DNA of 64,000 bases from Bacteroidia bacterium. GTDB taxonomy: Bacteria > Bacteroidota > Bacteroidia > Flavobacteriales_D > Cryomorphaceae. The DNA lies in assembly GCA_030427905.1 (NCBI GenBank), contig JAUICL010000006.1, positions 62,001-126,000 of the forward strand, given 5' to 3'. The notes beneath the pieces are model-generated. The model had not been told where the DNA came from. It saw only the letters and a program-made list of their open reading frames with translations, and searched no databases. Below, in pieces: positions 1-64,000 of this stretch; the stretch's first letter is position 1, and the number at the start of each line of letters is the position of its first letter. The translations under genes were made by a program, and so were the position numbers.

Positions 1-1026
1 ACTGCTCCAGCGGTACGCGTTAGAATTGATAATCCCATAGACTCGTCACTGAAGGCGTCAACATTCCGTATTCAATCTTTTGGATTTGCCGATACGGTGT
101 ATTATGTCAACAATGCACCATTTATCCAAAATACGTACGGGTTAGACCCTGCATTTGGAAACCAAGCGTTGCGCGTTTTGGGTGGAACCAACCCGGCTTC
201 GGGAAAAGCCTTTTTCGAGTTTAACACTATTAACCCGCAAACGCAGGCACTGGCCACAGGACCAGATGACGGCTTTTTGTTTCCAAATGATAGTACCGGT
301 CGGGGACAAGGGTTTGTGACCTACACTATCTCGGCGAAAGATGACTTGGAAGTGGGAACAGAATTCAAGAACAAAGCCGCCATCATATTTGATGAGAACG
401 AAATCATCGAGACCAATACTTGGACCAATGTCATATCAGGTGGAAATATGGATAGTGAAGTAGAATTCTTACCGGAGTTTAGCCCGGCAAACTTCTTGGT
501 TAGCTGGGTGAATCTGACACCAGCCTTTGGCCCACCGGTTCAGTCGTTCGATATTTATTACAGAGTGAAGGACGAAGGAAATTCGTGGAATTTGTGGCTC
601 GATAACACGCGGGCAATGTCGAAGCGATTCACCGGTGTAGAGGGAAAGACCTATCAGTTTAGGTCCGTAGCCAATGGAATTACATCGCGCGAATCGCTTG
701 GTGAATTGGAAGATGCCGAAACCACGGTTTTCAAGTTTAGCGGTAGCCTCGGCGACGACCATATGCTCATCTTTCCAAACCCAGCGACCGATTACACCCA
801 AGTGGCCTATCGCAGTCCTTCTGAAGGACACGGTATCCAGCTAGATATCAGTGATGCACAAGGGAGAATAGTAGATCAGCATAAGTTTGCAGCTGGCGGA
901 GCTGGCACGCAGTTCTTTATGCTCAACACGCGTAGCTACAATCCCGGTGTTTACATAGTCACCTTGCGAATGAACGGTTTCAAAGAAACAGCACGGCTTG
1001 TGGTAATCGGACAAAAAAGAGATTGA
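1..1026 (+). CDS. C-terminal part of a large secreted T9SS cargo protein (5' end outside window)
   Basis: The frame is open from the first base, so this is the last 341 residues of a longer protein. The first part resembles the repeat-type module common near the C-terminus of large Bacteroidota surface proteins, ending in a pattern like FDENEIIETNTW. A fibronectin-III-like segment follows (SFDIYYRV, then KTYQFRSVA). The last ~80 residues form a type A T9SS sorting domain: FPNPATDY near its start, then a GVYIVTLRMNG strand near the end. The family is normally exported through the Sec and T9SS pathways and is either surface-anchored or released. An adhesin-like or structural role is inference; the catalytic or binding part, if any, lies upstream of the window. 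Confidence 0.8.
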   Translation, partial: TAPAVRVRIDNPIDSSLKASTFRIQSFGFADTVYYVNNAPFIQNTYGLDPAFGNQALRVLGGTNPASGKAFFEFNTINPQTQALATGPDDGFLFPNDSTGRGQGFVTYTISAKDDLEVGTEFKNKAAIIFDENEIIETNTWTNVISGGNMDSEVEFLPEFSPANFLVSWVNLTPAFGPPVQSFDIYYRVKDEGNSWNLWLDNTRAMSKRFTGVEGKTYQFRSVANGITSRESLGELEDAETTVFKFSGSLGDDHMLIFPNPATDYTQVAYRSPSEGHGIQLDISDAQGRIVDQHKFAAGGAGTQFFMLNTRSYNPGVYIVTLRMNGFKETARLVVIGQKRD

Positions 1027-1121
1027 TACAGATGAAATAGATACTACCAAATCGCCACTGGCTATTCGGTGTGTGACATTCACCACTTCCTTCTCTCTCA
1101 ACAGATCTTAAACATGATCCC

Positions 1122-1180
1122 AGCCCTGACCATAAGAGTCAGGGCTAAAGTACCTAGCAGTCGCTGAAACCGGATGCAAT
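1122..1180. repeat. Dispersed hairpin repeat, copy 1
   Basis: A perfect 9-bp stem (AGCCCTGAC / GTCAGGGCT, loop CATAAGA, 1122-1146) is followed by about 35 bases that align with copy 2 at 4056-4115, including a shared GAAACCG element. The hairpin and its 3' flank are therefore repeated as one unit. It could act as a bidirectional terminator for the genes that converge here, but no clear T-run follows it. Confidence 0.6.
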
Positions 1181-1328
1181 GGTGTCTCATCCAAAAAATC
1201 CTGACAGGACGAAACATTAAAACGGGAAGTAAATCTAGCGCAGTCGATCCTTTGGATATTTCCATCAAGCCACTGTCCTGTTATGGGGCGAGTGCTGTTA
1301 AAACAAAGGTAATCAAGTATGTAGAGTT

Positions 1329-1436
1329 AATTTTTCACTTATAATTAATCGTTTTTCACTCCTTAAACCACAGAGCACTCAAAGCTCACAGAGAATCTCT
1401 GTGCAACTCTGTGACCTTCGTGCCTTTGTGGTGCCA
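1329..1436 (+). repeat. Dispersed intergenic repeat, copy A
   Basis: The first 32 bases (1329-1360) are identical to 3829-3860, exactly 2500 bases downstream in the same orientation. Similarity continues through a CACAGAG palindrome and a run of GTG/TTTGTG-rich sequence to about 1436. The unit starts with two TTTTTCACT-type direct repeats. Function is unknown. Confidence 0.75.
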
Positions 1437-1701
1437 ATAACAAGGCTGATACCTTTTCTTGATTTCAGAACAAGGAACAACGATTAACGATTTTAGAAGG
1501 AATACCGCAGCTCCGCCTCAGGCGGAAATACGGAGCAGCGGTCAACTTCAACACAGGAAATCTAACCCGTTTTTCACTGATTAAAACCCAGCGCATCTTT
1601 GTACATAATACTTGATACTTAATACAATCCATTGAAGAAACAGCCTTTACCCCAAAATTGAAGTCTACCCAATACCAAAGACTCACTACCCACGACCAAA
1701 A

Positions 1702-3624
1702 CTACCTAACAACCTGCACACATAACGCCTCTTGACGCGTTTGGCCAGACACGCCCACGGCTGTGATGGTCACAACGTATGAGCCTGTGGGGCTATTGGC
1801 GGGATCCCAAAGAAGAATCTCACCGTCTTCGTTGCTCGTGTTGCCGTTATGGACTTCTCTACCCCAGCGATCGTTGATAGTCCAGGAGAGATTTGATACT
1901 CCAGCGGTTTGAGCGATCAATTTATCGTTTCTGCCGTCGCTATTTGGGGTAATGATGTTTGGAAGAATAAGCTCCATACCCTGATCTACAAAAAGCGTAA
2001 AACTCGCCGTATCGGCGCACCAGTCTTCTTGACGGTGGGCGACGAGATCTATCTCGTAAACACCCGCGTCTTCAAAGACACGATGCACATCTTCTTGGTT
2101 CGAAAAAGGAATGCCGTTGACCAACCAAGTGAAATGAGTAGCTGAAAGAGAACTCTCATTCTCAAAGAATACCTCCAATGGCGTATATCCCGATTCTGGA
2201 CTTGGGGTAAAAGCAGCATCTTGAATGGGATTTAACGGCACGTGTACCAAGCTATCCCAGGTACAGCCATCTCTTGTTTCTAAGTGGAGCTGATAGGCTC
2301 CTGATGATAGCTCTGTAAATTGCCCGGTGGTATTCTCCAACTCATTTGCTGAGTACGTGATCGGCTCTGCTCCCGGGACGTTCAAAAGGTTTATCTCACC
2401 AGTGTTGGGCGGGCAAATGGTAGATGCTATCTCCACATTTTCTGGAACGGGATAATCGGTGACTTCGATGTGAACGGGTATAGTCTGGCTACACCCATCA
2501 TCATCCCACATACGCACTTGATACCACCCACTGCTATCGCGGTTGCAGATAGGGTTGGCCATACTTGGATCACTGAGCCCTTCTTCGGGCGTCCAGGCAT
2601 AGTGGGTATAACCCGCTTCGGCATTAAGCTGCATCTCGCCACCACGACAATAGCGATACTTGCGCTCAACAGACACATCCTTTACCGGGCATTCGGGGGT
2701 GTAGGTGAGGGTGAAGGCGGGGTGGGGGTTGCTCCAGCCACCTCCTAAACGATACATTTCAAGGTATTCTTGACCATTATTTAAATAGTCATTGATACGA
2801 ACAGTGGCATCGTGTCCAATAATTCTAGTATTCGCTGTGTCACCATTTAGTCCATTAGCCTGCCCTTCATGATACCAAAAACTACCTTGAGCCCCCAAAT
2901 AAGGAGGAATTACTTGATCTTCACCATATAGATCTCCAAGATGCTGGCTATTTAATAAAACACGGCTTTCATCACCGTCATAACCAGTAAGACGACTTGT
3001 AAATAGGGCTAGTACAACTGGGTGATTTGGGGCGTAACTTGGTGTATTGAACTCATACAGTTGTGGAATGTCTTGCTTCTGATCTGAAATGTAAATTCTG
3101 TTACAAATTGCCGAAGAAATACTAGGTGACTTGTAAAGAATGACTATGTACATGCTACACCAAGCCCAATTAGGTGAATGTTCGTAAAATGTCTGGGTTG
3201 GAAAATCAAGGAGAAGAGTGTCATCAAAAATCTCAAGCTCATCAGTAATATCTTGCGCATGTGGAGCGAAAAAATCACTCGAAGGATTATCTTCAATTTG
3301 TTCAGGACCTGATTGATTACCAATATTCCAATTAACTTGTACTCCATTTACTACAGTGTTGTGCGATTCAGGACGTCCATATCTAAAAGATACTACATAA
3401 GCTTTATATAACTCAAAATCATCTTGCCAGTTAATCAAACACTTATTACCCAATCCCGCACCACCATCTCGATTAACTCCTGCCACGGTAACCCCTCCTA
3501 CAAAACAATCTTCAGCAAATAGAATTTGAGCCTGCGTATTGTTAATTAAGCTGATTTGCAATACTATAGAAATGAATAAAAAGTACTGGAATTTCTCTAT
3601 CCGTTTCACTATCCTTCTGCACAT
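1702..3624 (-). CDS. Secreted PKD-domain protein with gliding-motility-type C-terminal domain
   Basis: I place the start at the ATG at 3624 (640 residues) rather than an upstream TTG. This gives a basic N-terminus, a hydrophobic stretch and a cleavage site near TQAQ at about residues 27-31. The central region has a PKD-like beta-sandwich (FTPSPESGYTPLEVFFEN, then FEDAGVYEIDLVA). The last ~90 residues match the gliding-motility-associated/type B T9SS C-terminal domain: LPNIITPNSDGRNDKL, INDRWGREV, and a closing GSYVVTITA strand. Such proteins are exported by T9SS and stay on or are shed from the surface. The N-terminal ~300 residues are not recognisable to me. Copies of an intergenic repeat lie on both sides of the gene. 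Confidence 0.8.
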   Translation of the reverse strand: MCRRIVKRIEKFQYFLFISIVLQISLINNTQAQILFAEDCFVGGVTVAGVNRDGGAGLGNKCLINWQDDFELYKAYVVSFRYGRPESHNTVVNGVQVNWNIGNQSGPEQIEDNPSSDFFAPHAQDITDELEIFDDTLLLDFPTQTFYEHSPNWAWCSMYIVILYKSPSISSAICNRIYISDQKQDIPQLYEFNTPSYAPNHPVVLALFTSRLTGYDGDESRVLLNSQHLGDLYGEDQVIPPYLGAQGSFWYHEGQANGLNGDTANTRIIGHDATVRINDYLNNGQEYLEMYRLGGGWSNPHPAFTLTYTPECPVKDVSVERKYRYCRGGEMQLNAEAGYTHYAWTPEEGLSDPSMANPICNRDSSGWYQVRMWDDDGCSQTIPVHIEVTDYPVPENVEIASTICPPNTGEINLLNVPGAEPITYSANELENTTGQFTELSSGAYQLHLETRDGCTWDSLVHVPLNPIQDAAFTPSPESGYTPLEVFFENESSLSATHFTWLVNGIPFSNQEDVHRVFEDAGVYEIDLVAHRQEDWCADTASFTLFVDQGMELILPNIITPNSDGRNDKLIAQTAGVSNLSWTINDRWGREVHNGNTSNEDGEILLWDPANSPTGSYVVTITAVGVSGQTRQEALCVQVVR

Positions 3625-3828
3625 GATTTTTTGTCTCTTTTTGCTTGGCAAATGTATGGAAAGGTGCTGGTTTAAAGGCTTGTTACTCGATTAACGGCAA
3701 GAATTCATAGATCAATGAGCTGATTTTGGCGTGGTGCTGTAACCTAAGTTTTGTAATAGCTACTTCGAACATCGGTGTTCAACATTCAATTTATTAAGGC
3801 GGTCAACATGAATCAAGGAAGTAGAACC

Positions 3829-3930
3829 AATTTTTCACTTATAATTAATCGTTTTTCACTTCTTAAACGACGGAGCACTCAAAGTTCACAGAGAACTCTG
3901 TGCAACTTTGTGCCCTTTGTGGCTCCTACG
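3829..3930 (+). repeat. Dispersed intergenic repeat, copy B
   Basis: The first 32 bases are identical to 1329-1360. A CACAGAG-AA-CTCTGTG palindrome and TTTGTG-rich sequence follow, diverging gradually from copy A. It has the same orientation as copy A, so the two copies flank the gene at 1702-3624 as direct repeats. Confidence 0.75.
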
Positions 3931-3933
3931 CTT

Positions 3934-3980
3934 ACCGCGTGCCGCCTTAGCTTCAGCGGTGGCGCAAGCTTCGGCGACAG
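3934..3980 (+). repeat. GC-rich dispersed element, forward copy
   Basis: About 46 bases beginning at ACCGCGTGCCGCC have their reverse complement at 60367-60412 with a single mismatch. The element has internal complementarity (CCGC...GCGG) and is much richer in GC than the surrounding spacer. No reading frame is convincing. It resembles a short palindromic intergenic repeat. Confidence 0.7.
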
Positions 3981-4055
3981 CGTGGTGCCTGTTTTATAGC
4001 CTGAATCTTTTCGACTTCAGATCAAGGAGCACCGATTGGCGTTTAGAAGTACACG

Positions 4056-4115
4056 AGCCCTGACCGTAAGCGTCAGGGCGTAAGATCCGAGCATTCGGTG
4101 AAACCGTGTGCGGTG
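4056..4115. repeat. Dispersed hairpin repeat, copy 2
   Basis: A perfect stem GCCCTGAC / GTCAGGGC (4057-4079, loop CGTAAGC) is followed by a flank that aligns with copy 1 at 1122-1180, sharing GAAACCG. The loop differs only at the outer positions from copy 1 (CNTAAGN in both). The first loop base and the stem are conserved, as expected if the fold matters. Confidence 0.6.
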
Positions 4116-4373
4116 GATGCGATCTAAGGTGAAGCCCTGTAAGGGCGAGACCAAACAAATGGCCAATAAATAATTGAAAATTGACAACAGCTAAACAGCG
4201 GTCAACATCAATAAGGGAAGTACAGTCTATTCCCCGACCATTTATTTGACTACACCTATCTCGATATAAGCGATATCAATCATTAAAATTCTACTCGGGG
4301 AGAACAATTCCATAAGTTTGTTGTAAAAATATGTACATACATATAATATCTATACATCAAATAAAGATTCAAC

Positions 4374-4910
4374 ATGGAAACCGCAGTAAAGACAACATGG
4401 GCAATTGACCCAACCCACAGTGAAGTACAATTCAAAGTAAAGCACCTGGTGATCTCAACCGTGACAGGGCAGTTCAATAAATTCGACGGAAGCCTGACTA
4501 CCGATAGCGAAGATTTCTCAGGTGCAGAAGCTAGTTTTTCGCTCGACGTGAGCAGCATTGACACAAACGTTGCCGATAGAGATGCCCACCTTAAATCAGA
4601 CGATTTCTTCGCAGCTGATAAGTATCCACAGATCACCTTCAAAAATGGTAAACTGGAAAAGTCAGGAGAAGATTACAGCTTGACTGGTGATTTGACCATC
4701 CGCGATGTGACTAAGAGAATTACCCTCGACGTAGAGCTAGGTGGGGTGATGGTTGACCCTTATGGTCAGACCAAAGCCGGATTTGAAATCACAGGAAAAA
4801 TAAACAGAAAGGAATTTGGCCTAAACTGGAACGGAGTGACCGATGCTGGTGGAGTAGTGGTAAGCGATCAGGTTAAACTCCAACTGAGTGTGCAAGTGGT
4901 GAAGGGATAA
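4374..4910 (+). CDS. YceI family lipid-binding-like protein
   Basis: The 178 residues match the YceI family along their full length: a WAIDPTHSEVQFKVKHL start, the GxF block (TVTGQFNKFDGSL), VADRDAHLKSDDFF, and a C-terminal NRKEFGLNWN followed by VVVSDQVKL. The family fold is a lipocalin-like barrel that binds long isoprenoid or fatty molecules. There is no signal peptide, so this copy should be cytoplasmic, as in many Bacteroidota. It stands alone, with a 749-base spacer upstream and a terminator directly after it. The ligand cannot be deduced from sequence. Confidence 0.93.
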   Translation: METAVKTTWAIDPTHSEVQFKVKHLVISTVTGQFNKFDGSLTTDSEDFSGAEASFSLDVSSIDTNVADRDAHLKSDDFFAADKYPQITFKNGKLEKSGEDYSLTGDLTIRDVTKRITLDVELGGVMVDPYGQTKAGFEITGKINRKEFGLNWNGVTDAGGVVVSDQVKLQLSVQVVKG

Positions 4911-4947
4911 ATTCCAAACCAAGGTTCTTGCAGAAGAACAGACTTCG

Positions 4948-4988
4948 AAAAGCGGAAAGAACGACATGTTCCTTCCGCTTTTACTTTT
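4948..4988 (+). terminator. Rho-independent terminator after the YceI-like gene
   Basis: A 10-bp stem AAAAGCGGAA / TTCCGCTTTT (4948-4957 and 4973-4982) is followed by TACTTTTTGG. It sits 38 bases after the stop codon. Confidence 0.8.
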
Positions 4989-5063
4989 TGGAAAGTGAAG
5001 TAGAATCTCAAAATCTACGAGCAGCCTTATCATAAATCGAACGTCAATAAACTAAAGAGAGTT

Positions 5064-6725
5064 ATGATGTTTAAGAGAACTGGGATATTGAACTTTGGAT
5101 TAGTCGTATTTGGAGTAGTGTTTGGCTTTCCAATTTGGGCGCAGACGATCAATTTAGATCTGACTCAGTCGTTTCAGGCCATAGATCGCTGGGAAAATGG
5201 ATGCTTTTTGCCATCTGGCCTTAACGCGTATGTGATGGATGATTTGGTTGATCTGACGGTCGATACCCTAAGGGTAAACAGGTTGCGTCTGGAAGTACGC
5301 TCGGGAACAGAGCACCCAGATGACAATTACCAGCTCTATTCTGATAGTACCATAGATTACAACACCTGGCGTAGTTTGCGCTATGCTACAGTCAATGACA
5401 ACGATGATCCATTTGACATCAATTGGGCTGGATTTCACTTCACCGAGTTAGATGAGCGGATTGAAGATATTTTGATCCCAATTCGGAATCGGTTGATTGA
5501 GAACGGCTCAGATTTATACATTAACTTGTGTTTTGTTGCCTTCACGGCACAATTGAATGATGGAGCTGGTGGTACGATCATTCATCAGGATCCGGAAGAA
5601 TACGCAGAGTTCATCCAGGCTGTATTTATACATATGGAGTCTACGTATGGCTTCGTTCCAGATGGAGTCGAGATTATTCTCGAACCCAATGTGGCCGACT
5701 TTGGAAACGGCACATTGGTGGGGCAATGTCTTGTGGCTACCGGTGACAGGCTCAGCGGTTTGGGCTATAATCCGGATTACATTGCTTGCTCAAATACCAA
5801 TCTAAATGGAGCGATTAACTTTTACCCCAGTTTTTCGGCAGTGCCAGGTGTTGAAGAGTATTGGTCAGAATATTCGTTTCACGCGTACGCAGGAAGAACA
5901 GATGACAACTTAATTCAGATCGCGTCAAACGCGGCTGAAAGTGGCGTCAAGACATCCATGCTTGAGTGGTGGGCCAACGGAAACACGTATCGCTTTCTTC
6001 ACGATTGTTTGAAGTTGGCAAACCTTTCTACGTTCCAGTTCAAAGGCTCATTCGGAGCTGTGGGCAATGATTGGAATAATGGGCTATTGAAGATTACGGA
6101 AAATGGCACAAACGATTTCTCACTTGAACTTCAGCGACCAACCAAGTATTTCCGCCACTATTTCAAATTGCTCCACCCCGGGGCTGTGCGCTTTGAAGCA
6201 TCATCGGATATGGATCAATTCGATCCTGTACTTTTTGTGAATCCCGATGGACACCTGGTGATGAATATTAACGCCTTGGCAGGCGGAACTTTAAGCGTTC
6301 AAGGTCTCCCTCCGGGTACTTACCGCACCATTACTTCGCTCGGCGATGGCAAGCAAGAGCCTAACCCCTATTGGGAGGTGAGTTCTGTGGATACCATTCA
6401 GGATGGCGAAAGCATGAGTGTCACTATTCAAGACGAAGGTGTCGTTTCAATTGTCCAACTGTCTTCTATCGTGAATAGTACCAGTTTGATGAAATTCGAA
6501 GAATCTGGGTTTAAAGCGTACGCCGATCGAAACACAGTCGTTGTTGAAGCTCTCCGAGACGAACCCATTGAAGATGTGCAGATCTTTTTACTGAATGGAC
6601 AAAGTGTTGGGCTTCACGAAAACATCAACGATCGAAAGGTTTTCATCGATGTAGAAGGCGTGAGCGGGCAAATCGTGGTGATTCAAGTGAATGGGGTTTA
6701 TGCGAGTAAGCTTTTTATCGACTAG
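5064..6725 (+). CDS. Secreted GH30-like (clan GH-A) glycoside hydrolase with a T9SS-like tail
   Basis: A 553-residue protein with a signal peptide (hydrophobic run, cleavage after IWAQ, residue 27). The catalytic barrel has two candidate acids: E207 in IILEPN and E301 in MLEWW, 94 residues apart and each after a beta-strand, as in GH-A enzymes. SFHAYAG (271-277) fits the barrel strand that carries a His in these families. A beta-sandwich follows (HLVMNINALAGG, VTIQDEGVVSIV), as in GH30. The last ~80 residues resemble a divergent type A T9SS domain. Oddly, the residue before the acid/base candidate is Leu where GH-A enzymes usually have Asn. The substrate is not predictable; an algal polysaccharide is a guess. 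Confidence 0.65.
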   Translation: MMFKRTGILNFGLVVFGVVFGFPIWAQTINLDLTQSFQAIDRWENGCFLPSGLNAYVMDDLVDLTVDTLRVNRLRLEVRSGTEHPDDNYQLYSDSTIDYNTWRSLRYATVNDNDDPFDINWAGFHFTELDERIEDILIPIRNRLIENGSDLYINLCFVAFTAQLNDGAGGTIIHQDPEEYAEFIQAVFIHMESTYGFVPDGVEIILEPNVADFGNGTLVGQCLVATGDRLSGLGYNPDYIACSNTNLNGAINFYPSFSAVPGVEEYWSEYSFHAYAGRTDDNLIQIASNAAESGVKTSMLEWWANGNTYRFLHDCLKLANLSTFQFKGSFGAVGNDWNNGLLKITENGTNDFSLELQRPTKYFRHYFKLLHPGAVRFEASSDMDQFDPVLFVNPDGHLVMNINALAGGTLSVQGLPPGTYRTITSLGDGKQEPNPYWEVSSVDTIQDGESMSVTIQDEGVVSIVQLSSIVNSTSLMKFEESGFKAYADRNTVVVEALRDEPIEDVQIFLLNGQSVGLHENINDRKVFIDVEGVSGQIVVIQVNGVYASKLFID

Positions 6726-6998
6726 GCTCTGAATGTTATCCATTGTCTGGGTTACACGAATAGCTAAAAGGATGCACCTGTACTTCGCGTAGGCATCCTG
6801 AGCGTGTTGGGCTGGGGTGAGACAAGGATTTTCTTCCATTGGGAGTAACCCGCGTTTAGGCCTTCTCTCACTAATTAGCTTTTGGGAAAAGATTTTCTCA
6901 CTCTGGTTTACACCTATTAGTGGAGGAGTATTTGACGAATGCCAATCCAACTTTATCCAACGCTTGTCCGTCTATAAGGTGCCCATGAAATTTAGTCT

Positions 6999-7841
6999 AT
7001 GATTCCCATTCACGACTTCGTTCAAAAAAACACCCAGGCTATCAGAGTCGTGAAGCTCAGTTCCCTGACCAGTTATGATACCACCGAACCACATCGGCAT
7101 CAGTACTTTGAGCTTTTTATTTTTGATCGGGGTATGGGGGTTCACGATATCGATTTTCAACCGTTTCCCATTCAATCGGCGAGCGTACACATCGTAGCTC
7201 CTGGTGTAGTGCACCAAGTACGAAGAGAACTTGACACAAATGGCTACGTCATTTTATTCGATATTTCGGCTATTGATGAGCACACGCCTACATCAGACTT
7301 TTTGTACGACCACCTTTGTTACGACGTAAGTGAACTGAGTCCGATTTACCTTTTTGAAGGTGAGTTGGCTCAGAGTATGCTGGACACGGCAGAAACCCTC
7401 TATACTGACTACAATTCGAAAAAGCCGCTACGAGCGGAATTTTTAAAGAACCACTTAAATCTGATCTGTATTCACTGTATGCGGAATCAGCAGTACGCTC
7501 TATCACCTGGTGTTGCGGGAAATCAGGTGTACAGAGAGTTCAGAAAACTGCTCAGAAGTAATTTCAAGACCATCAAGAAAGTAGGTGAGTACGCCGATGT
7601 GCTGGGACTATCCGAAAAGAAACTCAACGAGATTGTAAGCTCAAAATCGGGAATGTCGTGCAGCGCCCTGATCAAAAAGCAAATTGTGCTAGAAGCAAAA
7701 AGACTGCTCAATACTGATCTCACTGCCAAAGAAGTGGCCTACGAACTCCAGTTTGACGATCCCGCACACTTTTCTAAATTCTTTAAAACCCAAACGGGAC
7801 AGAACCCTTCGCAATTCCAAAAAGTACAAGTTTCTCGCTGA
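6999..7841 (+). CDS. AraC-family transcriptional regulator with cupin sensor domain
   Basis: The 280 residues have an AraC layout. The N-terminal cupin domain contains HRHQYFELFIFDRG and VAPGVVHQV, the usual ligand-pocket strands. The C-terminal double helix-turn-helix covers about residues 180-277 and ends in the family signature FDDPAHFSKFFKTQTGQNPSQF. It should bind DNA and respond to a small molecule. It has the same orientation as the T9SS Asp-box gene 54 bases downstream and the GH30-like gene upstream; a regulatory link to the glycosidase is plausible but is not shown by the sequence. Confidence 0.92.
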   Translation: MIPIHDFVQKNTQAIRVVKLSSLTSYDTTEPHRHQYFELFIFDRGMGVHDIDFQPFPIQSASVHIVAPGVVHQVRRELDTNGYVILFDISAIDEHTPTSDFLYDHLCYDVSELSPIYLFEGELAQSMLDTAETLYTDYNSKKPLRAEFLKNHLNLICIHCMRNQQYALSPGVAGNQVYREFRKLLRSNFKTIKKVGEYADVLGLSEKKLNEIVSSKSGMSCSALIKKQIVLEAKRLLNTDLTAKEVAYELQFDDPAHFSKFFKTQTGQNPSQFQKVQVSR

Positions 7842-7872
7842 TTTCTACATGTTCTACCTTAGTGGCCTGCCA

Positions 7873-7880
7873 TACATTTG
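7873..7880 (+). promoter_or_regulatory. Bacteroidota-type -7 element (TACATTTG)
   Basis: TACATTTG fits TAnnTTTG and lies 15 bases before the ATG at 7896. There is no good TTG at the expected -33 distance, so this is a partial promoter match. Confidence 0.4.
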
Positions 7881-7895
7881 GGTAAAACTTAAATT

Positions 7896-9149
7896 ATGAA
7901 ACCAATTTTTACTTTCATTTTGCTGGCGCTATCCACCTTGGGGATCAGCCAAAACACGTGGACAGAGATTCCAACCAATACAAACAAAAAGCTCCGAACC
8001 ATTTCTTTTGGTAGCTCAGAAGTGGGGTATGTCGGCGGGAACGATAGCCTACTTTTGAAAACCGTAGATGGTGGGATTACCTGGACGGAACTGCCCTATA
8101 CAGGTGTAGAGTTCTTTCCTGGCGGTAGAAATATTGTAAAGCTCAACTTTGTGACAGAAGATGTCGGCTTTATGGCTGTTGGACCATACTCTGGTACATA
8201 CAAAACGACGGATGGTGGCATGAGCTGGACTCTAGTTACCAACCCGGGAAATATGTGCTACAACCAAGGTTTATACTTCTGGGATGAGCAAACGGGCTTT
8301 ATCGGTGGATCGGGTTGTTTTGAAGCCGAGCTGATTGCAAGTTACGCTGACGGGGAGACTGAATTGGCAGAGATAAATCCGCAGTCGTTTACAGATGGCC
8401 TGGTAGTCGATATCGATTTTCTGGATGAGAACTACGGACTAGCGGCCAGCACCGATGGCGATATTTTGAAGACCATAGATGGCGGACTCTCCTGGACTCG
8501 AATCACCGTGGCAGATGATCATGAACTGACTTCGGTAGAAATCATCAATGATACCCTGGCATACGCCGGTTTTATCGATCACTTGAGTGGTGGATTTGGC
8601 CCACTCGTATCGCACGATGCAGGTGAATCTTGGATGGGTATTGTAGAGCTGGCTACCTTCTTTTACCCTGATTACAACGATTTTTACGATTCTGAGTTGG
8701 GTAGTATCTACATCGCGGCTAAGCCCGAGTCACCTGGTATCGGTTTGCTGTTTGAGCACAACGATGAAGTGGGGTGGGGATGGTACGAAGTTGCACATCC
8801 ACTTAACGGAATTAGTGGCTACAACGAGAACATCGTCTTTGCCGTTGGCGATAGCGGTTTGGTGGTCACCAATCTCGAAGTGAGTTTGGGAATAGAGTCG
8901 AATAGCCCGAGTAGCGATGGACTCAAAACGTATTCCAATCCAGTACGAGATGAGCTGAGTTTTACACTCGATGCTGACAATCCAGGTACGCCAGTTCAGC
9001 TCGAAGTCCTCGACTTACGCGGCCGACTCATTTTGCATGAATCTACCCTTTCCCGAACGATGGATGTTCGAGCCTTAAGTCCGGGAATCTATGTGGTCAA
9101 AGTTTATTCAAATGGAACCGTCTACACCAGTCGGGTAGTGAAGGAGTGA
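7896..9149 (+). CDS. T9SS-secreted Asp-box (YCF48/BNR-type) beta-propeller protein
   Basis: 417 residues with a short signal peptide (cleavage near LGISQ). Repeated Asp-box motifs (TVDGGITW, TTDGGMSW, TIDGGLSW, SHDAGESW) together with VGYVGG/TGFIGG strands indicate a beta-propeller of the YCF48/sialidase-like class. The C-terminal ~75 residues form a type A T9SS sorting domain (YSNPVRDELSF, then SPGIYVVKVYSNG). No glycosidase active-site residues are recognisable, so an enzyme activity should not be assumed. It is a surface or secreted protein of unknown ligand. Confidence 0.85.
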   Translation: MKPIFTFILLALSTLGISQNTWTEIPTNTNKKLRTISFGSSEVGYVGGNDSLLLKTVDGGITWTELPYTGVEFFPGGRNIVKLNFVTEDVGFMAVGPYSGTYKTTDGGMSWTLVTNPGNMCYNQGLYFWDEQTGFIGGSGCFEAELIASYADGETELAEINPQSFTDGLVVDIDFLDENYGLAASTDGDILKTIDGGLSWTRITVADDHELTSVEIINDTLAYAGFIDHLSGGFGPLVSHDAGESWMGIVELATFFYPDYNDFYDSELGSIYIAAKPESPGIGLLFEHNDEVGWGWYEVAHPLNGISGYNENIVFAVGDSGLVVTNLEVSLGIESNSPSSDGLKTYSNPVRDELSFTLDADNPGTPVQLEVLDLRGRLILHESTLSRTMDVRALSPGIYVVKVYSNGTVYTSRVVKE

Positions 9150-9269
9150 TGGGTGCTTAATTTAAGATCTTTTTTTGGTGGAAGGTCCAGGGCTGTTTTC
9201 TCCGTAGTTTTTCATGGATGATTGTGGCTTTGTTGCGGGAAATGAGTCTACCTTTCTTATTTTCAGCAC

Positions 9270-10325
9270 ATGAAAACAATCTATCTAAGCTCGAAGTTTA
9301 CCGTCGTACTCATTATGTCCACCTTTCTTGTTTATTGTACCCCCGAGCCGGGAAGCCAAACTCAAGAAAACCCAAGTCCAGAAGTTTCCGAAAAAGTGGC
9401 ACTTCCATCATGGAACGACTCCGATTCGAAGCGTCAAATTATGGACTTTGTGACTGAAGCCACAAATCCTGACGGCACTAACTTTATTCCCGTTGAAGAG
9501 CGAATAGCCACTTTCGACAACGACGGAACGCTTTGGAGTGAACAGCCAATGTACTTCCAGTTGTATTTCGCCATCGATCGGGTTAAGGCTATGGCGGCCG
9601 ACCACCCAGAGTGGAAGGAGCAACAACCCTTCAAGGCCGTTCTCGAAAATGATATGGCCGCCCTAGCAGAGCAAGGCGAAAAGGGACTACTCCAAATTGT
9701 AGGCGCGACGCATACCGGGATGACAACTGATGAATTCGAAAGCCTTGTTACCGATTGGATTTCATCTGCTCAGCACCCAATAAAGAACAAACCTTTCACC
9801 GAGCTCATCTATCAACCCATGCTCGAGCTTCTTGATTATCTCCGAGCCAACGACTTTAAAGTCTTTATCGTTTCGGGTGGGGGTATCGAGTTTATGCGTC
9901 CTTGGACTGAAAGCGTTTATGGAATTCCGCGCGACCAAGTGGTGGGAACCAGTTTTGTAACGGAATACGATTACAATGACGGCGACCCAGTGATTAAGCG
10001 ACTAGCCAAAATTGATCTGCTAGACGATAAAGGCGGAAAGCCAGTCGGCATCAACCGGTACATTGGTCGGCGACCGGTCTTTTCTGCAGGAAATTCCGAT
10101 GGGGATCTCGAAATGCTGCGTTGGACAGATTCCAATGACTTGAATACGTTTAAGCTCTACGTTCACCACACCGATTCAGTTCGCGAGTGGGCCTACGACC
10201 GCGATTCGCACATTGGTCGGTTTGATAAGGGTCTTGATGAAGCGAGTGAAAAGGGATGGTCTATTGTAAATATGGAAAAGGACTGGAAAGTGGTTTACCC
10301 ATACGAGATAATGGCTGAAGACTAA
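9270..10325 (+). CDS. HAD-superfamily phosphatase-like lipoprotein
   Basis: 351 residues. The N-terminus is a lipoprotein signal with lipobox LVYC (Cys23). HAD motifs are in order: motif I FDNDGTLW (D83, D85), motif II VSGGG (S202), a Lys-rich stretch near 254-257, and motif IV GNSDGD (D277, D279). The second motif I residue is Asn rather than the position being a plain DxDGT, since the string reads D-N-D-G-T. Related proteins are annotated as phosphoserine phosphatase-like or non-specific acid phosphatases. The lipid anchor places it in the periplasm or outer membrane, so phosphate scavenging is a reasonable inference. Confidence 0.85.
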   Translation: MKTIYLSSKFTVVLIMSTFLVYCTPEPGSQTQENPSPEVSEKVALPSWNDSDSKRQIMDFVTEATNPDGTNFIPVEERIATFDNDGTLWSEQPMYFQLYFAIDRVKAMAADHPEWKEQQPFKAVLENDMAALAEQGEKGLLQIVGATHTGMTTDEFESLVTDWISSAQHPIKNKPFTELIYQPMLELLDYLRANDFKVFIVSGGGIEFMRPWTESVYGIPRDQVVGTSFVTEYDYNDGDPVIKRLAKIDLLDDKGGKPVGINRYIGRRPVFSAGNSDGDLEMLRWTDSNDLNTFKLYVHHTDSVREWAYDRDSHIGRFDKGLDEASEKGWSIVNMEKDWKVVYPYEIMAED

Positions 10326-10386
10326 GTACCCTTTAGATCTGAATTCAAAGGAATAGGTGTTTTCAATTTAAACTTAAACTCGCCAC

Positions 10387-11709
10387 ATGCGAGCACATTC
10401 TTTCATACTCTTTAGTCTTCTTTTTGTATTGTTTTCCTGTGGAGAAGAGCAAAAAGCTTTAAGGGTTCCCTTTTCCAAAGAACACAGTGAAATAAGTCAA
10501 AATCTGGACGAGTATTTTACCGCGCTAACCGAGCTAAAGAAGTTTAATGGTGTAGTCTTGGCCTATAAAAGCGATACTCTCCTTCTGGAAAAGGCCTACA
10601 ATATTTATCCCAGCACAGATAGTTCTACCTATGTCGATGTAAACTCGCAAATTGATATCCACTCCATCTCAAAACTGATGAGCTTTTACCTGGTTGCTAA
10701 GCTAGATGCTGATGGGGTCTTGAACCTGGATGATTCACTCCCAAAGTTTTATCCCAACTTTCCAAATGGAGATGAAATCACCATCGATATGCTGCTACAT
10801 CACCGCTCTTGTCTACCGCGAGAGTTGATGGACTTTGAAGGAAAGGAATACGACTTGAGTGGGGATGAAATTATTGCAGAGATAGCGAAGCAAGACCTGC
10901 TTTTCGAACCAGGTAGCGACGTTCAGTATTCCAATTTGGGATACGAACTGGTTTATGACATTGTTGGCATTTCCTATGGAAAGTCTTTTGCGCAAGTTTT
11001 AGTAGATGAGATTTTTATTCCTGTTGGGATGGATCAATCAGGTGCACATTTCTATTCCGATAACGATCGCCTTTTCAATCCCGCTCAGAATCATGTTCTA
11101 AAGGATTCAATTCTTACCCCGGTTCCCAATATTCTTGACGATGAGTTTAAGACAGCGCGGATCTATTCAACTGTTGACGATCTAGATCTATTTCTCCAAG
11201 CAGTGAAACTGGAGCCCTATCGGTCTATGCTTATGAACGATCAAGGCATTATTGAGAAATCAGGCGGATCGAAGGGTGTAAGAGCTCAGGTTTACGCAGA
11301 TTTTGATTCAAAAATCAGATTCGTTTTTCTCTCGAATTACGATGAGATGCCGTTTAACCAAACGATCGACGATATAATTAAAATTTTGCGTTCAGAGCCC
11401 TTTGAGATTCCTAAACCAATCTACAGAAAAGCTATCGATCTTGACTCCGAGATTTTATTGAATTACGTCGGGACCTATGCGTTCGACGATTTCGATGGTT
11501 TGGTTTTAAGGGTAGCTATTGAGTCTGGGGAATTAATATTGTATCAAGGTGATGAGGTAATAGCTGAATTCAAGGCAGAATCTGAAACCGTATTTTTCGA
11601 AGACCCGCAAGCCGACGAATCTTTTGAGTTTGTTCCTAACGATCAAGGCACTTTTGACGCTGTGATGGGGTGGAAAGGTATAGAGGTAGAAGGAAGAAGA
11701 GTGGAGTAA
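10387..11709 (+). CDS. Beta-lactamase-fold serine hydrolase lipoprotein
   Basis: 440 residues, lipobox LFSC with Cys18. The class C beta-lactamase/penicillin-binding fold is shown by the S-x-x-K motif (S93-I-S-K96), Y181-S-N183 and the DMLLHHRSCLPRE block typical of the family. The C-terminal ~100 residues form the small beta-barrel (lipocalin-like) extension often found after this domain (NYVGTYAFDD). The usual KTG-like third motif is not clear; GSKGVRAQ near residue 295 occupies the expected place. Likely an esterase or peptidase acting on cell-wall or extracellular substrates, not an antibiotic resistance enzyme. It lies 61 bases after the HAD gene. Confidence 0.85.
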   Translation: MRAHSFILFSLLFVLFSCGEEQKALRVPFSKEHSEISQNLDEYFTALTELKKFNGVVLAYKSDTLLLEKAYNIYPSTDSSTYVDVNSQIDIHSISKLMSFYLVAKLDADGVLNLDDSLPKFYPNFPNGDEITIDMLLHHRSCLPRELMDFEGKEYDLSGDEIIAEIAKQDLLFEPGSDVQYSNLGYELVYDIVGISYGKSFAQVLVDEIFIPVGMDQSGAHFYSDNDRLFNPAQNHVLKDSILTPVPNILDDEFKTARIYSTVDDLDLFLQAVKLEPYRSMLMNDQGIIEKSGGSKGVRAQVYADFDSKIRFVFLSNYDEMPFNQTIDDIIKILRSEPFEIPKPIYRKAIDLDSEILLNYVGTYAFDDFDGLVLRVAIESGELILYQGDEVIAEFKAESETVFFEDPQADESFEFVPNDQGTFDAVMGWKGIEVEGRRVE

Positions 11710-11848
11710 TCAGACCCTTGACTGTAGAATGTATGCGCAAAAGAACGATTTGAATGAGTGACAATGTGTATATTCATCGGGCGGTGAGACCTATGAATTG
11801 AGAGACTCACACGACAGTTTGCTTATGGCTTATTAATTACATGAGAAA

Positions 11849-13078
11849 ATGAATAGAGCTGTTCTCTTTTTGCTTGGTTTTGGTGTTTTTTGGACAGGGT
11901 TTTTGAAAGCTCAAGAAAGCACCAAATCCGACACCACAAAACTCATCCAGGAGTTGTCTTTTGTGCCTTTGCCGGTAATAGCCGCCAATCCCGCCAATGG
12001 CGTCATGTACGGGTTAGCTCCATCAGCTACTTGGCTCTTGGGTCCTGCTTCTACCACAAGTCGTTCATCCATGGTTTCATCCATTATTTACACGACTAAA
12101 AAGCAGTTGATTCTGACCTTGAAGTCGGGAGTGTTTACCAAAAACGACCAATGGATGCTTATGGGAGATTGGCGATATTTTGTGACATCTCAACCCACCT
12201 ATGGGCTAGGTACGGGACCGCAGTCGGCTAGGCTGGTCTCAGACGGACTCGAGTATGACGATGGCGACTTCTCAACAGGAATTGATGAAGCCCAAATGAT
12301 GGAATTCAACTTTCTACGGTTTCACGAAACGGCCATGCGCCGAATAGACGATACGCGTTTCTTTGCCGGAATTGGTTATCACTTAGATGTTCACTCCAAA
12401 ATTGAAGACCAGCTCCTCAATCTGGACACCGTTCCACCAACCATTACGTCACATTATGCCTATTCTGAAGACCGAGGGTTTGACGCCAATGGGTATACTT
12501 TGTCGGGAATTTCGGTGAATGGGCTGTACGATACCCGAGACAACACCATAAACGCCTATACCGGGCGCTACGCTTTTCTTTCTTTTCGGGTGAATCCCGA
12601 GTTTATCGGAAGCGATAAAAACTCCACTATGCTCTGGGCCGAGTACCGCGATTACTTTGGTCTGAGCGAGAATAGACCGCGGCACCTGATTGCCGTGTGG
12701 GCGTATGGTAATTTCGTAACGAGTGGAGATGTGCCCTACATGGATTTGCCCGCTGTGGGATGGGACCAATACGGCCGATCGGGCCGCGCATACCCCCAAG
12801 GGCGTTTCCGTGGTGAGAATGTGATGTATGGGGAAGTGGAGTACCGGCTTCCTTTGCAATCTGACAAGGACACTTTCGGAGCCGTCATTTTTGCGAATGC
12901 GACCACAGCTTCAAACTCCGATGCCAATATCGGACTCTTTGAATACGTAGAGCCCGGAGTGGGTATTGGTTGGCGGATCATGCTGAACAAAAACGCTCGA
13001 ACCAACCTGACCATTGATTACGCTTGGGGAGCCTATGGAGCCCAAGGGTTTTACTTGAATGTGAATGAAACGTTTTAA
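11849..13078 (+). CDS. BamA/TamA-type outer-membrane beta-barrel protein (surface antigen D15-like)
   Basis: 409 residues with a signal peptide (cleavage near FLKAQ). The body is amphipathic beta-strand with many aromatic girdle residues. GRFRGENVMYGEVEYR (about residues 314-329) matches the conserved lid-loop and strand region of the Omp85 family, and the protein ends in Phe, the barrel-insertion signature. No POTRA domain precedes the barrel, so this is the short, POTRA-less class whose function is unclear, possibly lipid or protein export. Confidence 0.8.
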   Translation: MNRAVLFLLGFGVFWTGFLKAQESTKSDTTKLIQELSFVPLPVIAANPANGVMYGLAPSATWLLGPASTTSRSSMVSSIIYTTKKQLILTLKSGVFTKNDQWMLMGDWRYFVTSQPTYGLGTGPQSARLVSDGLEYDDGDFSTGIDEAQMMEFNFLRFHETAMRRIDDTRFFAGIGYHLDVHSKIEDQLLNLDTVPPTITSHYAYSEDRGFDANGYTLSGISVNGLYDTRDNTINAYTGRYAFLSFRVNPEFIGSDKNSTMLWAEYRDYFGLSENRPRHLIAVWAYGNFVTSGDVPYMDLPAVGWDQYGRSGRAYPQGRFRGENVMYGEVEYRLPLQSDKDTFGAVIFANATTASNSDANIGLFEYVEPGVGIGWRIMLNKNARTNLTIDYAWGAYGAQGFYLNVNETF

Positions 13079-13159
13079 ATCCTAGCTCACTCGGGTTTTG
13101 CCTTCTTGAAGAGCTTTTGCTTAAAGAAAACGTTAAGTTGATAAGCACGTTTGATTGAT

Positions 13160-14515
13160 TCACCCAATCCTCACCATCTCAGAAATCAATTCCTGAAGCT
13201 CGGGCTTGATCTGTGTGCTAAACTCGGTCTTTAGAGAAGATAGCTGATTGTCAAATTCTTTCTGTGACAAGCGTACCTCGCGATATGAAGCGCCCAACAT
13301 AAGGATAGATAGGTAGGGGAGAAGGCCAGATTTTCGCTCTTGCTCCACCAGTTTGTACTTCCGTTCGATCTTCATCATCCGCTCTGTTTCATTGGCTTGA
13401 AGCAAGGCGAAAAAGAATATTCGGAAAAAGTAGTTCCAATGGTGCTGCATGATCTGCTTGCCTATTTCATCCAGAAAGCGATCGGCCATGCGGACACTTC
13501 GTTTGAACTGCCCCAAGCGATTTAGACACCTGCAATAGTTGGCCATAAAGATCACTCTCCTGCCTTTACTCCGCGTTGATTTAAACACGTGCATCGACTC
13601 GTTCATGTTTGCGATTGCCGTCTCGCATCGATTCAAATGCACCAATACGCTGCTATAGTTGTTGAGGTAGTAGAGAAAATCTTCCGTAAAGTGCTTAATC
13701 GATTGGCGTCCGCAGAAGGCTGCTTCCTCGTAACGCTTCTGATAATTGAGCAAGAGAAGTTTGTTGGCGTAGAAATTCGAGAGAATCCGGGGTGAGTAAA
13801 ACTCCCCGCTGAAAATGGCCTTTTCGAGTACTTCCATGGGCTCTATTACCCGATCTATCTTCTTTCTGTCGATGTGGTACATCATAAACGACACCAAGGC
13901 ACTGTACCTGTTCTTTTTGCTCAAACTAGCATCGTAAAAAATGTCTAGTAGCCATTGCAAATCGGACTCTAGGTCTGCTGATTTTTCACCAAACACGATC
14001 TTGTCGGTAATCGAGTTGATCTTTTCGGTGGTTTGAAGGTTGTGCAAATAGATCTCCCGGTGCTGATTTAAGAAATCTCTAACAGATTTGACATCCTTTT
14101 CGCGATAGCGCCTGACTAGGTACTCATCAAATTTCTCCACCAGCCTATAAAAGCTACCCATGTGATACCAGCCGGGCTCAAACATTTCAATTTCACGAAT
14201 GATTCTCGTTTGCTCTTGCGGCGGAATGGCGTCAGTATTGATCAAGTAATTTGAACGGCTAATCCACTCGTAATAGGTGTCCACATCTACCTTGGCAAGC
14301 TTGTGCTTGATGCTGTTCTGCAGTTTCGAATACTTTCGTGGATCGATCTTGTCGTCAAAATCGCGCTGGGCATTTTCACTGCAGACACGTGCTTCAGCCA
14401 CGGTCAAAATTTCTAGAAGCTCTCCGTCACGATAGTCATTGTGCGACTTCACATAGGCTATTTCCGAAGGAAACAACCCATCGATAAAAGCGGTGAATTT
14501 CTTGAGCTTGGCCAT
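13160..14515 (-). CDS. Cytoplasmic helical-repeat (TPR-like) protein of unknown function
   Basis: 451 residues, almost entirely predicted alpha-helix, no signal peptide or membrane segment. Residues ~240-400 have a TPR-like rhythm (YANKLLLLNYQKRYEEAAFCGRQSI, YNNYSSVLVHLNRCETAIANM), with a basic N-terminal half. No enzymatic motif is visible. It starts 9 bases after the stop of the exported hydrolase gene and is probably the last gene of the minus-strand operon, though its role need not be related. I do not recognise a named family. Confidence 0.7.
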   Translation of the reverse strand: MAKLKKFTAFIDGLFPSEIAYVKSHNDYRDGELLEILTVAEARVCSENAQRDFDDKIDPRKYSKLQNSIKHKLAKVDVDTYYEWISRSNYLINTDAIPPQEQTRIIREIEMFEPGWYHMGSFYRLVEKFDEYLVRRYREKDVKSVRDFLNQHREIYLHNLQTTEKINSITDKIVFGEKSADLESDLQWLLDIFYDASLSKKNRYSALVSFMMYHIDRKKIDRVIEPMEVLEKAIFSGEFYSPRILSNFYANKLLLLNYQKRYEEAAFCGRQSIKHFTEDFLYYLNNYSSVLVHLNRCETAIANMNESMHVFKSTRSKGRRVIFMANYCRCLNRLGQFKRSVRMADRFLDEIGKQIMQHHWNYFFRIFFFALLQANETERMMKIERKYKLVEQERKSGLLPYLSILMLGASYREVRLSQKEFDNQLSSLKTEFSTQIKPELQELISEMVRIG

Positions 14516-14524
14516 ATCTACAGG

Positions 14525-15487
14525 CTAATCTACCGAAAGAAATTTCAGTATTTCAGCATTTACTTCGCTGGCTTTTTCAAAAGATACAAAGTGTCCGGCT
14601 TTCGGGATGATCACTGCTTTGGCATTTGGAATCATTTGAGCTCCGAGCTCGGCTAAATCTTTTGGAAATCCACCGTGCATGTATCTGTTTGGGATCAAAG
14701 CATCGGCCTTTCCCATGATGATAATCGTTGGTTGGGTGATCTTCGATAGGTCTCTGAATACTGGTTCATCGACCATACCTGAAACGCATTTTTCGATAAC
14801 ATTGCAATACCAATAGAACTCTTCTCCAGCACCAGTGATGGCGTACCGATCGCTGATCATAAAGAAGGCATCTCTCGGCATTTTGTAAAAGTTGTGCCCC
14901 AGATTGGACTCCATAGATTCCAATGTGGTCAGCATTACACCTTTGGCGGTAATTCCTTCGCGAAACCATTCTTTCTCACCCTCCGAAAAAGTCTCGATTC
15001 CAGCCGGGGCGATCAAAACGAGCTTTTTAACGAGTTCAGGATATTTTAAGGAAGCTACGATCGAAATTTGTCCACCCATGGAATGTCCACATAGAATGAC
15101 CTGATCAATTCCGAGCGAGTCGGTAAACTCCTTTACTATATCGGCGTAAAAAGTCATGGAGCCTTTGTAGTTTCCCTTTGATGACATACCATATCCAGGT
15201 AAGTCAATGGCGATACAGCGATAGCTTTTCTTCAGCTCTTCGATGTTTTTCATCCATGCCTTGGAATAACTACCCAAACCGTGAATAAAAAGGATGGTTT
15301 CGTCGCCTGCACCTTCATCCATATAGCCCACGGTAATTTGGTTGCTTACATCTTGGTGCTTTACCGGGTAGGGGTACTCAATGTCGCTAAATCGCTCAAC
15401 TTTCTTCAAGTCTTTGTAAAAGCCTTGGCCGATCAGCGAAGTAGAGACAAAGCATAGAAATGCGATATGTAGAATAGAATACTTCAT
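14525..15487 (-). CDS. Exported alpha/beta hydrolase
   Basis: Start set at the ATG at 15487 (320 residues), two bases after the porin-like gene ends; an upstream in-frame GTG-type start would overlap that gene. A signal peptide is visible (cleavage near SLIGQG). Fold landmarks are the oxyanion loop FIHGLGSYSKAW (68-79), nucleophile elbow CGHSMGG (S136), an acid in MGKADALIP and a His in KAGHFVSFE. It belongs to the broad epoxide-hydrolase/esterase/lactonase group. Being periplasmic or surface-located and directly downstream of a porin, it could hydrolyse an ester before or during uptake. Confidence 0.88.
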   Translation of the reverse strand: MKYSILHIAFLCFVSTSLIGQGFYKDLKKVERFSDIEYPYPVKHQDVSNQITVGYMDEGAGDETILFIHGLGSYSKAWMKNIEELKKSYRCIAIDLPGYGMSSKGNYKGSMTFYADIVKEFTDSLGIDQVILCGHSMGGQISIVASLKYPELVKKLVLIAPAGIETFSEGEKEWFREGITAKGVMLTTLESMESNLGHNFYKMPRDAFFMISDRYAITGAGEEFYWYCNVIEKCVSGMVDEPVFRDLSKITQPTIIIMGKADALIPNRYMHGGFPKDLAELGAQMIPNAKAVIIPKAGHFVSFEKASEVNAEILKFLSVD

Positions 15488-15489
15488 AA

Positions 15490-17094
15490 TTAAAACATGA
15501 GCCATTTAAATGCAATGTATAACAACCATGGGTCGACAGGTCTGGCGTTCAGCCGATCGTCAGCATCGACAAACTCATCACCATTTGCTTTTGGAGCATC
15601 GTAGAAGTCACCAAGTGCTACGCGAGCACCGCGTACTTCTACCTCCATCAGAGTTTTGATCTTCCAGATGACTCCAATGTTGAGCTCTGTACCAATTTCA
15701 GTTCCGCCACGTGGTAGTGAAGCGTTCGACATAGCGTAAGCTACATTGGCTGTACCGATAAATTTGTGTGGAACAATGGCCTTTTTAACTTGGAAGTTGA
15801 CCGCGTTGAGTCCGGCTCCCAGATTCGAAATGTCGCTAATCAGCGGCATATAGCGGTTTACTACATTTCCAGAAGGAAAGAGAATGTTTGGACCTACGGC
15901 TATAGGTAAATTCCCAGGTGCACCCCACGTGTTACCCGTGATTACTCCGTTGTATTCTCCATCCGTAATTCCGTTGTCGTCACCAGTGGTGTAAATCCAG
16001 TCCACTATCACTTCATCGTCTTCAGTATTTCCATGACGGAAGCCGTATTTGAGATTCGCTCCGAACCCACTTATTTTTGTGACGCGGGCAGTTTCGCCTT
16101 GAATATCTCCAACGTTGTAATTGAAGAAACCCGATAGCTTATGTCGGTTATAAGCGTATTCTCGGTTGTAATCAAAAAATGCTCCGAGCCATGTTACATT
16201 GGTTTCGTAGTCGGTATCGGGGAAGCTAAATCGGTAGGCTCCCGTATAATCCGTCAGAAGGCTTTTCGGTCCTTGTCCAAGTATAGATGCTCCACCCTGT
16301 CCGTTCGATTTATCATTGATGTGGTATACGGAACCTCCAATGCTTAATTGCGGAACGAGTTTGTACATCCCCATCACTTTTCCGAGCCAAACGTCGTCTT
16401 CTAGCTCAATGCGGTTTTCCCATAGATTGTATATCCCCGCAGAGATGTTTCCGCGCGAAAAATCTTTTCGAACATTTATACCCGCGGCATCACCCGCCCA
16501 ATACATCAGGCGAAAACCTGTTTCGGTCAGTTGTTTTACTGATGTGCGATAGGGGTGGTAAGGGGAGTCGAAGGCGCGGAGCAAACCGAAATTTATGGCC
16601 CAACCATGCGCAGGGACTATTTCGAGCTCCACGTTTTGAGTTTGAATGTTGACAAAGTCCCCATTAAACCCGGCTCCCTGGTTTCCACCAGAACCATAGG
16701 ACGCATCACCCCAGGTCCAGTCTATCTCAAAAGATGCTCGGAGGGTAACTTTACCATCCATGAGTTTGGGTGTGTAGAGAAAGAAAGGGAGAAAACGCTG
16801 TTCTACAAAGCCAGTTCGAAGTGTGTCGCTGGTGCGAGCTGTACTTCGGCCAAACATTCTACCGATAACCTGCCCTTGAAAGAATTCATTTCGCGGAAAG
16901 TAGTTTGAAGTGACTCCTTGTGTAAAGAACCAACCGATAAAAGTGAGTTCCTTTCCCGATTTGATCGGGACTTCCTGGTTGAAGTAGTAGGAGTTTTCGC
17001 CGCTGATTGTATCTGCAGGAGCAGGCGAGTATTGAGCCATTATCGTTCCGTAGGAGAAACCGATGATGGCAATTAGGTAGAGTTTGAGCCGCAT
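15490..17094 (-). CDS. Outer-membrane porin-like beta-barrel (alginate-export-like)
   Basis: 534 residues with a signal peptide (cleavage after IMAQ). The mature part is alternating beta-strands with Gly- and Asp-rich turns (GFNGDF, TTGDDNGITDG) and ends WLMF with a terminal Phe, as expected for a barrel inserted by BAM. The overall pattern resembles alginate-export/porin families of Bacteroidota. It lies between a lipoprotein gene and an exported hydrolase in the minus-strand operon, so substrate passage across the outer membrane is the likely role. A hairpin precedes it. Confidence 0.75.
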   Translation of the reverse strand: MRLKLYLIAIIGFSYGTIMAQYSPAPADTISGENSYYFNQEVPIKSGKELTFIGWFFTQGVTSNYFPRNEFFQGQVIGRMFGRSTARTSDTLRTGFVEQRFLPFFLYTPKLMDGKVTLRASFEIDWTWGDASYGSGGNQGAGFNGDFVNIQTQNVELEIVPAHGWAINFGLLRAFDSPYHPYRTSVKQLTETGFRLMYWAGDAAGINVRKDFSRGNISAGIYNLWENRIELEDDVWLGKVMGMYKLVPQLSIGGSVYHINDKSNGQGGASILGQGPKSLLTDYTGAYRFSFPDTDYETNVTWLGAFFDYNREYAYNRHKLSGFFNYNVGDIQGETARVTKISGFGANLKYGFRHGNTEDDEVIVDWIYTTGDDNGITDGEYNGVITGNTWGAPGNLPIAVGPNILFPSGNVVNRYMPLISDISNLGAGLNAVNFQVKKAIVPHKFIGTANVAYAMSNASLPRGGTEIGTELNIGVIWKIKTLMEVEVRGARVALGDFYDAPKANGDEFVDADDRLNARPVDPWLLYIAFKWLMF

Positions 17095-17109
17095 AGGTAT
17101 GGGAATTGA

Positions 17110-17144
17110 GAAATGGGTATGAATGACGAATTCATACCCATTTC
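17110..17144. terminator. Strong intercistronic hairpin within the operon
   Basis: A perfect 15-bp stem (17110-17124 with 17130-17144, stem GAAATGGGTATGAAT, 5-base loop) lies between the FN3 lipoprotein and porin genes. On the minus strand no T-run follows, so it may stabilise upstream mRNA or attenuate rather than fully terminate. The label is tentative. Confidence 0.5.
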
Positions 17145-17156
17145 AGTTTTAAGCCG

Positions 17157-17921
17157 TTATTGACGCGAATACTTCTGGATGTTTGTTTCTCCAAAAGCTC
17201 CACCTGAAGTAGATCCAAATCCATCTTCTACCGTAGGAGGCGTTACCCCAGTAATCGCAGGGTCGGTTTGCGCTACTTCGTACCACATAGAGTCAGGAGA
17301 TGCTACGTAAACTGCAAAAATTCCTTCTGAAGTCAAGGTCGCAGGGCTTGATTGGTCGAGGATGATATAGTAAATGCCATCAGCGTTAGCTTCACCATCT
17401 ACGGTGTAAGTTCCGTCAAGTTGAGTCTCAGCTCCATCCGATTCTGATACAACCGTGTACGTTTGGTCTGCTCTAAACTCAGCCGTGATTCCTGTAATAC
17501 CAAGACCTGCCAATAGAGGAGAAACGTCGTATGCTTCCCAGCTACCTACTATTGGATTGGGTGTAGAGCTAGTAATAGCAGAAGAGTAACCACTGCTCGT
17601 ACCATCAGAACAATTTGTTCGCACGTAAAAGTCGTAATCAGTATCCGCTTCGAGTCCCATTACCGTGTAAGGGTTAGACGTTGCTTCTACCGTGGTTCCA
17701 CTTCCTTGTGAAAACCCTTGCTCACCGTATTCGATTGTCCAGTTATCACCTGTTGAACTCCAGGAAAGGGTTACTGATGTCGACTCGGAGTCATCTACGA
17801 TTACATCAGTAGGAGTGGGACAAGTGCTTTGGCTGTCATCACTATCGTCGTCGTCGCTACATCCTGTAAAAACGAGTCCTAGGCTCAAAAGTCCTAAAAA
17901 GTAAAATTTAGACATTTTCAT
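17157..17921 (-). CDS. Fibronectin-III-domain lipoprotein
   Basis: Start chosen at 17921 (254 residues), giving a clean lipoprotein signal with lipobox VFTGC (Cys21) followed by an acidic DDDDSDD linker. The start overlaps the end of the upstream ligase gene by 14 bases. Residues ~33-115 are a fibronectin type III domain (SVTLSWSSTGDNWTIEYGE, YTVMGLEADTDYDFYVRT). The rest (~120-254) looks like a small lipocalin-like beta domain (VGSWEAYDVS, FRADQTYTVVS). It is probably a surface-exposed or periplasmic binding lipoprotein paired with the porin that follows, by analogy with other uptake loci. Confidence 0.78.
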   Translation of the reverse strand: MKMSKFYFLGLLSLGLVFTGCSDDDDSDDSQSTCPTPTDVIVDDSESTSVTLSWSSTGDNWTIEYGEQGFSQGSGTTVEATSNPYTVMGLEADTDYDFYVRTNCSDGTSSGYSSAITSSTPNPIVGSWEAYDVSPLLAGLGITGITAEFRADQTYTVVSESDGAETQLDGTYTVDGEANADGIYYIILDQSSPATLTSEGIFAVYVASPDSMWYEVAQTDPAITGVTPPTVEDGFGSTSGGAFGETNIQKYSRQ

Positions 17922-19407
17922 GATTGTTGGGTTTATGTGTATTAGTGAAAAAATCCAGGAGCGCTCTTTTATTGATCTTTCCGGCGTCATTGACGGGCAG
18001 CTTTTCTTCAAAAAAGATATACCTGGGTACTTTGAATTTTGCTAAATATTCTCTTCCGTATTGGATTATTTCTTCTGCTGTTTGAGTTCGTCCAGAGTGG
18101 AGCACCACATAGCCAGCTCCCGTTTCGCCCCACTTTTCATCGGGTACGCCTATAATAGCCACCTCCGAAATGTCGGGGTGATTTTGAAGTACTTGCTCCA
18201 CTTCGCGCGGATACACATTCTCTCCTCCGCTGATATACATTTCCTTTTTGCGACCAGCTACGTAGATGTAGCCATCTTCATCTCGCTGAACCAGGTCGCC
18301 AGTTTTAAACCATTCCCCATCAAAGGATGACTGATTTGCGGCTTCATTGTGCCAATAGCCTGGTGTCACGTTAGGACCACTTAGCCAGAGTTCTCCCACT
18401 TCATTTGGACCGCATTCTGTTCCATCGTCGTGTACCACTTTTCCATCGATGTAGAAATTGAAAAATCCTATGGATCCACGCTTTTTGATGGCGTCGTCTT
18501 GGTGGAGTGATGTGACGTTTGGCCCTACTTCGGTGAGTCCGTATCCCTGACGGATTGGCAATCCTTTTTCGGCCCAGTACTCAATGGTCGGAATTGGAAG
18601 TGCTTCACCACCCACGATGATATACCTAATGCTCTTCAGGTTCACATGGTCGATGGATTTCGTGTCAGACATGAGCTTGAGCATCGTCGGCACAGCCATA
18701 AATAGGGTGGAGCGACTCTTTTCCAATTGCAATAAAAAGTCGTCGGGATCAAAATCGTTGGTAAGCCACACTGATGCCCCATGGTGAAGGAAAGGCGTGA
18801 TAAGCACATTCCACCCACCGGTGTGAAACGATGGCATGCAATTTACCGTGATGTCATTCGAGTTGATATCTAGCCGCAGTTCGGTATTGATGCTGTTCCA
18901 GTAAAGCATCTTGTGGGTGTAGATCACACCTTTTGGTTTGCCTGTAGTTCCTGATGAGTACAGGATGAAAATGGGATCGTTTTCGGAAATGTCCGACTCA
19001 ATATGAATAGTAGTTTCAGATGCCAATGCGTCCCAATTCACTGTTGGGGCTGTCACATCTTCCACAAGGTGACTGAACTCCTCCTGAGAAATCACGAGTC
19101 TGGCGCCGCAATCTTCTACCTGGAAGTTTATTTCGTGTTTGGTGAGTCTCGTGTTGAGTGGAACTATGACAAATCCCAGTTTTTGCGCCGCGCTAAACAG
19201 CGCAATAAAAGCCGTGTTAAATCCCGAAAGAACGACGATGCGATCTCCCTTTTCGATATCGAATCGCTCGCGCAGCGCATGAGCAGTTTGACATGCCATG
19301 GTGTTGAGTTGGGCGTAGCTTGTTTTCTTTTCGCTCCACGTCTCTACAATGGCTGTTTTATTGGGTGAGTAATGGGCCCATTTCGAAATCCAATCTAGTC
19401 CGTTCAT
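17908..19407 (-). CDS. AMP-forming acyl-CoA synthetase-like enzyme (ANL superfamily)
   Basis: 499 residues. Adenylation motifs are complete: P-loop YSSGTTGKPKG (150-160), QGYGLTEVG, the TGD block (WFKTGDLV), the hinge region GRKKEMYISGGENVYPREVE, and the C-terminal catalytic Lys in DAGKINKRAL. It should activate a carboxylic acid as acyl-AMP and transfer it to CoA. The size and motifs fit medium/long-chain or aryl acid ligases; substrate not readable. The ATG overlaps the symporter stop by 4 bases (ATGA), so translation is probably coupled to that transporter. Confidence 0.9.
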   Translation of the reverse strand: MNGLDWISKWAHYSPNKTAIVETWSEKKTSYAQLNTMACQTAHALRERFDIEKGDRIVVLSGFNTAFIALFSAAQKLGFVIVPLNTRLTKHEINFQVEDCGARLVISQEEFSHLVEDVTAPTVNWDALASETTIHIESDISENDPIFILYSSGTTGKPKGVIYTHKMLYWNSINTELRLDINSNDITVNCMPSFHTGGWNVLITPFLHHGASVWLTNDFDPDDFLLQLEKSRSTLFMAVPTMLKLMSDTKSIDHVNLKSIRYIIVGGEALPIPTIEYWAEKGLPIRQGYGLTEVGPNVTSLHQDDAIKKRGSIGFFNFYIDGKVVHDDGTECGPNEVGELWLSGPNVTPGYWHNEAANQSSFDGEWFKTGDLVQRDEDGYIYVAGRKKEMYISGGENVYPREVEQVLQNHPDISEVAIIGVPDEKWGETGAGYVVLHSGRTQTAEEIIQYGREYLAKFKVPRYIFFEEKLPVNDAGKINKRALLDFFTNTHKPNNHENV

Positions 19408-20924
19408 ACTTCTGAAGATACTGATGAAAATGAAACGGAATCCGGCTTTCGGATTAGTAGAATGGTCGTACCTACCACCACCGATGCTAGGATGGCATAA
19501 GTGGATGCAACGGCAGGATTGTTTACAGCGCCTTGCATGTACGGGCCGATATTGCCGTAATACACACCAAAGTGAACGAGAATAGCAACCACTGAACTCG
19601 CAATGGCGGCGTAAGCATTGGTTTTCTTTGAAAACATGCCCATCACCAATGGGAAAAACGCGGCACTAAAGAAGGCGTAGACTCCATTTTGAGCAAAAAT
19701 GGCTACGCTAAGATCAGGATTAGTGATTTGTCGGGCTGAAAGAATGATGGTAACCACGCCGAGAACGGCGATCAACATGCGGTTCAAAATGATCTTTTTT
19801 CGATTCGGTAAGTCGGCTAGCTTTTTAGAGTTTGCCATGAGAAGGTCGGATGTGAATGTCACAGAAAGACTCTGTATCAGGCCCTCGAGTGTGCTTATTC
19901 CTGCAGCAATCAAGCCAAGGGTTACAAAGAGACCCATGCCAATATTGAAGCGTTCTATAATGTAGCTGGACACCAGTTGATCGGGTTTGATCGCATTTCC
20001 ATTCGCCTGCATTTCCGGAAACGTAATTCGGGCATACAGCCCGACAATCACGACTAGGAAAAAAATAATCATGGTGGCAATCCCTGTGAGAAGAAAGCGG
20101 TTGACTTCGGACTCTTTTTTTAAGATGAGCGATTTCGTGATAATGTGCGGTTGGCAAACTACGGCGATTCCAATGACGATCTGGCAGAACACAATTTCGA
20201 AGTAATCGCGGTACAAGAAGCTTCCTGGGTTAGTAGGTTGAGTGAGTGAAGGGTCGATATTGGTCAGAATAGCCGTGAATCCATCAATACCCTCGGCAAA
20301 GAACGATCGGCCTGAATATAGAAGTATGAGTGCCACGGCGAGCATGAGCAATGCCTGAATGGTGTTGGTGTAGATCAAGGAATTGGCTCCTCCAAACATC
20401 ATATATCCAAAAACGAAAATGACGATGCCAATCATAACGTATATCGGGTCTGCCTGCAAGGGCGGCGCAAGGAGCTGAGCCAAACCAACTACAATCAATA
20501 CGATGAAGGTGATTAGAAGAGCCGATATTATTGCAAACCCTGTGGCATAGCCTTTTGTTTGATATCTATTGCCCATCCATTGCGCCATGGTTAGGGCCTT
20601 CACACGTGTGCCATGATCCCTAAATCTTTTGGTCAGCACAATTAATGAGATGAAAGCAGCGATGGGCATCACCAAAGCGTAGGCAATGACTCCCGAATAG
20701 CCGTAAAGCCCAATCAAGCCAGGGTTGATAATAAATGTAGCGGCGCTGGTCATACTTGCCGCGAGTGCCAGACCCACAGCTACCGGCGAGAAGGCTAGAC
20801 TACCTAAGGCGTAATCTTCAATATTGGCCGTTTTCTTCGCCCCTCTGAATACCATGAGCAAGATGACAAACATCAACACGAAAAGCATCGCGGCAGTGGG
20901 CCATATGTTTCCGGTTTCTTCCAC
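19404..20924 (-). CDS. Sodium:solute symporter, monocarboxylate-like
   Basis: 506 residues with about 13 membrane helices. The SSS-family core is present: AASMTSAATFIINPG in the first core helices, FGGANSLIYTNTIQ, and ITKSLILKK. Overall it is closest in feel to acetate/monocarboxylate members (ActP-like), but this is a judgement by eye. It starts with GTG directly after the upstream TAG. Its place beside an acyl-CoA ligase and a hydrolase suggests uptake of the acid that the ligase activates. Confidence 0.88.
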   Translation of the reverse strand: MEETGNIWPTAAMLFVLMFVILLMVFRGAKKTANIEDYALGSLAFSPVAVGLALAASMTSAATFIINPGLIGLYGYSGVIAYALVMPIAAFISLIVLTKRFRDHGTRVKALTMAQWMGNRYQTKGYATGFAIISALLITFIVLIVVGLAQLLAPPLQADPIYVMIGIVIFVFGYMMFGGANSLIYTNTIQALLMLAVALILLYSGRSFFAEGIDGFTAILTNIDPSLTQPTNPGSFLYRDYFEIVFCQIVIGIAVVCQPHIITKSLILKKESEVNRFLLTGIATMIIFFLVVIVGLYARITFPEMQANGNAIKPDQLVSSYIIERFNIGMGLFVTLGLIAAGISTLEGLIQSLSVTFTSDLLMANSKKLADLPNRKKIILNRMLIAVLGVVTIILSARQITNPDLSVAIFAQNGVYAFFSAAFFPLVMGMFSKKTNAYAAIASSVVAILVHFGVYYGNIGPYMQGAVNNPAVASTYAILASVVVGTTILLIRKPDSVSFSSVSSEV

Positions 20925-21956
20925 CTATTCTAAGATCGATAAAAGTTCGTTTATAAACCTGTCGTGTTCTTCGATGTATGGCGTGTGACCTGCATTTTCG
21001 AAAACGACTTCCTTGTACTTATTGCCGTTTTGGCCGTAGTGTTCTAGGCAGTATCTCGTTTGGTCTACCATGGGCTGTGGAGGGCAGATCTCTTCGCCAG
21101 GGTAGTTTGGTATGGCTCCCATTTTTCCGAGCACAGCTGTGTCAAAAAGGGATTCGTTACTCACAATTTTGTCTTTTGCTCCCCTTATCCAGAGAATTTC
21201 AGGTCCATTTTCGATAGCACTCAGCTTCGCGAGAATTTCTCGCTTCGTAGTTGGAGATGCCGAGTTGATCGCCCCTTTCTTTCCTGGGCATGTGAATGGA
21301 TAATTCTCTGAAGGTGTGAAATCGCCGGGGTAGAAAGAGTCACCTGTTTGAATCCGCAAGAGTCCTTCGAGAAGCTCCATAACGTTTGCCGGTACGAAAG
21401 GCGGCTCCCAATAAAAGGCATTCATAATATTGAGCGGGCTCGCCTGGTGATCTGTTGATCTGTCTTCTTGCTCAATGAGCTTGACAAAATCGGGGTTGAT
21501 GGTTCCACCACCACTTCCTTCGCCGTCTGCAAAGGTAAGCGTACCCTTGATGTCTTTGGTGCCACCAAATCCGAATGGAGATGCTGGATTGACTTGGGTC
21601 ATACTTTTAATTCTGTGAGCGTCCTTGATCAGTAGCTCCCATCCAATTCCACCGCCCAGCGAATGAGCTACGACGTGGTAGGACTCAATGCCAAGGGCTT
21701 CTACCAAACCCAATATATCGTCCACAAAATCGTCGTAGCTCTTCGTACTATCTACCAATGCTGGTTCGGTGTGGCCATAGCCGCGTAGGTCCGGGGCTAT
21801 AGCGGTATATTTTGCCGGAAGGGCTTTTATAACTTCGGTCCAGAACACGCTATCCGAAGCGTTTCCATGAATAAAAAGCACATGGTTTTTTCCACCATCT
21901 CTGAATCTGAAATGTTGAGAAATGCCATTGGCCTTTATTTGTTTTTCAATAATCAT
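20925..21956 (-). CDS. Cytoplasmic alpha/beta hydrolase
   Basis: Start at the ATG at 21956, sharing one base with the stop of the KAS III-like gene (343 residues; a TTG one codon earlier is less likely). Landmarks are FIHGNASDS (28-36), DLRGYG, nucleophile elbow VAHSLGG (S99), acid in GAKDKIVS and His in ENAGHTPYIEE. There is no signal peptide. A longer cap (residues ~125-230, with a Gly-rich GEGSGGG loop) sets it apart from simple lipases. It could be a thioesterase-, C-C- or lactone-type hydrolase acting on the product of the adjacent thiolase-fold enzyme. Confidence 0.85.
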   Translation of the reverse strand: MIIEKQIKANGISQHFRFRDGGKNHVLFIHGNASDSVFWTEVIKALPAKYTAIAPDLRGYGHTEPALVDSTKSYDDFVDDILGLVEALGIESYHVVAHSLGGGIGWELLIKDAHRIKSMTQVNPASPFGFGGTKDIKGTLTFADGEGSGGGTINPDFVKLIEQEDRSTDHQASPLNIMNAFYWEPPFVPANVMELLEGLLRIQTGDSFYPGDFTPSENYPFTCPGKKGAINSASPTTKREILAKLSAIENGPEILWIRGAKDKIVSNESLFDTAVLGKMGAIPNYPGEEICPPQPMVDQTRYCLEHYGQNGNKYKEVVFENAGHTPYIEEHDRFINELLSILE

Positions 21957-22948
21957 CAATACTTGAATAGGGCACCCGCGAAAGCCAACCCTCCGCCTGA
22001 GCCAATGAATATGATGTAATCTCCTCGTTTGATTTTACCAGCTTTATTTGCTTGATCTAAAGCCATGGGGATACATGCTGAACCCGTGTAGCCGTAATGG
22101 TGCATCACATATTCCGCTCTATCATGGTCAACCCCAACGATATCGAGGGTCTCGTAAATGGCGTTGATGTTGATCTGGGTGATAAAATACCGACTGATAT
22201 CTTTTGGGTTGATTGAAGCCTTTTCGCAGAGTTCTTTGATCAATCTCGACCAGGTCTCTGGATTCAATTCCTTTGGAAACTTGTGTACAAATTGAAGCAA
22301 GTGAGTCTTTTCGGCGAGTACTTTATCTGAAATCGGTTCATGGGCACCGCCTGAGTATATCCCCATCCAGTCGGCGTATTCTCCTTTGGTTTCCAAGGCG
22401 GATGCGAGCATTCCCGATTCACCATTGTTTGCTTTCAAAATAGCTGCTCCGGCACCATCGGCAAAAAGCGTTACCGTCTTTTTATCAGCCATGTTCAGGT
22501 ACTTCGACATGTTGTATGCGCCGATTACCAAAATGGTCTTGTATTGCGGGTCGGACTGGATATACTTGGTTCCCATATCCAAAGCGGTTACAAACCCGGC
22601 ACACGCGGTATTGATGTCGAAAGTCCCGGCATTGACTGCTCCAAGGCGGTGTTGCACCACCGATGCGGTAGATGGAGATACGTATTCGGGCGTATCAGTC
22701 GAGATGATGATCAGATCCAATTCTTCGGCCCCTACACCAGCGTCGGACATTGCTACGCGGGCTGCTTTTTCTGCTAAATCTGCTGTTGATTCATCATCAC
22801 CAGTCCATCTACGTTCGTAGATCTTCACGTTCTCGCTCAACCAGGTGTCTACATCTTCTCCGAGTAGTTCGTTGAAATAGGAGTTGGGGACAATTTTTTC
22901 GGGGACGTACATTCCCGTTCCCGCTATTTGGGCATTTCTATTGCTCAT
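21956..22948 (-). CDS. KAS III-like (thiolase-fold) enzyme with altered catalytic residues
   Basis: 330 residues, full-length FabH-like. The nucleophile is kept: NTACAGF with Cys116. In FabH the other two catalytic residues are His in PHQAN and Asn in GNTSAAS. Here those sites read ITQIN (Thr258) and YGYTGSA (Tyr287), so both appear replaced. The Gly-rich C-terminal GSGGGLAFAGAL is normal. Decarboxylative condensation by the classical mechanism is therefore doubtful; acyl transfer or condensation with an unusual partner is more likely. It sits 6 bases after the SDR gene and overlaps the hydrolase gene by one base. Confidence 0.85.
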   Translation of the reverse strand: MSNRNAQIAGTGMYVPEKIVPNSYFNELLGEDVDTWLSENVKIYERRWTGDDESTADLAEKAARVAMSDAGVGAEELDLIIISTDTPEYVSPSTASVVQHRLGAVNAGTFDINTACAGFVTALDMGTKYIQSDPQYKTILVIGAYNMSKYLNMADKKTVTLFADGAGAAILKANNGESGMLASALETKGEYADWMGIYSGGAHEPISDKVLAEKTHLLQFVHKFPKELNPETWSRLIKELCEKASINPKDISRYFITQININAIYETLDIVGVDHDRAEYVMHHYGYTGSACIPMALDQANKAGKIKRGDYIIFIGSGGGLAFAGALFKY

Positions 22949-22954
22949 TCAGTT

Positions 22955-23695
22955 CTAGAGTTTTAATCCGCCATCCACGCTGAGCACGGTACCGGTAATA
23001 AACGATGCTTTATCTGATGCCAAAAACACATAGGCATTCGCTATGTCTGCTGGCTTCCCGAGTCTGCCGAGTGGAGTGTTTCCCGTCAGGGCGTCAATCA
23101 CTTTCTCTGGAACAGTCTTAATCATATCGGTTTCAATAAAGCCCGGAGCTACGGCGTTTACGGTGATCCCATGTCGCCCGAGCTCTTTGGCCCAAACCTT
23201 AGCAAGCCCAATAACGCCTGTCTTTGTAGCGACGTAATTGCTTTGTCCGAAGTTTCCGTTGTGAGCGACTACTGATGAAGTGTTTATGATCCGTCCTGAA
23301 TTGGCTTCGATCATTTTTAGGGCCACGGCTTTTCCACAGTTAAAAACTCCCGTCAGGTTTACGTCAATGACGCTCTGCCAGTCGGCTGGGTCCATTTTCT
23401 TCAGGGTACTGTCGGCGGTAATTCCTGCATTGTTTATCAGGATGTCAATTTTACCGAGTTGTTGAACGGTCTTCTCTGTAGCATCTGCTACGTTTTCGTA
23501 TTTCCGAATATCCACTTCCAGAAAGCTGATCTTCGACCCGAGATCTCCGGCAAGCTTGATGGTTTCATCAGCTTTTTCGCGGTTGATATCCCAAATCATT
23601 ACCTGAGCTCCTTCCTTTACAAAGGCTAGTGTGGTCTCTCGACCTATTCCATTAGCGCCACCTGTGATGATGGCCACCTTGTCTTTTAATTCCAT
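22955..23695 (-). CDS. Short-chain dehydrogenase/reductase, FabG/3-hydroxyacyl dehydrogenase type
   Basis: 246 residues, classical SDR: TGGANGIG (11-18), NNAG (88-91), catalytic Ser in NTSSV (~141), Y154-x-x-x-K158, and a C-terminal SVDGG. Asp36 at the end of the second strand (MIWDINRE) suggests NAD(H) rather than NADP(H), which fits a degradative 3-hydroxyacyl dehydrogenase better than fatty-acid synthesis; this is inference. It is the first gene of the minus-strand operon, and a 9-bp inverted repeat lies about 50 bases before its start. Confidence 0.9.
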   Translation of the reverse strand: MELKDKVAIITGGANGIGRETTLAFVKEGAQVMIWDINREKADETIKLAGDLGSKISFLEVDIRKYENVADATEKTVQQLGKIDILINNAGITADSTLKKMDPADWQSVIDVNLTGVFNCGKAVALKMIEANSGRIINTSSVVAHNGNFGQSNYVATKTGVIGLAKVWAKELGRHGITVNAVAPGFIETDMIKTVPEKVIDALTGNTPLGRLGKPADIANAYVFLASDKASFITGTVLSVDGGLKL

Positions 23696-24092
23696 GCTGG
23701 TTTTATGGGGTGAGTGTGGGTGTGAAAATAGAAGGACTCAAAAGGAAATTTCAAATTTGTTTGAAATTAAATGAGTGTGAATATAATATTAAAGGTGAGT
23801 TAAAAAGTTGAAAGACAGTTTTGTAAAAAGATGATAACGTGGTGTGAAAAATACGTGTAACACCATCGATATTTTACTTTTGTGACCTATGCGATTTGTT
23901 TGTTGGATGTCGTGATATATAGGTTGCTACCGACCTTAATCGGGATTTGAGCATGAGAATAGGGCGGTGGTCCAATCCAACATCCGAAATCCCTTTTTAC
24001 CGATTTAGCTTCGCAGCATATCCCGGTTTTTAAACCTTTGATGTGGGTATTTAAGTGCCCATTTTCTTGGTATTTCCTTTAATTCTTAGATA
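23696..24092. other. Divergent promoter region between two operons
   Basis: 397 bases, AT-rich near the minus-strand operon. It holds an inverted repeat (23747-23768) and a TACTTTTG element on the plus strand at 23875-23882, which fits the -7 consensus but has no TTG at the right distance. No gene is evident. Confidence 0.5.
23747..23768. promoter_or_regulatory. Perfect inverted repeat, candidate operator
   Basis: AATTTCAAA-TTTG-TTTGAAATT, 9-bp arms with a 4-base centre, about 50 bases upstream of the SDR start codon. The length and position suit a TetR- or AraC-type operator for the acyl operon. No regulator gene is adjacent to it. Confidence 0.5.
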
Positions 24093-24554
24093 ATGGCGTC
24101 AAACATTTTTGATATGACCGAAATAAAGATTTTTGATGCCGTCAATAAACCGACTGAACCGCAAAAGCAGGAGGTCATCGACTTCCTCTTCGATAACCTC
24201 GAGAAATACGGGGACCCGAAAAAGGACATCAGGAAGGCAATCGATTATTCGACCAAAGAATTTGTTTCATTCGGTGGGTTTACCATGCTCATGAAGAAGG
24301 GGCAGGAGATTCTTGGAGCAGTTGTGATCAATCAAACGGGGATGGGAGGGTATATTCCCGAAAATATTCTGGTATATATCGCTATTCACAATGGCCACCG
24401 GGGCGAAGGGCTGGGCCGTAAGTTGATGTCGAAAGCCATAGACTACGCCAAGGGTGATATTGCGCTACACGTTGAAGCCGACAACCCAGCGAAATTTCTT
24501 TACGAGAAAATGGGCTTTACCAATCCCTATCTCGAAATGAGATTGAAGAAGTAG
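24093..24554 (+). CDS. GNAT-family N-acetyltransferase
   Basis: 153 residues (an alternative ATG at 24114 would trim 7). The GNAT acetyl-CoA site is clear: IAIHNGHRGEGLGRKLM (motif A, ~108-124), then HVEADNPAKFLYEKMGF (motif B, ~129-147). It is the first gene of a plus-strand operon with a symporter, an amidohydrolase and two racemases, with only 3 bases to the next gene. That context suggests N-acetylation of an amino acid, but the acceptor is not known. Confidence 0.88.
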   Translation: MASNIFDMTEIKIFDAVNKPTEPQKQEVIDFLFDNLEKYGDPKKDIRKAIDYSTKEFVSFGGFTMLMKKGQEILGAVVINQTGMGGYIPENILVYIAIHNGHRGEGLGRKLMSKAIDYAKGDIALHVEADNPAKFLYEKMGFTNPYLEMRLKK

Positions 24555-24557
24555 GGG

Positions 24558-25985
24558 ATGGAGATACACATCATAGATCTATCCATATTTCTCGTTTATC
24601 TCCTATTCATGCTCGGAATAGGGTTTTACTTTTTTAGTCGAAACAAATCCCAGGACGACTACTTTGTAGGCGGACGCAAAATGACCGCGGGTCATATCGG
24701 GCTCTCGGTAGTGGCCACCGATGTTGGTGGTGGTTTTTCAGTCGGGCTCGGTGGGCTGGGCTTTGCCATGGGGCTTTCGGGGAGCTGGCTCCTTTTTTCG
24801 GGATTGATAGGCGCTTGGATAAGCGCCGTTTTTTTAATCCCTCGAGTGTACGATCTGGCTAAGAAGCACAACTTTCTGACTTTCCCCGAATTCCTTTCAT
24901 TCCATTACAGCAAGAAGGTGGCTCTCGCAGCGGGAATCATATCGCTGATTGGGTATATCGGCTTTTCGAGTTCCCAGATTTTGGCTGGAGCCAAGTTGGC
25001 TTCGGCTACCTTTCACGGTATTTCGGTCCACCATGCAGCCCTAATTATGGGTGTTATCGCGGTGGTGTACACAGTGATCGGGGGAATTAAAGCGGTAATC
25101 TACACGGATACCATCCAGTGGATTATCCTGATGGTGGGGCTGGTGTTTATTGGGATTCCCATTGCCCACATCAAGCTGGGTGGTTGGGAAGCGATTCGTG
25201 CCAGTATCCCCGCTGAAATGCTCTCCCTTTCGAACATCACGTTTACGCAGTTCTTCAATTGGGTGATCACCATTGTACCCATTTGGTTTGTCGGGATGAC
25301 GCTCTACCAGCGTATCTACGCGTGCCGCGATGTGAAAACCGCTAAGCGCGCCTGGCGTATCGCCGGTCTTTTTGAATGGCCCGTGATGGCCTTTATGGGT
25401 GTGGCGCTGGGTATGTACGCCAAGGTGGCGCTACAGCAAGGTCGCTTTGCCGATATAGGCTACTTGCCGGGTGGAACGATGGATGCCGAGCTTGGTTTAC
25501 CCCTCCTGCTGGTCAATATCTTGCCAATCGGACTCATGGGACTGATGATGTCGGCCTACTTTTCGGCCATCATGTCTACAGCCGATAGTTGCTTGATGGC
25601 CGCATCGGGAAACTTGAGCGAAGATGTCATTGGCTTCTTTCGAAAGAACAAATCCCGAAACCCAATTCGCGAATCGCAACTTTGGACCCTGCTGATCGGC
25701 GTATTGGCCATTGCACTAGCTACAGTTATGCAAAACGTCCTCGACTTGATGCTCTATTCATACGCGTTCATGGTATCGGGTTTGCTCGTGCCCGTCTTGG
25801 GCACCTTGATCTGTACGAAACCATCTTCACGGGCCGCCTTGTCGTCAATGATCATTGGCGGGGGAACAACGCTGACATTGATCGCCTGGGGCATTGATTT
25901 GCCGTTTGGACTTGATGCTAATTTCTTTGGAATCACAGCCTCATCCATCGTTTTTGCTATACTTCAAAAAATAGATTCGAAATGA
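24558..25985 (+). CDS. Sodium:solute symporter (SSS family)
   Basis: 475 residues, about 13 membrane helices. Recognisable features are DDYFVGGRKM at the N-terminus, ATDVGGGFSVGLGG in helix 2, SSSQILAGAKLAS and a sodium-site-like SAIMSTADSCLMAASG in helix 9. Its closest resemblance is to proline/solute symporters rather than to the acetate type of the neighbouring operon. It overlaps the next gene by 4 bases (ATGA). Probable substrate: an amino acid or acylated amino acid, by context only. Confidence 0.88.
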   Translation: MEIHIIDLSIFLVYLLFMLGIGFYFFSRNKSQDDYFVGGRKMTAGHIGLSVVATDVGGGFSVGLGGLGFAMGLSGSWLLFSGLIGAWISAVFLIPRVYDLAKKHNFLTFPEFLSFHYSKKVALAAGIISLIGYIGFSSSQILAGAKLASATFHGISVHHAALIMGVIAVVYTVIGGIKAVIYTDTIQWIILMVGLVFIGIPIAHIKLGGWEAIRASIPAEMLSLSNITFTQFFNWVITIVPIWFVGMTLYQRIYACRDVKTAKRAWRIAGLFEWPVMAFMGVALGMYAKVALQQGRFADIGYLPGGTMDAELGLPLLLVNILPIGLMGLMMSAYFSAIMSTADSCLMAASGNLSEDVIGFFRKNKSRNPIRESQLWTLLIGVLAIALATVMQNVLDLMLYSYAFMVSGLLVPVLGTLICTKPSSRAALSSMIIGGGTTLTLIAWGIDLPFGLDANFFGITASSIVFAILQKIDSK

Positions 25986-27124
25986 TGAGCGACAAACTGG
26001 AAGAAGAATTGAGAACAATTCGGAAGGAGCTTCACGCCCATCCAGAGATTTCTGGTGAAGAGCATGAGACTCAAAAGCGTATCATGGCCTTTCTCGGTGA
26101 GCATACCAATGCCGATTTTGAAGCGATTGGTGGTACGGGTGTTTTGGCTACTTTTTCGGGTGAAAAGGCGGGTGAAACCGTTTTGATTCGGGGCGATATC
26201 GACGCGCTTCCCATTCAGGAAGAAAATGAGTTTGAGCACCGCTCCAACACAGATGGAGTTTCCCATAAGTGCGGACACGACGGTCATACGGCCAATCTTC
26301 TCGGTCTAGCCATATTGCTTAGCCAAGAGCCCATTTCGCAAGGAAAAGTCTATCTTCTCTTTCAGCCCGCTGAAGAGACGGGGCAAGGCGCCAAGACAGT
26401 GCTGGATGACCCTGTGTTTCCTGCCGAAGGAATAGATTACGCATTTGCCATGCATAATCTGCCCGGCTTTCCGCTTGGAGCAGTTGTATGTCGCGAAGGA
26501 GTGTTTACGGCAAATGTGAAAAGCATTATCGTGAAGCTAAAAGGCAAAACGGCCCATGCCGCTGAACCTGAGCACGGGCATAACCCGGCAGTGGCTATCG
26601 CCGAGATTATCCAATACGCTGACAAGCACACCAAGAATGAACCCAATTCCGACGACTTCTTTCTTTTCACCCCAGTCTATGCCAGTATGGGCGAGAAAGC
26701 CTACGGCGTTTCTGCGGGAGCAGGAGAAGTACACTTTACCATGCGTTCTTGGTCCACTGACCTGATGGCTGAAATGACTGCCAAATTTGAAAGGCAAGTA
26801 GCCCAAACATGCGATGCATATCGGTTAAGTCATGAGATTTCTTGTACCGAAACTTTCGAAGCCAATCTGAACAAGGCCGAAGCAGTGGCTGTTGTGAGAA
26901 GAGCGGGAGAGAAGCTTGGCTATGAGCAAATTGAAAATGAGAGTCCATTTAAGTGGGGGGAAGACTTCGGGGTTTTCACCCAACGCTTTCCTGGAGCCAT
27001 GTTTGGCGTGGGTTCAGGCGAAGACTGCCCAGCCCTTCACAACCCAGATTACGATTACCCCGATAGCATCACGCTTAAAACTGCGCGGATGTTTCACGAA
27101 ATCATCAAAGATATACTCCGTTGA
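25982..27124 (+). CDS. M20-family amidohydrolase
   Basis: 380 residues, M20D-like. Metal ligands and catalytic acid are visible: RGDIDALPIQ (70-79), CGHDGH (C97, H99, H102), PAEE (E131-E132) and the dimerisation-domain His in GKTAHAAEP. The Cys at the first position and the pattern match N-acyl-L-amino-acid and auxin-conjugate hydrolases. The reaction would release an amino acid from an N-acyl conjugate in the cytoplasm. It is coupled by ATGA to the symporter and by a TTGA overlap to the alanine-racemase-like gene. Confidence 0.9.
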   Translation: MMSDKLEEELRTIRKELHAHPEISGEEHETQKRIMAFLGEHTNADFEAIGGTGVLATFSGEKAGETVLIRGDIDALPIQEENEFEHRSNTDGVSHKCGHDGHTANLLGLAILLSQEPISQGKVYLLFQPAEETGQGAKTVLDDPVFPAEGIDYAFAMHNLPGFPLGAVVCREGVFTANVKSIIVKLKGKTAHAAEPEHGHNPAVAIAEIIQYADKHTKNEPNSDDFFLFTPVYASMGEKAYGVSAGAGEVHFTMRSWSTDLMAEMTAKFERQVAQTCDAYRLSHEISCTETFEANLNKAEAVAVVRRAGEKLGYEQIENESPFKWGEDFGVFTQRFPGAMFGVGSGEDCPALHNPDYDYPDSITLKTARMFHEIIKDILR

Positions 27125-28275
27125 CACCGACTTCATACATAGAAATTAGCGAATCGGCTATTGAAACCAATATCGATTTTATACACCGACTGATTGGCGA
27201 TCAGGTACAATACTCAGCTGTGGTAAAGGGTAATGCCTATGGCCATGGCACCGAAATTTACTGCCCTGTGGCTTACAAGCACGGGGTGCGGCATTTTAGC
27301 GTAGCAAACGCCGAAGAAGCCGTGGTTCTCAAGAAGGCCGTTCCGCAACAAGATGTGACCATTCTGATCATGGGTTTTATCCACGATTCAGACTTAGAGT
27401 GGGCCATCGAAAACGAAATTGAGTTTTACGTCTTTGAGCCATCTCGGCTTGAAGCTGCATTAGCTGCTGCAAGGAAGGTTAGTAAGCCAGCGAGAATCCA
27501 TTTGGAAGTGGAAACGGGAATGAACCGAACGGGGCTTGAGCGAAAGGCATTCAAAAAAGCACTGGAGCTAGTTGAAAAGAACAAGGGTTTGCTCTTAGTC
27601 AAAGGAGTCTGTACTCATTTGGCGGGAGCAGAGAGCATTACCAACTACAAGCGCATTAGGGATCAGCAGAAGAAATTCAAGCGGAGCCTTGAAGTTTTAA
27701 AGAACCACGACTTGGATGAATATCATGTCCATATGGCGAGCTCGGCGGCCACCATACGCTACCCCAAAACCCGATTTGATTTGGTGAGAGTGGGTATCCT
27801 CCAATACGGCTTCTTCCCAACAGAAGAAACGCTGGTGCACTATCTCAACAAGGAGAAGAACTTTGATAACCCATTGAAACGGGTAGTCTCTTGGAAGACT
27901 CAGGTTATGGAGATCAAAACCGTCAAACCTGGTGAGTTTGTGGGCTATGGCACATCTTACTTCGCAAATAAAGCGACCCGCATCGCTATCATTCCGGTGG
28001 GCTACTCATCGGGCTTTAATCGTTCGCTGAGCAATGCCGGAAAAGTCCTAATTCGCGGCAGTCGGCTCGATGTGATTGGTACGGTCAATATGAATATGAT
28101 GGCCGTCGATATCACCAGCTGTCCCGAAGTGGAGAAAGGCGATGAAGTAGTCCTGATTGGCTGTCAGGGCGACCTTGAGATTTCGGTATCTTCGTTTGGA
28201 GATTTCAGCCAGACCATAAACTATGAGTTACTAACCCGATTACCTCAATCTATCCCCCGAATTACAACCAAATAA
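27121..28275 (+). CDS. alr: Alanine racemase-like PLP enzyme
   Basis: 384 residues, starting at a TTG overlapping the amidohydrolase stop (TTGA); no other good in-frame start is near. PLP Lys is K36 in SAVVKGNAYGHG and the catalytic Tyr is Y295 in VGYSSGF, as in alanine racemases. HMASSAATI and MNMMAVDI match the rest of the family. Many Bacteroidota carry their cell-wall alanine racemase fused to MurF, so a free copy in a transporter/amidohydrolase operon may serve amino-acid conversion instead. The symbol marks family membership; substrate specificity is not certain. Confidence 0.85.
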   Translation: MTPTSYIEISESAIETNIDFIHRLIGDQVQYSAVVKGNAYGHGTEIYCPVAYKHGVRHFSVANAEEAVVLKKAVPQQDVTILIMGFIHDSDLEWAIENEIEFYVFEPSRLEAALAAARKVSKPARIHLEVETGMNRTGLERKAFKKALELVEKNKGLLLVKGVCTHLAGAESITNYKRIRDQQKKFKRSLEVLKNHDLDEYHVHMASSAATIRYPKTRFDLVRVGILQYGFFPTEETLVHYLNKEKNFDNPLKRVVSWKTQVMEIKTVKPGEFVGYGTSYFANKATRIAIIPVGYSSGFNRSLSNAGKVLIRGSRLDVIGTVNMNMMAVDITSCPEVEKGDEVVLIGCQGDLEISVSSFGDFSQTINYELLTRLPQSIPRITTK

Positions 28276-28277
28276 CT

Positions 28278-29375
28278 ATGGCTAAACTGGTAATACAAAC
28301 CGATAAAATAAAGAACAACATAAAATACTTGAGTGATTATTTTGATCAGCACGGTATTGAATGGAGTTTGATCACAAAAGTCTTTTCAGGCGATAAAGAA
28401 TTTTTGGAGCATATATTGACCGAAGATGTCATCGAAAAAATCAATTCGGTTGGCGATTCACGACTTACGAGTTTGAAGAATTTGAAGGCGGTAAACCCCA
28501 ATATGCGAACTATTTACATCAAACCGCCGGCTGCGATTTACGCCGATGATGTGGTGCGCTACGCCGATATATCTCTCAATAGCTCGTTTACCACAATCAA
28601 GGCGCTCAATGAAGCAGCGAAGCGGGCAAACAAAACCCACAAAGTCATCATCATGGTTGAGCTTGGGGAGCTACGCGAAGGGGTGAACCGTGAAGACATA
28701 ATCGCCTTTTACCAAAAGGTATTCAATATGTCGAATATTGAGGTGATTGGGATCGGCTCCAACCTAGGCTGCATGTACGGTATTGAACCAACTTACGACA
28801 AGCTACTTCAACTCACATTGTATAAGGAGCTTATCTCTGCCAAGTTCAATAAGAACCTTCCGCTGATTTCGGGTGGTTCGTCTATTACGCTGCCCATGAT
28901 CGAAAGGGAGATGATCCCCAAAGATCTCAATCACTTCAGGGTGGGTGAAGCGGCATTTTTTGGCGTGAGTCCCCTAAAGAATGAGCCTTTTAAGGAGTTG
29001 TCGACTGATACCTTTGAGTTCCACGCCAACATCATCGAGTTGGAAGAGAAAAAGATCGTACCTGAAGGGGTAATTAGCGATGCCAATATCGGGCACACCG
29101 CTGAGTTTGACGAAGAAGATTTTCGAAGTACATCCGTCAAAGCCATACTGGATTTCGGACTTCTCGACGTCGATGAAGCCAATATCGAAGCCTTGGATGA
29201 GTCTTTGAACTTCGTGGGAATTACATCTGATATGTTGGTGGTGGACCTAGGCACCAATACCAATCCCGATGGAACCGACAAGTACAAGATTGGCGATAGC
29301 ATTAAGTTTAAACCCAACTACATGGCCGTAGCTCGACTCCTAAATTCGAAGTTTATCGATAAGGAGTTTGCTTAG
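28278..29375 (+). CDS. Alanine/ornithine racemase family PLP enzyme (Orr-like)
   Basis: 365 residues. The N-terminal alanine-racemase fold has the PLP Lys K34 in LITKVFSG. The later segments GSNLGCMYG, ISGGSSITLPM and RVGEAAFFG match the ornithine racemase/YhfX-type family, which lacks the canonical Tyr of alanine racemase in its usual motif. It begins 2 bases after the alr-like stop codon. Two different racemases side by side suggest that the operon handles more than one amino acid, or a two-step change of stereochemistry. Confidence 0.82.
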   Translation: MAKLVIQTDKIKNNIKYLSDYFDQHGIEWSLITKVFSGDKEFLEHILTEDVIEKINSVGDSRLTSLKNLKAVNPNMRTIYIKPPAAIYADDVVRYADISLNSSFTTIKALNEAAKRANKTHKVIIMVELGELREGVNREDIIAFYQKVFNMSNIEVIGIGSNLGCMYGIEPTYDKLLQLTLYKELISAKFNKNLPLISGGSSITLPMIEREMIPKDLNHFRVGEAAFFGVSPLKNEPFKELSTDTFEFHANIIELEEKKIVPEGVISDANIGHTAEFDEEDFRSTSVKAILDFGLLDVDEANIEALDESLNFVGITSDMLVVDLGTNTNPDGTDKYKIGDSIKFKPNYMAVARLLNSKFIDKEFA

Positions 29376-29485
29376 GTTGTAGTAAGTAGGGGAGTGCTTT
29401 TCTGATTTTGAAGGTGGGGTGTGTGCTATTGCAATCACCCCGTCCCGTTTTGTATATTGTGATCCAGAAGCAGAATTCCAAAACG

Positions 29486-30214
29486 ATGAAAATTCCAACA
29501 ATTGCGGGAATCATAGACAGAAGAATCTTAATCAACTATCAGGTCGATAAAGATGTTCTGGCCAATTATTTGCCTGCTCCTTTTCGTCCGAAACTGGTGA
29601 ATGACAAAGGTGTAGTAGGAATCTGCTTGATTCGCTTGAAGAACATTCGGCCAAAAGGCATGCCTGAAAAACTGGGTGTTTCTTCAGAAAATGGTGCTCA
29701 CCGTATCGCAGTGGAGTGGACAGAAGATGGACGGGTAAAAGAAGGTGTTTTTATTCCGCGCCGTGATACTTCGTCAAAGTTGAATGCGCTTGCGGGTGGG
29801 AGAATTTTTCCCGGAGTTCATCATCATGCTTCTTTTCAAGTTACAGAAGCCGATGGAAGTTATAAAGTAGCGTTTGAAAGTGACGACAACACCTTCCTTT
29901 CGATCACCGCTCAAGAATGTGATGAATGGAATAGCGATAGTGTTTTTGAAAGCCTAGAGTGCGCTTCCGATTTCTTTGAGCAAGGAGCAATTGGATATTC
30001 TCCGAATCATTTGAATGAATCATATGACGGGCTCGAATTGAAAACCATAGAATGGAAAGTGAAACCACTATCCGTTTCGCATGTCCGGTCTAGTTTTTTC
30101 GAAAATGAATCTATATTCCCTAAAGGTTCTGTCAAATTCGATAATGCGCTTCTGATGAAGTCTATTGAGCATGAATGGAAGAGTATAAAGGCAATTGAAA
30201 ACAAAAAACAATGA
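29486..30214 (+). CDS. DUF2071 family protein
   Basis: Start set at the ATG at 29486 (242 residues). The sequence matches DUF2071/YqjF-type proteins: VDKDVLANYLPAPFRPK near the N-terminus, VGICLIRLKNIRPKGMPEKLG, then AVEWTED and VFIPRRDTSS. Function of the family is unknown; it has an acetoacetate-decarboxylase-like fold. No signal peptide. It shares 4 bases (ATGA) with the TPR protein that follows. Confidence 0.85.
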   Translation: MKIPTIAGIIDRRILINYQVDKDVLANYLPAPFRPKLVNDKGVVGICLIRLKNIRPKGMPEKLGVSSENGAHRIAVEWTEDGRVKEGVFIPRRDTSSKLNALAGGRIFPGVHHHASFQVTEADGSYKVAFESDDNTFLSITAQECDEWNSDSVFESLECASDFFEQGAIGYSPNHLNESYDGLELKTIEWKVKPLSVSHVRSSFFENESIFPKGSVKFDNALLMKSIEHEWKSIKAIENKKQ

Positions 30215-31074
30215 AACAACTGACGATACTGTTAATGCTTTTTTTAGGGCTCCAACTGGCTGCTCAGGATGACGTAGATTTTTACCAATTGGGTGGTCAA
30301 TTGGCAAGTGAAGGCAGGTTTGAAGAAGCAATTCTAAATTTTGAAAAAGAGCTTGAAAAAGAGCCGGGTAATTATTTCGCTTGGTTCAATAAGGCACTTT
30401 GTGAGTCATATCTTGGTCGAAATCGGGAGTCTATTAGTGACTTCAGCAAAGCAATAGAACTCAACCCAGAATATCATAAAGCGTATCTCAACCGTGCGTT
30501 GGTAAAGAAGGATATTGCCGATTACGAAGGCGCACTCCTTGATGTAAACAAGTGTTTGGGTATCGTGAGTGATTACCCTGAAGGATTGTTTCACCGGGGG
30601 GTTCTGAATGAGTATTTAATGAAATACGAAGAAGCTTGTGAAGACTTGACGAGAGCTAAACATTTAGGGGTAGAGATTAGAGATCAGATGATCGAAACGG
30701 CATGTTCTGAAGAGAGAGCATCCAATTACGCCAATATTCTAAAGTTAAAGGATCAAGCTGACGACAAGACATACGGTTACTCCGGTGAGAATCCTGTTAA
30801 AGTAGGGACAGGTCTTTTCGGTGGACCATCAAATCAACGTGCCTACCTAAATCTACTCAGAGATTCTCAAGGAATGCCAGTGACCTATGAACGTACTGGG
30901 AGCTGTTGTGATTACAAATCTGAAAATGGGCTTTTTGGAATCGCGAAAACGGATGAGTACGAAGTGACCTATTTGAACAAGAAAGGGAAAAAGAAAAAGG
31001 TAAAACTCTACATTTCATTTTACGACTTTGAAGATCCTAAAGTGCCCGTGGGCTTTAGGACAATTGAAGATTAG
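30211..31074 (+). CDS. Exported TPR protein with a Cys-rich C-terminal domain
   Basis: 287 residues, signal peptide (cleavage near LAAQ). Residues ~25-150 hold about three TPRs (EAILNFEKELEKEPGNYFAWFNKAL, then ESISDFSKAIELNPEYHKAYLNRAL). The C-terminal ~100 residues form a separate conserved Bacteroidota domain: GYSGENPVKVG, GPSNQRAYLNLLR, RTGSCCDYKS, then VTYLNKKGKKKKVKLY. This domain is often found in lipoproteins annotated by an unreliable aldolase name. Role unknown; it sits 4 bases into the DUF2071 gene. Confidence 0.72.
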   Translation: MKQLTILLMLFLGLQLAAQDDVDFYQLGGQLASEGRFEEAILNFEKELEKEPGNYFAWFNKALCESYLGRNRESISDFSKAIELNPEYHKAYLNRALVKKDIADYEGALLDVNKCLGIVSDYPEGLFHRGVLNEYLMKYEEACEDLTRAKHLGVEIRDQMIETACSEERASNYANILKLKDQADDKTYGYSGENPVKVGTGLFGGPSNQRAYLNLLRDSQGMPVTYERTGSCCDYKSENGLFGIAKTDEYEVTYLNKKGKKKKVKLYISFYDFEDPKVPVGFRTIED

Positions 31075-31124
31075 ATTCTCTAGTTCTAGGGTTTAGCTTT
31101 CCCAGATTATTTCTTCAGACCATC

Positions 31125-31601
31125 ATGACTTTAATCCTTGAGGATACAGAACAATTAGAGTTTCAATTGGATTTAATTGAAATTATAGAACCGATCGAAA
31201 ATTTAGTTAAATCTCTTTTTTGGGTTGTGTCTGACCTAGAGTATATGGTGCTTTCAGAAAGTGACAGCCTTTTGATTCCAGAGTTTCGCTCGGATGAACA
31301 ATACATCAAGTTGAAAGGAACCCGGTTAGTTGAAATATTAAAGGAAAATAGAAATCAGTTTGTTTGGGGTGTGTTTTGTGGATCTTTCCATGACCCAGAT
31401 GAGCTTTGCACAGTTCGAATTCCTGTTGCTGACGGAAATGAAAGGATCTGGACTAAGCCTGATGAATTCTTCTTTTCTGATACTGAAATAGAGATCATCT
31501 GCTTCGACAGTTCAGCGACTATTATTCGTTTTAGAAGCCAAGAAATAGAAAAACTGTGGTTAGATAGATTTCCAGATACCAAACAACTCGTTAATCAGTA
31601 A
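31125..31601 (+). CDS. Small cytoplasmic hypothetical protein
   Basis: 158 residues, acidic, no signal peptide or membrane helix. The pattern of alternating short strands and a Trp-rich core (SLFWVVSDLEYMVLSESD, FVWGVFCGSF) resembles SMI1/SUKH-type or immunity-like small folds, but I cannot assign a family. The next gene starts 3 bases after its stop, suggesting co-transcription. Confidence 0.6.
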   Translation: MTLILEDTEQLEFQLDLIEIIEPIENLVKSLFWVVSDLEYMVLSESDSLLIPEFRSDEQYIKLKGTRLVEILKENRNQFVWGVFCGSFHDPDELCTVRIPVADGNERIWTKPDEFFFSDTEIEIICFDSSATIIRFRSQEIEKLWLDRFPDTKQLVNQ

Positions 31602-31604
31602 AGA

Positions 31605-32114
31605 ATGGGAAAATCAAGGTTCTGCTTTATTTTAATTCTGGTATTGGGAATTTTGCCTTCATGTATCACTCCTAGTAGCGATCGACCAAAACAACTGGAT
31701 AAACCTGACATTCAAATTTTAAATGAATTTGGCATAAATGTGAACGGGAGAGTGGTATACCAGTTTTACCAGAAATATGGCTTCACTGATCTGGAAGAAC
31801 AAGTCATTCTAATCATTGAGCCGGATAGCCATTTTGTTTTAGATGCTCACTTACCTTTCGACTCGGTGGATGTTGAAAAAATCAACGTAATCGATATGAG
31901 GAAATTTATTGAAGATGGTCCCATAAACTTTTGGCCGGAAAAACATATCAATGCTGATATAAGACTTGAGTCATTGGAATATGATACACTAGGCGATAAG
32001 TCAGTTTTTCATAGTGTAGGAACGTATAGTATTGTCCAAACAGATTCTGTAGAAACCTTGTATGTACTCGATGAGCAGTCAGGTATGATGTATATTGAAT
32101 CCAAAAGAAACTAG
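31605..32114 (+). CDS. Hypothetical lipoprotein
   Basis: 169 residues with a lipobox LPSC (Cys ~20). The mature part is short beta-strands and charged turns with no recognisable motif. It follows the small hypothetical gene by 3 bases. Likely a periplasmic or outer-membrane lipoprotein of unknown role. Confidence 0.65.
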   Translation: MGKSRFCFILILVLGILPSCITPSSDRPKQLDKPDIQILNEFGINVNGRVVYQFYQKYGFTDLEEQVILIIEPDSHFVLDAHLPFDSVDVEKINVIDMRKFIEDGPINFWPEKHINADIRLESLEYDTLGDKSVFHSVGTYSIVQTDSVETLYVLDEQSGMMYIESKRN

Positions 32115-32134
32115 CTACTCAAAAACATGCAAGC

Positions 32135-32680
32135 ATGGATAAGGAGAGACTAAATGAATTGAGTGAGAAAAGGCGACGACTTCAAGAAGAGATAAAGTTT
32201 AAAGAGAAAAGGGAAGAAGTCGCTAACGAAATTGAGTATCTGGAAGAGATGGGTGAGCCGTTCAAACTTTATTATGTTGCAGAACACTTCAATTGGATTG
32301 TTCAGAACGTCAAGACTCGTAAACGGGATGGATACCGTGGAATTCATGGGGATTTTCAAATTGATGTAGTGGACAGAGAAGCTATCTCTTTTGCTCAAAT
32401 CGAAGACTCAGACTCAGTCCAATTTTCTGAAATTACTCTAGCTCATATTCCAAAAGGTGAGATGCTTGTTGTGTGCCATCAATCAAGGAGTGTTGAGATT
32501 GAGATTTCAGTTCATGCCTTCTTGTCCAAGCCATCTGTATTCTTCTCTACTCCGCAGACATGGGGTCTGGCAATGAATAGACGTTTTATGATTGAGTACC
32601 TGTGGGAACAAGGTGTAATTAGACTGATAAAAATTGATGGATCCACTCCGTCCTTAACCCACTTGTTTGAGATTAATTAA
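32135..32680 (+). CDS. Hypothetical protein with N-terminal coiled coil
   Basis: 181 residues. The first ~45 are a charged helix (LNELSEKRRRLQEEIKFKEK) likely to form a coiled coil; the rest is mixed with several Trp/Tyr and Phe. No signal peptide. It starts 21 bases after the lipoprotein gene and precedes a small membrane protein. Confidence 0.6.
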   Translation: MDKERLNELSEKRRRLQEEIKFKEKREEVANEIEYLEEMGEPFKLYYVAEHFNWIVQNVKTRKRDGYRGIHGDFQIDVVDREAISFAQIEDSDSVQFSEITLAHIPKGEMLVVCHQSRSVEIEISVHAFLSKPSVFFSTPQTWGLAMNRRFMIEYLWEQGVIRLIKIDGSTPSLTHLFEIN

Positions 32681-32717
32681 TCATTCTAATTTTGACGCAT
32701 CTACAGAAGAACACCCC

Positions 32718-32909
32718 ATGAAAAACCCAAAATACGACCTACTCACCATACTCGGAATTACCGCATTCTTGCTTATCACTTATCAATTGGGATGGCTTGA
32801 GAAGTACTACGGATTCGCATTTGTGCCGATGTATGCTTGTTACCAAATCGGGAAGTGGGCACAGCGCCAAACGGAAAAGCCGAAGGAGATGGCAAAGCAA
32901 GTGGAGTAG
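32718..32909 (+). CDS. Small two-helix membrane protein
   Basis: 63 residues from the ATG at 32718 (an earlier start would overlap the previous gene). Two hydrophobic segments at about 7-24 and 30-47 suggest membrane insertion, followed by a basic tail (KWAQRQTEKPKEMAKQ). No family recognised. Confidence 0.55.
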   Translation: MKNPKYDLLTILGITAFLLITYQLGWLEKYYGFAFVPMYACYQIGKWAQRQTEKPKEMAKQVE

Positions 32910-33119
32910 GGTTTGCTTCGGAAATCGCTAGTCATGATTTGATGACCGAATTCAATAGTACGTAGAAAGGTAGATTTCATAAAGTTGAATGATGTTAAGA
33001 GACCACCTTATTGACAAATTAGATATTCACTTTGCCAAATTATTGTTAAGTATTGTAGGTGAATTCCTTTTTACTCTTTGATTTTAGAGTTATATTCAAT
33101 CTTATGGCGCCTTCAACGT

Positions 33120-34619
33120 TCATTGTTGATTCCTTTTATTGTTTGAAGATAACAAGAAGGCGATTTCATCGACAAGTGTATCGAAGTAATTGTATTCATT
33201 ATTGGAAAGGAGAATAATACTTTTGTCAAGTTCTGTCAGTCTAAGGATCATAGTTGAATATCCCGGCCAGCCACCAGTGTGATATTCAGTATTTTGGATT
33301 GATTCACCTGATCTTAGAAAAATTCCAAATCCATAATTGGTCTTAATTCCATTGTCAAGTACATGGTTGGTTACCATTTCTGTAGTGCTTGACTCACTCA
33401 ATATTGTATGATTTTTTAAACCAGAGTTCCATTTCATTAAATCAAGAATGGTAGAACTTACCCCATCGTCTCCCGTAAGTCCATCCATAAACGATACATA
33501 GCGATGGTGTTCTGAGCTATCGGGCAGAATATATTTCTTTTCAGAGTATGAGTAGATATTTCCAATAGCATAGTTTTCTAGGGTATCTCTTGCAATTCGT
33601 CTATGATATACATATGTATGGCTCATATTCAAAGGATCAAATATGTTTTCTTTCAAATATTGCCCATATGTTTGACCTGACAGACGTTCAACTATAAGTG
33701 AGAGAATAATATAACCACTATTAGAGTAGCTGAATCTTTCATTCGGTTCAAACAGCAATTTAGGTTCGTACCGTGCAAATAAGTTTAATATGTCTGAGTT
33801 TGAAACGTATGTGTTCGGATCCCAGTGTTTCATGATGAGCGAAAAATAATCCGGAAGGCCTGAAGTGTGGCAAAGGAGGTTTCGGACCGTAATATTTCTG
33901 TATGGAAATTCAGGGAGAATTTCCTTCACGGTTTGATCGAGACCCACAAGTTTCATTTCTTTTAGCTTCATTATTGCTACTGCGGTGAATTGTTTAGAAC
34001 AGGAGGCGAGAAGGAAAATTGAACTATCATTTAGCGTTTCATTGCTATTAAAATTGAGACTGCCAGAGCTTTTTTTGAATATGATAGAATCGCCTTGTGA
34101 AACAAGAAGAGCACCATTAAACTTGTAAGGCTCTTTTTTATCAATTCGTGATTGCACAATTGAATCTATTTTGTCATGGAGACTTTTTTGGCTAGTAGTA
34201 ATTTGGTTGCGTTTATATGTGAATGTAGGATGTCCAAGTCCTAAGCCTTGTAACTTGCCGTTATCGTTGAAGATAAATCGGAAAAACAACCTTTTAGTTG
34301 ATGCAGTTTGAATTTGAGCTGTAGCACTATACTTTGATGCAAAAAGAATAGTATCTATACATAGCTCGCCGTATTCTTTTAGTAGCGGATCAAATTCTAA
34401 TGCAAGTTTTTTCTTTGGAACAATCATTCTTCCAAGTGGGCCCCATTGTTTTTTTAGCAGTGTATAGTCTTTAGAATTAATTGCTTTGATGGTATTTTCA
34501 ACTGAATTAATGTGGGGTGCGTATTCAGCTTTTTGGCCGAAGCTTATTACGCTTGAGAGAAGTAGAACAATTGAAATTGATAGAACTTTCACTAGACCTT
34601 GATCGATTGTTAAAAACAT
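33120..34619 (-). CDS. Exported beta-lactamase-fold serine hydrolase
   Basis: 499 residues from the ATG at 34619, with a signal peptide (cleavage near VISFGQ). Residues ~35-130 form a DUF3887-like N-terminal domain. The hydrolase domain follows: S206-C-S-K209 (SxxK), Y-S-N in the FSYSNSGY block, and HTGGWPGYS as the third motif. A penicillin-binding/class C beta-lactamase-type esterase or peptidase is likely. It is 10 bases from the AraC-type gene upstream, in the same direction, so the pair is probably one transcript. Confidence 0.85.
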   Translation of the reverse strand: MFLTIDQGLVKVLSISIVLLLSSVISFGQKAEYAPHINSVENTIKAINSKDYTLLKKQWGPLGRMIVPKKKLALEFDPLLKEYGELCIDTILFASKYSATAQIQTASTKRLFFRFIFNDNGKLQGLGLGHPTFTYKRNQITTSQKSLHDKIDSIVQSRIDKKEPYKFNGALLVSQGDSIIFKKSSGSLNFNSNETLNDSSIFLLASCSKQFTAVAIMKLKEMKLVGLDQTVKEILPEFPYRNITVRNLLCHTSGLPDYFSLIMKHWDPNTYVSNSDILNLFARYEPKLLFEPNERFSYSNSGYIILSLIVERLSGQTYGQYLKENIFDPLNMSHTYVYHRRIARDTLENYAIGNIYSYSEKKYILPDSSEHHRYVSFMDGLTGDDGVSSTILDLMKWNSGLKNHTILSESSTTEMVTNHVLDNGIKTNYGFGIFLRSGESIQNTEYHTGGWPGYSTMILRLTELDKSIILLSNNEYNYFDTLVDEIAFLLSSNNKRNQQ

Positions 34620-34629
34620 AAATCTTTTT

Positions 34630-35460
34630 TTATTCAAAGCTGCTATTAATCCATCTTCCAAAATTGGAAAAATCGAAAGTTAACGAGTCATTTAGAAAAT
34701 ATTTTTTAGGTGGGAGACCGACTTTCTTCTTAAAACTGTTGTTAAAGTGAGCTAAATCAAAAAAGCCATTCTCAAACGAAATATCTTGAAGATTAATTGA
34801 TGAGTTTGGTTTGTGGGTATTTAAAATCCTGTCGATTCTTATGATGTCTGCAATTGCTTTTGGTGACCTACCTACTTTTTCTTTGAAAATTGTGCGCAAA
34901 CGAGTCGTTGAGATGTTTAACTGAACTGATAAATCATAAATGTTTACTATTTTCTTAGAATAAATATAATTCATGGCACCAAAGACTCTTTCATCATATT
35001 TATTTTGAATGAGATTACTTAGTACAAATAACTCTATTGCCAGAATAATGTTTGTTTGATCTTTAGAGTTTCTCAGGTTGTCAATTAATCTTTCAACACT
35101 TTCTTTTATGAAAATTAATGATGCGTCCACGCAGACTTCTTTGGTTATGTTTTCCATTTTTTCCTTAACTAAGAGTTGAAAATAATATGGTTTAAAACCG
35201 AAAGAAATTTCTTTATAGTTTGCGCTGTTCTTTATTAAGTCAGGATAATCAATTAGTCCGTAAGTTGAACATAATGGAGATTTTGTCCAACTACCTTTTC
35301 GAAGAATTGAGCTATGTCCACTAAGTAAGACCGAAATTCCTAAGATTCCATTCGGTACCGTGTTATACATTACCACTTTTTCTGAGGATATGACATAAAC
35401 GTCATTCAATACCGTACTTAGTATATTGGAATTATTAAAGTTCAATTTTTGGTAATGCAT
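34630..35460 (-). CDS. AraC-family transcriptional regulator
   Basis: 276 residues. The N-terminal ~150 look like a DUF6597/AraC-binding-type sensor. The C-terminal HTH pair lies at about 170-265: NIYDLSVQLNISTTRLRTIFKEKVGRSPK, then ISFENGFFDLAHFNNSFKKKVGLPPKKY, which keeps the family signature. It is upstream of the serine hydrolase in the same orientation and may be autoregulatory. Confidence 0.88.
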   Translation of the reverse strand: MHYQKLNFNNSNILSTVLNDVYVISSEKVVMYNTVPNGILGISVLLSGHSSILRKGSWTKSPLCSTYGLIDYPDLIKNSANYKEISFGFKPYYFQLLVKEKMENITKEVCVDASLIFIKESVERLIDNLRNSKDQTNIILAIELFVLSNLIQNKYDERVFGAMNYIYSKKIVNIYDLSVQLNISTTRLRTIFKEKVGRSPKAIADIIRIDRILNTHKPNSSINLQDISFENGFFDLAHFNNSFKKKVGLPPKKYFLNDSLTFDFSNFGRWINSSFE

Positions 35461-36074
35461 ACGATGTTTTTTCAGTTGGACTTCAGTAATCCGGCTTTTT
35501 CTTAGGCAGATATTTCTACCGTAGTTTTTTCAATAGTACCCTAGTTTTTAAATAGTTCAATATTACAAATTGATCTCATAGAAAATTATTGAAATGCTTC
35601 GCTTGATTAAAGCAAATGTGTGGAGAAGACTGTGGTGTTTTCACTTTTTAAGATTAGTTTGCACTCAGAACTTTCAATTCAAATGGTCGCTAAGCCAATT
35701 GGGTTTAAGAGAATATCAATTCATGTTTCTCAATGAATACTGGATATAAAAACTGTAAAATCCGGCCTTGTTCACATTTGAATAAGTATTGATAAATCAA
35801 ATTCTAGCTTGAATTACTTCCTTGATAATTTTCAATTCAAAGGGACAATTGAATTTTCGGAAATTAAAGTAGCAAATGATTGTGTTAAAAAGCTCCTAAA
35901 CGATTGAGCTTGTAAAGCTCTTTAATACTCGCATAAGAATAATGATAATCAATGCTGTCCAGATGTTGTCCATGTCATGTCTATGCCTTTTCAGCTTATA
36001 TTTAACTGGGTGCGTTTATACTTGTTGGCTCATTGTGGATCACTTGATCCAGAACTATCTAAATACGAACAATT
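35461..36074. other. AT-rich intergenic region, no gene recognised
   Basis: 614 bases between divergent genes, notably AT-rich with short runs of A and T. I see no convincing coding sequence, hairpin terminator or repeat; both flanking genes would have their promoters here. Confidence 0.5.
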
Positions 36075-39000
36075 ATGAAGAAACTCTTATTTTTATTTGG
36101 TTGCGTAATTTTGATTTTGACCTCCTTGAAGTCATTCGCGCAATGTCCTACTTCTAGCACTTTACAACTAATCTCGCAGGAAGATGTCAACTCTTTTGTT
36201 CTTGAATATCCTGATTGTACTGAAATTGAAGGGTGGTTAATAATCGGGGGGGGAAGCCCAAATGATATTGATGACCTGACGCCACTTCAGAATATAGAAA
36301 CCATTGAAAAACTGACAATTCAATATACTTCTCTGATTGATCTAAGTGATTTAAGCAATGTATCATCACTTGAATCATTAAATGTATTGAACAATACTGA
36401 ATTAATTTCCCTTGATGGACTAGAAGGCCTCACTTCGACTAACGGAATAAAGCTTAGCGGAAATCCGGTTTTGAATGACCTATCTGGTCTTGTAAATATC
36501 ACCGAAGTTGGGGATGTAGACAACACAGGTTTGCAGTTGGAAATATACAATAATGCTGCATTAGAGTCATTAAACGGACTGAATAACATTGAGAAAGTAT
36601 GGGGTGAAACAACTATTGAATGGAATCAAAGTTTGGAAAGTTTGAGCGGACTAGATGGTGTTTCGGAACTGGTAGGACATGTGAGAATTGCAACAAATTC
36701 GTCGCTCCAAAATCTATCTGGGTTGGATAACCTTTCGGAAATATCTAATGGTTTGTTCATATTTAATAACTCATCACTTGCCGATTTATCGGCTCTAGCC
36801 AACTTGGCTTCTTTCAACGGTAGTTATTTAACAATCAGTTCGAACCAATCCTTAACGACGCTTTATGGCCTTGATAATTTTGATCACGCAACACTTTCGA
36901 ATCTTGTGATTGAATCATCGGTAAACTTAAATACATGCCATGTTCCAAGTATTTGCGAGTATCTGGGTAATGGTGGTTCGCATTCTATCAACGGAAACGC
37001 TTTCGGTTGTAGCTCCGATAGTGAAATTGAAGATTTGTGTGGTGGTTTCCCAGATTGCCCACCAGGATCAGTGACCTTCACAACCCAGGCACAATTGGAT
37101 CAATTTATAATTGATTACCCCAATTGTACTGCAATACAGGGTGATTTGTATCTAGGCGATGGACTGGATTTTGTGAATATCAATGATTGTAATCCGCTTC
37201 AAAATATAGAAAGTGTTTATGGAGACATCTTTATCCAAGGAACTGAATTGGTGGATTTGTCTGGTTTAGAGAACCTTGTTTCTATTCAAGGTGCATTGGT
37301 CGTGTATTTTAATCCTTATCTTCAAAATTTGAATGGACTTGGAAGTATAGAAACCCTGGGAAATGACTTACTCCGTATAGATGATAATGCGGAACTGGCA
37401 AGTTTAGAAGGTTTGGAAAATATCAATCCGGAATCAATTAGCTCTCTGTCTATCCAATACAATGCAAACCTCGATGTATGTAATGTGGAAAGCGTATGTG
37501 TTTGGCTTTCCACCTTTGAGAATCAAGATAGTTGGTACATTGCTGGCAATCAGCCGAATTGTGAAAGTCAAGAAGCAATTTTGTTGAATTGTCAAAGTAT
37601 TCTACCTGAGTGTCCATCGGGGGATCTAACATTTAGTAGCCAGGAAGAAGTTGATCATTTTATACTTCAGTACCCAAATTGTAGCCTTTTAGAGGGAGAT
37701 TTGAATATTGGAACGAATCTATCTAGCGACATTAATGACTTGACTCCTTTTGAGAATATTGAATACATTCTAGGTTCACTTGTCATTCAAGAAACCCAAC
37801 TATCAGATTTTAACGGACTTCAATCATTAACATCAATCGGTGGAGTTTTGGAAGTGATTTATAATCAGGAGTTACTAAACGTTTCAGGTCTCAATAATTT
37901 GTCTTTCCTCGGATTAAGTATGACTTTTTTAGAAAATGACCAATTAACAACATTGGAAGATCTTGGACCAATTCAATATGCAGAACATGTACATATTACA
38001 GGAAATGACGCTCTTTTGAATCTACAAGGGTTGAATGATCTCGAAACTGTATCAGCTGATGGGGGAATATTTTCTGTCAATAACAATTCATCGTTGATTA
38101 GTCTTATCGGAGTTGAAAATTTCACAAGTGGAGCTATAATTAAAGTTGAAGGGAATTCTTCTCTTCAATCGTTAGAAGGATTCGACAATCTTCAATACGC
38201 AGGTTCAATGAGAATATTTGAAAATTTCTCTTTGGCATCTATTGGGTCTTTGGCTAATTTAGATTCAATAGGTGGTAACCTATTGATTTCTTCAAACCCG
38301 ATACTAGAATCCTTAGAAGGTTTTGAAACTCTTCTGAAAGTTGGTCAGTTGACCGTATTGAACAATGATGTATTAGCGAACCTTAGTGGACTTGAATCAC
38401 TGGAAGATGTTTCACTTAATTTTACAGTCATAGGAAATGCTCAAATGACGAGTTTAGAAGGTCTGGAGTCTCTTTTAAATATAGGTTCAAGTATTGATAT
38501 TCAGGAGAATGAAGTGTTGAATGATTTAACTTCGTTGGCTCAGATAGATCACGTCCAAAGTACGATATCAGTACGTTTGAATGACGCAATGGTTAATCTT
38601 GAAGGTTTACACAATGTTGAATCTGCTGGTTCATTAGTAATAGAAGGGAATCCATTGTTACAGGACTTGTTGGTGTTTTCGAATCTCACAACATTGGAAG
38701 GAAATGGAAGTATTCACATTGCAGGCAATGACGCTTTAAGCAGCATTGAAGGATTGCAATATGTTGATCCGATTACATTAACTTACTTGCGACTAGAATC
38801 ATCTGCGAGCTTGGGTCTATGTGCCTTTCAAAATATTTGTACCTACCTTGAAGATGGTGGTGAAGCGGATATCTCAGGAAACGCTGCAGGATGTAGTAGT
38901 CAACTTGAAATTGAGGAAGCGTGTGAGTTAATAAGTGGTGTCAATGACACAGGCTTAGATCATATTATTAAAGTATTTCCAAACCCCGCTGAAAATCAAT

Positions 39001-39194
39001 TGACTATTAAGATGGATGGACCTGTACTACTCAGTAAAATTGAACTAATAGATGTGACAGGCAAAGTTGTGCTTTCTGAGAATATCGAAGTTTCAAGTGC
39101 AACTGTGGATATAGCTCCAATTAGTTCTGGAATATATTTGCTCAGGGTTCATAGCCATCAAGGAATGTGGACCAAACAAATCTTAAAATACTAA
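36075..39194 (+). CDS. Large three-module leucine-rich-like protein with T9SS sorting domain
   Basis: 1039 residues, signal peptide (cleavage near SFAQ). Three homologous modules start at about residues 24, 326 and 512, each with a Cys-x-x-x/SGxLTF-type entry and a YPNC-like strand. Inside, short Leu/Asn-rich strands recur (SLESL.GL..L, NNTELISLDGL), like receptor-L-domain or bacterial LRR-type right-handed solenoids. Modules 1 and 3 end in a Cys-Cys motif (CxxxxxxCxYL, then GNAxGCSS). The last ~80 residues form a type A T9SS domain (FPNPAENQLTI, SSGIYLLRV). Probably a large surface adhesin or recognition protein. Confidence 0.82.
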   Translation: MKKLLFLFGCVILILTSLKSFAQCPTSSTLQLISQEDVNSFVLEYPDCTEIEGWLIIGGGSPNDIDDLTPLQNIETIEKLTIQYTSLIDLSDLSNVSSLESLNVLNNTELISLDGLEGLTSTNGIKLSGNPVLNDLSGLVNITEVGDVDNTGLQLEIYNNAALESLNGLNNIEKVWGETTIEWNQSLESLSGLDGVSELVGHVRIATNSSLQNLSGLDNLSEISNGLFIFNNSSLADLSALANLASFNGSYLTISSNQSLTTLYGLDNFDHATLSNLVIESSVNLNTCHVPSICEYLGNGGSHSINGNAFGCSSDSEIEDLCGGFPDCPPGSVTFTTQAQLDQFIIDYPNCTAIQGDLYLGDGLDFVNINDCNPLQNIESVYGDIFIQGTELVDLSGLENLVSIQGALVVYFNPYLQNLNGLGSIETLGNDLLRIDDNAELASLEGLENINPESISSLSIQYNANLDVCNVESVCVWLSTFENQDSWYIAGNQPNCESQEAILLNCQSILPECPSGDLTFSSQEEVDHFILQYPNCSLLEGDLNIGTNLSSDINDLTPFENIEYILGSLVIQETQLSDFNGLQSLTSIGGVLEVIYNQELLNVSGLNNLSFLGLSMTFLENDQLTTLEDLGPIQYAEHVHITGNDALLNLQGLNDLETVSADGGIFSVNNNSSLISLIGVENFTSGAIIKVEGNSSLQSLEGFDNLQYAGSMRIFENFSLASIGSLANLDSIGGNLLISSNPILESLEGFETLLKVGQLTVLNNDVLANLSGLESLEDVSLNFTVIGNAQMTSLEGLESLLNIGSSIDIQENEVLNDLTSLAQIDHVQSTISVRLNDAMVNLEGLHNVESAGSLVIEGNPLLQDLLVFSNLTTLEGNGSIHIAGNDALSSIEGLQYVDPITLTYLRLESSASLGLCAFQNICTYLEDGGEADISGNAAGCSSQLEIEEACELISGVNDTGLDHIIKVFPNPAENQLTIKMDGPVLLSKIELIDVTGKVVLSENIEVSSATVDIAPISSGIYLLRVHSHQGMWTKQILKY

Positions 39195-39244
39195 TTTGTA
39201 AGCATATCACTTTTCTGAGAATTCAGAGAATAATAATTGATAAA

Positions 39245-39290
39245 TGCAGTGGCGTAGATTTGAGAGTCTATGCCACTGCAATTGTTTATT
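39245..39290 (+). terminator. Terminator after the three-module protein gene
   Basis: A 14-bp stem with one G-U pair (39245-39258 with 39267-39280) and an 8-base loop is followed by ATTGTTTATT. It lies 50 bases after the stop codon. Confidence 0.7.
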
Positions 39291-39307
39291 AATAACCAAG
39301 AACGAAT

Positions 39308-41098
39308 TTGATATTTTCGAATGCTCCAATTGTAATTTGTCTGAAGCTATTCTGTTTTTTCACTATAAGTAGCTTCATATCTCATGGGCAGAACGTAGGT
39401 GATATACATCTGGTAGTTGAAGGATTGATGGCCAATGAAGATGTTTTAGGTGTAAATCGGATTATTAAGGAGAATCCTTCTCTGGATATTACTTATAAGT
39501 ATAAAACTCTAAACCAATGTCTCGAACTGGCCTTAGAGCATCAGAGCCCAGAAGAGCTGGAGGATTGCTACCTATCATTAGGAAATTTTTGGCACACCCA
39601 AGACCATAAAATTATGGCGTTTACATTCTATCTGAAATGTGACTCTATAGCAAAACGCCATGATCATTTCAGGGTAGAAGGAATGGCTTTAATGAACAGG
39701 GCCAGTCTGCTTGATGATGGTTCACTTCGTGTTGAGATGTGTCTCGAGTCTATAAAAGCATTTGCCAAAACGGATGATAAGTTGAACTTGGCTAAATCTC
39801 ACTTGAATACTGGAGTGGCTTACAGCACATTTTTCAATGGACTTGATCCACTAGATACTTTGAATGATAGAGGACTTTCGGCTCAATATGAGTACCATAG
39901 AACTATGATGTTTAATCATTACTCAATTGCTGATTCCATCGGATATAACATAAACAACCTCCAGATTCGATCCGCTGTAATGATTTATTATGCTGAATGG
40001 TATGAATATGTAGGTAAGTTGAATCTAGCCAGAAAGTACTATGACGAAGCGCAAGTATATTGTAAAGAATCTGGATTCCAAAAAGGGGAGACTTATTGTA
40101 TTCTTCAGTCTGCTTTGATTGAAGACAATCTGGGCAATAAAAGAAGTATGATGAAGGGTTTAGCGAGAGCTGAAAGCCTGTCAATAAAGAATAACTATAA
40201 TGATTACCTCCTGAGCATATATAATCAGTATGTGATGCTCCATGAAAGGGATACAAAATTTGCGCTTGCTTACGACTATCAAAAGAAACTTACTGATGTA
40301 AAACTAGAATTGATGCGATCAGGGAATCGTGAAAAACTGAAAATTCTTGAGCTTCAAAACAAATTGTTCGAGAATACAATTGTAATGCAACGTCTCGAAC
40401 AAAAGGAGGAATCTAATCGTGCTGCTCTGGTCTTTAGTATTTTCGTTTCAATTCTAGTCGCTAGTTTGGCTTATCTTGGATTGAAGAATAAAAGGAAAAG
40501 GATAGCTATACTTCAGAATACTGAAACCATTGCAAACCTTGAGAAGGCTGCTGTTGAAACTGAGTTAAAGAATACACAATTAAAACAAGAACTATTGAAG
40601 GAGAAGGTTCGCTTTGGGAAGGAGCAACTTAGAGTATTTGCTAACCAATTAGTCAAGATTGATGAGTTCTTAGATAGTTTGAAGCTACGGGTTGAAGGGT
40701 TGGGGGCGAACGTTGAAAATCAAAGGGTTGTGAATGACTTAAAAATTTCATTTGCCAAGCTGATTGAAGGCCAGGATAGTATAGCCCAAATAAACTCCTA
40801 CACTTCTGAATTGAATCAAGAATTCTTCTTTTATGTCAAGAAGAATTTCGAAAGTGTAACCAGGGACGACGAGATTTTATTGGCCTACGTACTTTTAGGT
40901 ATGGACTCAAAAGAAATAGGAAGGATACTAAATATTACAACAGAAAGTGTTTATAAAAAGCGATATAGACTTCGAAGAAAGTTGAAATTAGAGAAGGAGA
41001 CCCTAATCATCGATTTTTATCAGGCTTTTGTTGCCAAGTTAGAAGACGATCCGCTGGCGAGCAATGCGGGTTCAAACAATGCCATTCAATCAAACTGA
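39308..41098 (+). CDS. TPR/transmembrane/LuxR-type HTH regulator
   Basis: 596 residues from a TTG start (an in-frame stop is 5 codons upstream and no ATG is available), giving a signal peptide (cleavage near SHGQ). Residues ~40-350 are TPR-like helices (NLARKYYDEAQVYCKE). A membrane helix (~374-395, LVFSIFVSILVASLAYLGL) is followed by a long coiled coil and, at 520-560, a LuxR/GerE-like HTH (ILLAYVLLGMDSKEIGRILNI, then VYKKRYRLRRKL). This architecture, periplasmic TPRs joined through the membrane to a DNA-binding domain, is common in Bacteroidota and suggests a one-component sensor. Its neighbour, the large T9SS protein, may be a target. Confidence 0.8.
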   Translation: MIFSNAPIVICLKLFCFFTISSFISHGQNVGDIHLVVEGLMANEDVLGVNRIIKENPSLDITYKYKTLNQCLELALEHQSPEELEDCYLSLGNFWHTQDHKIMAFTFYLKCDSIAKRHDHFRVEGMALMNRASLLDDGSLRVEMCLESIKAFAKTDDKLNLAKSHLNTGVAYSTFFNGLDPLDTLNDRGLSAQYEYHRTMMFNHYSIADSIGYNINNLQIRSAVMIYYAEWYEYVGKLNLARKYYDEAQVYCKESGFQKGETYCILQSALIEDNLGNKRSMMKGLARAESLSIKNNYNDYLLSIYNQYVMLHERDTKFALAYDYQKKLTDVKLELMRSGNREKLKILELQNKLFENTIVMQRLEQKEESNRAALVFSIFVSILVASLAYLGLKNKRKRIAILQNTETIANLEKAAVETELKNTQLKQELLKEKVRFGKEQLRVFANQLVKIDEFLDSLKLRVEGLGANVENQRVVNDLKISFAKLIEGQDSIAQINSYTSELNQEFFFYVKKNFESVTRDDEILLAYVLLGMDSKEIGRILNITTESVYKKRYRLRRKLKLEKETLIIDFYQAFVAKLEDDPLASNAGSNNAIQSN

Positions 41099-41123
41099 AT
41101 TTGAAAATCGGTTAATCTCTCAC

Positions 41124-41780
41124 TCAAACCCTTTCAACCAACAGCTTTTCACATACCTTCTGACTAAGCGTTTCTGAAGGATGCTTGGTATAGCTGATCA
41201 GCATGCTATTGTCGAATGGCTCAACAGATTTGATGTCGAGCTGAAGCTGCAAGGAAATATCACGGCTGTCCAAAAACTCGAGAAATTCCTTCGATGAATG
41301 GTCTAGAGCCACCAATCTGACTTGATCGCCAGCACTGCAATCGCTCAGCTTTTGGTAGTTGTTCTCAACGATGTTTCCATCGGCGTCGGGTATTGGCGAT
41401 CCATGTGGGTCTACCTTGGGAAAGTCCATCAACTTATCCATCCGATCAAAAAATGCCTGAGCCTTGATGTGCTCCACCTGCTCCGCAATTTCATGCACTT
41501 CTTCCCAGCCAAAACCCATCTTTTCAACCAAGAACATCTCCGTTAGCCTGTGCTTTCTAATGACCAAGGCGGCTGCTTTTCGCCCTTTATCAGTCAGTTT
41601 GAGCGGCTTGTACTTTTCGTATTTCACCCATCCTTCCTGATTCAGGGTTTTTACCATGCTGTTTACCGTCGGCTTACTCACACCAAGGTGAGCACTCAAA
41701 TCGGAAAGATTGATCTCTCCATTCCTATTTGCCAGGCTGAATAGGGCTTTGAGATAGTTTTCTACGGTCGCAGATGCCAT
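41124..41780 (-). CDS. DtxR/MntR-family metal-dependent transcriptional repressor
   Basis: 218 residues. N-terminal winged HTH (INLSDLSAHLGVSKPTVNSMV, then HLG..Q/EGWVKYEKY), metal-binding dimerisation domain with EVHEIAEQVEH and the family signature DPHGSPIP, and a C-terminal FeoA/SH3-like domain (~145-215). It should repress target genes when Fe2+ or Mn2+ is bound. It is divergent from a TonB-dependent receptor whose promoter carries a matching inverted repeat, so that receptor is the most likely target. Autoregulation is possible, since the site lies only 48 bases upstream of its own start. Confidence 0.92.
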   Translation of the reverse strand: MASATVENYLKALFSLANRNGEINLSDLSAHLGVSKPTVNSMVKTLNQEGWVKYEKYKPLKLTDKGRKAAALVIRKHRLTEMFLVEKMGFGWEEVHEIAEQVEHIKAQAFFDRMDKLMDFPKVDPHGSPIPDADGNIVENNYQKLSDCSAGDQVRLVALDHSSKEFLEFLDSRDISLQLQLDIKSVEPFDNSMLISYTKHPSETLSQKVCEKLLVERV

Positions 41781-41826
41781 GTTGATCTTATTATGACTGC
41801 AAAATTAAAATTTCTATCAAAAACAA

Positions 41827-41856
41827 TTGTTAGACATGGCTAACATATTACTTTTG
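41827..41856 (+). promoter_or_regulatory. Bacteroidota promoter for the TonB-dependent receptor
   Basis: TTG (41827-41829), a 19-base spacer and TACTTTTG (41849-41856) match the TTG / TAnnTTTG consensus exactly. Transcription would start near 41863, so the true start codon lies downstream of that point. Confidence 0.7.
41828..41845. promoter_or_regulatory. Candidate DtxR/MntR operator inside the promoter
   Basis: Perfect inverted repeat TGTTAG-ACATGG-CTAACA between the -33 and -7 elements of the receptor promoter. The TTAG...CTAA half-sites echo DtxR-family boxes. A bound repressor here would block RNA polymerase. Confidence 0.6.
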
Positions 41857-41883
41857 TTGTTAAAACAAATGTCCGGGATAGAT

Positions 41884-44274
41884 ATGTGTAGTAAGCTTTT
41901 GAATTGTGATTGGATTCTGACTTTGGTTATTATGCTCTGGAGTTTCAGCATTGGAGCTCAAACAGCTTCACTGGCTGGAGTAGTTTCTTCTACCGATGGA
42001 CCATTGGCTTTTGCCACGATTATCTTAAAAGGCACGGAGATGGGTACTCACACCGATTGGGAGGGGAAATATTCGCTCGATGAAATACCATCTGGAACCT
42101 ACGCGATACAGATTTCTTCAATTGGCTTTGTGACGGTTCATGAGATCATTTCACTTATCAGTGGAGCCAAAGTAGAGAAGGACTATGAATTACATGAAGA
42201 TGTTTTGAACCTATCGCAAGTGGTGGTGACCGGATCGCGTAATCGCGTGGAGCGCTACGATTCTCCGGTAATCGTCAATACGGTGAATGCCAAAACTTTT
42301 GAAGCGACGCAATCGCTAAACATTGCTGAAGGCTTGAATTTCTCACCTGGGCTTCGCGTTGAAAACAACTGCCAGAACTGCGGTTTTACCCAGCTCAGAA
42401 TGAACGGGCTTGATGGAGCGTATTCTCAGGTACTCATCAATAGCCGCCCAGTGTTTTCGGCTCTAGCGGGTGTGTATGGCCTGGAGATGCTACCGGCCAA
42501 TATGGTTGATCGGATCGAAGTAGTGCGCGGTGGCGGATCGGTGATGTATGGAGGAAATGCTATTGCAGGAACGGTCAATATCATTACAAAAGATCCGACC
42601 GAAAACACCTTCGACATCGGAGTAAATCAAGGCTTGATAGATGGTCAAGCATCCGATAGGACAGTGAGTTTCAATGGTTCAATGGTTTCCGACGACTTCA
42701 ATAAAGGGGTGACATTCTTTGGGTTTAACAGAAATAGAGATCATTGGGATGCAAACGGCGACGGATTTTCGGAAATGGTGGAGCTCCGAAACAATACGTT
42801 TGGGTTCGATGCTTTCTACAAGTTTAACGACCGCAACAAGCTGAGTTTGGGAGCATATTACATCGATGAATTTAGAAGGGGGGGTAATAAATTCGACCTG
42901 TTTCCACATCAAACGGATGTCACCGAACAGCTGGAACATGACATTGTAAGTACCAATCTAACTTACGAGTATTTTAGCAAAAATGACAAGCACAAGTTCA
43001 CGGTCTACGGCTCACTTCAACACGTTCATCGAACAAGCTATTATGGTGGTGGTGGCCGCGTTCTTGTCGATGGAGATAGCCTGACTTCGGCCGATGTTTT
43101 GGCTATCAATGCCTACGGAAAATCTCGTGATCTCTCTACAGTTAGTGGTGTCCAGTACAACTACTACATCAACCCCATATTCACGCTCACCGCGGGTTCG
43201 GAATACATCTACAACGATGTGATGGATGAAATGCCTGGCTATGGTCGAATCATTGACCAGAAGGTGGGCACCTGGGGTACATTCGCCGAATTGGAAATCA
43301 AGCCGATTGAGAAACTAACGCTTTTGGTGGGTGGACGCTTCGATCAACTCGATATCAATGGGCAATACGATCTGGAAGGGGAGAATTTTTCGAATGACGA
43401 AAACCTGAATGTCTTTGTGCCCCGGTTTACGGCAATGTATAGTTTGAAAAAGAATTTGAAGCTACGCGCATCCTTTGCTCAGGGCTATCGCGGTCCACAG
43501 GCCTTTGATGAAGATCTACATATCGAAACGGTGGGAGGGGCCGCACGCTTTATTCGACTCGGTCCTGATCTGGAAGTAGAGCGATCGAATAGTGCTGTTC
43601 TCTCGCTCAACTACGACAAGTTTGTAGGCAAGAACCAAATGAATTTTGTGGTGGAAGGGTTCTATACCCAATTGATCAATCCATTTATTTTTTCCGATCA
43701 GGAAGAGCTGCCTAGCGGGGTTGCAGTGATCAATAAGCGAAATGGTGATGGGGCGACCGTAGCGGGTGTAAACCTTGAAGCCAATATCGCATTCGGAAAT
43801 GAGTTGGTGCTACAATCTGGAGCCACCTTCCAAACGGCACAATACGATGTGAAAGAAGAAATCTGGGCACCTGAAGTGCCGAGTGAAGACATTCAGCCTA
43901 CCACCACAAAAAACCTGCTTCGAACTCCCAATGCCTACGGGTATTTCTCTCTGGTTTATAGCCCAACGGGCGCGCTAGATATTTCATACTCTGGAGTGGT
44001 CACGGGGTCTATGGAAGTCCCACATGTTGTGGATGTTGAATCCGAGCGAACCATCATCGAAGAGACGCCAACCTTTTTCGAAAACAACATCAAGCTAGCT
44101 TACACTTTCCGCTCTAATTCGCATTACCGAATTGAAATCTTTGGTGGCGTGCAAAACATCTTCAATAGCTATCAAGACGACTTTGATACCGGCGCCGACC
44201 GAGATGCGGGTTATGTTTACGGCCCTATCCGCCCGCGTACCTTTTTTCTTGGATTGAAGTTTGGGTTGGAGTAG
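41884..44274 (+). CDS. TonB-dependent receptor, probably metal-related
   Basis: Start set at the ATG at 41884 (796 residues) because the promoter and operator cover earlier in-frame starts; this also gives a good signal peptide (cleavage near IGAQ). Residues ~27-108 are a carboxypeptidase-like regulatory domain. The plug domain (~113-225) contains a Cys pair, NCQNCGF (C163, C166), then VVRGGGSVMYGGNAIAGTVNI. The rest is a 22-strand-type barrel. A CxxC in the plug is unusual for siderophore receptors and may bind a metal directly. The likely regulator is encoded next door, so uptake of Mn, Fe or another metal is inferred. Confidence 0.9.
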   Translation: MCSKLLNCDWILTLVIMLWSFSIGAQTASLAGVVSSTDGPLAFATIILKGTEMGTHTDWEGKYSLDEIPSGTYAIQISSIGFVTVHEIISLISGAKVEKDYELHEDVLNLSQVVVTGSRNRVERYDSPVIVNTVNAKTFEATQSLNIAEGLNFSPGLRVENNCQNCGFTQLRMNGLDGAYSQVLINSRPVFSALAGVYGLEMLPANMVDRIEVVRGGGSVMYGGNAIAGTVNIITKDPTENTFDIGVNQGLIDGQASDRTVSFNGSMVSDDFNKGVTFFGFNRNRDHWDANGDGFSEMVELRNNTFGFDAFYKFNDRNKLSLGAYYIDEFRRGGNKFDLFPHQTDVTEQLEHDIVSTNLTYEYFSKNDKHKFTVYGSLQHVHRTSYYGGGGRVLVDGDSLTSADVLAINAYGKSRDLSTVSGVQYNYYINPIFTLTAGSEYIYNDVMDEMPGYGRIIDQKVGTWGTFAELEIKPIEKLTLLVGGRFDQLDINGQYDLEGENFSNDENLNVFVPRFTAMYSLKKNLKLRASFAQGYRGPQAFDEDLHIETVGGAARFIRLGPDLEVERSNSAVLSLNYDKFVGKNQMNFVVEGFYTQLINPFIFSDQEELPSGVAVINKRNGDGATVAGVNLEANIAFGNELVLQSGATFQTAQYDVKEEIWAPEVPSEDIQPTTTKNLLRTPNAYGYFSLVYSPTGALDISYSGVVTGSMEVPHVVDVESERTIIEETPTFFENNIKLAYTFRSNSHYRIEIFGGVQNIFNSYQDDFDTGADRDAGYVYGPIRPRTFFLGLKFGLE

Positions 44275-44654
44275 AGTTTGCCGCGGGGTTCATTTTCCTC
44301 AGAGCAATTGAGAACTCGTGAAGCTCCTTTAGCCAAGAGTTCAAACTACTTGCCATAGTTCGATTAGTCTTGATCCTGTCAAAGTTCATGGTTTCACAAT
44401 TTTTTGCATATTTGAAAAGGTCGGAGCAGAAGTCTGTAGGGTAGAGCGATCAAAATTCAGTTTTAATAAAGGCAGTAGACAACCGTTATGTATTTTGCGC
44501 AAATGGCGAAATGATGTGGTTCCTATTGAGTTAAGTACTTCCCATTGCTGATGTGAAGTCATAAAAGCGGTTTCATTGTGGAGTCTAGCAACCACGCGTT
44601 AAAAACAGGGTGTATCCGAAAAACCAAACGAGTAGGAAATCAAATTAAAAACTA
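44275..44654. other. Intergenic region, no gene recognised
   Basis: 380 bases between same-strand genes. I see no clear terminator, repeat or reading frame. Base composition is ordinary. Confidence 0.45.
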
Positions 44655-45032
44655 ATGAATTGGTATAAAAAAGTAGTATTTCAGCACTACGCAGATTTTA
44701 ATGGTAGAGCCAGAAGAAAAGAGTACTGGATGTTCGTATTGTTCAATATGATTTTCGCTATTGCAGCATTAGTCTTGGACAATATCCTAGGAATTGCCAT
44801 GGAAGGTAATGGTGGCCCGATCTATTTCCTTTACGCTCTTGCGGTTCTGATCCCTGGACTGGCTGCCGCTGTGCGTCGTCTTCACGATATAGGAAAAAGT
44901 GGTTGGATGATTCTGATTGGATTAATTCCCCTTATTGGTGGGATTTGGCTAATCGTACTTTTGGCTACAGATAGTAACCCTGGAGACAATGAGTACGGGC
45001 CAAATCCAAAAGCAAATGAAGGCTTTGTTTGA
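44655..45032 (+). CDS. DUF805 family membrane protein
   Basis: 125 residues. The N-terminal NGRARRKEYWMFVLFN and the RRLHDIGKSGW segment after the third helix are the DUF805 signature, and GPNPKAN near the C-terminus is also typical. Three to four membrane helices. Function of the family is unknown. It appears to be a single-gene unit. Confidence 0.93.
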   Translation: MNWYKKVVFQHYADFNGRARRKEYWMFVLFNMIFAIAALVLDNILGIAMEGNGGPIYFLYALAVLIPGLAAAVRRLHDIGKSGWMILIGLIPLIGGIWLIVLLATDSNPGDNEYGPNPKANEGFV

Positions 45033-45291
45033 TTAATAAGTAGTCTTCGGAGCGACTGGCCATTATAGGTCAGTTTTGTTCTGGGTGATAACTGAACAAC
45101 CGGAAGCTTGTCTATGCTAATGCTGTATGGTTTGCATTTAATAAATAGCAAGCTCCGCTGGCCACGTCTTATGCACCGAATCAGCCTTTGGCTGGGCAGG
45201 AGTGCGCCCTGCGCACATATCTAAACCTATGCTCAGATTCAAGTTCCAGTACAAAAGAAAATTAAGACCCCAAAAACATTAAATTCGGAGC

Positions 45292-46491
45292 ATGACTCGC
45301 AACCGAATATTCTTTCTATTTCTTCTGATTTCTTTGACTTCTTGTATGGGCTCAAAAGTCTATCGGATTATGACCGCAGGAGAATCGCAAAAGGAGCCCT
45401 TTCACGTCACCATACCGTTTGAGTACAAAGCGGGACTTCCATTTGTTCAGGTTACCGTAAACGGGGTGAAGGGAAATTTTCTCTTTGATACGGGAGCGCC
45501 AAACGTAATCTCTGAAGAATTGGCAGAAAAACTGGGGGTGAAATCCTTGGCGGAAGCAAAAGTAAACGACTCTGGTGGAAATAGCACGCGTGGAAATGCC
45601 AACGTAAAGCTAGATAACGTAGAGATAGGTGGGGTGCACTTTTACAACACGGGAGCCATTGTTCAGAACCTTTCTGGTTCGGATATTTTCAAATGCTTGA
45701 AATTTGATGGAGTTATAGGTGCCAACCTGATGAGAACGGCCTTTTGGAAGATTGATTACCAGAATGGCGAAATCAGCATAGCATCTGATCTGAATCTACT
45801 GGATAGTCTCGATGGATACACCACGTTGACCTTTAAGCAAAAGTTCACTGGTACTCCTGAGATTTCAATTCAAGTTAATGGTCAGACTATTTCCGATTTG
45901 ACCTTCGACACCGGATCAAATGGACACATTTCCATGCCGCTTTCAAAAATGAGCGACTTCGGCGACCAATTGGAATCGACCTACTCAATTGGCGCGACGA
46001 GCTACGGGGTGGGCGGAAGGACCCAATCTGACACTACATATTATGTGATGACAGATAGCATCACTTTTGGTGAAGAGTTTTTTGAAAGAAAGATTGTTGA
46101 GTTTGAAGCGCATGCCGACAATATTGGTAATGAATTTCTCCAAAACTTCGATGTCATCATGGATTGGCAAAGCAAGCAATTCTACCTTAAGAAACGCAAA
46201 GAATACGATCATGAGCGAATTGAAAGCATAGGGCTTGGGGTGAACTTACAAAGTGGAAAAGTGTTTGTGGGCTATATCTACAAAGGGTCTGATGCGGATG
46301 GGAAACTGCAGTTAGATGATGAAATACTTCGTTTAGGGGATAATGTTTTTGAAGATGTGAGCCCTGAAACGATCTGTCAACTACTCATCGATCGAGATTT
46401 GGTAGTCGAAGATCAAAACCAAGTTGAGATAGAAATCAAAAGAAATGGGGAGCGAATCACTTTTCAACTCGATAAAAAGAAACTCTTGTGA
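45292..46491 (+). CDS. Retropepsin-like aspartyl protease lipoprotein with PDZ domain
   Basis: 399 residues. Lipobox SLTSC (Cys18). Two aspartyl protease lobes each with a DTG: D66-T-G (LFDTGAPN) and D206-T-G (TFDTGSNG), so the enzyme could be active as a single chain. The C-terminal ~85 residues resemble a PDZ domain (GLGVNLQSGKVFVGYI, LQLDDEILRLGD). Periplasmic or outer-membrane proteolysis is likely. No signs of an operon. Confidence 0.87.
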   Translation: MTRNRIFFLFLLISLTSCMGSKVYRIMTAGESQKEPFHVTIPFEYKAGLPFVQVTVNGVKGNFLFDTGAPNVISEELAEKLGVKSLAEAKVNDSGGNSTRGNANVKLDNVEIGGVHFYNTGAIVQNLSGSDIFKCLKFDGVIGANLMRTAFWKIDYQNGEISIASDLNLLDSLDGYTTLTFKQKFTGTPEISIQVNGQTISDLTFDTGSNGHISMPLSKMSDFGDQLESTYSIGATSYGVGGRTQSDTTYYVMTDSITFGEEFFERKIVEFEAHADNIGNEFLQNFDVIMDWQSKQFYLKKRKEYDHERIESIGLGVNLQSGKVFVGYIYKGSDADGKLQLDDEILRLGDNVFEDVSPETICQLLIDRDLVVEDQNQVEIEIKRNGERITFQLDKKKLL

Positions 46492-46545
46492 CAAGATGAG
46501 ATTATCCCGTTCTTGCACTACCGACCAACGAAAAGTAGAATTGCC

Positions 46546-46887
46546 ATGTCAGATGAAATGAAGCCCTGCCCGGCGTGTAAATCTCCCTACGGATATGCTA
46601 TGGGAGACGATCTTTATGCTTGTCCCGAATGCGGACATGAGTGGAATCCGAGCGAAGTGGAAGCCGATTCGGGGAATAAAGTGCTCGACTCTAACGGGAA
46701 TGAACTGAAGGATGGAGACTCTGTGGTAGTGATCAAAAACCTACCGGTAAAGGGCGCTCCCAAACCGATTAAAGCGGGTACCAAAGTGAAAAACATCCGC
46801 CTAACAGATGGCGATCACAATATTGCCTGCAAAATAGATGGGTTTGGTGCGATGGGGCTGAAGTCGGAGTTTGTCAAAAAGGCCTGA
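46546..46887 (+). CDS. PhnA/YjdM-type zinc-ribbon protein
   Basis: 113 residues from the ATG at 46546. The N-terminal zinc ribbon is [12 protein letters not shown]...[11 protein letters not shown] (two Cys pairs), followed by the PhnA domain ([25 protein letters not shown]). The family was named for phosphonate use, but no phosphonate genes are nearby. It precedes a glycosyltransferase by 30 bases. Confidence 0.9.
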
Positions 46888-46917
46888 CCCTTTTTACCAG
46901 ACGAATGCGGTAAATCT

Positions 46918-47805
46918 ATGATCTCAATCTGCATCCCCGTATACAATTTTGATGTCGGCGAATTAGTCGAAGGACTTTCTGCCGCTTGCAGCAAAGTACC
47001 CGAAGAGACTGAGATCATCTTGATCGACGACGCGTCGGATGATGCATTCCAAAAGATCAACAGCCAACTAGCCGATCGTACGACGTATATCCAGCTCGAT
47101 GAAAATATCGGGCGTGCAGCGATCCGAAATAGGTTTTTAGGTCATGCTCAGCACGACTACCTTCTCTTTCTGGATTGTGATTCCAAACTAGTCTCTGATC
47201 AGTTCCTTCGGAAATACATCGATGCTGTGGGTGCTTATCCCAATAAACTCATCTGTGGTGGGCGGATTTACCCAGAATCCCTACCCGACAAGGATCATAT
47301 GCTTAGCTGGAAATACGGTAGAGCCCGTGAGTCGCGCACTGCGGCTCAGCGATCCGCCAATCCCAACGCTTCGTTTATGACCAACAACTTTCTGATTCCT
47401 AGATCCATTTTTAGTGATATTCGTTTTGATGAAACCATTAAGACGTATGGGCATGAAGACACTCTCTTCGGTTTTGAGTTGAAGAAGAAAGGGGTGGAGA
47501 TAGCTCATATCGCTAACCCCGTTTTGAACGGCGATATAGAGACCAATGCCGAGTATCTCCGAAAGACTGAAGAAGCGATCAAAAACTTGCGCTACCTCAT
47601 GGAAGCAACCGAGCGTGATCCACAGCTTATCAGCGATGTCAGCCTGCTTCGGGTCTACTATTCATCTGCCTTCGTTCGGGTGTTTACGGGATTATTGTTT
47701 CCAATTTTAAAGAACCGAATCAGGCAGAATTTCCTCGCGGGAAAAGTGAATCTGAGAGCTTTCGATTTCTACAAACTCGGCATACTTCATCAGTCATTGG
47801 CTTAG
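46918..47805 (+). CDS. Family 2 glycosyltransferase
   Basis: 295 residues, GT-A fold: ISICIPVYNF at the start, LIDDASDD, LDENIGRAAIRN and the DxD-like FLDCDSK (~84-90). The later TYGHEDTLFG segment supports the same family. No membrane helix is evident. It may add sugar to a lipid or surface polymer. A shared terminator separates it from katG. Confidence 0.88.
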   Translation: MISICIPVYNFDVGELVEGLSAACSKVPEETEIILIDDASDDAFQKINSQLADRTTYIQLDENIGRAAIRNRFLGHAQHDYLLFLDCDSKLVSDQFLRKYIDAVGAYPNKLICGGRIYPESLPDKDHMLSWKYGRARESRTAAQRSANPNASFMTNNFLIPRSIFSDIRFDETIKTYGHEDTLFGFELKKKGVEIAHIANPVLNGDIETNAEYLRKTEEAIKNLRYLMEATERDPQLISDVSLLRVYYSSAFVRVFTGLLFPILKNRIRQNFLAGKVNLRAFDFYKLGILHQSLA

Positions 47806-47815
47806 ATTACCAAAT

Positions 47816-47844
47816 AAAAAAAGGCGACCAATTGGCCGCCTTTT
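47816..47844. terminator. Bidirectional terminator between the glycosyltransferase and katG
   Basis: AAAAGGCG / CGCCTTTT stem (47819-47826 and 47837-47844) with A-run and T-run on both sides; it serves the converging genes. Confidence 0.75.
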
Positions 47845-47862
47845 CAATATTGATTCTTGCGA

Positions 47863-50426
<2,564 letters not shown>

Positions 50427-50855
50427 ATGAAGAAGCAATTCCAAATTTTAGCTTATTTAATAACTCGTCTTGCGATAAGGGCAAATCCTAGAATTAAGAT
50501 TCAATATCTTGGAGATAGCATAGGATTCGGTTTTGTCCTGATAAATTCATGGGTAAGCATTTGTATCAGTGAGTTAATAATTGAAACGGTTTACCCAAAA
50601 TTCTCTGACCAATTTACCTTCGGACGTATACCATTTCCGATTGTTCTGATTTACCTTCTTCTTATGATCATAGAATACTTCATCTTTTTCTCTAAAGATC
50701 AGTGGAGAGAATTTATTCCAAAAATGGAGCAGATGGATAGGGAAACACGAAGAAAACTCAGCTGGCGTGTAATAGGATTTTTAAGCATTGCAATTCCTTT
50801 GTCGATTATACTACTTGTCATTAAGAATCCGATATTGGTAACTTGGACGGAGTAG
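50427..50855 (+). CDS. Small multi-pass membrane protein
   Basis: 142 residues with three likely membrane helices (about 28-52, 70-90, 110-135) separated by charged loops (SKDQWREFIPKMEQ). Basic N-terminus. No known domain. It stands alone between katG and ppsA. Confidence 0.6.
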   Translation: MKKQFQILAYLITRLAIRANPRIKIQYLGDSIGFGFVLINSWVSICISELIIETVYPKFSDQFTFGRIPFPIVLIYLLLMIIEYFIFFSKDQWREFIPKMEQMDRETRRKLSWRVIGFLSIAIPLSIILLVIKNPILVTWTE

Positions 50856-51063
50856 ATGGCAGATCATTAAATGAGAATTAATGGATCAAAAAGTTAAGAT
50901 GAAATCAATAATGTTCCCGTTCCGCTGCACATGGAATGCTGCGGAATTAAAAAGGCTCTAGTTAGCGGTATTTGTGTCGATACGACACTCATATAATACA
51001 GCTAGATGTCGATTACATGTTGAAAACTAAATGGTTGTGGCGCCTAACGAATTCCTGTTCCCT

Positions 51064-51071
51064 TAATTTTG
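51064..51071 (+). promoter_or_regulatory. Bacteroidota-type -7 element upstream of ppsA
   Basis: TAATTTTG fits TAnnTTTG, about 55 bases before the ATG at 51126. It supports that start over an in-frame start at 51081. No TTG is at a standard distance. Confidence 0.4.
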
Positions 51072-51125
51072 TAAGGGACTTTGTCACATTGTTCTTTTCA
51101 ATTTAACCAAATTCTTACGATTCAA

Positions 51126-53546
51126 ATGAGTCCCAACTATGTAGTTGATTTGTCAACTATTCGCCTTACCGACATCGATCAGGTAGGTGGAAAAAACGCA
51201 TCTCTTGGTGAGATGATTTCTAATCTAACAAGCCTAGGGGTAGAAATCCCCGGAGGATTTGCGCTCACAGTAACCGCTTACTGGGAGTTTATTAACCACA
51301 ACAATCTTGACAGCCGAATTCGAAAGTTGATTGGCGAAATGAAGAAGGATGATCTCATTTCTCTCAAAAAGACAGGACTGGAAGTCCGTCAGCTCATTCG
51401 GAATGGTGAATGGCCCGACCCAATCAAAGTGGCCGTTAAGGAGTCCTACGCTGAGCTTTCCAGTCGATACAACCAGGAAATTACCGATGTCGCGGTTCGT
51501 TCCTCAGCTACTGCCGAAGATCTTCCGGAAGCGTCCTTTGCCGGGCAACAAGAAACCTACCTTAATGTGAGGGGACCAGAGCAAGTACTCAATGCCGTTC
51601 GTAATTGTTTCGCTTCCCTTTTTACGGATAGAGCGATCTCATATCGCGACAATTTTGGCTTCGATCATTTCGATGTCGGACTGTCAGTTTGTATCCAAAA
51701 AATGGTCAGGTCAGACTTGGCTGCTGCCGGAGTGGCCTTCTCCCTCGACACGGAGAGCGGGTTCAAAGATGTTGTGCTTATCAATGGATCATATGGGCTT
51801 GGTGAAAGCGTGGTGCAGGGAACTGTATCGCCCGATGAGTTTTTGATTTTCAAACCCACTCTTCACGAAGGCTTCGAAGCTATCATCGAGAAGAAAATGG
51901 GGAAGAAGGAAAACAAGATGATCTATTCGACCGATCCCGGCCAGCTCATTAAGACCGTACACGTTGGAAATACCCAACAGAACGAATTTTGTATCACCGA
52001 TGAGCAGGCACTCAAACTCGCCGAGTGGGTTTGCATTATTGAAGATTACTACACCAAACTCAAAGGACATTGGTGCCCGATGGATACCGAGTGGGCGATC
52101 GATGGACTATCTGGGAAGCTATTTATCGTTCAAGCAAGGCCTGAGACAATCCACTCTCGAAAAGAAGGTGGTGGATTGGTGGAATATACCATGAGCGATA
52201 CCGCCACAAAAAACGTTCGTCTCACAGGAATTGCAGTGGGAGACAAGATAGGGCAGGGAAGAGTCCAGAAAATGTATTCCCTCGATGGTCGCGATGGTTC
52301 TTTTGATGGAGTAGATTTCAAAGAAGGCGATATTCTTGTGACGGAAATGACCGATCCGGATTGGGAGCCGATCATGAAAAAAGCTTCAGCTATCATCACC
52401 AATAAAGGTGGGCGAACTTGTCACGCCGCCATTGTAGCACGGGAGATGGGCGTGCCTGCCATCGTAGGGACGGAAGATGGAACCGAACGCTTGTTTAATG
52501 GTGAAGAGATGACGGTAAGCTGTGCTGAAGGTGATGTTGGAAAAATCTATGAAGGGCTTATACCTTATGACGTGACCGAGACCAAACTCGACAATCTGGA
52601 AAAGACTAAAACCCCAATTATGCTCAACGTGGCATCACCCGATTTGGCCTTTAAGTTTGCTCAAATCCCTAATGCAGGAGTGGGGCTGGCGCGAGAAGAG
52701 TTTATCATCAATAATTACATTCAGGCTCACCCTCTGGCTTTGTTGCAGCACAAAGAGCTCGGCGATGCCGAATTGACCAAGCGCATCAATGTGCTCACTC
52801 GTGGCTACGACGATGAAGAGACCTTCTTCGTAAAACGTCTCTCGTATGGAATTGCCAAGATCGCTTCGGCTTTTTATCCCAAGCAGGTGATCGTGCGATT
52901 ATCTGACTTTAAGTCGAATGAGTACTACAATCTTCTCGGTGGAAGTTATTTCGAACCCACCGAAGAAAATCCGATGATCGGTTGGCGAGGAGCATCTCGT
53001 TATTATTCCAAAGACTACGAATATGCCTTCGGGATGGAGTGCAAAGCCATTAAACGCGTGCGGGAGAAAATGGGCTTGACAAATGTCACGGTTATGATTC
53101 CCTTTTGTCGGACTGTCGATGAACTTTTGAAAGTTTACGAAGTGATGAAAAAGTATGGGCTCGAAAGGGGTGTAGATGGTTTGAAAGTGTTCTTGATGGC
53201 CGAACTTCCTTCAAACATCATGATGGCTGAAGAATTTGCCGAGCACATCGATGGGTTCTCGATTGGATCTAATGATTTAACCCAACTTACGCTGGGGCTC
53301 GATCGCGACTCGGCGCTGGTAGCTCACATCTACGATGAGCGAAACCCAGCGGTAAAGCGCTCTATCTCTCACCTTATAGATACCGCCAAAAAGACCAATA
53401 CTAAAGTGGGAATCTGCGGCCAAGGACCGTCGGACTATCCCGATTTTGCTCAGTTTCTGGTTGAAAAAGGAATAGATACCATATCGGTCACGCCCGACTC
53501 AATGCTCAAGACCATCCGAGCCATTCACAAAATAGAGAATCAATAG
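51126..53546 (+). CDS. ppsA: Phosphoenolpyruvate synthase
   Basis: 806 residues from the ATG at 51126. The N-terminal pyruvate-binding/ATP-grasp domain holds QVGGKNASLGEM and VAVRSSATAEDLPEASFAGQQ. The phosphohistidine swivel domain has H433 in GGRTCHAAIVARE. The C-terminal PEP-binding barrel holds GLGLAREEFI-like VGLAREEF and the catalytic Cys in VGICGQGPSD. It converts pyruvate to PEP at the cost of ATP (to AMP), a gluconeogenic step needed for growth on acids or amino acids. A strong terminator follows. Confidence 0.97.
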   Translation: MSPNYVVDLSTIRLTDIDQVGGKNASLGEMISNLTSLGVEIPGGFALTVTAYWEFINHNNLDSRIRKLIGEMKKDDLISLKKTGLEVRQLIRNGEWPDPIKVAVKESYAELSSRYNQEITDVAVRSSATAEDLPEASFAGQQETYLNVRGPEQVLNAVRNCFASLFTDRAISYRDNFGFDHFDVGLSVCIQKMVRSDLAAAGVAFSLDTESGFKDVVLINGSYGLGESVVQGTVSPDEFLIFKPTLHEGFEAIIEKKMGKKENKMIYSTDPGQLIKTVHVGNTQQNEFCITDEQALKLAEWVCIIEDYYTKLKGHWCPMDTEWAIDGLSGKLFIVQARPETIHSRKEGGGLVEYTMSDTATKNVRLTGIAVGDKIGQGRVQKMYSLDGRDGSFDGVDFKEGDILVTEMTDPDWEPIMKKASAIITNKGGRTCHAAIVAREMGVPAIVGTEDGTERLFNGEEMTVSCAEGDVGKIYEGLIPYDVTETKLDNLEKTKTPIMLNVASPDLAFKFAQIPNAGVGLAREEFIINNYIQAHPLALLQHKELGDAELTKRINVLTRGYDDEETFFVKRLSYGIAKIASAFYPKQVIVRLSDFKSNEYYNLLGGSYFEPTEENPMIGWRGASRYYSKDYEYAFGMECKAIKRVREKMGLTNVTVMIPFCRTVDELLKVYEVMKKYGLERGVDGLKVFLMAELPSNIMMAEEFAEHIDGFSIGSNDLTQLTLGLDRDSALVAHIYDERNPAVKRSISHLIDTAKKTNTKVGICGQGPSDYPDFAQFLVEKGIDTISVTPDSMLKTIRAIHKIENQ

Positions 53547-53570
53547 AAACAACCATTCTCAGTAAGATAA

Positions 53571-53602
53571 AAAGCACAACAGGTTCCTGTTGTGCTTTTT
53601 TA
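53571..53602 (+). terminator. Strong rho-independent terminator after ppsA
   Basis: AAAAGCACAACAG, a tetraloop, then CTGTTGTGCTTTTTT: a 13-bp perfect stem with a T-run, 25 bases after the ppsA stop. Confidence 0.95.
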
Positions 53603-53652
53603 TGAATGCTGAAATTTTGGATTTGACTATATTGGTGGAAGAAATCACGACG

Positions 53653-54261
53653 ATGAAAAGGAAATTATCACTCGTAGCTATCTTTTACATTTCCCTCACA
53701 CTCTTCATAGCTGTGGCTTGTGAATCGGTGGATGATTGTGGTGGACCATACCCAAACCGGTATAAGGTGGAATCGATGTTTGCGGTTTTCAGTTCGTACA
53801 GTATCAATGGAGATCGGTATTCGTTTCAGCCAGTAGACACCGATACAATGAGCGCAGATGAATTAGCGCTTTCACTTTATTTTGGAACGACGACTTACTT
53901 CGCTGAAAGAAGTAGTGTGTGGTCTGGATTGTTTGTTAATACAGCTATGGCGTGTACGCCAGTCCCACCGACGTCAGAGGAAGTGGTTACGGGGATTTCG
54001 GTTTATTCTGATAATGATTTTGGAAGTGAGTTTCCTGCAGGTTCCGATATATCTGCACTTTTTGACGTTGTGGTTGATGGGTTTGCCTATTCGGTTGATG
54101 AATTTATCGGTAGCGAACCCAATGCAGTACAAACGATTCGCTTAGTTCTAAAGATTCAGCCCGAAAATGAATCACTTCATCAGTTTGATGTGATTTATCA
54201 GCAGGATGGCTTAGATGTCAGTGAGCTGGCTTTTGAATTATCACCAATCCACATAGATTAG
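53653..54261 (+). CDS. Hypothetical lipoprotein
   Basis: 202 residues from the ATG at 53653 (upstream in-frame starts fall within the ppsA terminator). The signal has a lipobox AVAC (Cys ~22). The mature domain is mostly beta with several Cys (VDDCGGPYPNR, MACTPVPPT). No family recognised. It has the same orientation as the WG-repeat gene 22 bases downstream. Confidence 0.65.
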   Translation: MKRKLSLVAIFYISLTLFIAVACESVDDCGGPYPNRYKVESMFAVFSSYSINGDRYSFQPVDTDTMSADELALSLYFGTTTYFAERSSVWSGLFVNTAMACTPVPPTSEEVVTGISVYSDNDFGSEFPAGSDISALFDVVVDGFAYSVDEFIGSEPNAVQTIRLVLKIQPENESLHQFDVIYQQDGLDVSELAFELSPIHID

Positions 54262-54283
54262 CAAACCACTTAATTTCACTAAT

Positions 54284-54790
54284 ATGAAGTACTTAGTTCT
54301 AATTCTCGGAGTAATATTAAGCATGAGTGTCACAGCTCAGAATGACCATTCTAACTTGCCTGTTGGTTGGAATCAAGTTGAAGACGATGGACTAATCGGG
54401 TTTATTAATGATTCTGGGGAAGAGATTGTTTCACCGGCATATGATCAGGTTTTTCCGTTTGATGAAGTAAAGGAAGGGTGGGCTGTTGTCTCAAAAGGTG
54501 GAAATTTGGGCTTTATTGATGAATTGGGTTCCGAAGTGGTCAAACCAAAATATGACATTATTCATCGGTTGGGAGCGACGCACCCTGGTTGGATCAAGGT
54601 GGAAAAGGGTGGCTATGTTGGCTTCTTGGATGCAAATGGAGCTGTAGTTGTCGGTGTGAAATATGATTTGGTAAAACCTTTTGACGAATACAAAGTGGGA
54701 TTTGCTGTGGTAGAGCGGAATGGAAAATTGGGATTGATAGATCGTTTTGGAAACGAAACCGTCAAACCTAAATTCGATAGTTTGAAGTGA
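54284..54790 (+). CDS. Exported WG-repeat protein
   Basis: 168 residues, signal peptide (cleavage near VTAQ). Three to four WG repeats: IGFINDSGEEIVSPAYDQV, LGFIDELGSEVVKPKYDII, VGFLDANGAVVVGVKYDLV, LGLIDRFGNETVKPKFD. WG repeats form small beta structures and occur in Bacteroidota surface and periplasmic proteins of unknown function. Confidence 0.88.
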   Translation: MKYLVLILGVILSMSVTAQNDHSNLPVGWNQVEDDGLIGFINDSGEEIVSPAYDQVFPFDEVKEGWAVVSKGGNLGFIDELGSEVVKPKYDIIHRLGATHPGWIKVEKGGYVGFLDANGAVVVGVKYDLVKPFDEYKVGFAVVERNGKLGLIDRFGNETVKPKFDSLK

Positions 54791-54844
54791 TAAAGCAAAA
54801 AATATATTTTATCCTATATTCGCCATTATTCATTAAAAAAAGAG

Positions 54845-55504
54845 ATGATGATTCAAAAGTCTATTCTGAAGCTAGCCCTTGCTGCATTTACATTTATTTC
54901 AGTTTCTAACCTGGCTTATAGCCAGATTTCCATTTCGGGTGGGGTAAACCTTGCTACCCTCAATTCAGAAATAATGAATGAACCTGTCGATGATGCTTTT
55001 AATAATATCACAGGCTTTCACGCTGGAGTCTCTTATAAGATTAAAGTCGGAGAACTATTTAGCATAGAACCGGGGGTGAATTTTGTAAGAAAAGGAACAA
55101 TTCAGGAGTATTCGGTTGAAACGATTGATGTAAAAAGCAATGTTCGAATGAACTACATCGATGTGCCGATTTATTTCAACGTACATATCCCTGTTGGCGA
55201 CCGCGTAAAAATCCTCGGAAGTGTTGGAGAATACGTAGGAATTGGTGTGTCTGGATGCGTTACTGAAACCTATAACGATGATGAAGAACAAGAATGGGAC
55301 ATTGAGTTTGGTGGCGACGATGGTGAAATTCAAACCATCGACTTTGGGCTTACTTTCGGGGCGGGCCTTTCATTCGATAATCTGTTCTTTAGAGCATCAT
55401 ACGATTTGGGTGTGGCCAATATCTCAAACTACGATGAAGACGATACCTTTATCAATAATCGAAACTTGAAGTTCACTTTAGGTTATCGGTTTATGAGAAA
55501 ATAG
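54845..55504 (+). CDS. Outer-membrane beta-barrel protein
   Basis: 219 residues, signal peptide (cleavage near LAYSQ). The beta pattern fits an eight-stranded barrel (PorT/OmpX-like): SGGVNLATLN, then GFHAGVSYKI, YIDVPIYFNV, ending LGYRFMRK. An acidic insert near residues 138-160 (DDEEQEWDIEFGGDDGE) is probably an extracellular loop. Function unknown. Confidence 0.82.
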   Translation: MMIQKSILKLALAAFTFISVSNLAYSQISISGGVNLATLNSEIMNEPVDDAFNNITGFHAGVSYKIKVGELFSIEPGVNFVRKGTIQEYSVETIDVKSNVRMNYIDVPIYFNVHIPVGDRVKILGSVGEYVGIGVSGCVTETYNDDEEQEWDIEFGGDDGEIQTIDFGLTFGAGLSFDNLFFRASYDLGVANISNYDEDDTFINNRNLKFTLGYRFMRK

Positions 55505-55553
55505 TTTTGCCAAGTCAAGTTTGGAACGATTTTAGTCTTGAGTGGTTAAAACC

Positions 55554-56462
55554 ATGTTGATGAGACATCTTTCATTTTTAGTGATTGCCTTGTTTGCACT
55601 CGGCTGCGCTCCGATGAGCGGCTTCTGGATGCGAAATCAAGAAGTACATATCCCAACAGTCAATAACAATGTTTGTAAGCGTCTAGATAAAAGCGTGGTA
55701 TTGTACGCCGTTTTTGTCGACTCGGAAGCGACCAACCCCTGGACCACGCATGACATCGAGTCAACTCTTGACTCTATCCGAGTCGCTATGCAATGGGTAG
55801 AAGGTCAGGCTCAAGATCGATGTATCCCGCTCAATATAGAACAGGACTACCATCGAACCGAGAAGGGCGTTGTCCCAATCGAAGCGAAATTTACCCGCAA
55901 AACACTACGTGCTACGCTTAGCTCGGGTAGTGGTGTTAAGAATGTGGATAGGTGGGCCGATAAGATTGGTCGTGAAGTACTCAAAACCTTTCCAAAGGAC
56001 ACCGCTCAGATTACAAAAACGGAGATCAAGCCAAAGGATCGCGAAAGGCTTATTGCAAGAATAAGAGATGACCACAAAGTAGATCAGGTCGCGCTCATGT
56101 ACTTCATCAACAACTACTACTCACAAGAAATCTCTGTAGCCATGCATACAGGATCTCATGAAGATCCTGAGTACGCAATAGTGAGTTACAAGGAGCCAGC
56201 TGTGGTTGCACATGAGTTTCTCCATCTTTTTGGCGCCTTGGATTTGTATATGAGTCCATTCAATACCCGCAAAAACGACCTAAAGCGCAAAGCCTTTGCC
56301 ATGAAGAAATTTCCTGATGAAATTATGGCCTTTGCCTATCGAAATCTCGATTCCCTGTCTATTAGCCCATTTACGGAATACCTGATTGGATGGGACAATT
56401 CCCTCGATGAAGAATACGTGAAAATGATCACTAATAAGAAGATCAAAGTGGCGAAATATTAG
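55554..56462 (+). CDS. Zincin-type metalloprotease-like lipoprotein
   Basis: 302 residues from the ATG at 55554 (a GTG at 55542 and ATG at 55560 are alternatives). Lipobox ALGC (Cys18). A zinc-protease motif HEFLHLFGALD (H220, E221, H224, G227, D230) fits the extended HExxHxxGxxD. No known peptidase family signature elsewhere, so this may be a distinct or poorly described family. Surface or periplasmic proteolysis is likely. Confidence 0.75.
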   Translation: MLMRHLSFLVIALFALGCAPMSGFWMRNQEVHIPTVNNNVCKRLDKSVVLYAVFVDSEATNPWTTHDIESTLDSIRVAMQWVEGQAQDRCIPLNIEQDYHRTEKGVVPIEAKFTRKTLRATLSSGSGVKNVDRWADKIGREVLKTFPKDTAQITKTEIKPKDRERLIARIRDDHKVDQVALMYFINNYYSQEISVAMHTGSHEDPEYAIVSYKEPAVVAHEFLHLFGALDLYMSPFNTRKNDLKRKAFAMKKFPDEIMAFAYRNLDSLSISPFTEYLIGWDNSLDEEYVKMITNKKIKVAKY

Positions 56463-56550
56463 CCGTCTTATTTTAGGACAATTTTGAGCCTAGCTTAGAA
56501 CATGCTGATGTCTAGTGTTGTATGTTGATAGATAGCTTGATAGGGTCGTT

Positions 56551-57015
56551 GTGGGTGCGCATTGTATACATTTCGTATCACGAAATTTTCGTATTTTGGA
56601 ACTCTTGAAAGCGCTAAAAGCATATACGCTGGCCATTTTGGTCTTGGCATCTAATCTGGGAATAAGTTTCTCTACACACTATTGTTGTGGTAAGGCCGTG
56701 CTTTCGTCCATCACCTTTGCCAATCAAGAACTGACCTGTGGGATGCCCGTATTTAGTGATGTTGAAGAAGATTTAGATGGTGTATGTCTATATGGGACGC
56801 CATGCTGTGATACGGTTCGATCCCTTTTTGATGTAGCCGATCATTACCAGCTTGATTCGGTGTTTGAGTTTTTGGCTATTCCTGCATTGATTTCTGATAT
56901 TCAGGATGTGGATCTCCCGCTTGCGACCACCATCTTACCGCATTTTGAATACGATCGAGGGCCACCGCTCAAAGTTGGTGAGTACCTTTCGCTCATCCAG
57001 GTTTATATCATTTGA
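56551..57015 (+). CDS. Small Cys/His-rich exported protein, probably metal-related
   Basis: 154 residues; no ATG is available, so the start is uncertain (GTG at 56551, or TTG at 56596 or 56605). A hydrophobic stretch (~24-38) may be a signal or anchor. Conserved-looking residues are HYCCGKAV (H42, C44, C45), CGMPVF and GTPCCD. A His-Tyr-Cys followed by CGM and a Cys pair recalls small proteins near copper-uptake genes in Bacteroidota. It lies 57 bases upstream of the MbnP-like gene, which supports that link. Confidence 0.65.
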   Translation: MGAHCIHFVSRNFRILELLKALKAYTLAILVLASNLGISFSTHYCCGKAVLSSITFANQELTCGMPVFSDVEEDLDGVCLYGTPCCDTVRSLFDVADHYQLDSVFEFLAIPALISDIQDVDLPLATTILPHFEYDRGPPLKVGEYLSLIQVYII

Positions 57016-57072
57016 ATGATACGGAGTGCCTAGTTAGATCCCATTCAAACAATATTTAAAACCTTTTTTAAG

Positions 57073-58035
57073 ATGAGAAAATTAATACTTCACGTTTGGG
57101 CCGTAGCCCTGTGTTTGCCAGTACTTGGGCAAACCAATATCAATGTCAATATAGACCACTTGCTAAATGGAAATGAATTTACCTTCGACCAGGTGGGTAT
57201 GAACAATGAAGGAGCCGAGTTTGCACTCGACCGGTTGGAATACTACATTTCTGGAATCTCCGTCAGTCACGATGGTGGCCAGGTTCAGGATTTTAGTGAT
57301 GTGTATGTGCTTGTCGATGCAGGAGAGCCAACTGAATTTACCGTGGGAGCATTGAATATGTCGACCATTGAGGCCATTTCATTTCACATAGGTGTGGATG
57401 AAGAAGCCAACCATCAAGATCCATCTATCTTGCCACCCAGTAATCCGCTGGCACCGCAGAACCCTTCGATGCATTGGGGATGGGCTTCGGGGTATCGCTT
57501 TTTGGCTATCGAAGGGGTGGACGCTGCTACCGACGAGATCGTTCAAATCCATGCACTAGGAGATGATTACTACTTTGAAATTACCATTCCCATTAACGAA
57601 ACTGTAGAAGAGGATGATATGACAATATCGCTTCATGCACACGTTGAAGAAATCTTGAACAGCATTAGTTTTAGTGGTGGGCTCATCATGCACGGCGAGA
57701 CGGGAGCTTCTATTGCAGCTCTCGAAAACATGAGAGACTTCGTTTTTGAATTGGAGTCTACCACGCTTTCAACAAATGAAGCGATTGCTGAAATTGACTT
57801 TCGCCTTTCGCCCAACCCGGCAGTAGATGGCAACTTTAAACTCGATTTCGACCAATTGGAAGGAAGCACCTTCGGAATTTCCATCGCTGATTTGACGGGT
57901 AAAGTGGTGTATAGCGCCCAACAGATCAGCTCTAGCCAGCAGGTTGATGTATCAGGTTTTCCTACGGGGATGTACTTGGTGAACTTAATCTCAGATGATC
58001 TCACTATCGGTACGCGAAAGTTGATCATTCAATAA
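57073..58035 (+). CDS. MbnP-like copper-binding protein with T9SS sorting domain
   Basis: 320 residues, signal peptide (cleavage near VLGQ). Residues ~22-225 match the MbnP family: LEYYISGISV, then MHWGWASGYRFLAIEG (H134, W135, W137), the region that in methanotroph MbnP contributes to copper binding. The C-terminal ~75 residues form a type A T9SS domain (LSPNPAVDGNF, PTGMYLVNL). Coupling of MbnP to T9SS would place it on or outside the cell surface. Two diheme cytochrome genes follow within 10 bases. Confidence 0.85.
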   Translation: MRKLILHVWAVALCLPVLGQTNINVNIDHLLNGNEFTFDQVGMNNEGAEFALDRLEYYISGISVSHDGGQVQDFSDVYVLVDAGEPTEFTVGALNMSTIEAISFHIGVDEEANHQDPSILPPSNPLAPQNPSMHWGWASGYRFLAIEGVDAATDEIVQIHALGDDYYFEITIPINETVEEDDMTISLHAHVEEILNSISFSGGLIMHGETGASIAALENMRDFVFELESTTLSTNEAIAEIDFRLSPNPAVDGNFKLDFDQLEGSTFGISIADLTGKVVYSAQQISSSQQVDVSGFPTGMYLVNLISDDLTIGTRKLIIQ

Positions 58036-58043
58036 ATTTTTTC

Positions 58044-59060
58044 TTGCAAAAATTCTGCATCTACATATGTATTGTAGGGCTTGCGATAGGCTGCGCAAAG
58101 GATAACGCCGATACCCTAGCGGACGCTGAGCTTTTAGTCGTGCCGGAAGGCTTTCCCGCTGTGGATTTTCCAGAAGACAATCCGCTGACTCTAGCTGCCT
58201 ACGACTTGGGGAAGAAGCTTTTCTTTGACCCAGCCTTATCGCGCGATTCTACGGTGAGTTGTGCCTCTTGCCACCAGCAATCAAAGGCCTTCGCCGATCA
58301 CCTGCCATTTAGTTTAGGTGCCGGTGGAGCTTTGGGGACTCGCAATGCACCCACACTGGCTAATGTGGCATACCACCCTTACTTTACGAGTGAAGGCGGG
58401 GTGCCTACCCTTGAGATGCAAGTACTCGTTCCCATTCAAGAGCACAATGAATTCGACTTCAACATCGTTTTGATCTCGGAGCGGCTGAGTGAAGACCCTG
58501 CGTATGTGAGCATGGCTCAAAAAGCTTTTGATCGAGGCATTGATCCCTATGCCATTACGCGGGCAATCGCGACTTATGAGCGCACGCTTATCAGCGGAAA
58601 CTCGCTCTACGATCAGGTACATTTTCAAGGAGAGCTTTCGGCTATGAGCCAGGAAGCTCAGAGTGGATTGGACCTTTTCTTTAGCGATTCACTCGCTTGC
58701 AGCTCGTGTCACAGTGGCTTCAATTTCACAAACTACGCCTTCGAAAACAATGGCTTGTACAGCGATTACCTCGATAATGGGCGATATCGTCTTACTGGTC
58801 TGGAAGAAGATCGGGCCCGCTTTAAGGTTCCAACTTTGCGAAATGTGGAGATGACCGCACCCTACATGCACGACGGATCGTTCACCTCCCTTGAAGAGGT
58901 CATAGATCACTATGCATCCGGTGGAATGGATCACCCCAATAAATCAGAATTACTGCAAGGCTTTCATATCTCGGAAAAACAAAAAAAGGACTTGGTCGCT
59001 TTTCTGAAGTCGCTGACTGACGAATCGTTTTTGGCCAATCCTAATCACAATATTCAGTAA
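58044..59060 (+). CDS. Diheme cytochrome c peroxidase/MbnH-type lipoprotein (first copy)
   Basis: 338 residues from a TTG start 8 bases after the MbnP-like stop. Lipobox AIGC (Cys17). Two heme sites: C73-A-S-C76-H77 and C219-S-S-C222-H223. The spacing and the PYMHDGSF segment place it in the MauG/bacterial CcP/MbnH family. In methanotrophs MbnH modifies a Trp of MbnP; the shared operon makes that the best hypothesis here. A peroxidase role is the alternative. Confidence 0.9.
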   Translation: MQKFCIYICIVGLAIGCAKDNADTLADAELLVVPEGFPAVDFPEDNPLTLAAYDLGKKLFFDPALSRDSTVSCASCHQQSKAFADHLPFSLGAGGALGTRNAPTLANVAYHPYFTSEGGVPTLEMQVLVPIQEHNEFDFNIVLISERLSEDPAYVSMAQKAFDRGIDPYAITRAIATYERTLISGNSLYDQVHFQGELSAMSQEAQSGLDLFFSDSLACSSCHSGFNFTNYAFENNGLYSDYLDNGRYRLTGLEEDRARFKVPTLRNVEMTAPYMHDGSFTSLEEVIDHYASGGMDHPNKSELLQGFHISEKQKKDLVAFLKSLTDESFLANPNHNIQ

Positions 59061-59061
59061 T

Positions 59062-60159
59062 ATGCCTTTACAAAGTAAGATTTTAGGATTCTTCCTATTG
59101 ATAGCTGCTTTTTCAGCATGCAATAGCGACGATGAATCAACCGATCAGCCAGGCGTTGTCGCTTTTGATGATACGCCCTATGAACTAAACCACTACGACC
59201 TTCCGCCACCACAGTTGCCCGGCGATAACCAATTGACTCAGCAAAGTGTAAAGCTTGGACGAATGCTTTTTTACGAGCCCATGCTCTCGAATGACGGCTC
59301 GCAGACCTGTGCATCTTGCCATATGCAGTCCACTGCTTTTTCTGATACCAACCGCTTCTCGATAGGTGTGGAAGGCCTTCCGGGAAACCGACAAGCCATG
59401 GGAGTTTTTAATATGGCATGGAATACCAATGAGTTCTTTTGGGATGGTCGGGCTCATCTGCTTCGTCATCAAGCATTGTTGCCCATTCAAGATCCACTGG
59501 AAATGAATGAAACCCTGAGTAATGTCGTCCAAAAATTAAGTGATTCTCAGATGTACCGCGATCAGTTCATTAGGGCTTTTGGCGATGATCAAGTTTCTCC
59601 TAATCGCATTTCGCTGGCCCTCGAGCAGTTTATGCTTACCATCGTATCTGGCCGTTCAAAATACGACCAGTACCTGGCTGGAACCGCCGAACTGACCGAA
59701 AGTGAACTCCGCGGGTTGGAGCTTTTTATGACCGAATACAACCCGTTTTTTCCTGAGCTTTCTGGTGCCGATTGCCAACACTGTCACGGCGGACCTAACT
59801 TCGAAAATGATCAGTACATGAACAACGGGTTGGACGAAGACGCCGATTTTACAGATCTAGGTCGGGAAGGCGTTACGAAGAACCCAGCTGATCGGGCTAA
59901 GTTTAAAGTGACATCCCTGCGCAATGTGGAGCTCACCCCTCCGTATATGCACGACGGAAGGTTTGCGACCCTCGAAGAAGTGGTGGATCATTACAACGAA
60001 GGAATTAAAACATCTACAACTGTAGATCCTGCGCTTTTGGCCACACAGAATTCGGGCTTGATGCTGACCGATCAGGATAAAACAGATTTGGTGAACTTCC
60101 TGAAAACCCTGACAGATCACGAGATGACTACCGATTCAGAGTTTTCCGATCCGTTTTGA
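59062..60159 (+). CDS. Diheme cytochrome c peroxidase/MbnH-type lipoprotein (second copy)
   Basis: 365 residues, lipobox FSAC (Cys20), first heme C83-A-S-C86-H87 and second C238-Q-H-C241-H242. Compared with the first copy it has FFWDGRAHLLRHQALLP near residue 125 and a different second-heme environment. It starts 1 base after the first copy's stop. Two paralogous diheme proteins for one MbnP-like partner suggest separate tasks, such as oxidation and electron delivery. Confidence 0.9.
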   Translation: MPLQSKILGFFLLIAAFSACNSDDESTDQPGVVAFDDTPYELNHYDLPPPQLPGDNQLTQQSVKLGRMLFYEPMLSNDGSQTCASCHMQSTAFSDTNRFSIGVEGLPGNRQAMGVFNMAWNTNEFFWDGRAHLLRHQALLPIQDPLEMNETLSNVVQKLSDSQMYRDQFIRAFGDDQVSPNRISLALEQFMLTIVSGRSKYDQYLAGTAELTESELRGLELFMTEYNPFFPELSGADCQHCHGGPNFENDQYMNNGLDEDADFTDLGREGVTKNPADRAKFKVTSLRNVELTPPYMHDGRFATLEEVVDHYNEGIKTSTTVDPALLATQNSGLMLTDQDKTDLVNFLKTLTDHEMTTDSEFSDPF

Positions 60160-60613
60160 TTTTATCAATTCTAAAAAGGCTGCTTAAGAATGTGACCCTT
60201 ATGTTTTTTGCAATAAGGTAATTTTGCAATATGCACTTAATTAGTCGCTTCGAGTGCCGCTGATCGACCAGCGGGAGTGTCAGAGGTGTATCGAGAAGGA
60301 GTTTCAAGAAATAAAATTACAGCCAAGATTTTTCGTTCCTTTTGTATCCATCGGCCACTATCCGTGTGTCGCCGTAGCTTGCGCCACCGCTGAAGCTAAG
60401 GCGGCACGCGGTTGGCGGAGAAGCAAGGCTTGCCGACGGCGATGCATGACAAAAGAAAGGGGAAAAGAATACCTTTTATCGACAAACCGGATTATTGCCC
60501 TTATCTGGGTCACATCCTTTTAAAATCGGTGGCCTAAGCTTTCAACTTGATTCACCTTTTTTAACAGTAACGAAAACGAGAATCAGTCCGTCTCAGAGTA
60601 AAACCAACAAACT
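60160..60613. other. Intergenic region with inverted dispersed element
   Basis: 454 bases. It contains a plus-strand TAATTTTG (60219-60226), a perfect stem CCGCTG-ATCGAC-CAGCGG (60257-60274) and the inverted copy of the GC-rich element. An 89-codon frame here has no protein-like features. Confidence 0.5.
60367..60412 (-). repeat. GC-rich dispersed element, inverted copy
   Basis: Reverse complement of 3934-3980 with one mismatch over 46 bases. Surrounding sequence (for example GGCGGAGAAGCAAGG) is also GC-rich and unlike neighbouring DNA. Confidence 0.7.
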
Positions 60614-61186
60614 ATGAGACAAAAAACACTATTTCTCGCTTATTTCCTTTTAAGCCTTAATCTATCGGCACAAGATGAAACGCTGAAAGAATCTAAGCCC
60701 ACATTTGAGTGGTATAAAAAGGGTCGAAATTCATTCGGGGGGATGATCTGGCCAGCCAGCGTAGGGAATGCCAATTGGAACATGACTTTCGAGTTTGAAT
60801 ACAGCCGATTTATCATGGATCAGCTCTCCTTAAACTTAAACAATACGATAGATGTGCGTAGTTCGCAGCTGGATTTTGAATACGATCTGTTTGCGCGTTA
60901 CCACTTAACTAAGTCAAAACTATCCCCCTTTGTTCAGGCTGGATATTCATTCGGATTTGGTGGGACTGAGAGCGTAGGTTACTACGACAACGCCGCCATA
61001 TTTGGTGCGGGATTATCCTACATGATGTGCAACAATAGATTGAGTTTGAACTTGATGGTCGGGCCGCGATTTGAATGGAGTGAGTTTAATAGCAATTCTC
61101 CCGTTTCGGAATGGGATGGTGCATCAGAGAGAAGTAGGAATGATGTTATTTGGGATGGGAGTTTTACCATCAAGTATCACTTTTAA
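60614..61186 (+). CDS. Small outer-membrane beta-barrel protein
   Basis: 190 residues, signal peptide (cleavage near LSAQ), strands with aromatic ends (FEFEYSRFIM, FARYHLTKSKLSPFVQAGYSFG) and a C-terminal TIKYHF ending in Phe. An OmpA-like or PorT-like eight-stranded barrel is likely. Function unknown. Confidence 0.8.
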   Translation: MRQKTLFLAYFLLSLNLSAQDETLKESKPTFEWYKKGRNSFGGMIWPASVGNANWNMTFEFEYSRFIMDQLSLNLNNTIDVRSSQLDFEYDLFARYHLTKSKLSPFVQAGYSFGFGGTESVGYYDNAAIFGAGLSYMMCNNRLSLNLMVGPRFEWSEFNSNSPVSEWDGASERSRNDVIWDGSFTIKYHF

Positions 61187-61233
61187 TACATGATATACAG
61201 GGAGTTTTGCTACTTTGCAGCAAACCTCACGCT

Positions 61234-61767
61234 ATGCCCAAAATCAAACTCTACATCGCTACTACGCTAGATGGATACATTGCACGACAAAATGGTTCCC
61301 TCGACTGGCTCGATGAGCTCGAAGTGCCCGAAGGAGTTGATTTTGGGTATAGCGCATTTTACGAAACCATTGACTGCATCCTAATGGGACGCAGCACCTA
61401 CGAAGAAGTTCTCGGCTTTGACGTAGACTGGCCCTACGATGGTTGCAAAACGATTATTTACTCCTCGCACACTGATTTCAAAACACCGACCCCTGATACT
61501 TCACTGGCCACCGATGTAACACCTGAGGAGATTGAAAGACTAAAGTCGGTAAGCGAGAAAAACATCTGGCTTGTGGGTGGGGGTAAACTCATCAGAGAAT
61601 TTCTAGAGCACGATGCAGTCGATGAAATGATCATTACCATCATCCCTCGGATGATTGGAAACGGAATCAGACTGTTTCCCGAGAGTGAAATAGACCAGAA
61701 ATTTAAGCTGACCGATTCGAAGACCTTTCCCACAGGAGTCGTCAATCTGCACTATGAGCGAGTATAA
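61234..61767 (+). CDS. RibD-C/dihydrofolate-reductase-like protein
   Basis: 177 residues from the ATG at 61234. Motifs: IATTLDGYIARQNGSLDWL at the N-terminus, LMGRSTYEEVL, and VGGGKLIREFL near the C-terminal third, all typical of the bacterial RibD C-terminal/DHFR-like family. It probably binds NADPH; the substrate is unknown. The next gene overlaps it by 14 bases. Confidence 0.9.
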   Translation: MPKIKLYIATTLDGYIARQNGSLDWLDELEVPEGVDFGYSAFYETIDCILMGRSTYEEVLGFDVDWPYDGCKTIIYSSHTDFKTPTPDTSLATDVTPEEIERLKSVSEKNIWLVGGGKLIREFLEHDAVDEMIITIIPRMIGNGIRLFPESEIDQKFKLTDSKTFPTGVVNLHYERV

Positions 61768-62224
61768 TGTCATTTCGTGCAGTGTTCTTAGCGAGAAGCA
61801 AAAATCCGATGCGCTTCAGCTCTGGAATGAAGCCTATCCCACTACCTTGCACCTGAAGGATTTGGAAGACTTAGATGCGTATTTGGCCAGCTTGGGCGAT
61901 CCAAAACACCGACTGTACTACATCAGCAGGGCACTCATAGCCTGGTTTTGGGATTTTGATAGGGAGGGAGAGCGGTGGTTTGCGATGATGGTGAGCAAGA
62001 CCTATCGTGGCCGTGGAGTCGGATCTAAACTACTGCGCGATGCTCTGAATATGAATCCCGATTTGGTGGGCTGGGTGATTGATAAACCTGGTTATAAGCA
62101 CGCTGATGGTGGTCCCTACAGGAGCCCACTCGAATTTTACCTCAAACACGGGTTTCAAATTCTCGACCAACGCCTCGAATTGCCCAATCTCTCAGCAGTG
62201 AAGATAGCTCGATTCTTTACGTAA
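61754..62224 (+). CDS. GNAT-like N-acetyltransferase
   Basis: 156 residues. The acetyl-CoA motif is VSKTYRGRGVGSKLLRDAL (~77-95) and a C-terminal FYLKHGFQILDQRLEL fits motif B. It overlaps the RibD-C-like gene by 14 bases, so translation is probably coupled. Substrate unknown. Confidence 0.82.
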   Translation: MSEYNVISCSVLSEKQKSDALQLWNEAYPTTLHLKDLEDLDAYLASLGDPKHRLYYISRALIAWFWDFDREGERWFAMMVSKTYRGRGVGSKLLRDALNMNPDLVGWVIDKPGYKHADGGPYRSPLEFYLKHGFQILDQRLELPNLSAVKIARFFT

Positions 62225-62264
62225 ATTTCACATTTCTGGGGGGTGAATCCGGAAGGTGATAAGG

Positions 62265-62272
62265 TACTTTTG
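62265..62272 (+). promoter_or_regulatory. Bacteroidota-type -7 element (TACTTTTG)
   Basis: It lies 15 bases before the ATG at 62288, which suggests this is the true start of the ArsC-like gene. The upstream -33 position holds GTG rather than TTG. Confidence 0.45.
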
Positions 62273-62287
62273 TACCACAAAACAGAC

Positions 62288-62914
62288 ATGATGGATTTTA
62301 CAAAACTCAACAGCCATATAGAGATTCTCGAAAAGAGCTTCGACCAGATTCCAGAAGAGCGAAAAAAGCCGCTTCAAGATTTGGCGATGTTCGTGAAAGA
62401 GAAAATTGAGACACTCGGTAGAGCGCACGCTATATTTATTTGCACTCACAATTCTCGCCGCAGTCACTTGGCTCAAGTTTGGGCTCAGGCCGCTGCTCAC
62501 CGATATGGAGTTGAAGATTTTATCGCATTCTCAGGGGGCACCGAAGCGACAGCTCTCCACCCCAATACGGCTCAGACGCTTGCTTCGGCCGGATTCGACA
62601 TCGTAAAGCTTTCAGAAAGCGACAACCCGATTTACCAAATAAAATACGACGGCAATAAACACCCTGTGATTGGCTTCTCGAAAACCTTCGACAATCCATT
62701 CAACCCGCAAACCCGTTTTGCCGCTGTGATGACCTGTAGCCACGCCGATGCCAATTGTCCCTTTATCCCTACAGCTGCAAGACGCATCTCACTACCGTAC
62801 GAAGATCCAAAAGAAGCAGATGGTGAACCCAACGAAGCAGAAGTATACACCGAGCGTTCAAACGAGATAGGCCGTGAGATGCTCTTTGTATTTGACGCCT
62901 TTCGGAATCTCTAG
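62288..62914 (+). CDS. ArsC-like low-molecular-weight phosphatase-fold protein
   Basis: 208 residues from the ATG at 62288 (a GTG at 62243 lies upstream of the promoter element). The active-site loop C52-T-H-N-S-R-R58 fits CX5R of thioredoxin-type arsenate reductases and LMW tyrosine phosphatases; a further MTCSHADANCPF gives two more Cys typical of a related Bacteroidota family. Arsenate reduction or protein phosphatase activity is possible. No arsenic genes are nearby. Confidence 0.85.
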   Translation: MMDFTKLNSHIEILEKSFDQIPEERKKPLQDLAMFVKEKIETLGRAHAIFICTHNSRRSHLAQVWAQAAAHRYGVEDFIAFSGGTEATALHPNTAQTLASAGFDIVKLSESDNPIYQIKYDGNKHPVIGFSKTFDNPFNPQTRFAAVMTCSHADANCPFIPTAARRISLPYEDPKEADGEPNEAEVYTERSNEIGREMLFVFDAFRNL

Positions 62915-62958
62915 GAAGGAAGGCTTCATTCCAAAAAAGGCACTATTCTTGTCTCTCC

Positions 62959-63858
62959 ATGAATATGCCCATCACGTACATCTGGTTTTTCCTTGCAAGC
63001 CTTTTCGCTTCGCATGTTTCGGCACAGTCTGCAACATACATTGAACTTGCTGGCCGTGCGAAGCGCTGCATTGAAGCTTACGAAGGACTCGATCCGCATA
63101 TGGATGACCTCCAACCCGCATCGGAGTACGCCGATTTCCTGCCAGAAATCAATCGGATATTCGAATCCACAGAAGAAAATTGGGTCACCCGGAACGATTC
63201 TATTGAGCTATTCGATTTAATGTACTTCTTCCAAACGCAGATTGTTGAGCTAGTCGATAGCATCACGGCTCATCCGGAGTTTGATCTGGTGCAGGCGCAA
63301 GCCGATTGGGGTGAAGGACTTGGTATGGCCATTTCCCCAGATCAGAAGCTCGTAGCGTTTTCGCTAGATGAAAAAACAGGTGGCACCTATCAGAGCCGAA
63401 TCGCCTGGGTCTATTTCACAGGCTGGGATCGAGTCCAAAGTGCGCAAAGCGAAGCCTTTCAGGTAGATGGGTATCACAGCATAGACACCATCCAATCTGG
63501 GGGGGAAGTCTATTATGTGATGGAGTACTACACACGCGGATGCTCTTACTGCTTCTTGGAAGGGGTGGAATTGTGGACGGAAGATCATGGCCAGTTCGAG
63601 CGGATATTCGACGTGGAAGTTAATTCCAGATCGTGGGATGAAACCCTGCGTTACGACGCGCAAACCAATACCATCACCGTAAATTACAATACCGACGACC
63701 TGACAGAATACTGCCTCTGTGCCGATGACGAAGAAGTGGAACTCAAAGAAGCGTATCCCTTTCCCGTGCCCATGTATCGCTGTGAATGTTTATATATCTG
63801 GAACGGATCGATGTTTGAGCTAAGTGAAGGAAGCTCCACATTTATTGAAGTAGAGTAA
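62959..63858 (+). CDS. Exported hypothetical protein with Cys pairs
   Basis: 299 residues, signal peptide (cleavage near HVSAQ). Three Cys pairs stand out: RGCSYCF (CxxC), EYCLCAD (CxC) and YRCECLY (CxC), in the C-terminal half, which also has a beta-rich pattern (RIAWVYFTGW). They may bind metal or form disulfides. No family recognised. Confidence 0.7.
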   Translation: MNMPITYIWFFLASLFASHVSAQSATYIELAGRAKRCIEAYEGLDPHMDDLQPASEYADFLPEINRIFESTEENWVTRNDSIELFDLMYFFQTQIVELVDSITAHPEFDLVQAQADWGEGLGMAISPDQKLVAFSLDEKTGGTYQSRIAWVYFTGWDRVQSAQSEAFQVDGYHSIDTIQSGGEVYYVMEYYTRGCSYCFLEGVELWTEDHGQFERIFDVEVNSRSWDETLRYDAQTNTITVNYNTDDLTEYCLCADDEEVELKEAYPFPVPMYRCECLYIWNGSMFELSEGSSTFIEVE

Positions 63859-63920
63859 AGTGCTGTGCGCGCTTTAACGCACTACTTTTTCTATCTTGAT
63901 CCCAATAGAAAAACGAAAAT

Positions 63921-64000
63921 GTGGATTTAAGAAAAGTTAGGATTGTTGTCGGTGTCTTTGGAGTATTAATTGCTTTATATAGCATAGTCTTCGCGGTAGA
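63921..64000 (+). CDS. Possible start of a membrane protein (3' end outside window)
   Basis: A GTG at 63921 opens a frame to the window edge (26 codons). The encoded sequence begins with a short basic stretch and then a hydrophobic segment (VVGVFGVLIALYSIVFAV), like a signal or membrane helix. The in-frame ATG two bases earlier stops after three codons. Only a partial call is justified. Confidence 0.35.
   Translation, partial: MDLRKVRIVVGVFGVLIALYSIVFAV

Follow-up and report, generated by a model that had tools for sequence, protein, structure and literature searches.

Degradation of poly(3-hydroxybutyrate) is among the described processes closest to the operon reported here, with which it shares a hydrolase, a transporter, CoA activation, a FabG-type short-chain dehydrogenase (SDR) and a thiolase, and a polyhydroxyalkanoate (PHA)-depolymerase-family gene is linked to the cluster in four loci; such a depolymerase, however, was not found in the genome that holds our operon, and we know of no place in that pathway for a KAS III-like enzyme. 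Clusters of the Ole (olefin/beta-lactone) type combine the same classes of enzyme, KAS III, alpha/beta hydrolase, ligase and SDR, but OleD is an extended SDR whereas the SDR of our operon is short and of FabG type, its KAS is not OleA-like, and importers are present. SusCD-type uptake loci are comparable in placing a lipoprotein with an acidic stretch after its cysteine beside an outer-membrane barrel, although the barrel here is AlgE-like and not TonB-dependent. A literature search, conducted largely at the level of listings, returned no description of the gene set and, in line with the first-pass annotation, no named pathway with such content.

The window, meaning the whole stretch of 64,000 nucleotides that was analysed, carries nine intact reading frames on the minus strand between 13160 and 23695, and rechecking of these frames agreed with the first-pass annotation. 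Eight of the nine had been named in that annotation, while the ninth (13160-14515), a TPR-like gene, had been omitted. The domain classes assigned earlier were recovered by Pfam or NCBIfam for seven genes; the porin and the ninth gene match no family there. From 5' to 3' the features are as follows.

22955..23695, minus strand: FabG-type SDR with NAD-type acidic residue D36 (PF13561/PF00106; NF004198)
21956..22948, minus strand: KAS III-like enzyme, KAS* (PF08545/PF08541)
20925..21956, minus strand: alpha/beta hydrolase B, cytoplasmic (PF00561; TGATG start)
19404..20924, minus strand: sodium:solute symporter, SSS (PF00474)
17908..19407, minus strand: AMP-forming acyl-CoA ligase (PF00501+PF13193)
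17157..17921, minus strand: lipoprotein with FN3 and conserved C-terminal domain (PF00041; alignment of homologues)
17110..17144, minus strand: 15-bp hairpin between lipoprotein and porin genes (-20.7 kcal/mol)
15490..17094, minus strand: outer-membrane beta-barrel (porin), AlgE-like fold (AlphaFold2 model and Foldseek)
14525..15505, minus strand: alpha/beta hydrolase A, exported (PF00561; hydrophobic N-terminus)
13160..14515, minus strand: TPR-like protein (no Pfam, NCBIfam or PADLOC match)

The close spacing described earlier holds throughout, no gap lying outside -16 to +9 bases except one of 62. The SDR and KAS genes are separated by 6 bases, KAS overlaps hydrolase B by 1 (TGATG), hydrolase B abuts the symporter (0), the symporter overlaps the ligase by 4 (ATGA) and the ligase overlaps the lipoprotein by 14; the 62-base gap then precedes the porin, which overlaps hydrolase A by 16, and 9 bases lead to the TPR-like gene. 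For hydrolase B the probable start codon is the ATG at 21956 and not a TTG. The 62-base gap contains the hairpin previously noted before the porin, and among homologous lipoprotein-porin gaps a stem of at least 8 pairs formed in 59 of the 64 that were folded, while five shuffles gave such a stem in 25-31 of 64. Judged from spacing alone, the nine genes presumably form a single transcript.

Of 395 genomes sampled from the phylum, 57, the window's own among them, have an orthologue of the KAS III-like enzyme, so that about one in seven carries KAS*, accompanied, where examined, by a conserved uptake system. Lewinella cohaerens and Phaeodactylibacter xiamenensis are cultured carriers. The gene content around KAS* is conserved in loci of Bacteroidota, Ignavibacteria, Thermochlorobacter, Calditrichota and KSB1. 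The first-pass annotation had proposed a search for the same gene order elsewhere and named its absence as one of two findings that together would refute the reading; on the contrary, the order is kept far beyond the genus. Every one of the 128 distinct loci sampled (79 complete clusters and 49 incomplete) was chosen for carrying the KAS gene, and conservation is therefore conditional on the presence of KAS; with this scope, the same content recurs in the 79 complete clusters more often than expected by chance. The ligase is present in all 79, hydrolase A in 72 and the SDR in 70 (9 lack it), while hydrolase B is lineage-specific (9/79). An inner-membrane importer accompanies 72 (SSS in 67, MFS in 5; the other 7 have none labelled), and outer-membrane import is represented in 79/79, by an AlgE-like barrel with lipoprotein in 44, a TonB receptor in 33, both in 2 and neither in 0. 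The porin-lipoprotein or TonB-receptor state changes 8 times on the best KAS tree, but no more than 4 independent porin/TonB pairs are left once only well-supported branches are used (p 0.125); the Fisher tests take no account of kinship. Both labels also meet in three of the 49 incomplete loci (L052, L079 and L097). The TPR-like gene, for which a profile search of the PDB gave weak CheA/TPR matches only, belongs to 22 of the 79 complete clusters and recurs in other genomes, and it is never found together with a MarR-like gene in the 79 complete clusters or the 49 incomplete loci.

The first-pass annotation had read the set as a complete route for taking up and processing a small acid or ester. 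What stands of this is a coherent outer-membrane, inner-membrane and cytoplasmic route for an acid or ester, with conserved order and interchangeable unrelated importers. Our preferred reading, held tentatively and at somewhat less than an even chance, is that the operon serves the uptake and breakdown of a carboxylic acid supplied as its ester; the likeliest substrates are short 3-hydroxy acids, 3-hydroxybutyrate and its oligomers among them. For the order and direction of the steps we infer that the lipoprotein and AlgE-like barrel, or elsewhere the TonB receptor, would pass the substrate across the outer membrane, that exported hydrolase A would cut the ester, and that the Na+ symporter, or elsewhere the MFS protein, would import the acid. 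The AMP ligase would form the acyl-CoA and the NAD-type FabG-like SDR would convert 3-hydroxyacyl-CoA to 3-oxoacyl-CoA, after which KAS*, lacking the His/Asn decarboxylation pair, may use its Cys for acyl transfer, probably in thiolytic (retro-Claisen) cleavage to acetyl-CoA units. In favour of this reading speak the conserved parts with their interchangeable importers, D36 of the SDR, the replaced residues of KAS*, thiolase and MaoC genes of beta-oxidation type within some clusters, the adjoining PHA-depolymerase-family genes with their excess among KAS* genomes, and the Chloroflexota plasmid described below. Against it weigh the many KAS* genomes in which no such depolymerase was found, the kinship of that family with feruloyl and acetylxylan esterases, the low scores of both hydrolases, the true thiolases of the hosts, the few independent porin/TonB pairs, the incomplete loci with both of these labels, the differing SDR and thiolase subfamilies of the scanned Lutibacter locus, and the clusters that lack an SDR or a labelled inner-membrane importer.

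Among the membrane parts, the AlphaFold2 model of the porin (pLDDT 78.6) has AlgE as its best Foldseek match (E 2.8e-16). The lipoprotein carries SDDDD after Cys21 and is presumably surface-exposed. The FN3 domain attributed to it earlier is present, yet the part conserved among homologues is not FN3 but the C-terminal ~120 residues. This domain is tentatively lipocalin-like: among three homologues scanned, Lipocalin_4 passes its cut-off in that of locus L078 and not in those of L101 or L075, and the best 50 PDB matches of the lipoprotein model are all of FN3 type, with none for the C-terminal domain.

The SDR (246 aa, FabG type) matches NF004198 at 301 bits (cut-off 296), and its NAD-type acidic residue, D36, is kept in every one of the 111 rows, out of 112, that have no gap there. 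Hydrolase A has a hydrophobic N-terminus, which a simple pattern also finds in 82 of 105 homologues. Neither hydrolase reaches the cut-off of the intracellular PHA depolymerase family NF050089 (300 bits), which is the best NCBIfam match of hydrolase B: A scores 106 bits and B 90.

KAS* has both KAS III domains (PF08545 and PF08541) and matches PRK09352 at 253 bits (cut-off 249), and it falls below the cut-off of the fabH family TIGR00747 (228 bits vs 292.1). It resembles FabH in fold, in the Cys116 nucleophile and in a GGG motif, its best solved match being 1zow at 181 bits, but differs in that the KAS* clade has Thr and Tyr in place of the catalytic His and Asn, and in its setting within a transport and catabolic cluster. 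Alignment of residues places the three sites at the following codons.

22601..22603, minus strand: Cys116 codon of KAS* (nucleophile site)
22178..22180, minus strand: Thr257 codon of KAS* (FabH His site)
22088..22090, minus strand: Tyr287 codon of KAS* (FabH Asn site)

Across 129 alignment rows the Cys is kept in 129, the Thr in 128 and the Tyr in 129, whereas paralogues have Cys-His-Asn in 27/27; a single branch of the KAS tree separates KAS* from these paralogues, and orthologues are 47-78% identical to the window's KAS. Since His and Asn are replaced and Cys is kept, KAS* is unlikely, on its residues, to be a normal decarboxylating ketosynthase. With the decarboxylation residues replaced and the replacement kept among orthologues, it offers a direct test case for a change of reaction in the thiolase fold.

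The likeness to olefin/beta-lactone clusters put forward in the first-pass annotation fails because these residues are replaced: KAS* lacks the Cys-His-Asn set and is nearest to FabH (181 bits), and the SDR is of FabG type. Solved chains that we take to be OleA match one segment only (residues ~30-134, at about 70-75 bits), and on catalytic residues together with similarity we reject Ole/beta-lactone membership. Biosynthesis of an olefin/beta-lactone-type or polyketide-type product, in favour of which one can cite only the shared enzyme classes (ligase, SDR, hydrolase and KAS III fold), is further disfavoured by the interchangeable outer- and inner-membrane importers, and we regard it as very improbable. 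Non-decarboxylating KAS III acyltransferases exist, for example CerJ, and KAS* could by that precedent be an acyltransferase (from acyl-CoA to ACP or a hydroxyl group) feeding the imported acid into product or lipid synthesis, so that the cluster would salvage the acid and not burn it. The kept Cys and replaced decarboxylation pair agree with this as well, and a true thiolase (Thiolase_C protein) is present in 60 of 61 KAS* genomes, so KAS* need not be the thiolase; by the same count, KAS* as the sole thiolase-fold C-C enzyme of its hosts is rejected. Salvage is nevertheless unlikely in our judgement, given that the NAD-type SDR residue is more usual for oxidation, that thiolases, which belong to more than one subfamily, sit in 13/79 complete clusters and 27/128 loci, and that unlabelled neighbours of at least 90 aa, a length above that of carrier proteins, include no product-forming gene recurring in four or more loci.

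A report on the steroid aldolases Sal/Ltp2 describes standard thiolase-fold residues replaced and a Tyr recruited for C-C cleavage (PMC12329534), a repurposed active site comparable to that of KAS*, although Sal/Ltp2 have DUF35 partners and KAS* is of KAS III type. It is conceivable, and we put it below an even chance, that the KAS III fold was converted once into a catabolic Cys-Thr-Tyr enzyme cleaving or transferring 3-oxoacyl groups, defining an undescribed uptake-and-degradation pathway common to Bacteroidota, Ignavibacteria, Chlorobi-related bacteria, Calditrichota and some Chloroflexota. The PRK06840 family (NF005308) likewise places a KAS III-like protein next to a CoA ligase, but the window's KAS scores only 166 bits against it and the family has other residues at both replaced sites; in the window's genome nothing matches PRK06840 over the cut-off. 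Locus L050 has a second KAS gene that does belong to NF005308 (463 bits, cut-off 315), and similar second KAS genes occur in five more of the 128 loci. On a Chloroflexota plasmid, SDR-KAS* lies beside genes for a CoA transferase, a thiolase, a hydrolase and an ABC importer. Plasmid matches to KAS also include Streptomyces and others, and when plasmids were searched for relatives of the second, PRK06840-like KAS, two haloarchaeal records came up.

The four loci in which a PHA-depolymerase-family gene (NF050058/PF10503) adjoins the cluster are from Flavobacteriaceae, and the two such genes scanned against NF050058 score 270 and 278 bits (cut-off 150). NF050058 passes its cut-off in 7/57 KAS* genomes vs 10/338 others (p 0.006, kinship ignored), and PF10503 is found in 4/57 vs 5/338. 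With at most 6 candidates scored per genome, 50 of the 57, the window's own included, have none by NF050058, and with at most 6-7 scored, 53 have none by PF10503; an obligatory tie to an extracellular PHB depolymerase is rejected accordingly.

The nearest solved relatives of the NF050058 family include feruloyl and acetylxylan esterases, to which the Lutibacter esterase of locus L119 is also near, and the nearest solved structures of the ligase are 8weu ('fatty-acyl-CoA synthase') and 8wev ('feruloyl-CoA synthetase'). These matches would suit a cluster that degrades a different acid from its esters, such as a hydroxycinnamate or a terpenoid or branched acid, with KAS* or a Thiolase_C_1-type thiolase (SCPx-like, as labelled here) cleaving the 3-oxo intermediate. 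Such thiolases occur in Lutibacter and Chloroflexota loci, the scanned Lutibacter locus having an SDR and a thiolase of other subfamilies, and the MFS of other clusters resembles organic-acid permeases, though far below the cut-offs of those families. A MaoC hydratase, however, is found in just 3/79 complete clusters (4/128 loci; none in the window's cluster), the one ring-cleavage family searched, the intradiol dioxygenases (PF00775), was not found in the window's genome, and for hosts that include Ignavibacteria, Thermochlorobacter and KSB1 a common aromatic diet is not obvious; we consider this alternative rather unlikely. If the substrate is indeed, as in the preferred reading, a hydroxy acid from bioplastic-like polyesters, this would explain how bacteria without a depolymerase could feed on breakdown products. 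In a B. cereus PHB proteome study, the protein named '3-oxoacyl-ACP synthase' is PhaB of the phaRBC operon (PMC7236355). An anecdotal parallel comes from a study of a PHBH-film biofilm, one minor member of which was most closely related to Lewinella cohaerens (PMC5877338), and the genome of Lewinella cohaerens holds the cluster (locus L136).

The nine minus-strand genes between 13160 and 23695 are real and intact, as the first-pass annotation had them; it named eight of the nine and left the TPR-like protein unnamed.

13160-23695 (-): operon, transcribed in the order SDR, KAS III-like enzyme, hydrolase B, SSS symporter, AMP-forming ligase, lipoprotein, porin, exported hydrolase A, TPR-like protein
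21956-22948 (-): KAS III-like enzyme
20925-21956 (-): hydrolase B, cytoplasmic
17110-17144: hairpin in the lipoprotein-porin gap
14525-15505 (-): hydrolase A, exported, alpha/beta hydrolase fold
13160-14515 (-): TPR-like protein

In transcription order, the junctions measure +6, -1 (TGATG), 0, -4 (ATGA), -14, +62, -16 and +9 bases, and because this spacing is tight the genes are read as one transcription unit. Pattern scans for promoters and terminators gave sites no more numerous than in shuffled sequence and are uninformative on this point. The enzyme classes proposed earlier were borne out by Pfam and NCBIfam, in which neither the porin nor the TPR-like protein had a family match.

The cluster is conserved over several phyla. 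Orthologues of the KAS III-like enzyme with 76-79% identity occur in four of the seven other family genomes searched, the next matches being paralogues near 30%, and matches at E <= 1e-60 were found in 57 of 395 phylum genomes (own included) and 38 of 171 genera. A further genome scan supplied 80 loci among the matches listed, of 573 confirmed relatives, with hosts including Lewinella, Neolewinella, Flavilitoribacter, Phaeodactylibacter, Cesiribacter, Nafulsella and Lutibacter, as well as Ignavibacteria, Candidatus Thermochlorobacter, Calditrichota and KSB1. Together with 58 stretches of at most 20 kb round the gene, taken from the four family genomes and from 54 of 56 further carriers in the phylum sample (without genomes G067 and G107), these make 138 loci, with the KAS gene labelled in 137 and 128 distinct. 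A cluster was taken as complete when its labelled genes stay more than 800 bases clear of either end of the locus (n = 79); the remaining 49 loci are short contigs or edge-reaching clusters, and the loci with two KAS genes are among them. Because selection was by the KAS gene throughout, the counts describe its company and say nothing on how frequent the other genes are without it. The search for shared gene order in other Bacteroidota, suggested in the first-pass annotation, finds the gene content again in 79 complete clusters; no description of the cluster was found in open-licence full texts searched with narrow word queries.

Among the 79 complete clusters, the ligase is present in all, hydrolase A in 72, the SDR in 70, SSS and MFS transporters in 67 and 5, porin and lipoprotein in 46 each (always the same loci), a TonB receptor in 35, a MarR-like regulator in 43, the TPR-like protein in 22, a thiolase in 13, hydrolase B in nine and MaoC in three; seven lack a labelled SSS or MFS importer. 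The best argument for an uptake system is that unrelated importers swap at the same step while the enzymes stay: at the outer membrane 44 clusters have only the porin, 33 only the TonB receptor, two both (loci L169 and L177) and none neither, and both labels meet in three of the 49 incomplete loci (L052, L079, L097). The MarR-like regulator (43) and the TPR-like protein (22) never share a complete cluster, 14 having neither, nor do they meet in the 49 incomplete loci. Fisher values for both exclusions are tiny with kinship ignored; on the best KAS tree, porin/TonB requires eight changes and MarR/TPR two, and well-supported branches alone give four independent porin/TonB pairs, nearly always in the expected direction (p 0.125). 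The TPR-like protein and its homologues, which exclude the MarR-like regulator in clusters, have no match in the libraries searched, and the family is possibly a new kind of sensor or regulatory protein. Six clusters carry an additional KAS III-like gene; that of L050 belongs to PRK06840 (463 bits, cut-off 315), a family of unexplained function, and those of L052, L057, L059, L060 and L101 were labelled by similarity to it.

The cluster appears to be of the nutrient-uptake catabolic type, with one enzyme, of the KAS III family, whose active site is rebuilt. Across the window's copy and 128 distinct orthologues, Cys116 is kept without exception (129 of 129); Thr replaces the FabH His (position 257 in the window's enzyme) in 128 and Ser does so in one, and Tyr replaces the FabH Asn (287) in all 129. 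By contrast, Cys, His and Asn are all retained in 27 of 27 paralogues, which come from the own genome (its other two among them) and from relatives at family and order level. Identity to the window's enzyme is 47-78% for orthologues and 26-32% for paralogues, and in a quick tree a branch separates it, together with the orthologues of the 79 complete clusters and a relative from Chloroflexota, from 14 paralogues (support 98, or 90 with the PRK06840-like protein grouped with the others). Tyr145, Met195, Tyr198 and Trp233 are also near-invariant and unlike the paralogues. In FabH, His and Asn serve malonyl decarboxylation; since both are replaced, the residues make normal FabH chemistry unlikely here. 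The enzyme would perform acyl transfer via Cys116, and a retro-Claisen (thiolytic) reaction would be the first choice. A parallel is offered by thiolase-fold steroid aldolases with a recruited Tyr (PMC12329534). Thiolysis would be redundant in these genomes, because true thiolases occur in 60 of 61 genomes carrying the enzyme and inside 13 of the 79 clusters, which speaks against it; the enzyme may instead act as an acyltransferase, a less likely reading. The key reaction is directly testable, which lends the cluster fairly high interest.

A recomposed version of the cluster is found on the Chloroflexota plasmid CP069395.1 (locus L186), whose KAS has 39.6% identity and likewise carries Thr and Tyr in place of the FabH His and Asn. 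Its neighbours are a FabG-type SDR, a CoA transferase where the ligase would be, a Thiolase_C_1-type thiolase, a DUF35 protein, an alpha/beta hydrolase, ABC importer genes and a small protein matching DUF5640 below cut-off. Other families thus take over activation and transport while the SDR and KAS stay, in support of a role in CoA-thioester catabolism. In the alignment of the operon's SDR with its homologues, every ungapped row (111 of 112) carries the acidic residue of the NAD type, which favours oxidation as the working direction.

Regarding the substrate, recurrent unlabelled neighbours of at least 90 aa yielded one informative family: in four Flavobacteriaceae loci (L119, L125, L127, L149) a 320-324 aa protein adjoins the SDR of an SDR-ligase-KAS-thiolase-SSS-hydrolase-TonB set (L127 ends within the thiolase). 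Three of three scanned match PF10503, and two scanned score 270 and 278 (cut-off 150) for the NCBIfam type 1 extracellular short-chain PHA depolymerase (NF050058). Among solved structures, the L119 protein comes closest to a PHB-depolymerase-family esterase, a feruloyl esterase and an acetylxylan esterase, and with the latter two also near, the depolymerase name is not proof. With at most 6-7 candidates scored per genome and kinship ignored, the depolymerase family passes its cut-off in 7/57 genomes with the KAS against 10/338 others (p 0.006), and PF10503 occurs in 4/57 against 5/338 (p 0.028); the three samples of 395 were taken as the same genomes, as the genome labels agree where they could be compared. 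Within the same candidate limit, the window's genome had no match to the depolymerase family. These data lend modest support to PHA-like hydroxy acids. Hydroxycinnamates are suggested by a feruloyl-CoA synthetase among the ligase's nearest solved structures, but look less likely, given a MaoC hydratase in only 3/79 clusters and no PF00775 dioxygenase found in the window's own genome.

The predicted porin model (pLDDT 78.6) is nearest to AlgE (E 2.8e-16, query-normalised TM-score about 0.5), followed by MOMP and, further down the list, by Occ/OprD and other channels. Aligned lipoproteins share a conserved C-terminal domain, and their FN3 part is variable or missing. Of three homologues scanned, L078 (24.9 bits; domain repeats) passes the Lipocalin_4 cut-off of 22.4 and L101 and L075 do not reach it; as the window's protein matches only FN3 in the Pfam scan, the C-terminal domain is tentatively lipocalin-like. 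At least two acidic residues lie within five after the lipobox (identified by a simple pattern) in 51 of 63 rows, a stretch that resembles the Bacteroidota surface-export signal. Stems of at least eight pairs form in 59 of 64 lipoprotein-porin gaps folded (loci L044-L180); when these gaps were shuffled five times, 25-31 of 64 did so. Their position is conserved and their sequences are unrelated; some are terminator-like, several having a T run that the window's lacks, and the hairpin may set the lipoprotein:porin ratio.

From translation reading, a second symporter-like gene (24558-25985, +) lies just across the divergent gap from the operon, with amidohydrolase-like and alanine-racemase-like genes downstream. 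The stretch 30000-42000 has a G+C of only 0.32-0.40, the rest of the window lying at roughly 0.41-0.50, and it contains:

33120-34661: beta-lactamase-fold protein
34630-35460: AraC-type regulator
36075-39194: protein of 1039 aa, carrying receptor L domains plus a Por secretion tail
39308-41098: 596-aa protein with weak LuxR/sigma-like matches
41827 (start): TonB receptor

A DUF805 RNA (RF03081) at 44573-44642 (+), scoring 67.2 bits against a gathering score of 51.1, is the sole Rfam match at gathering thresholds in the whole window.
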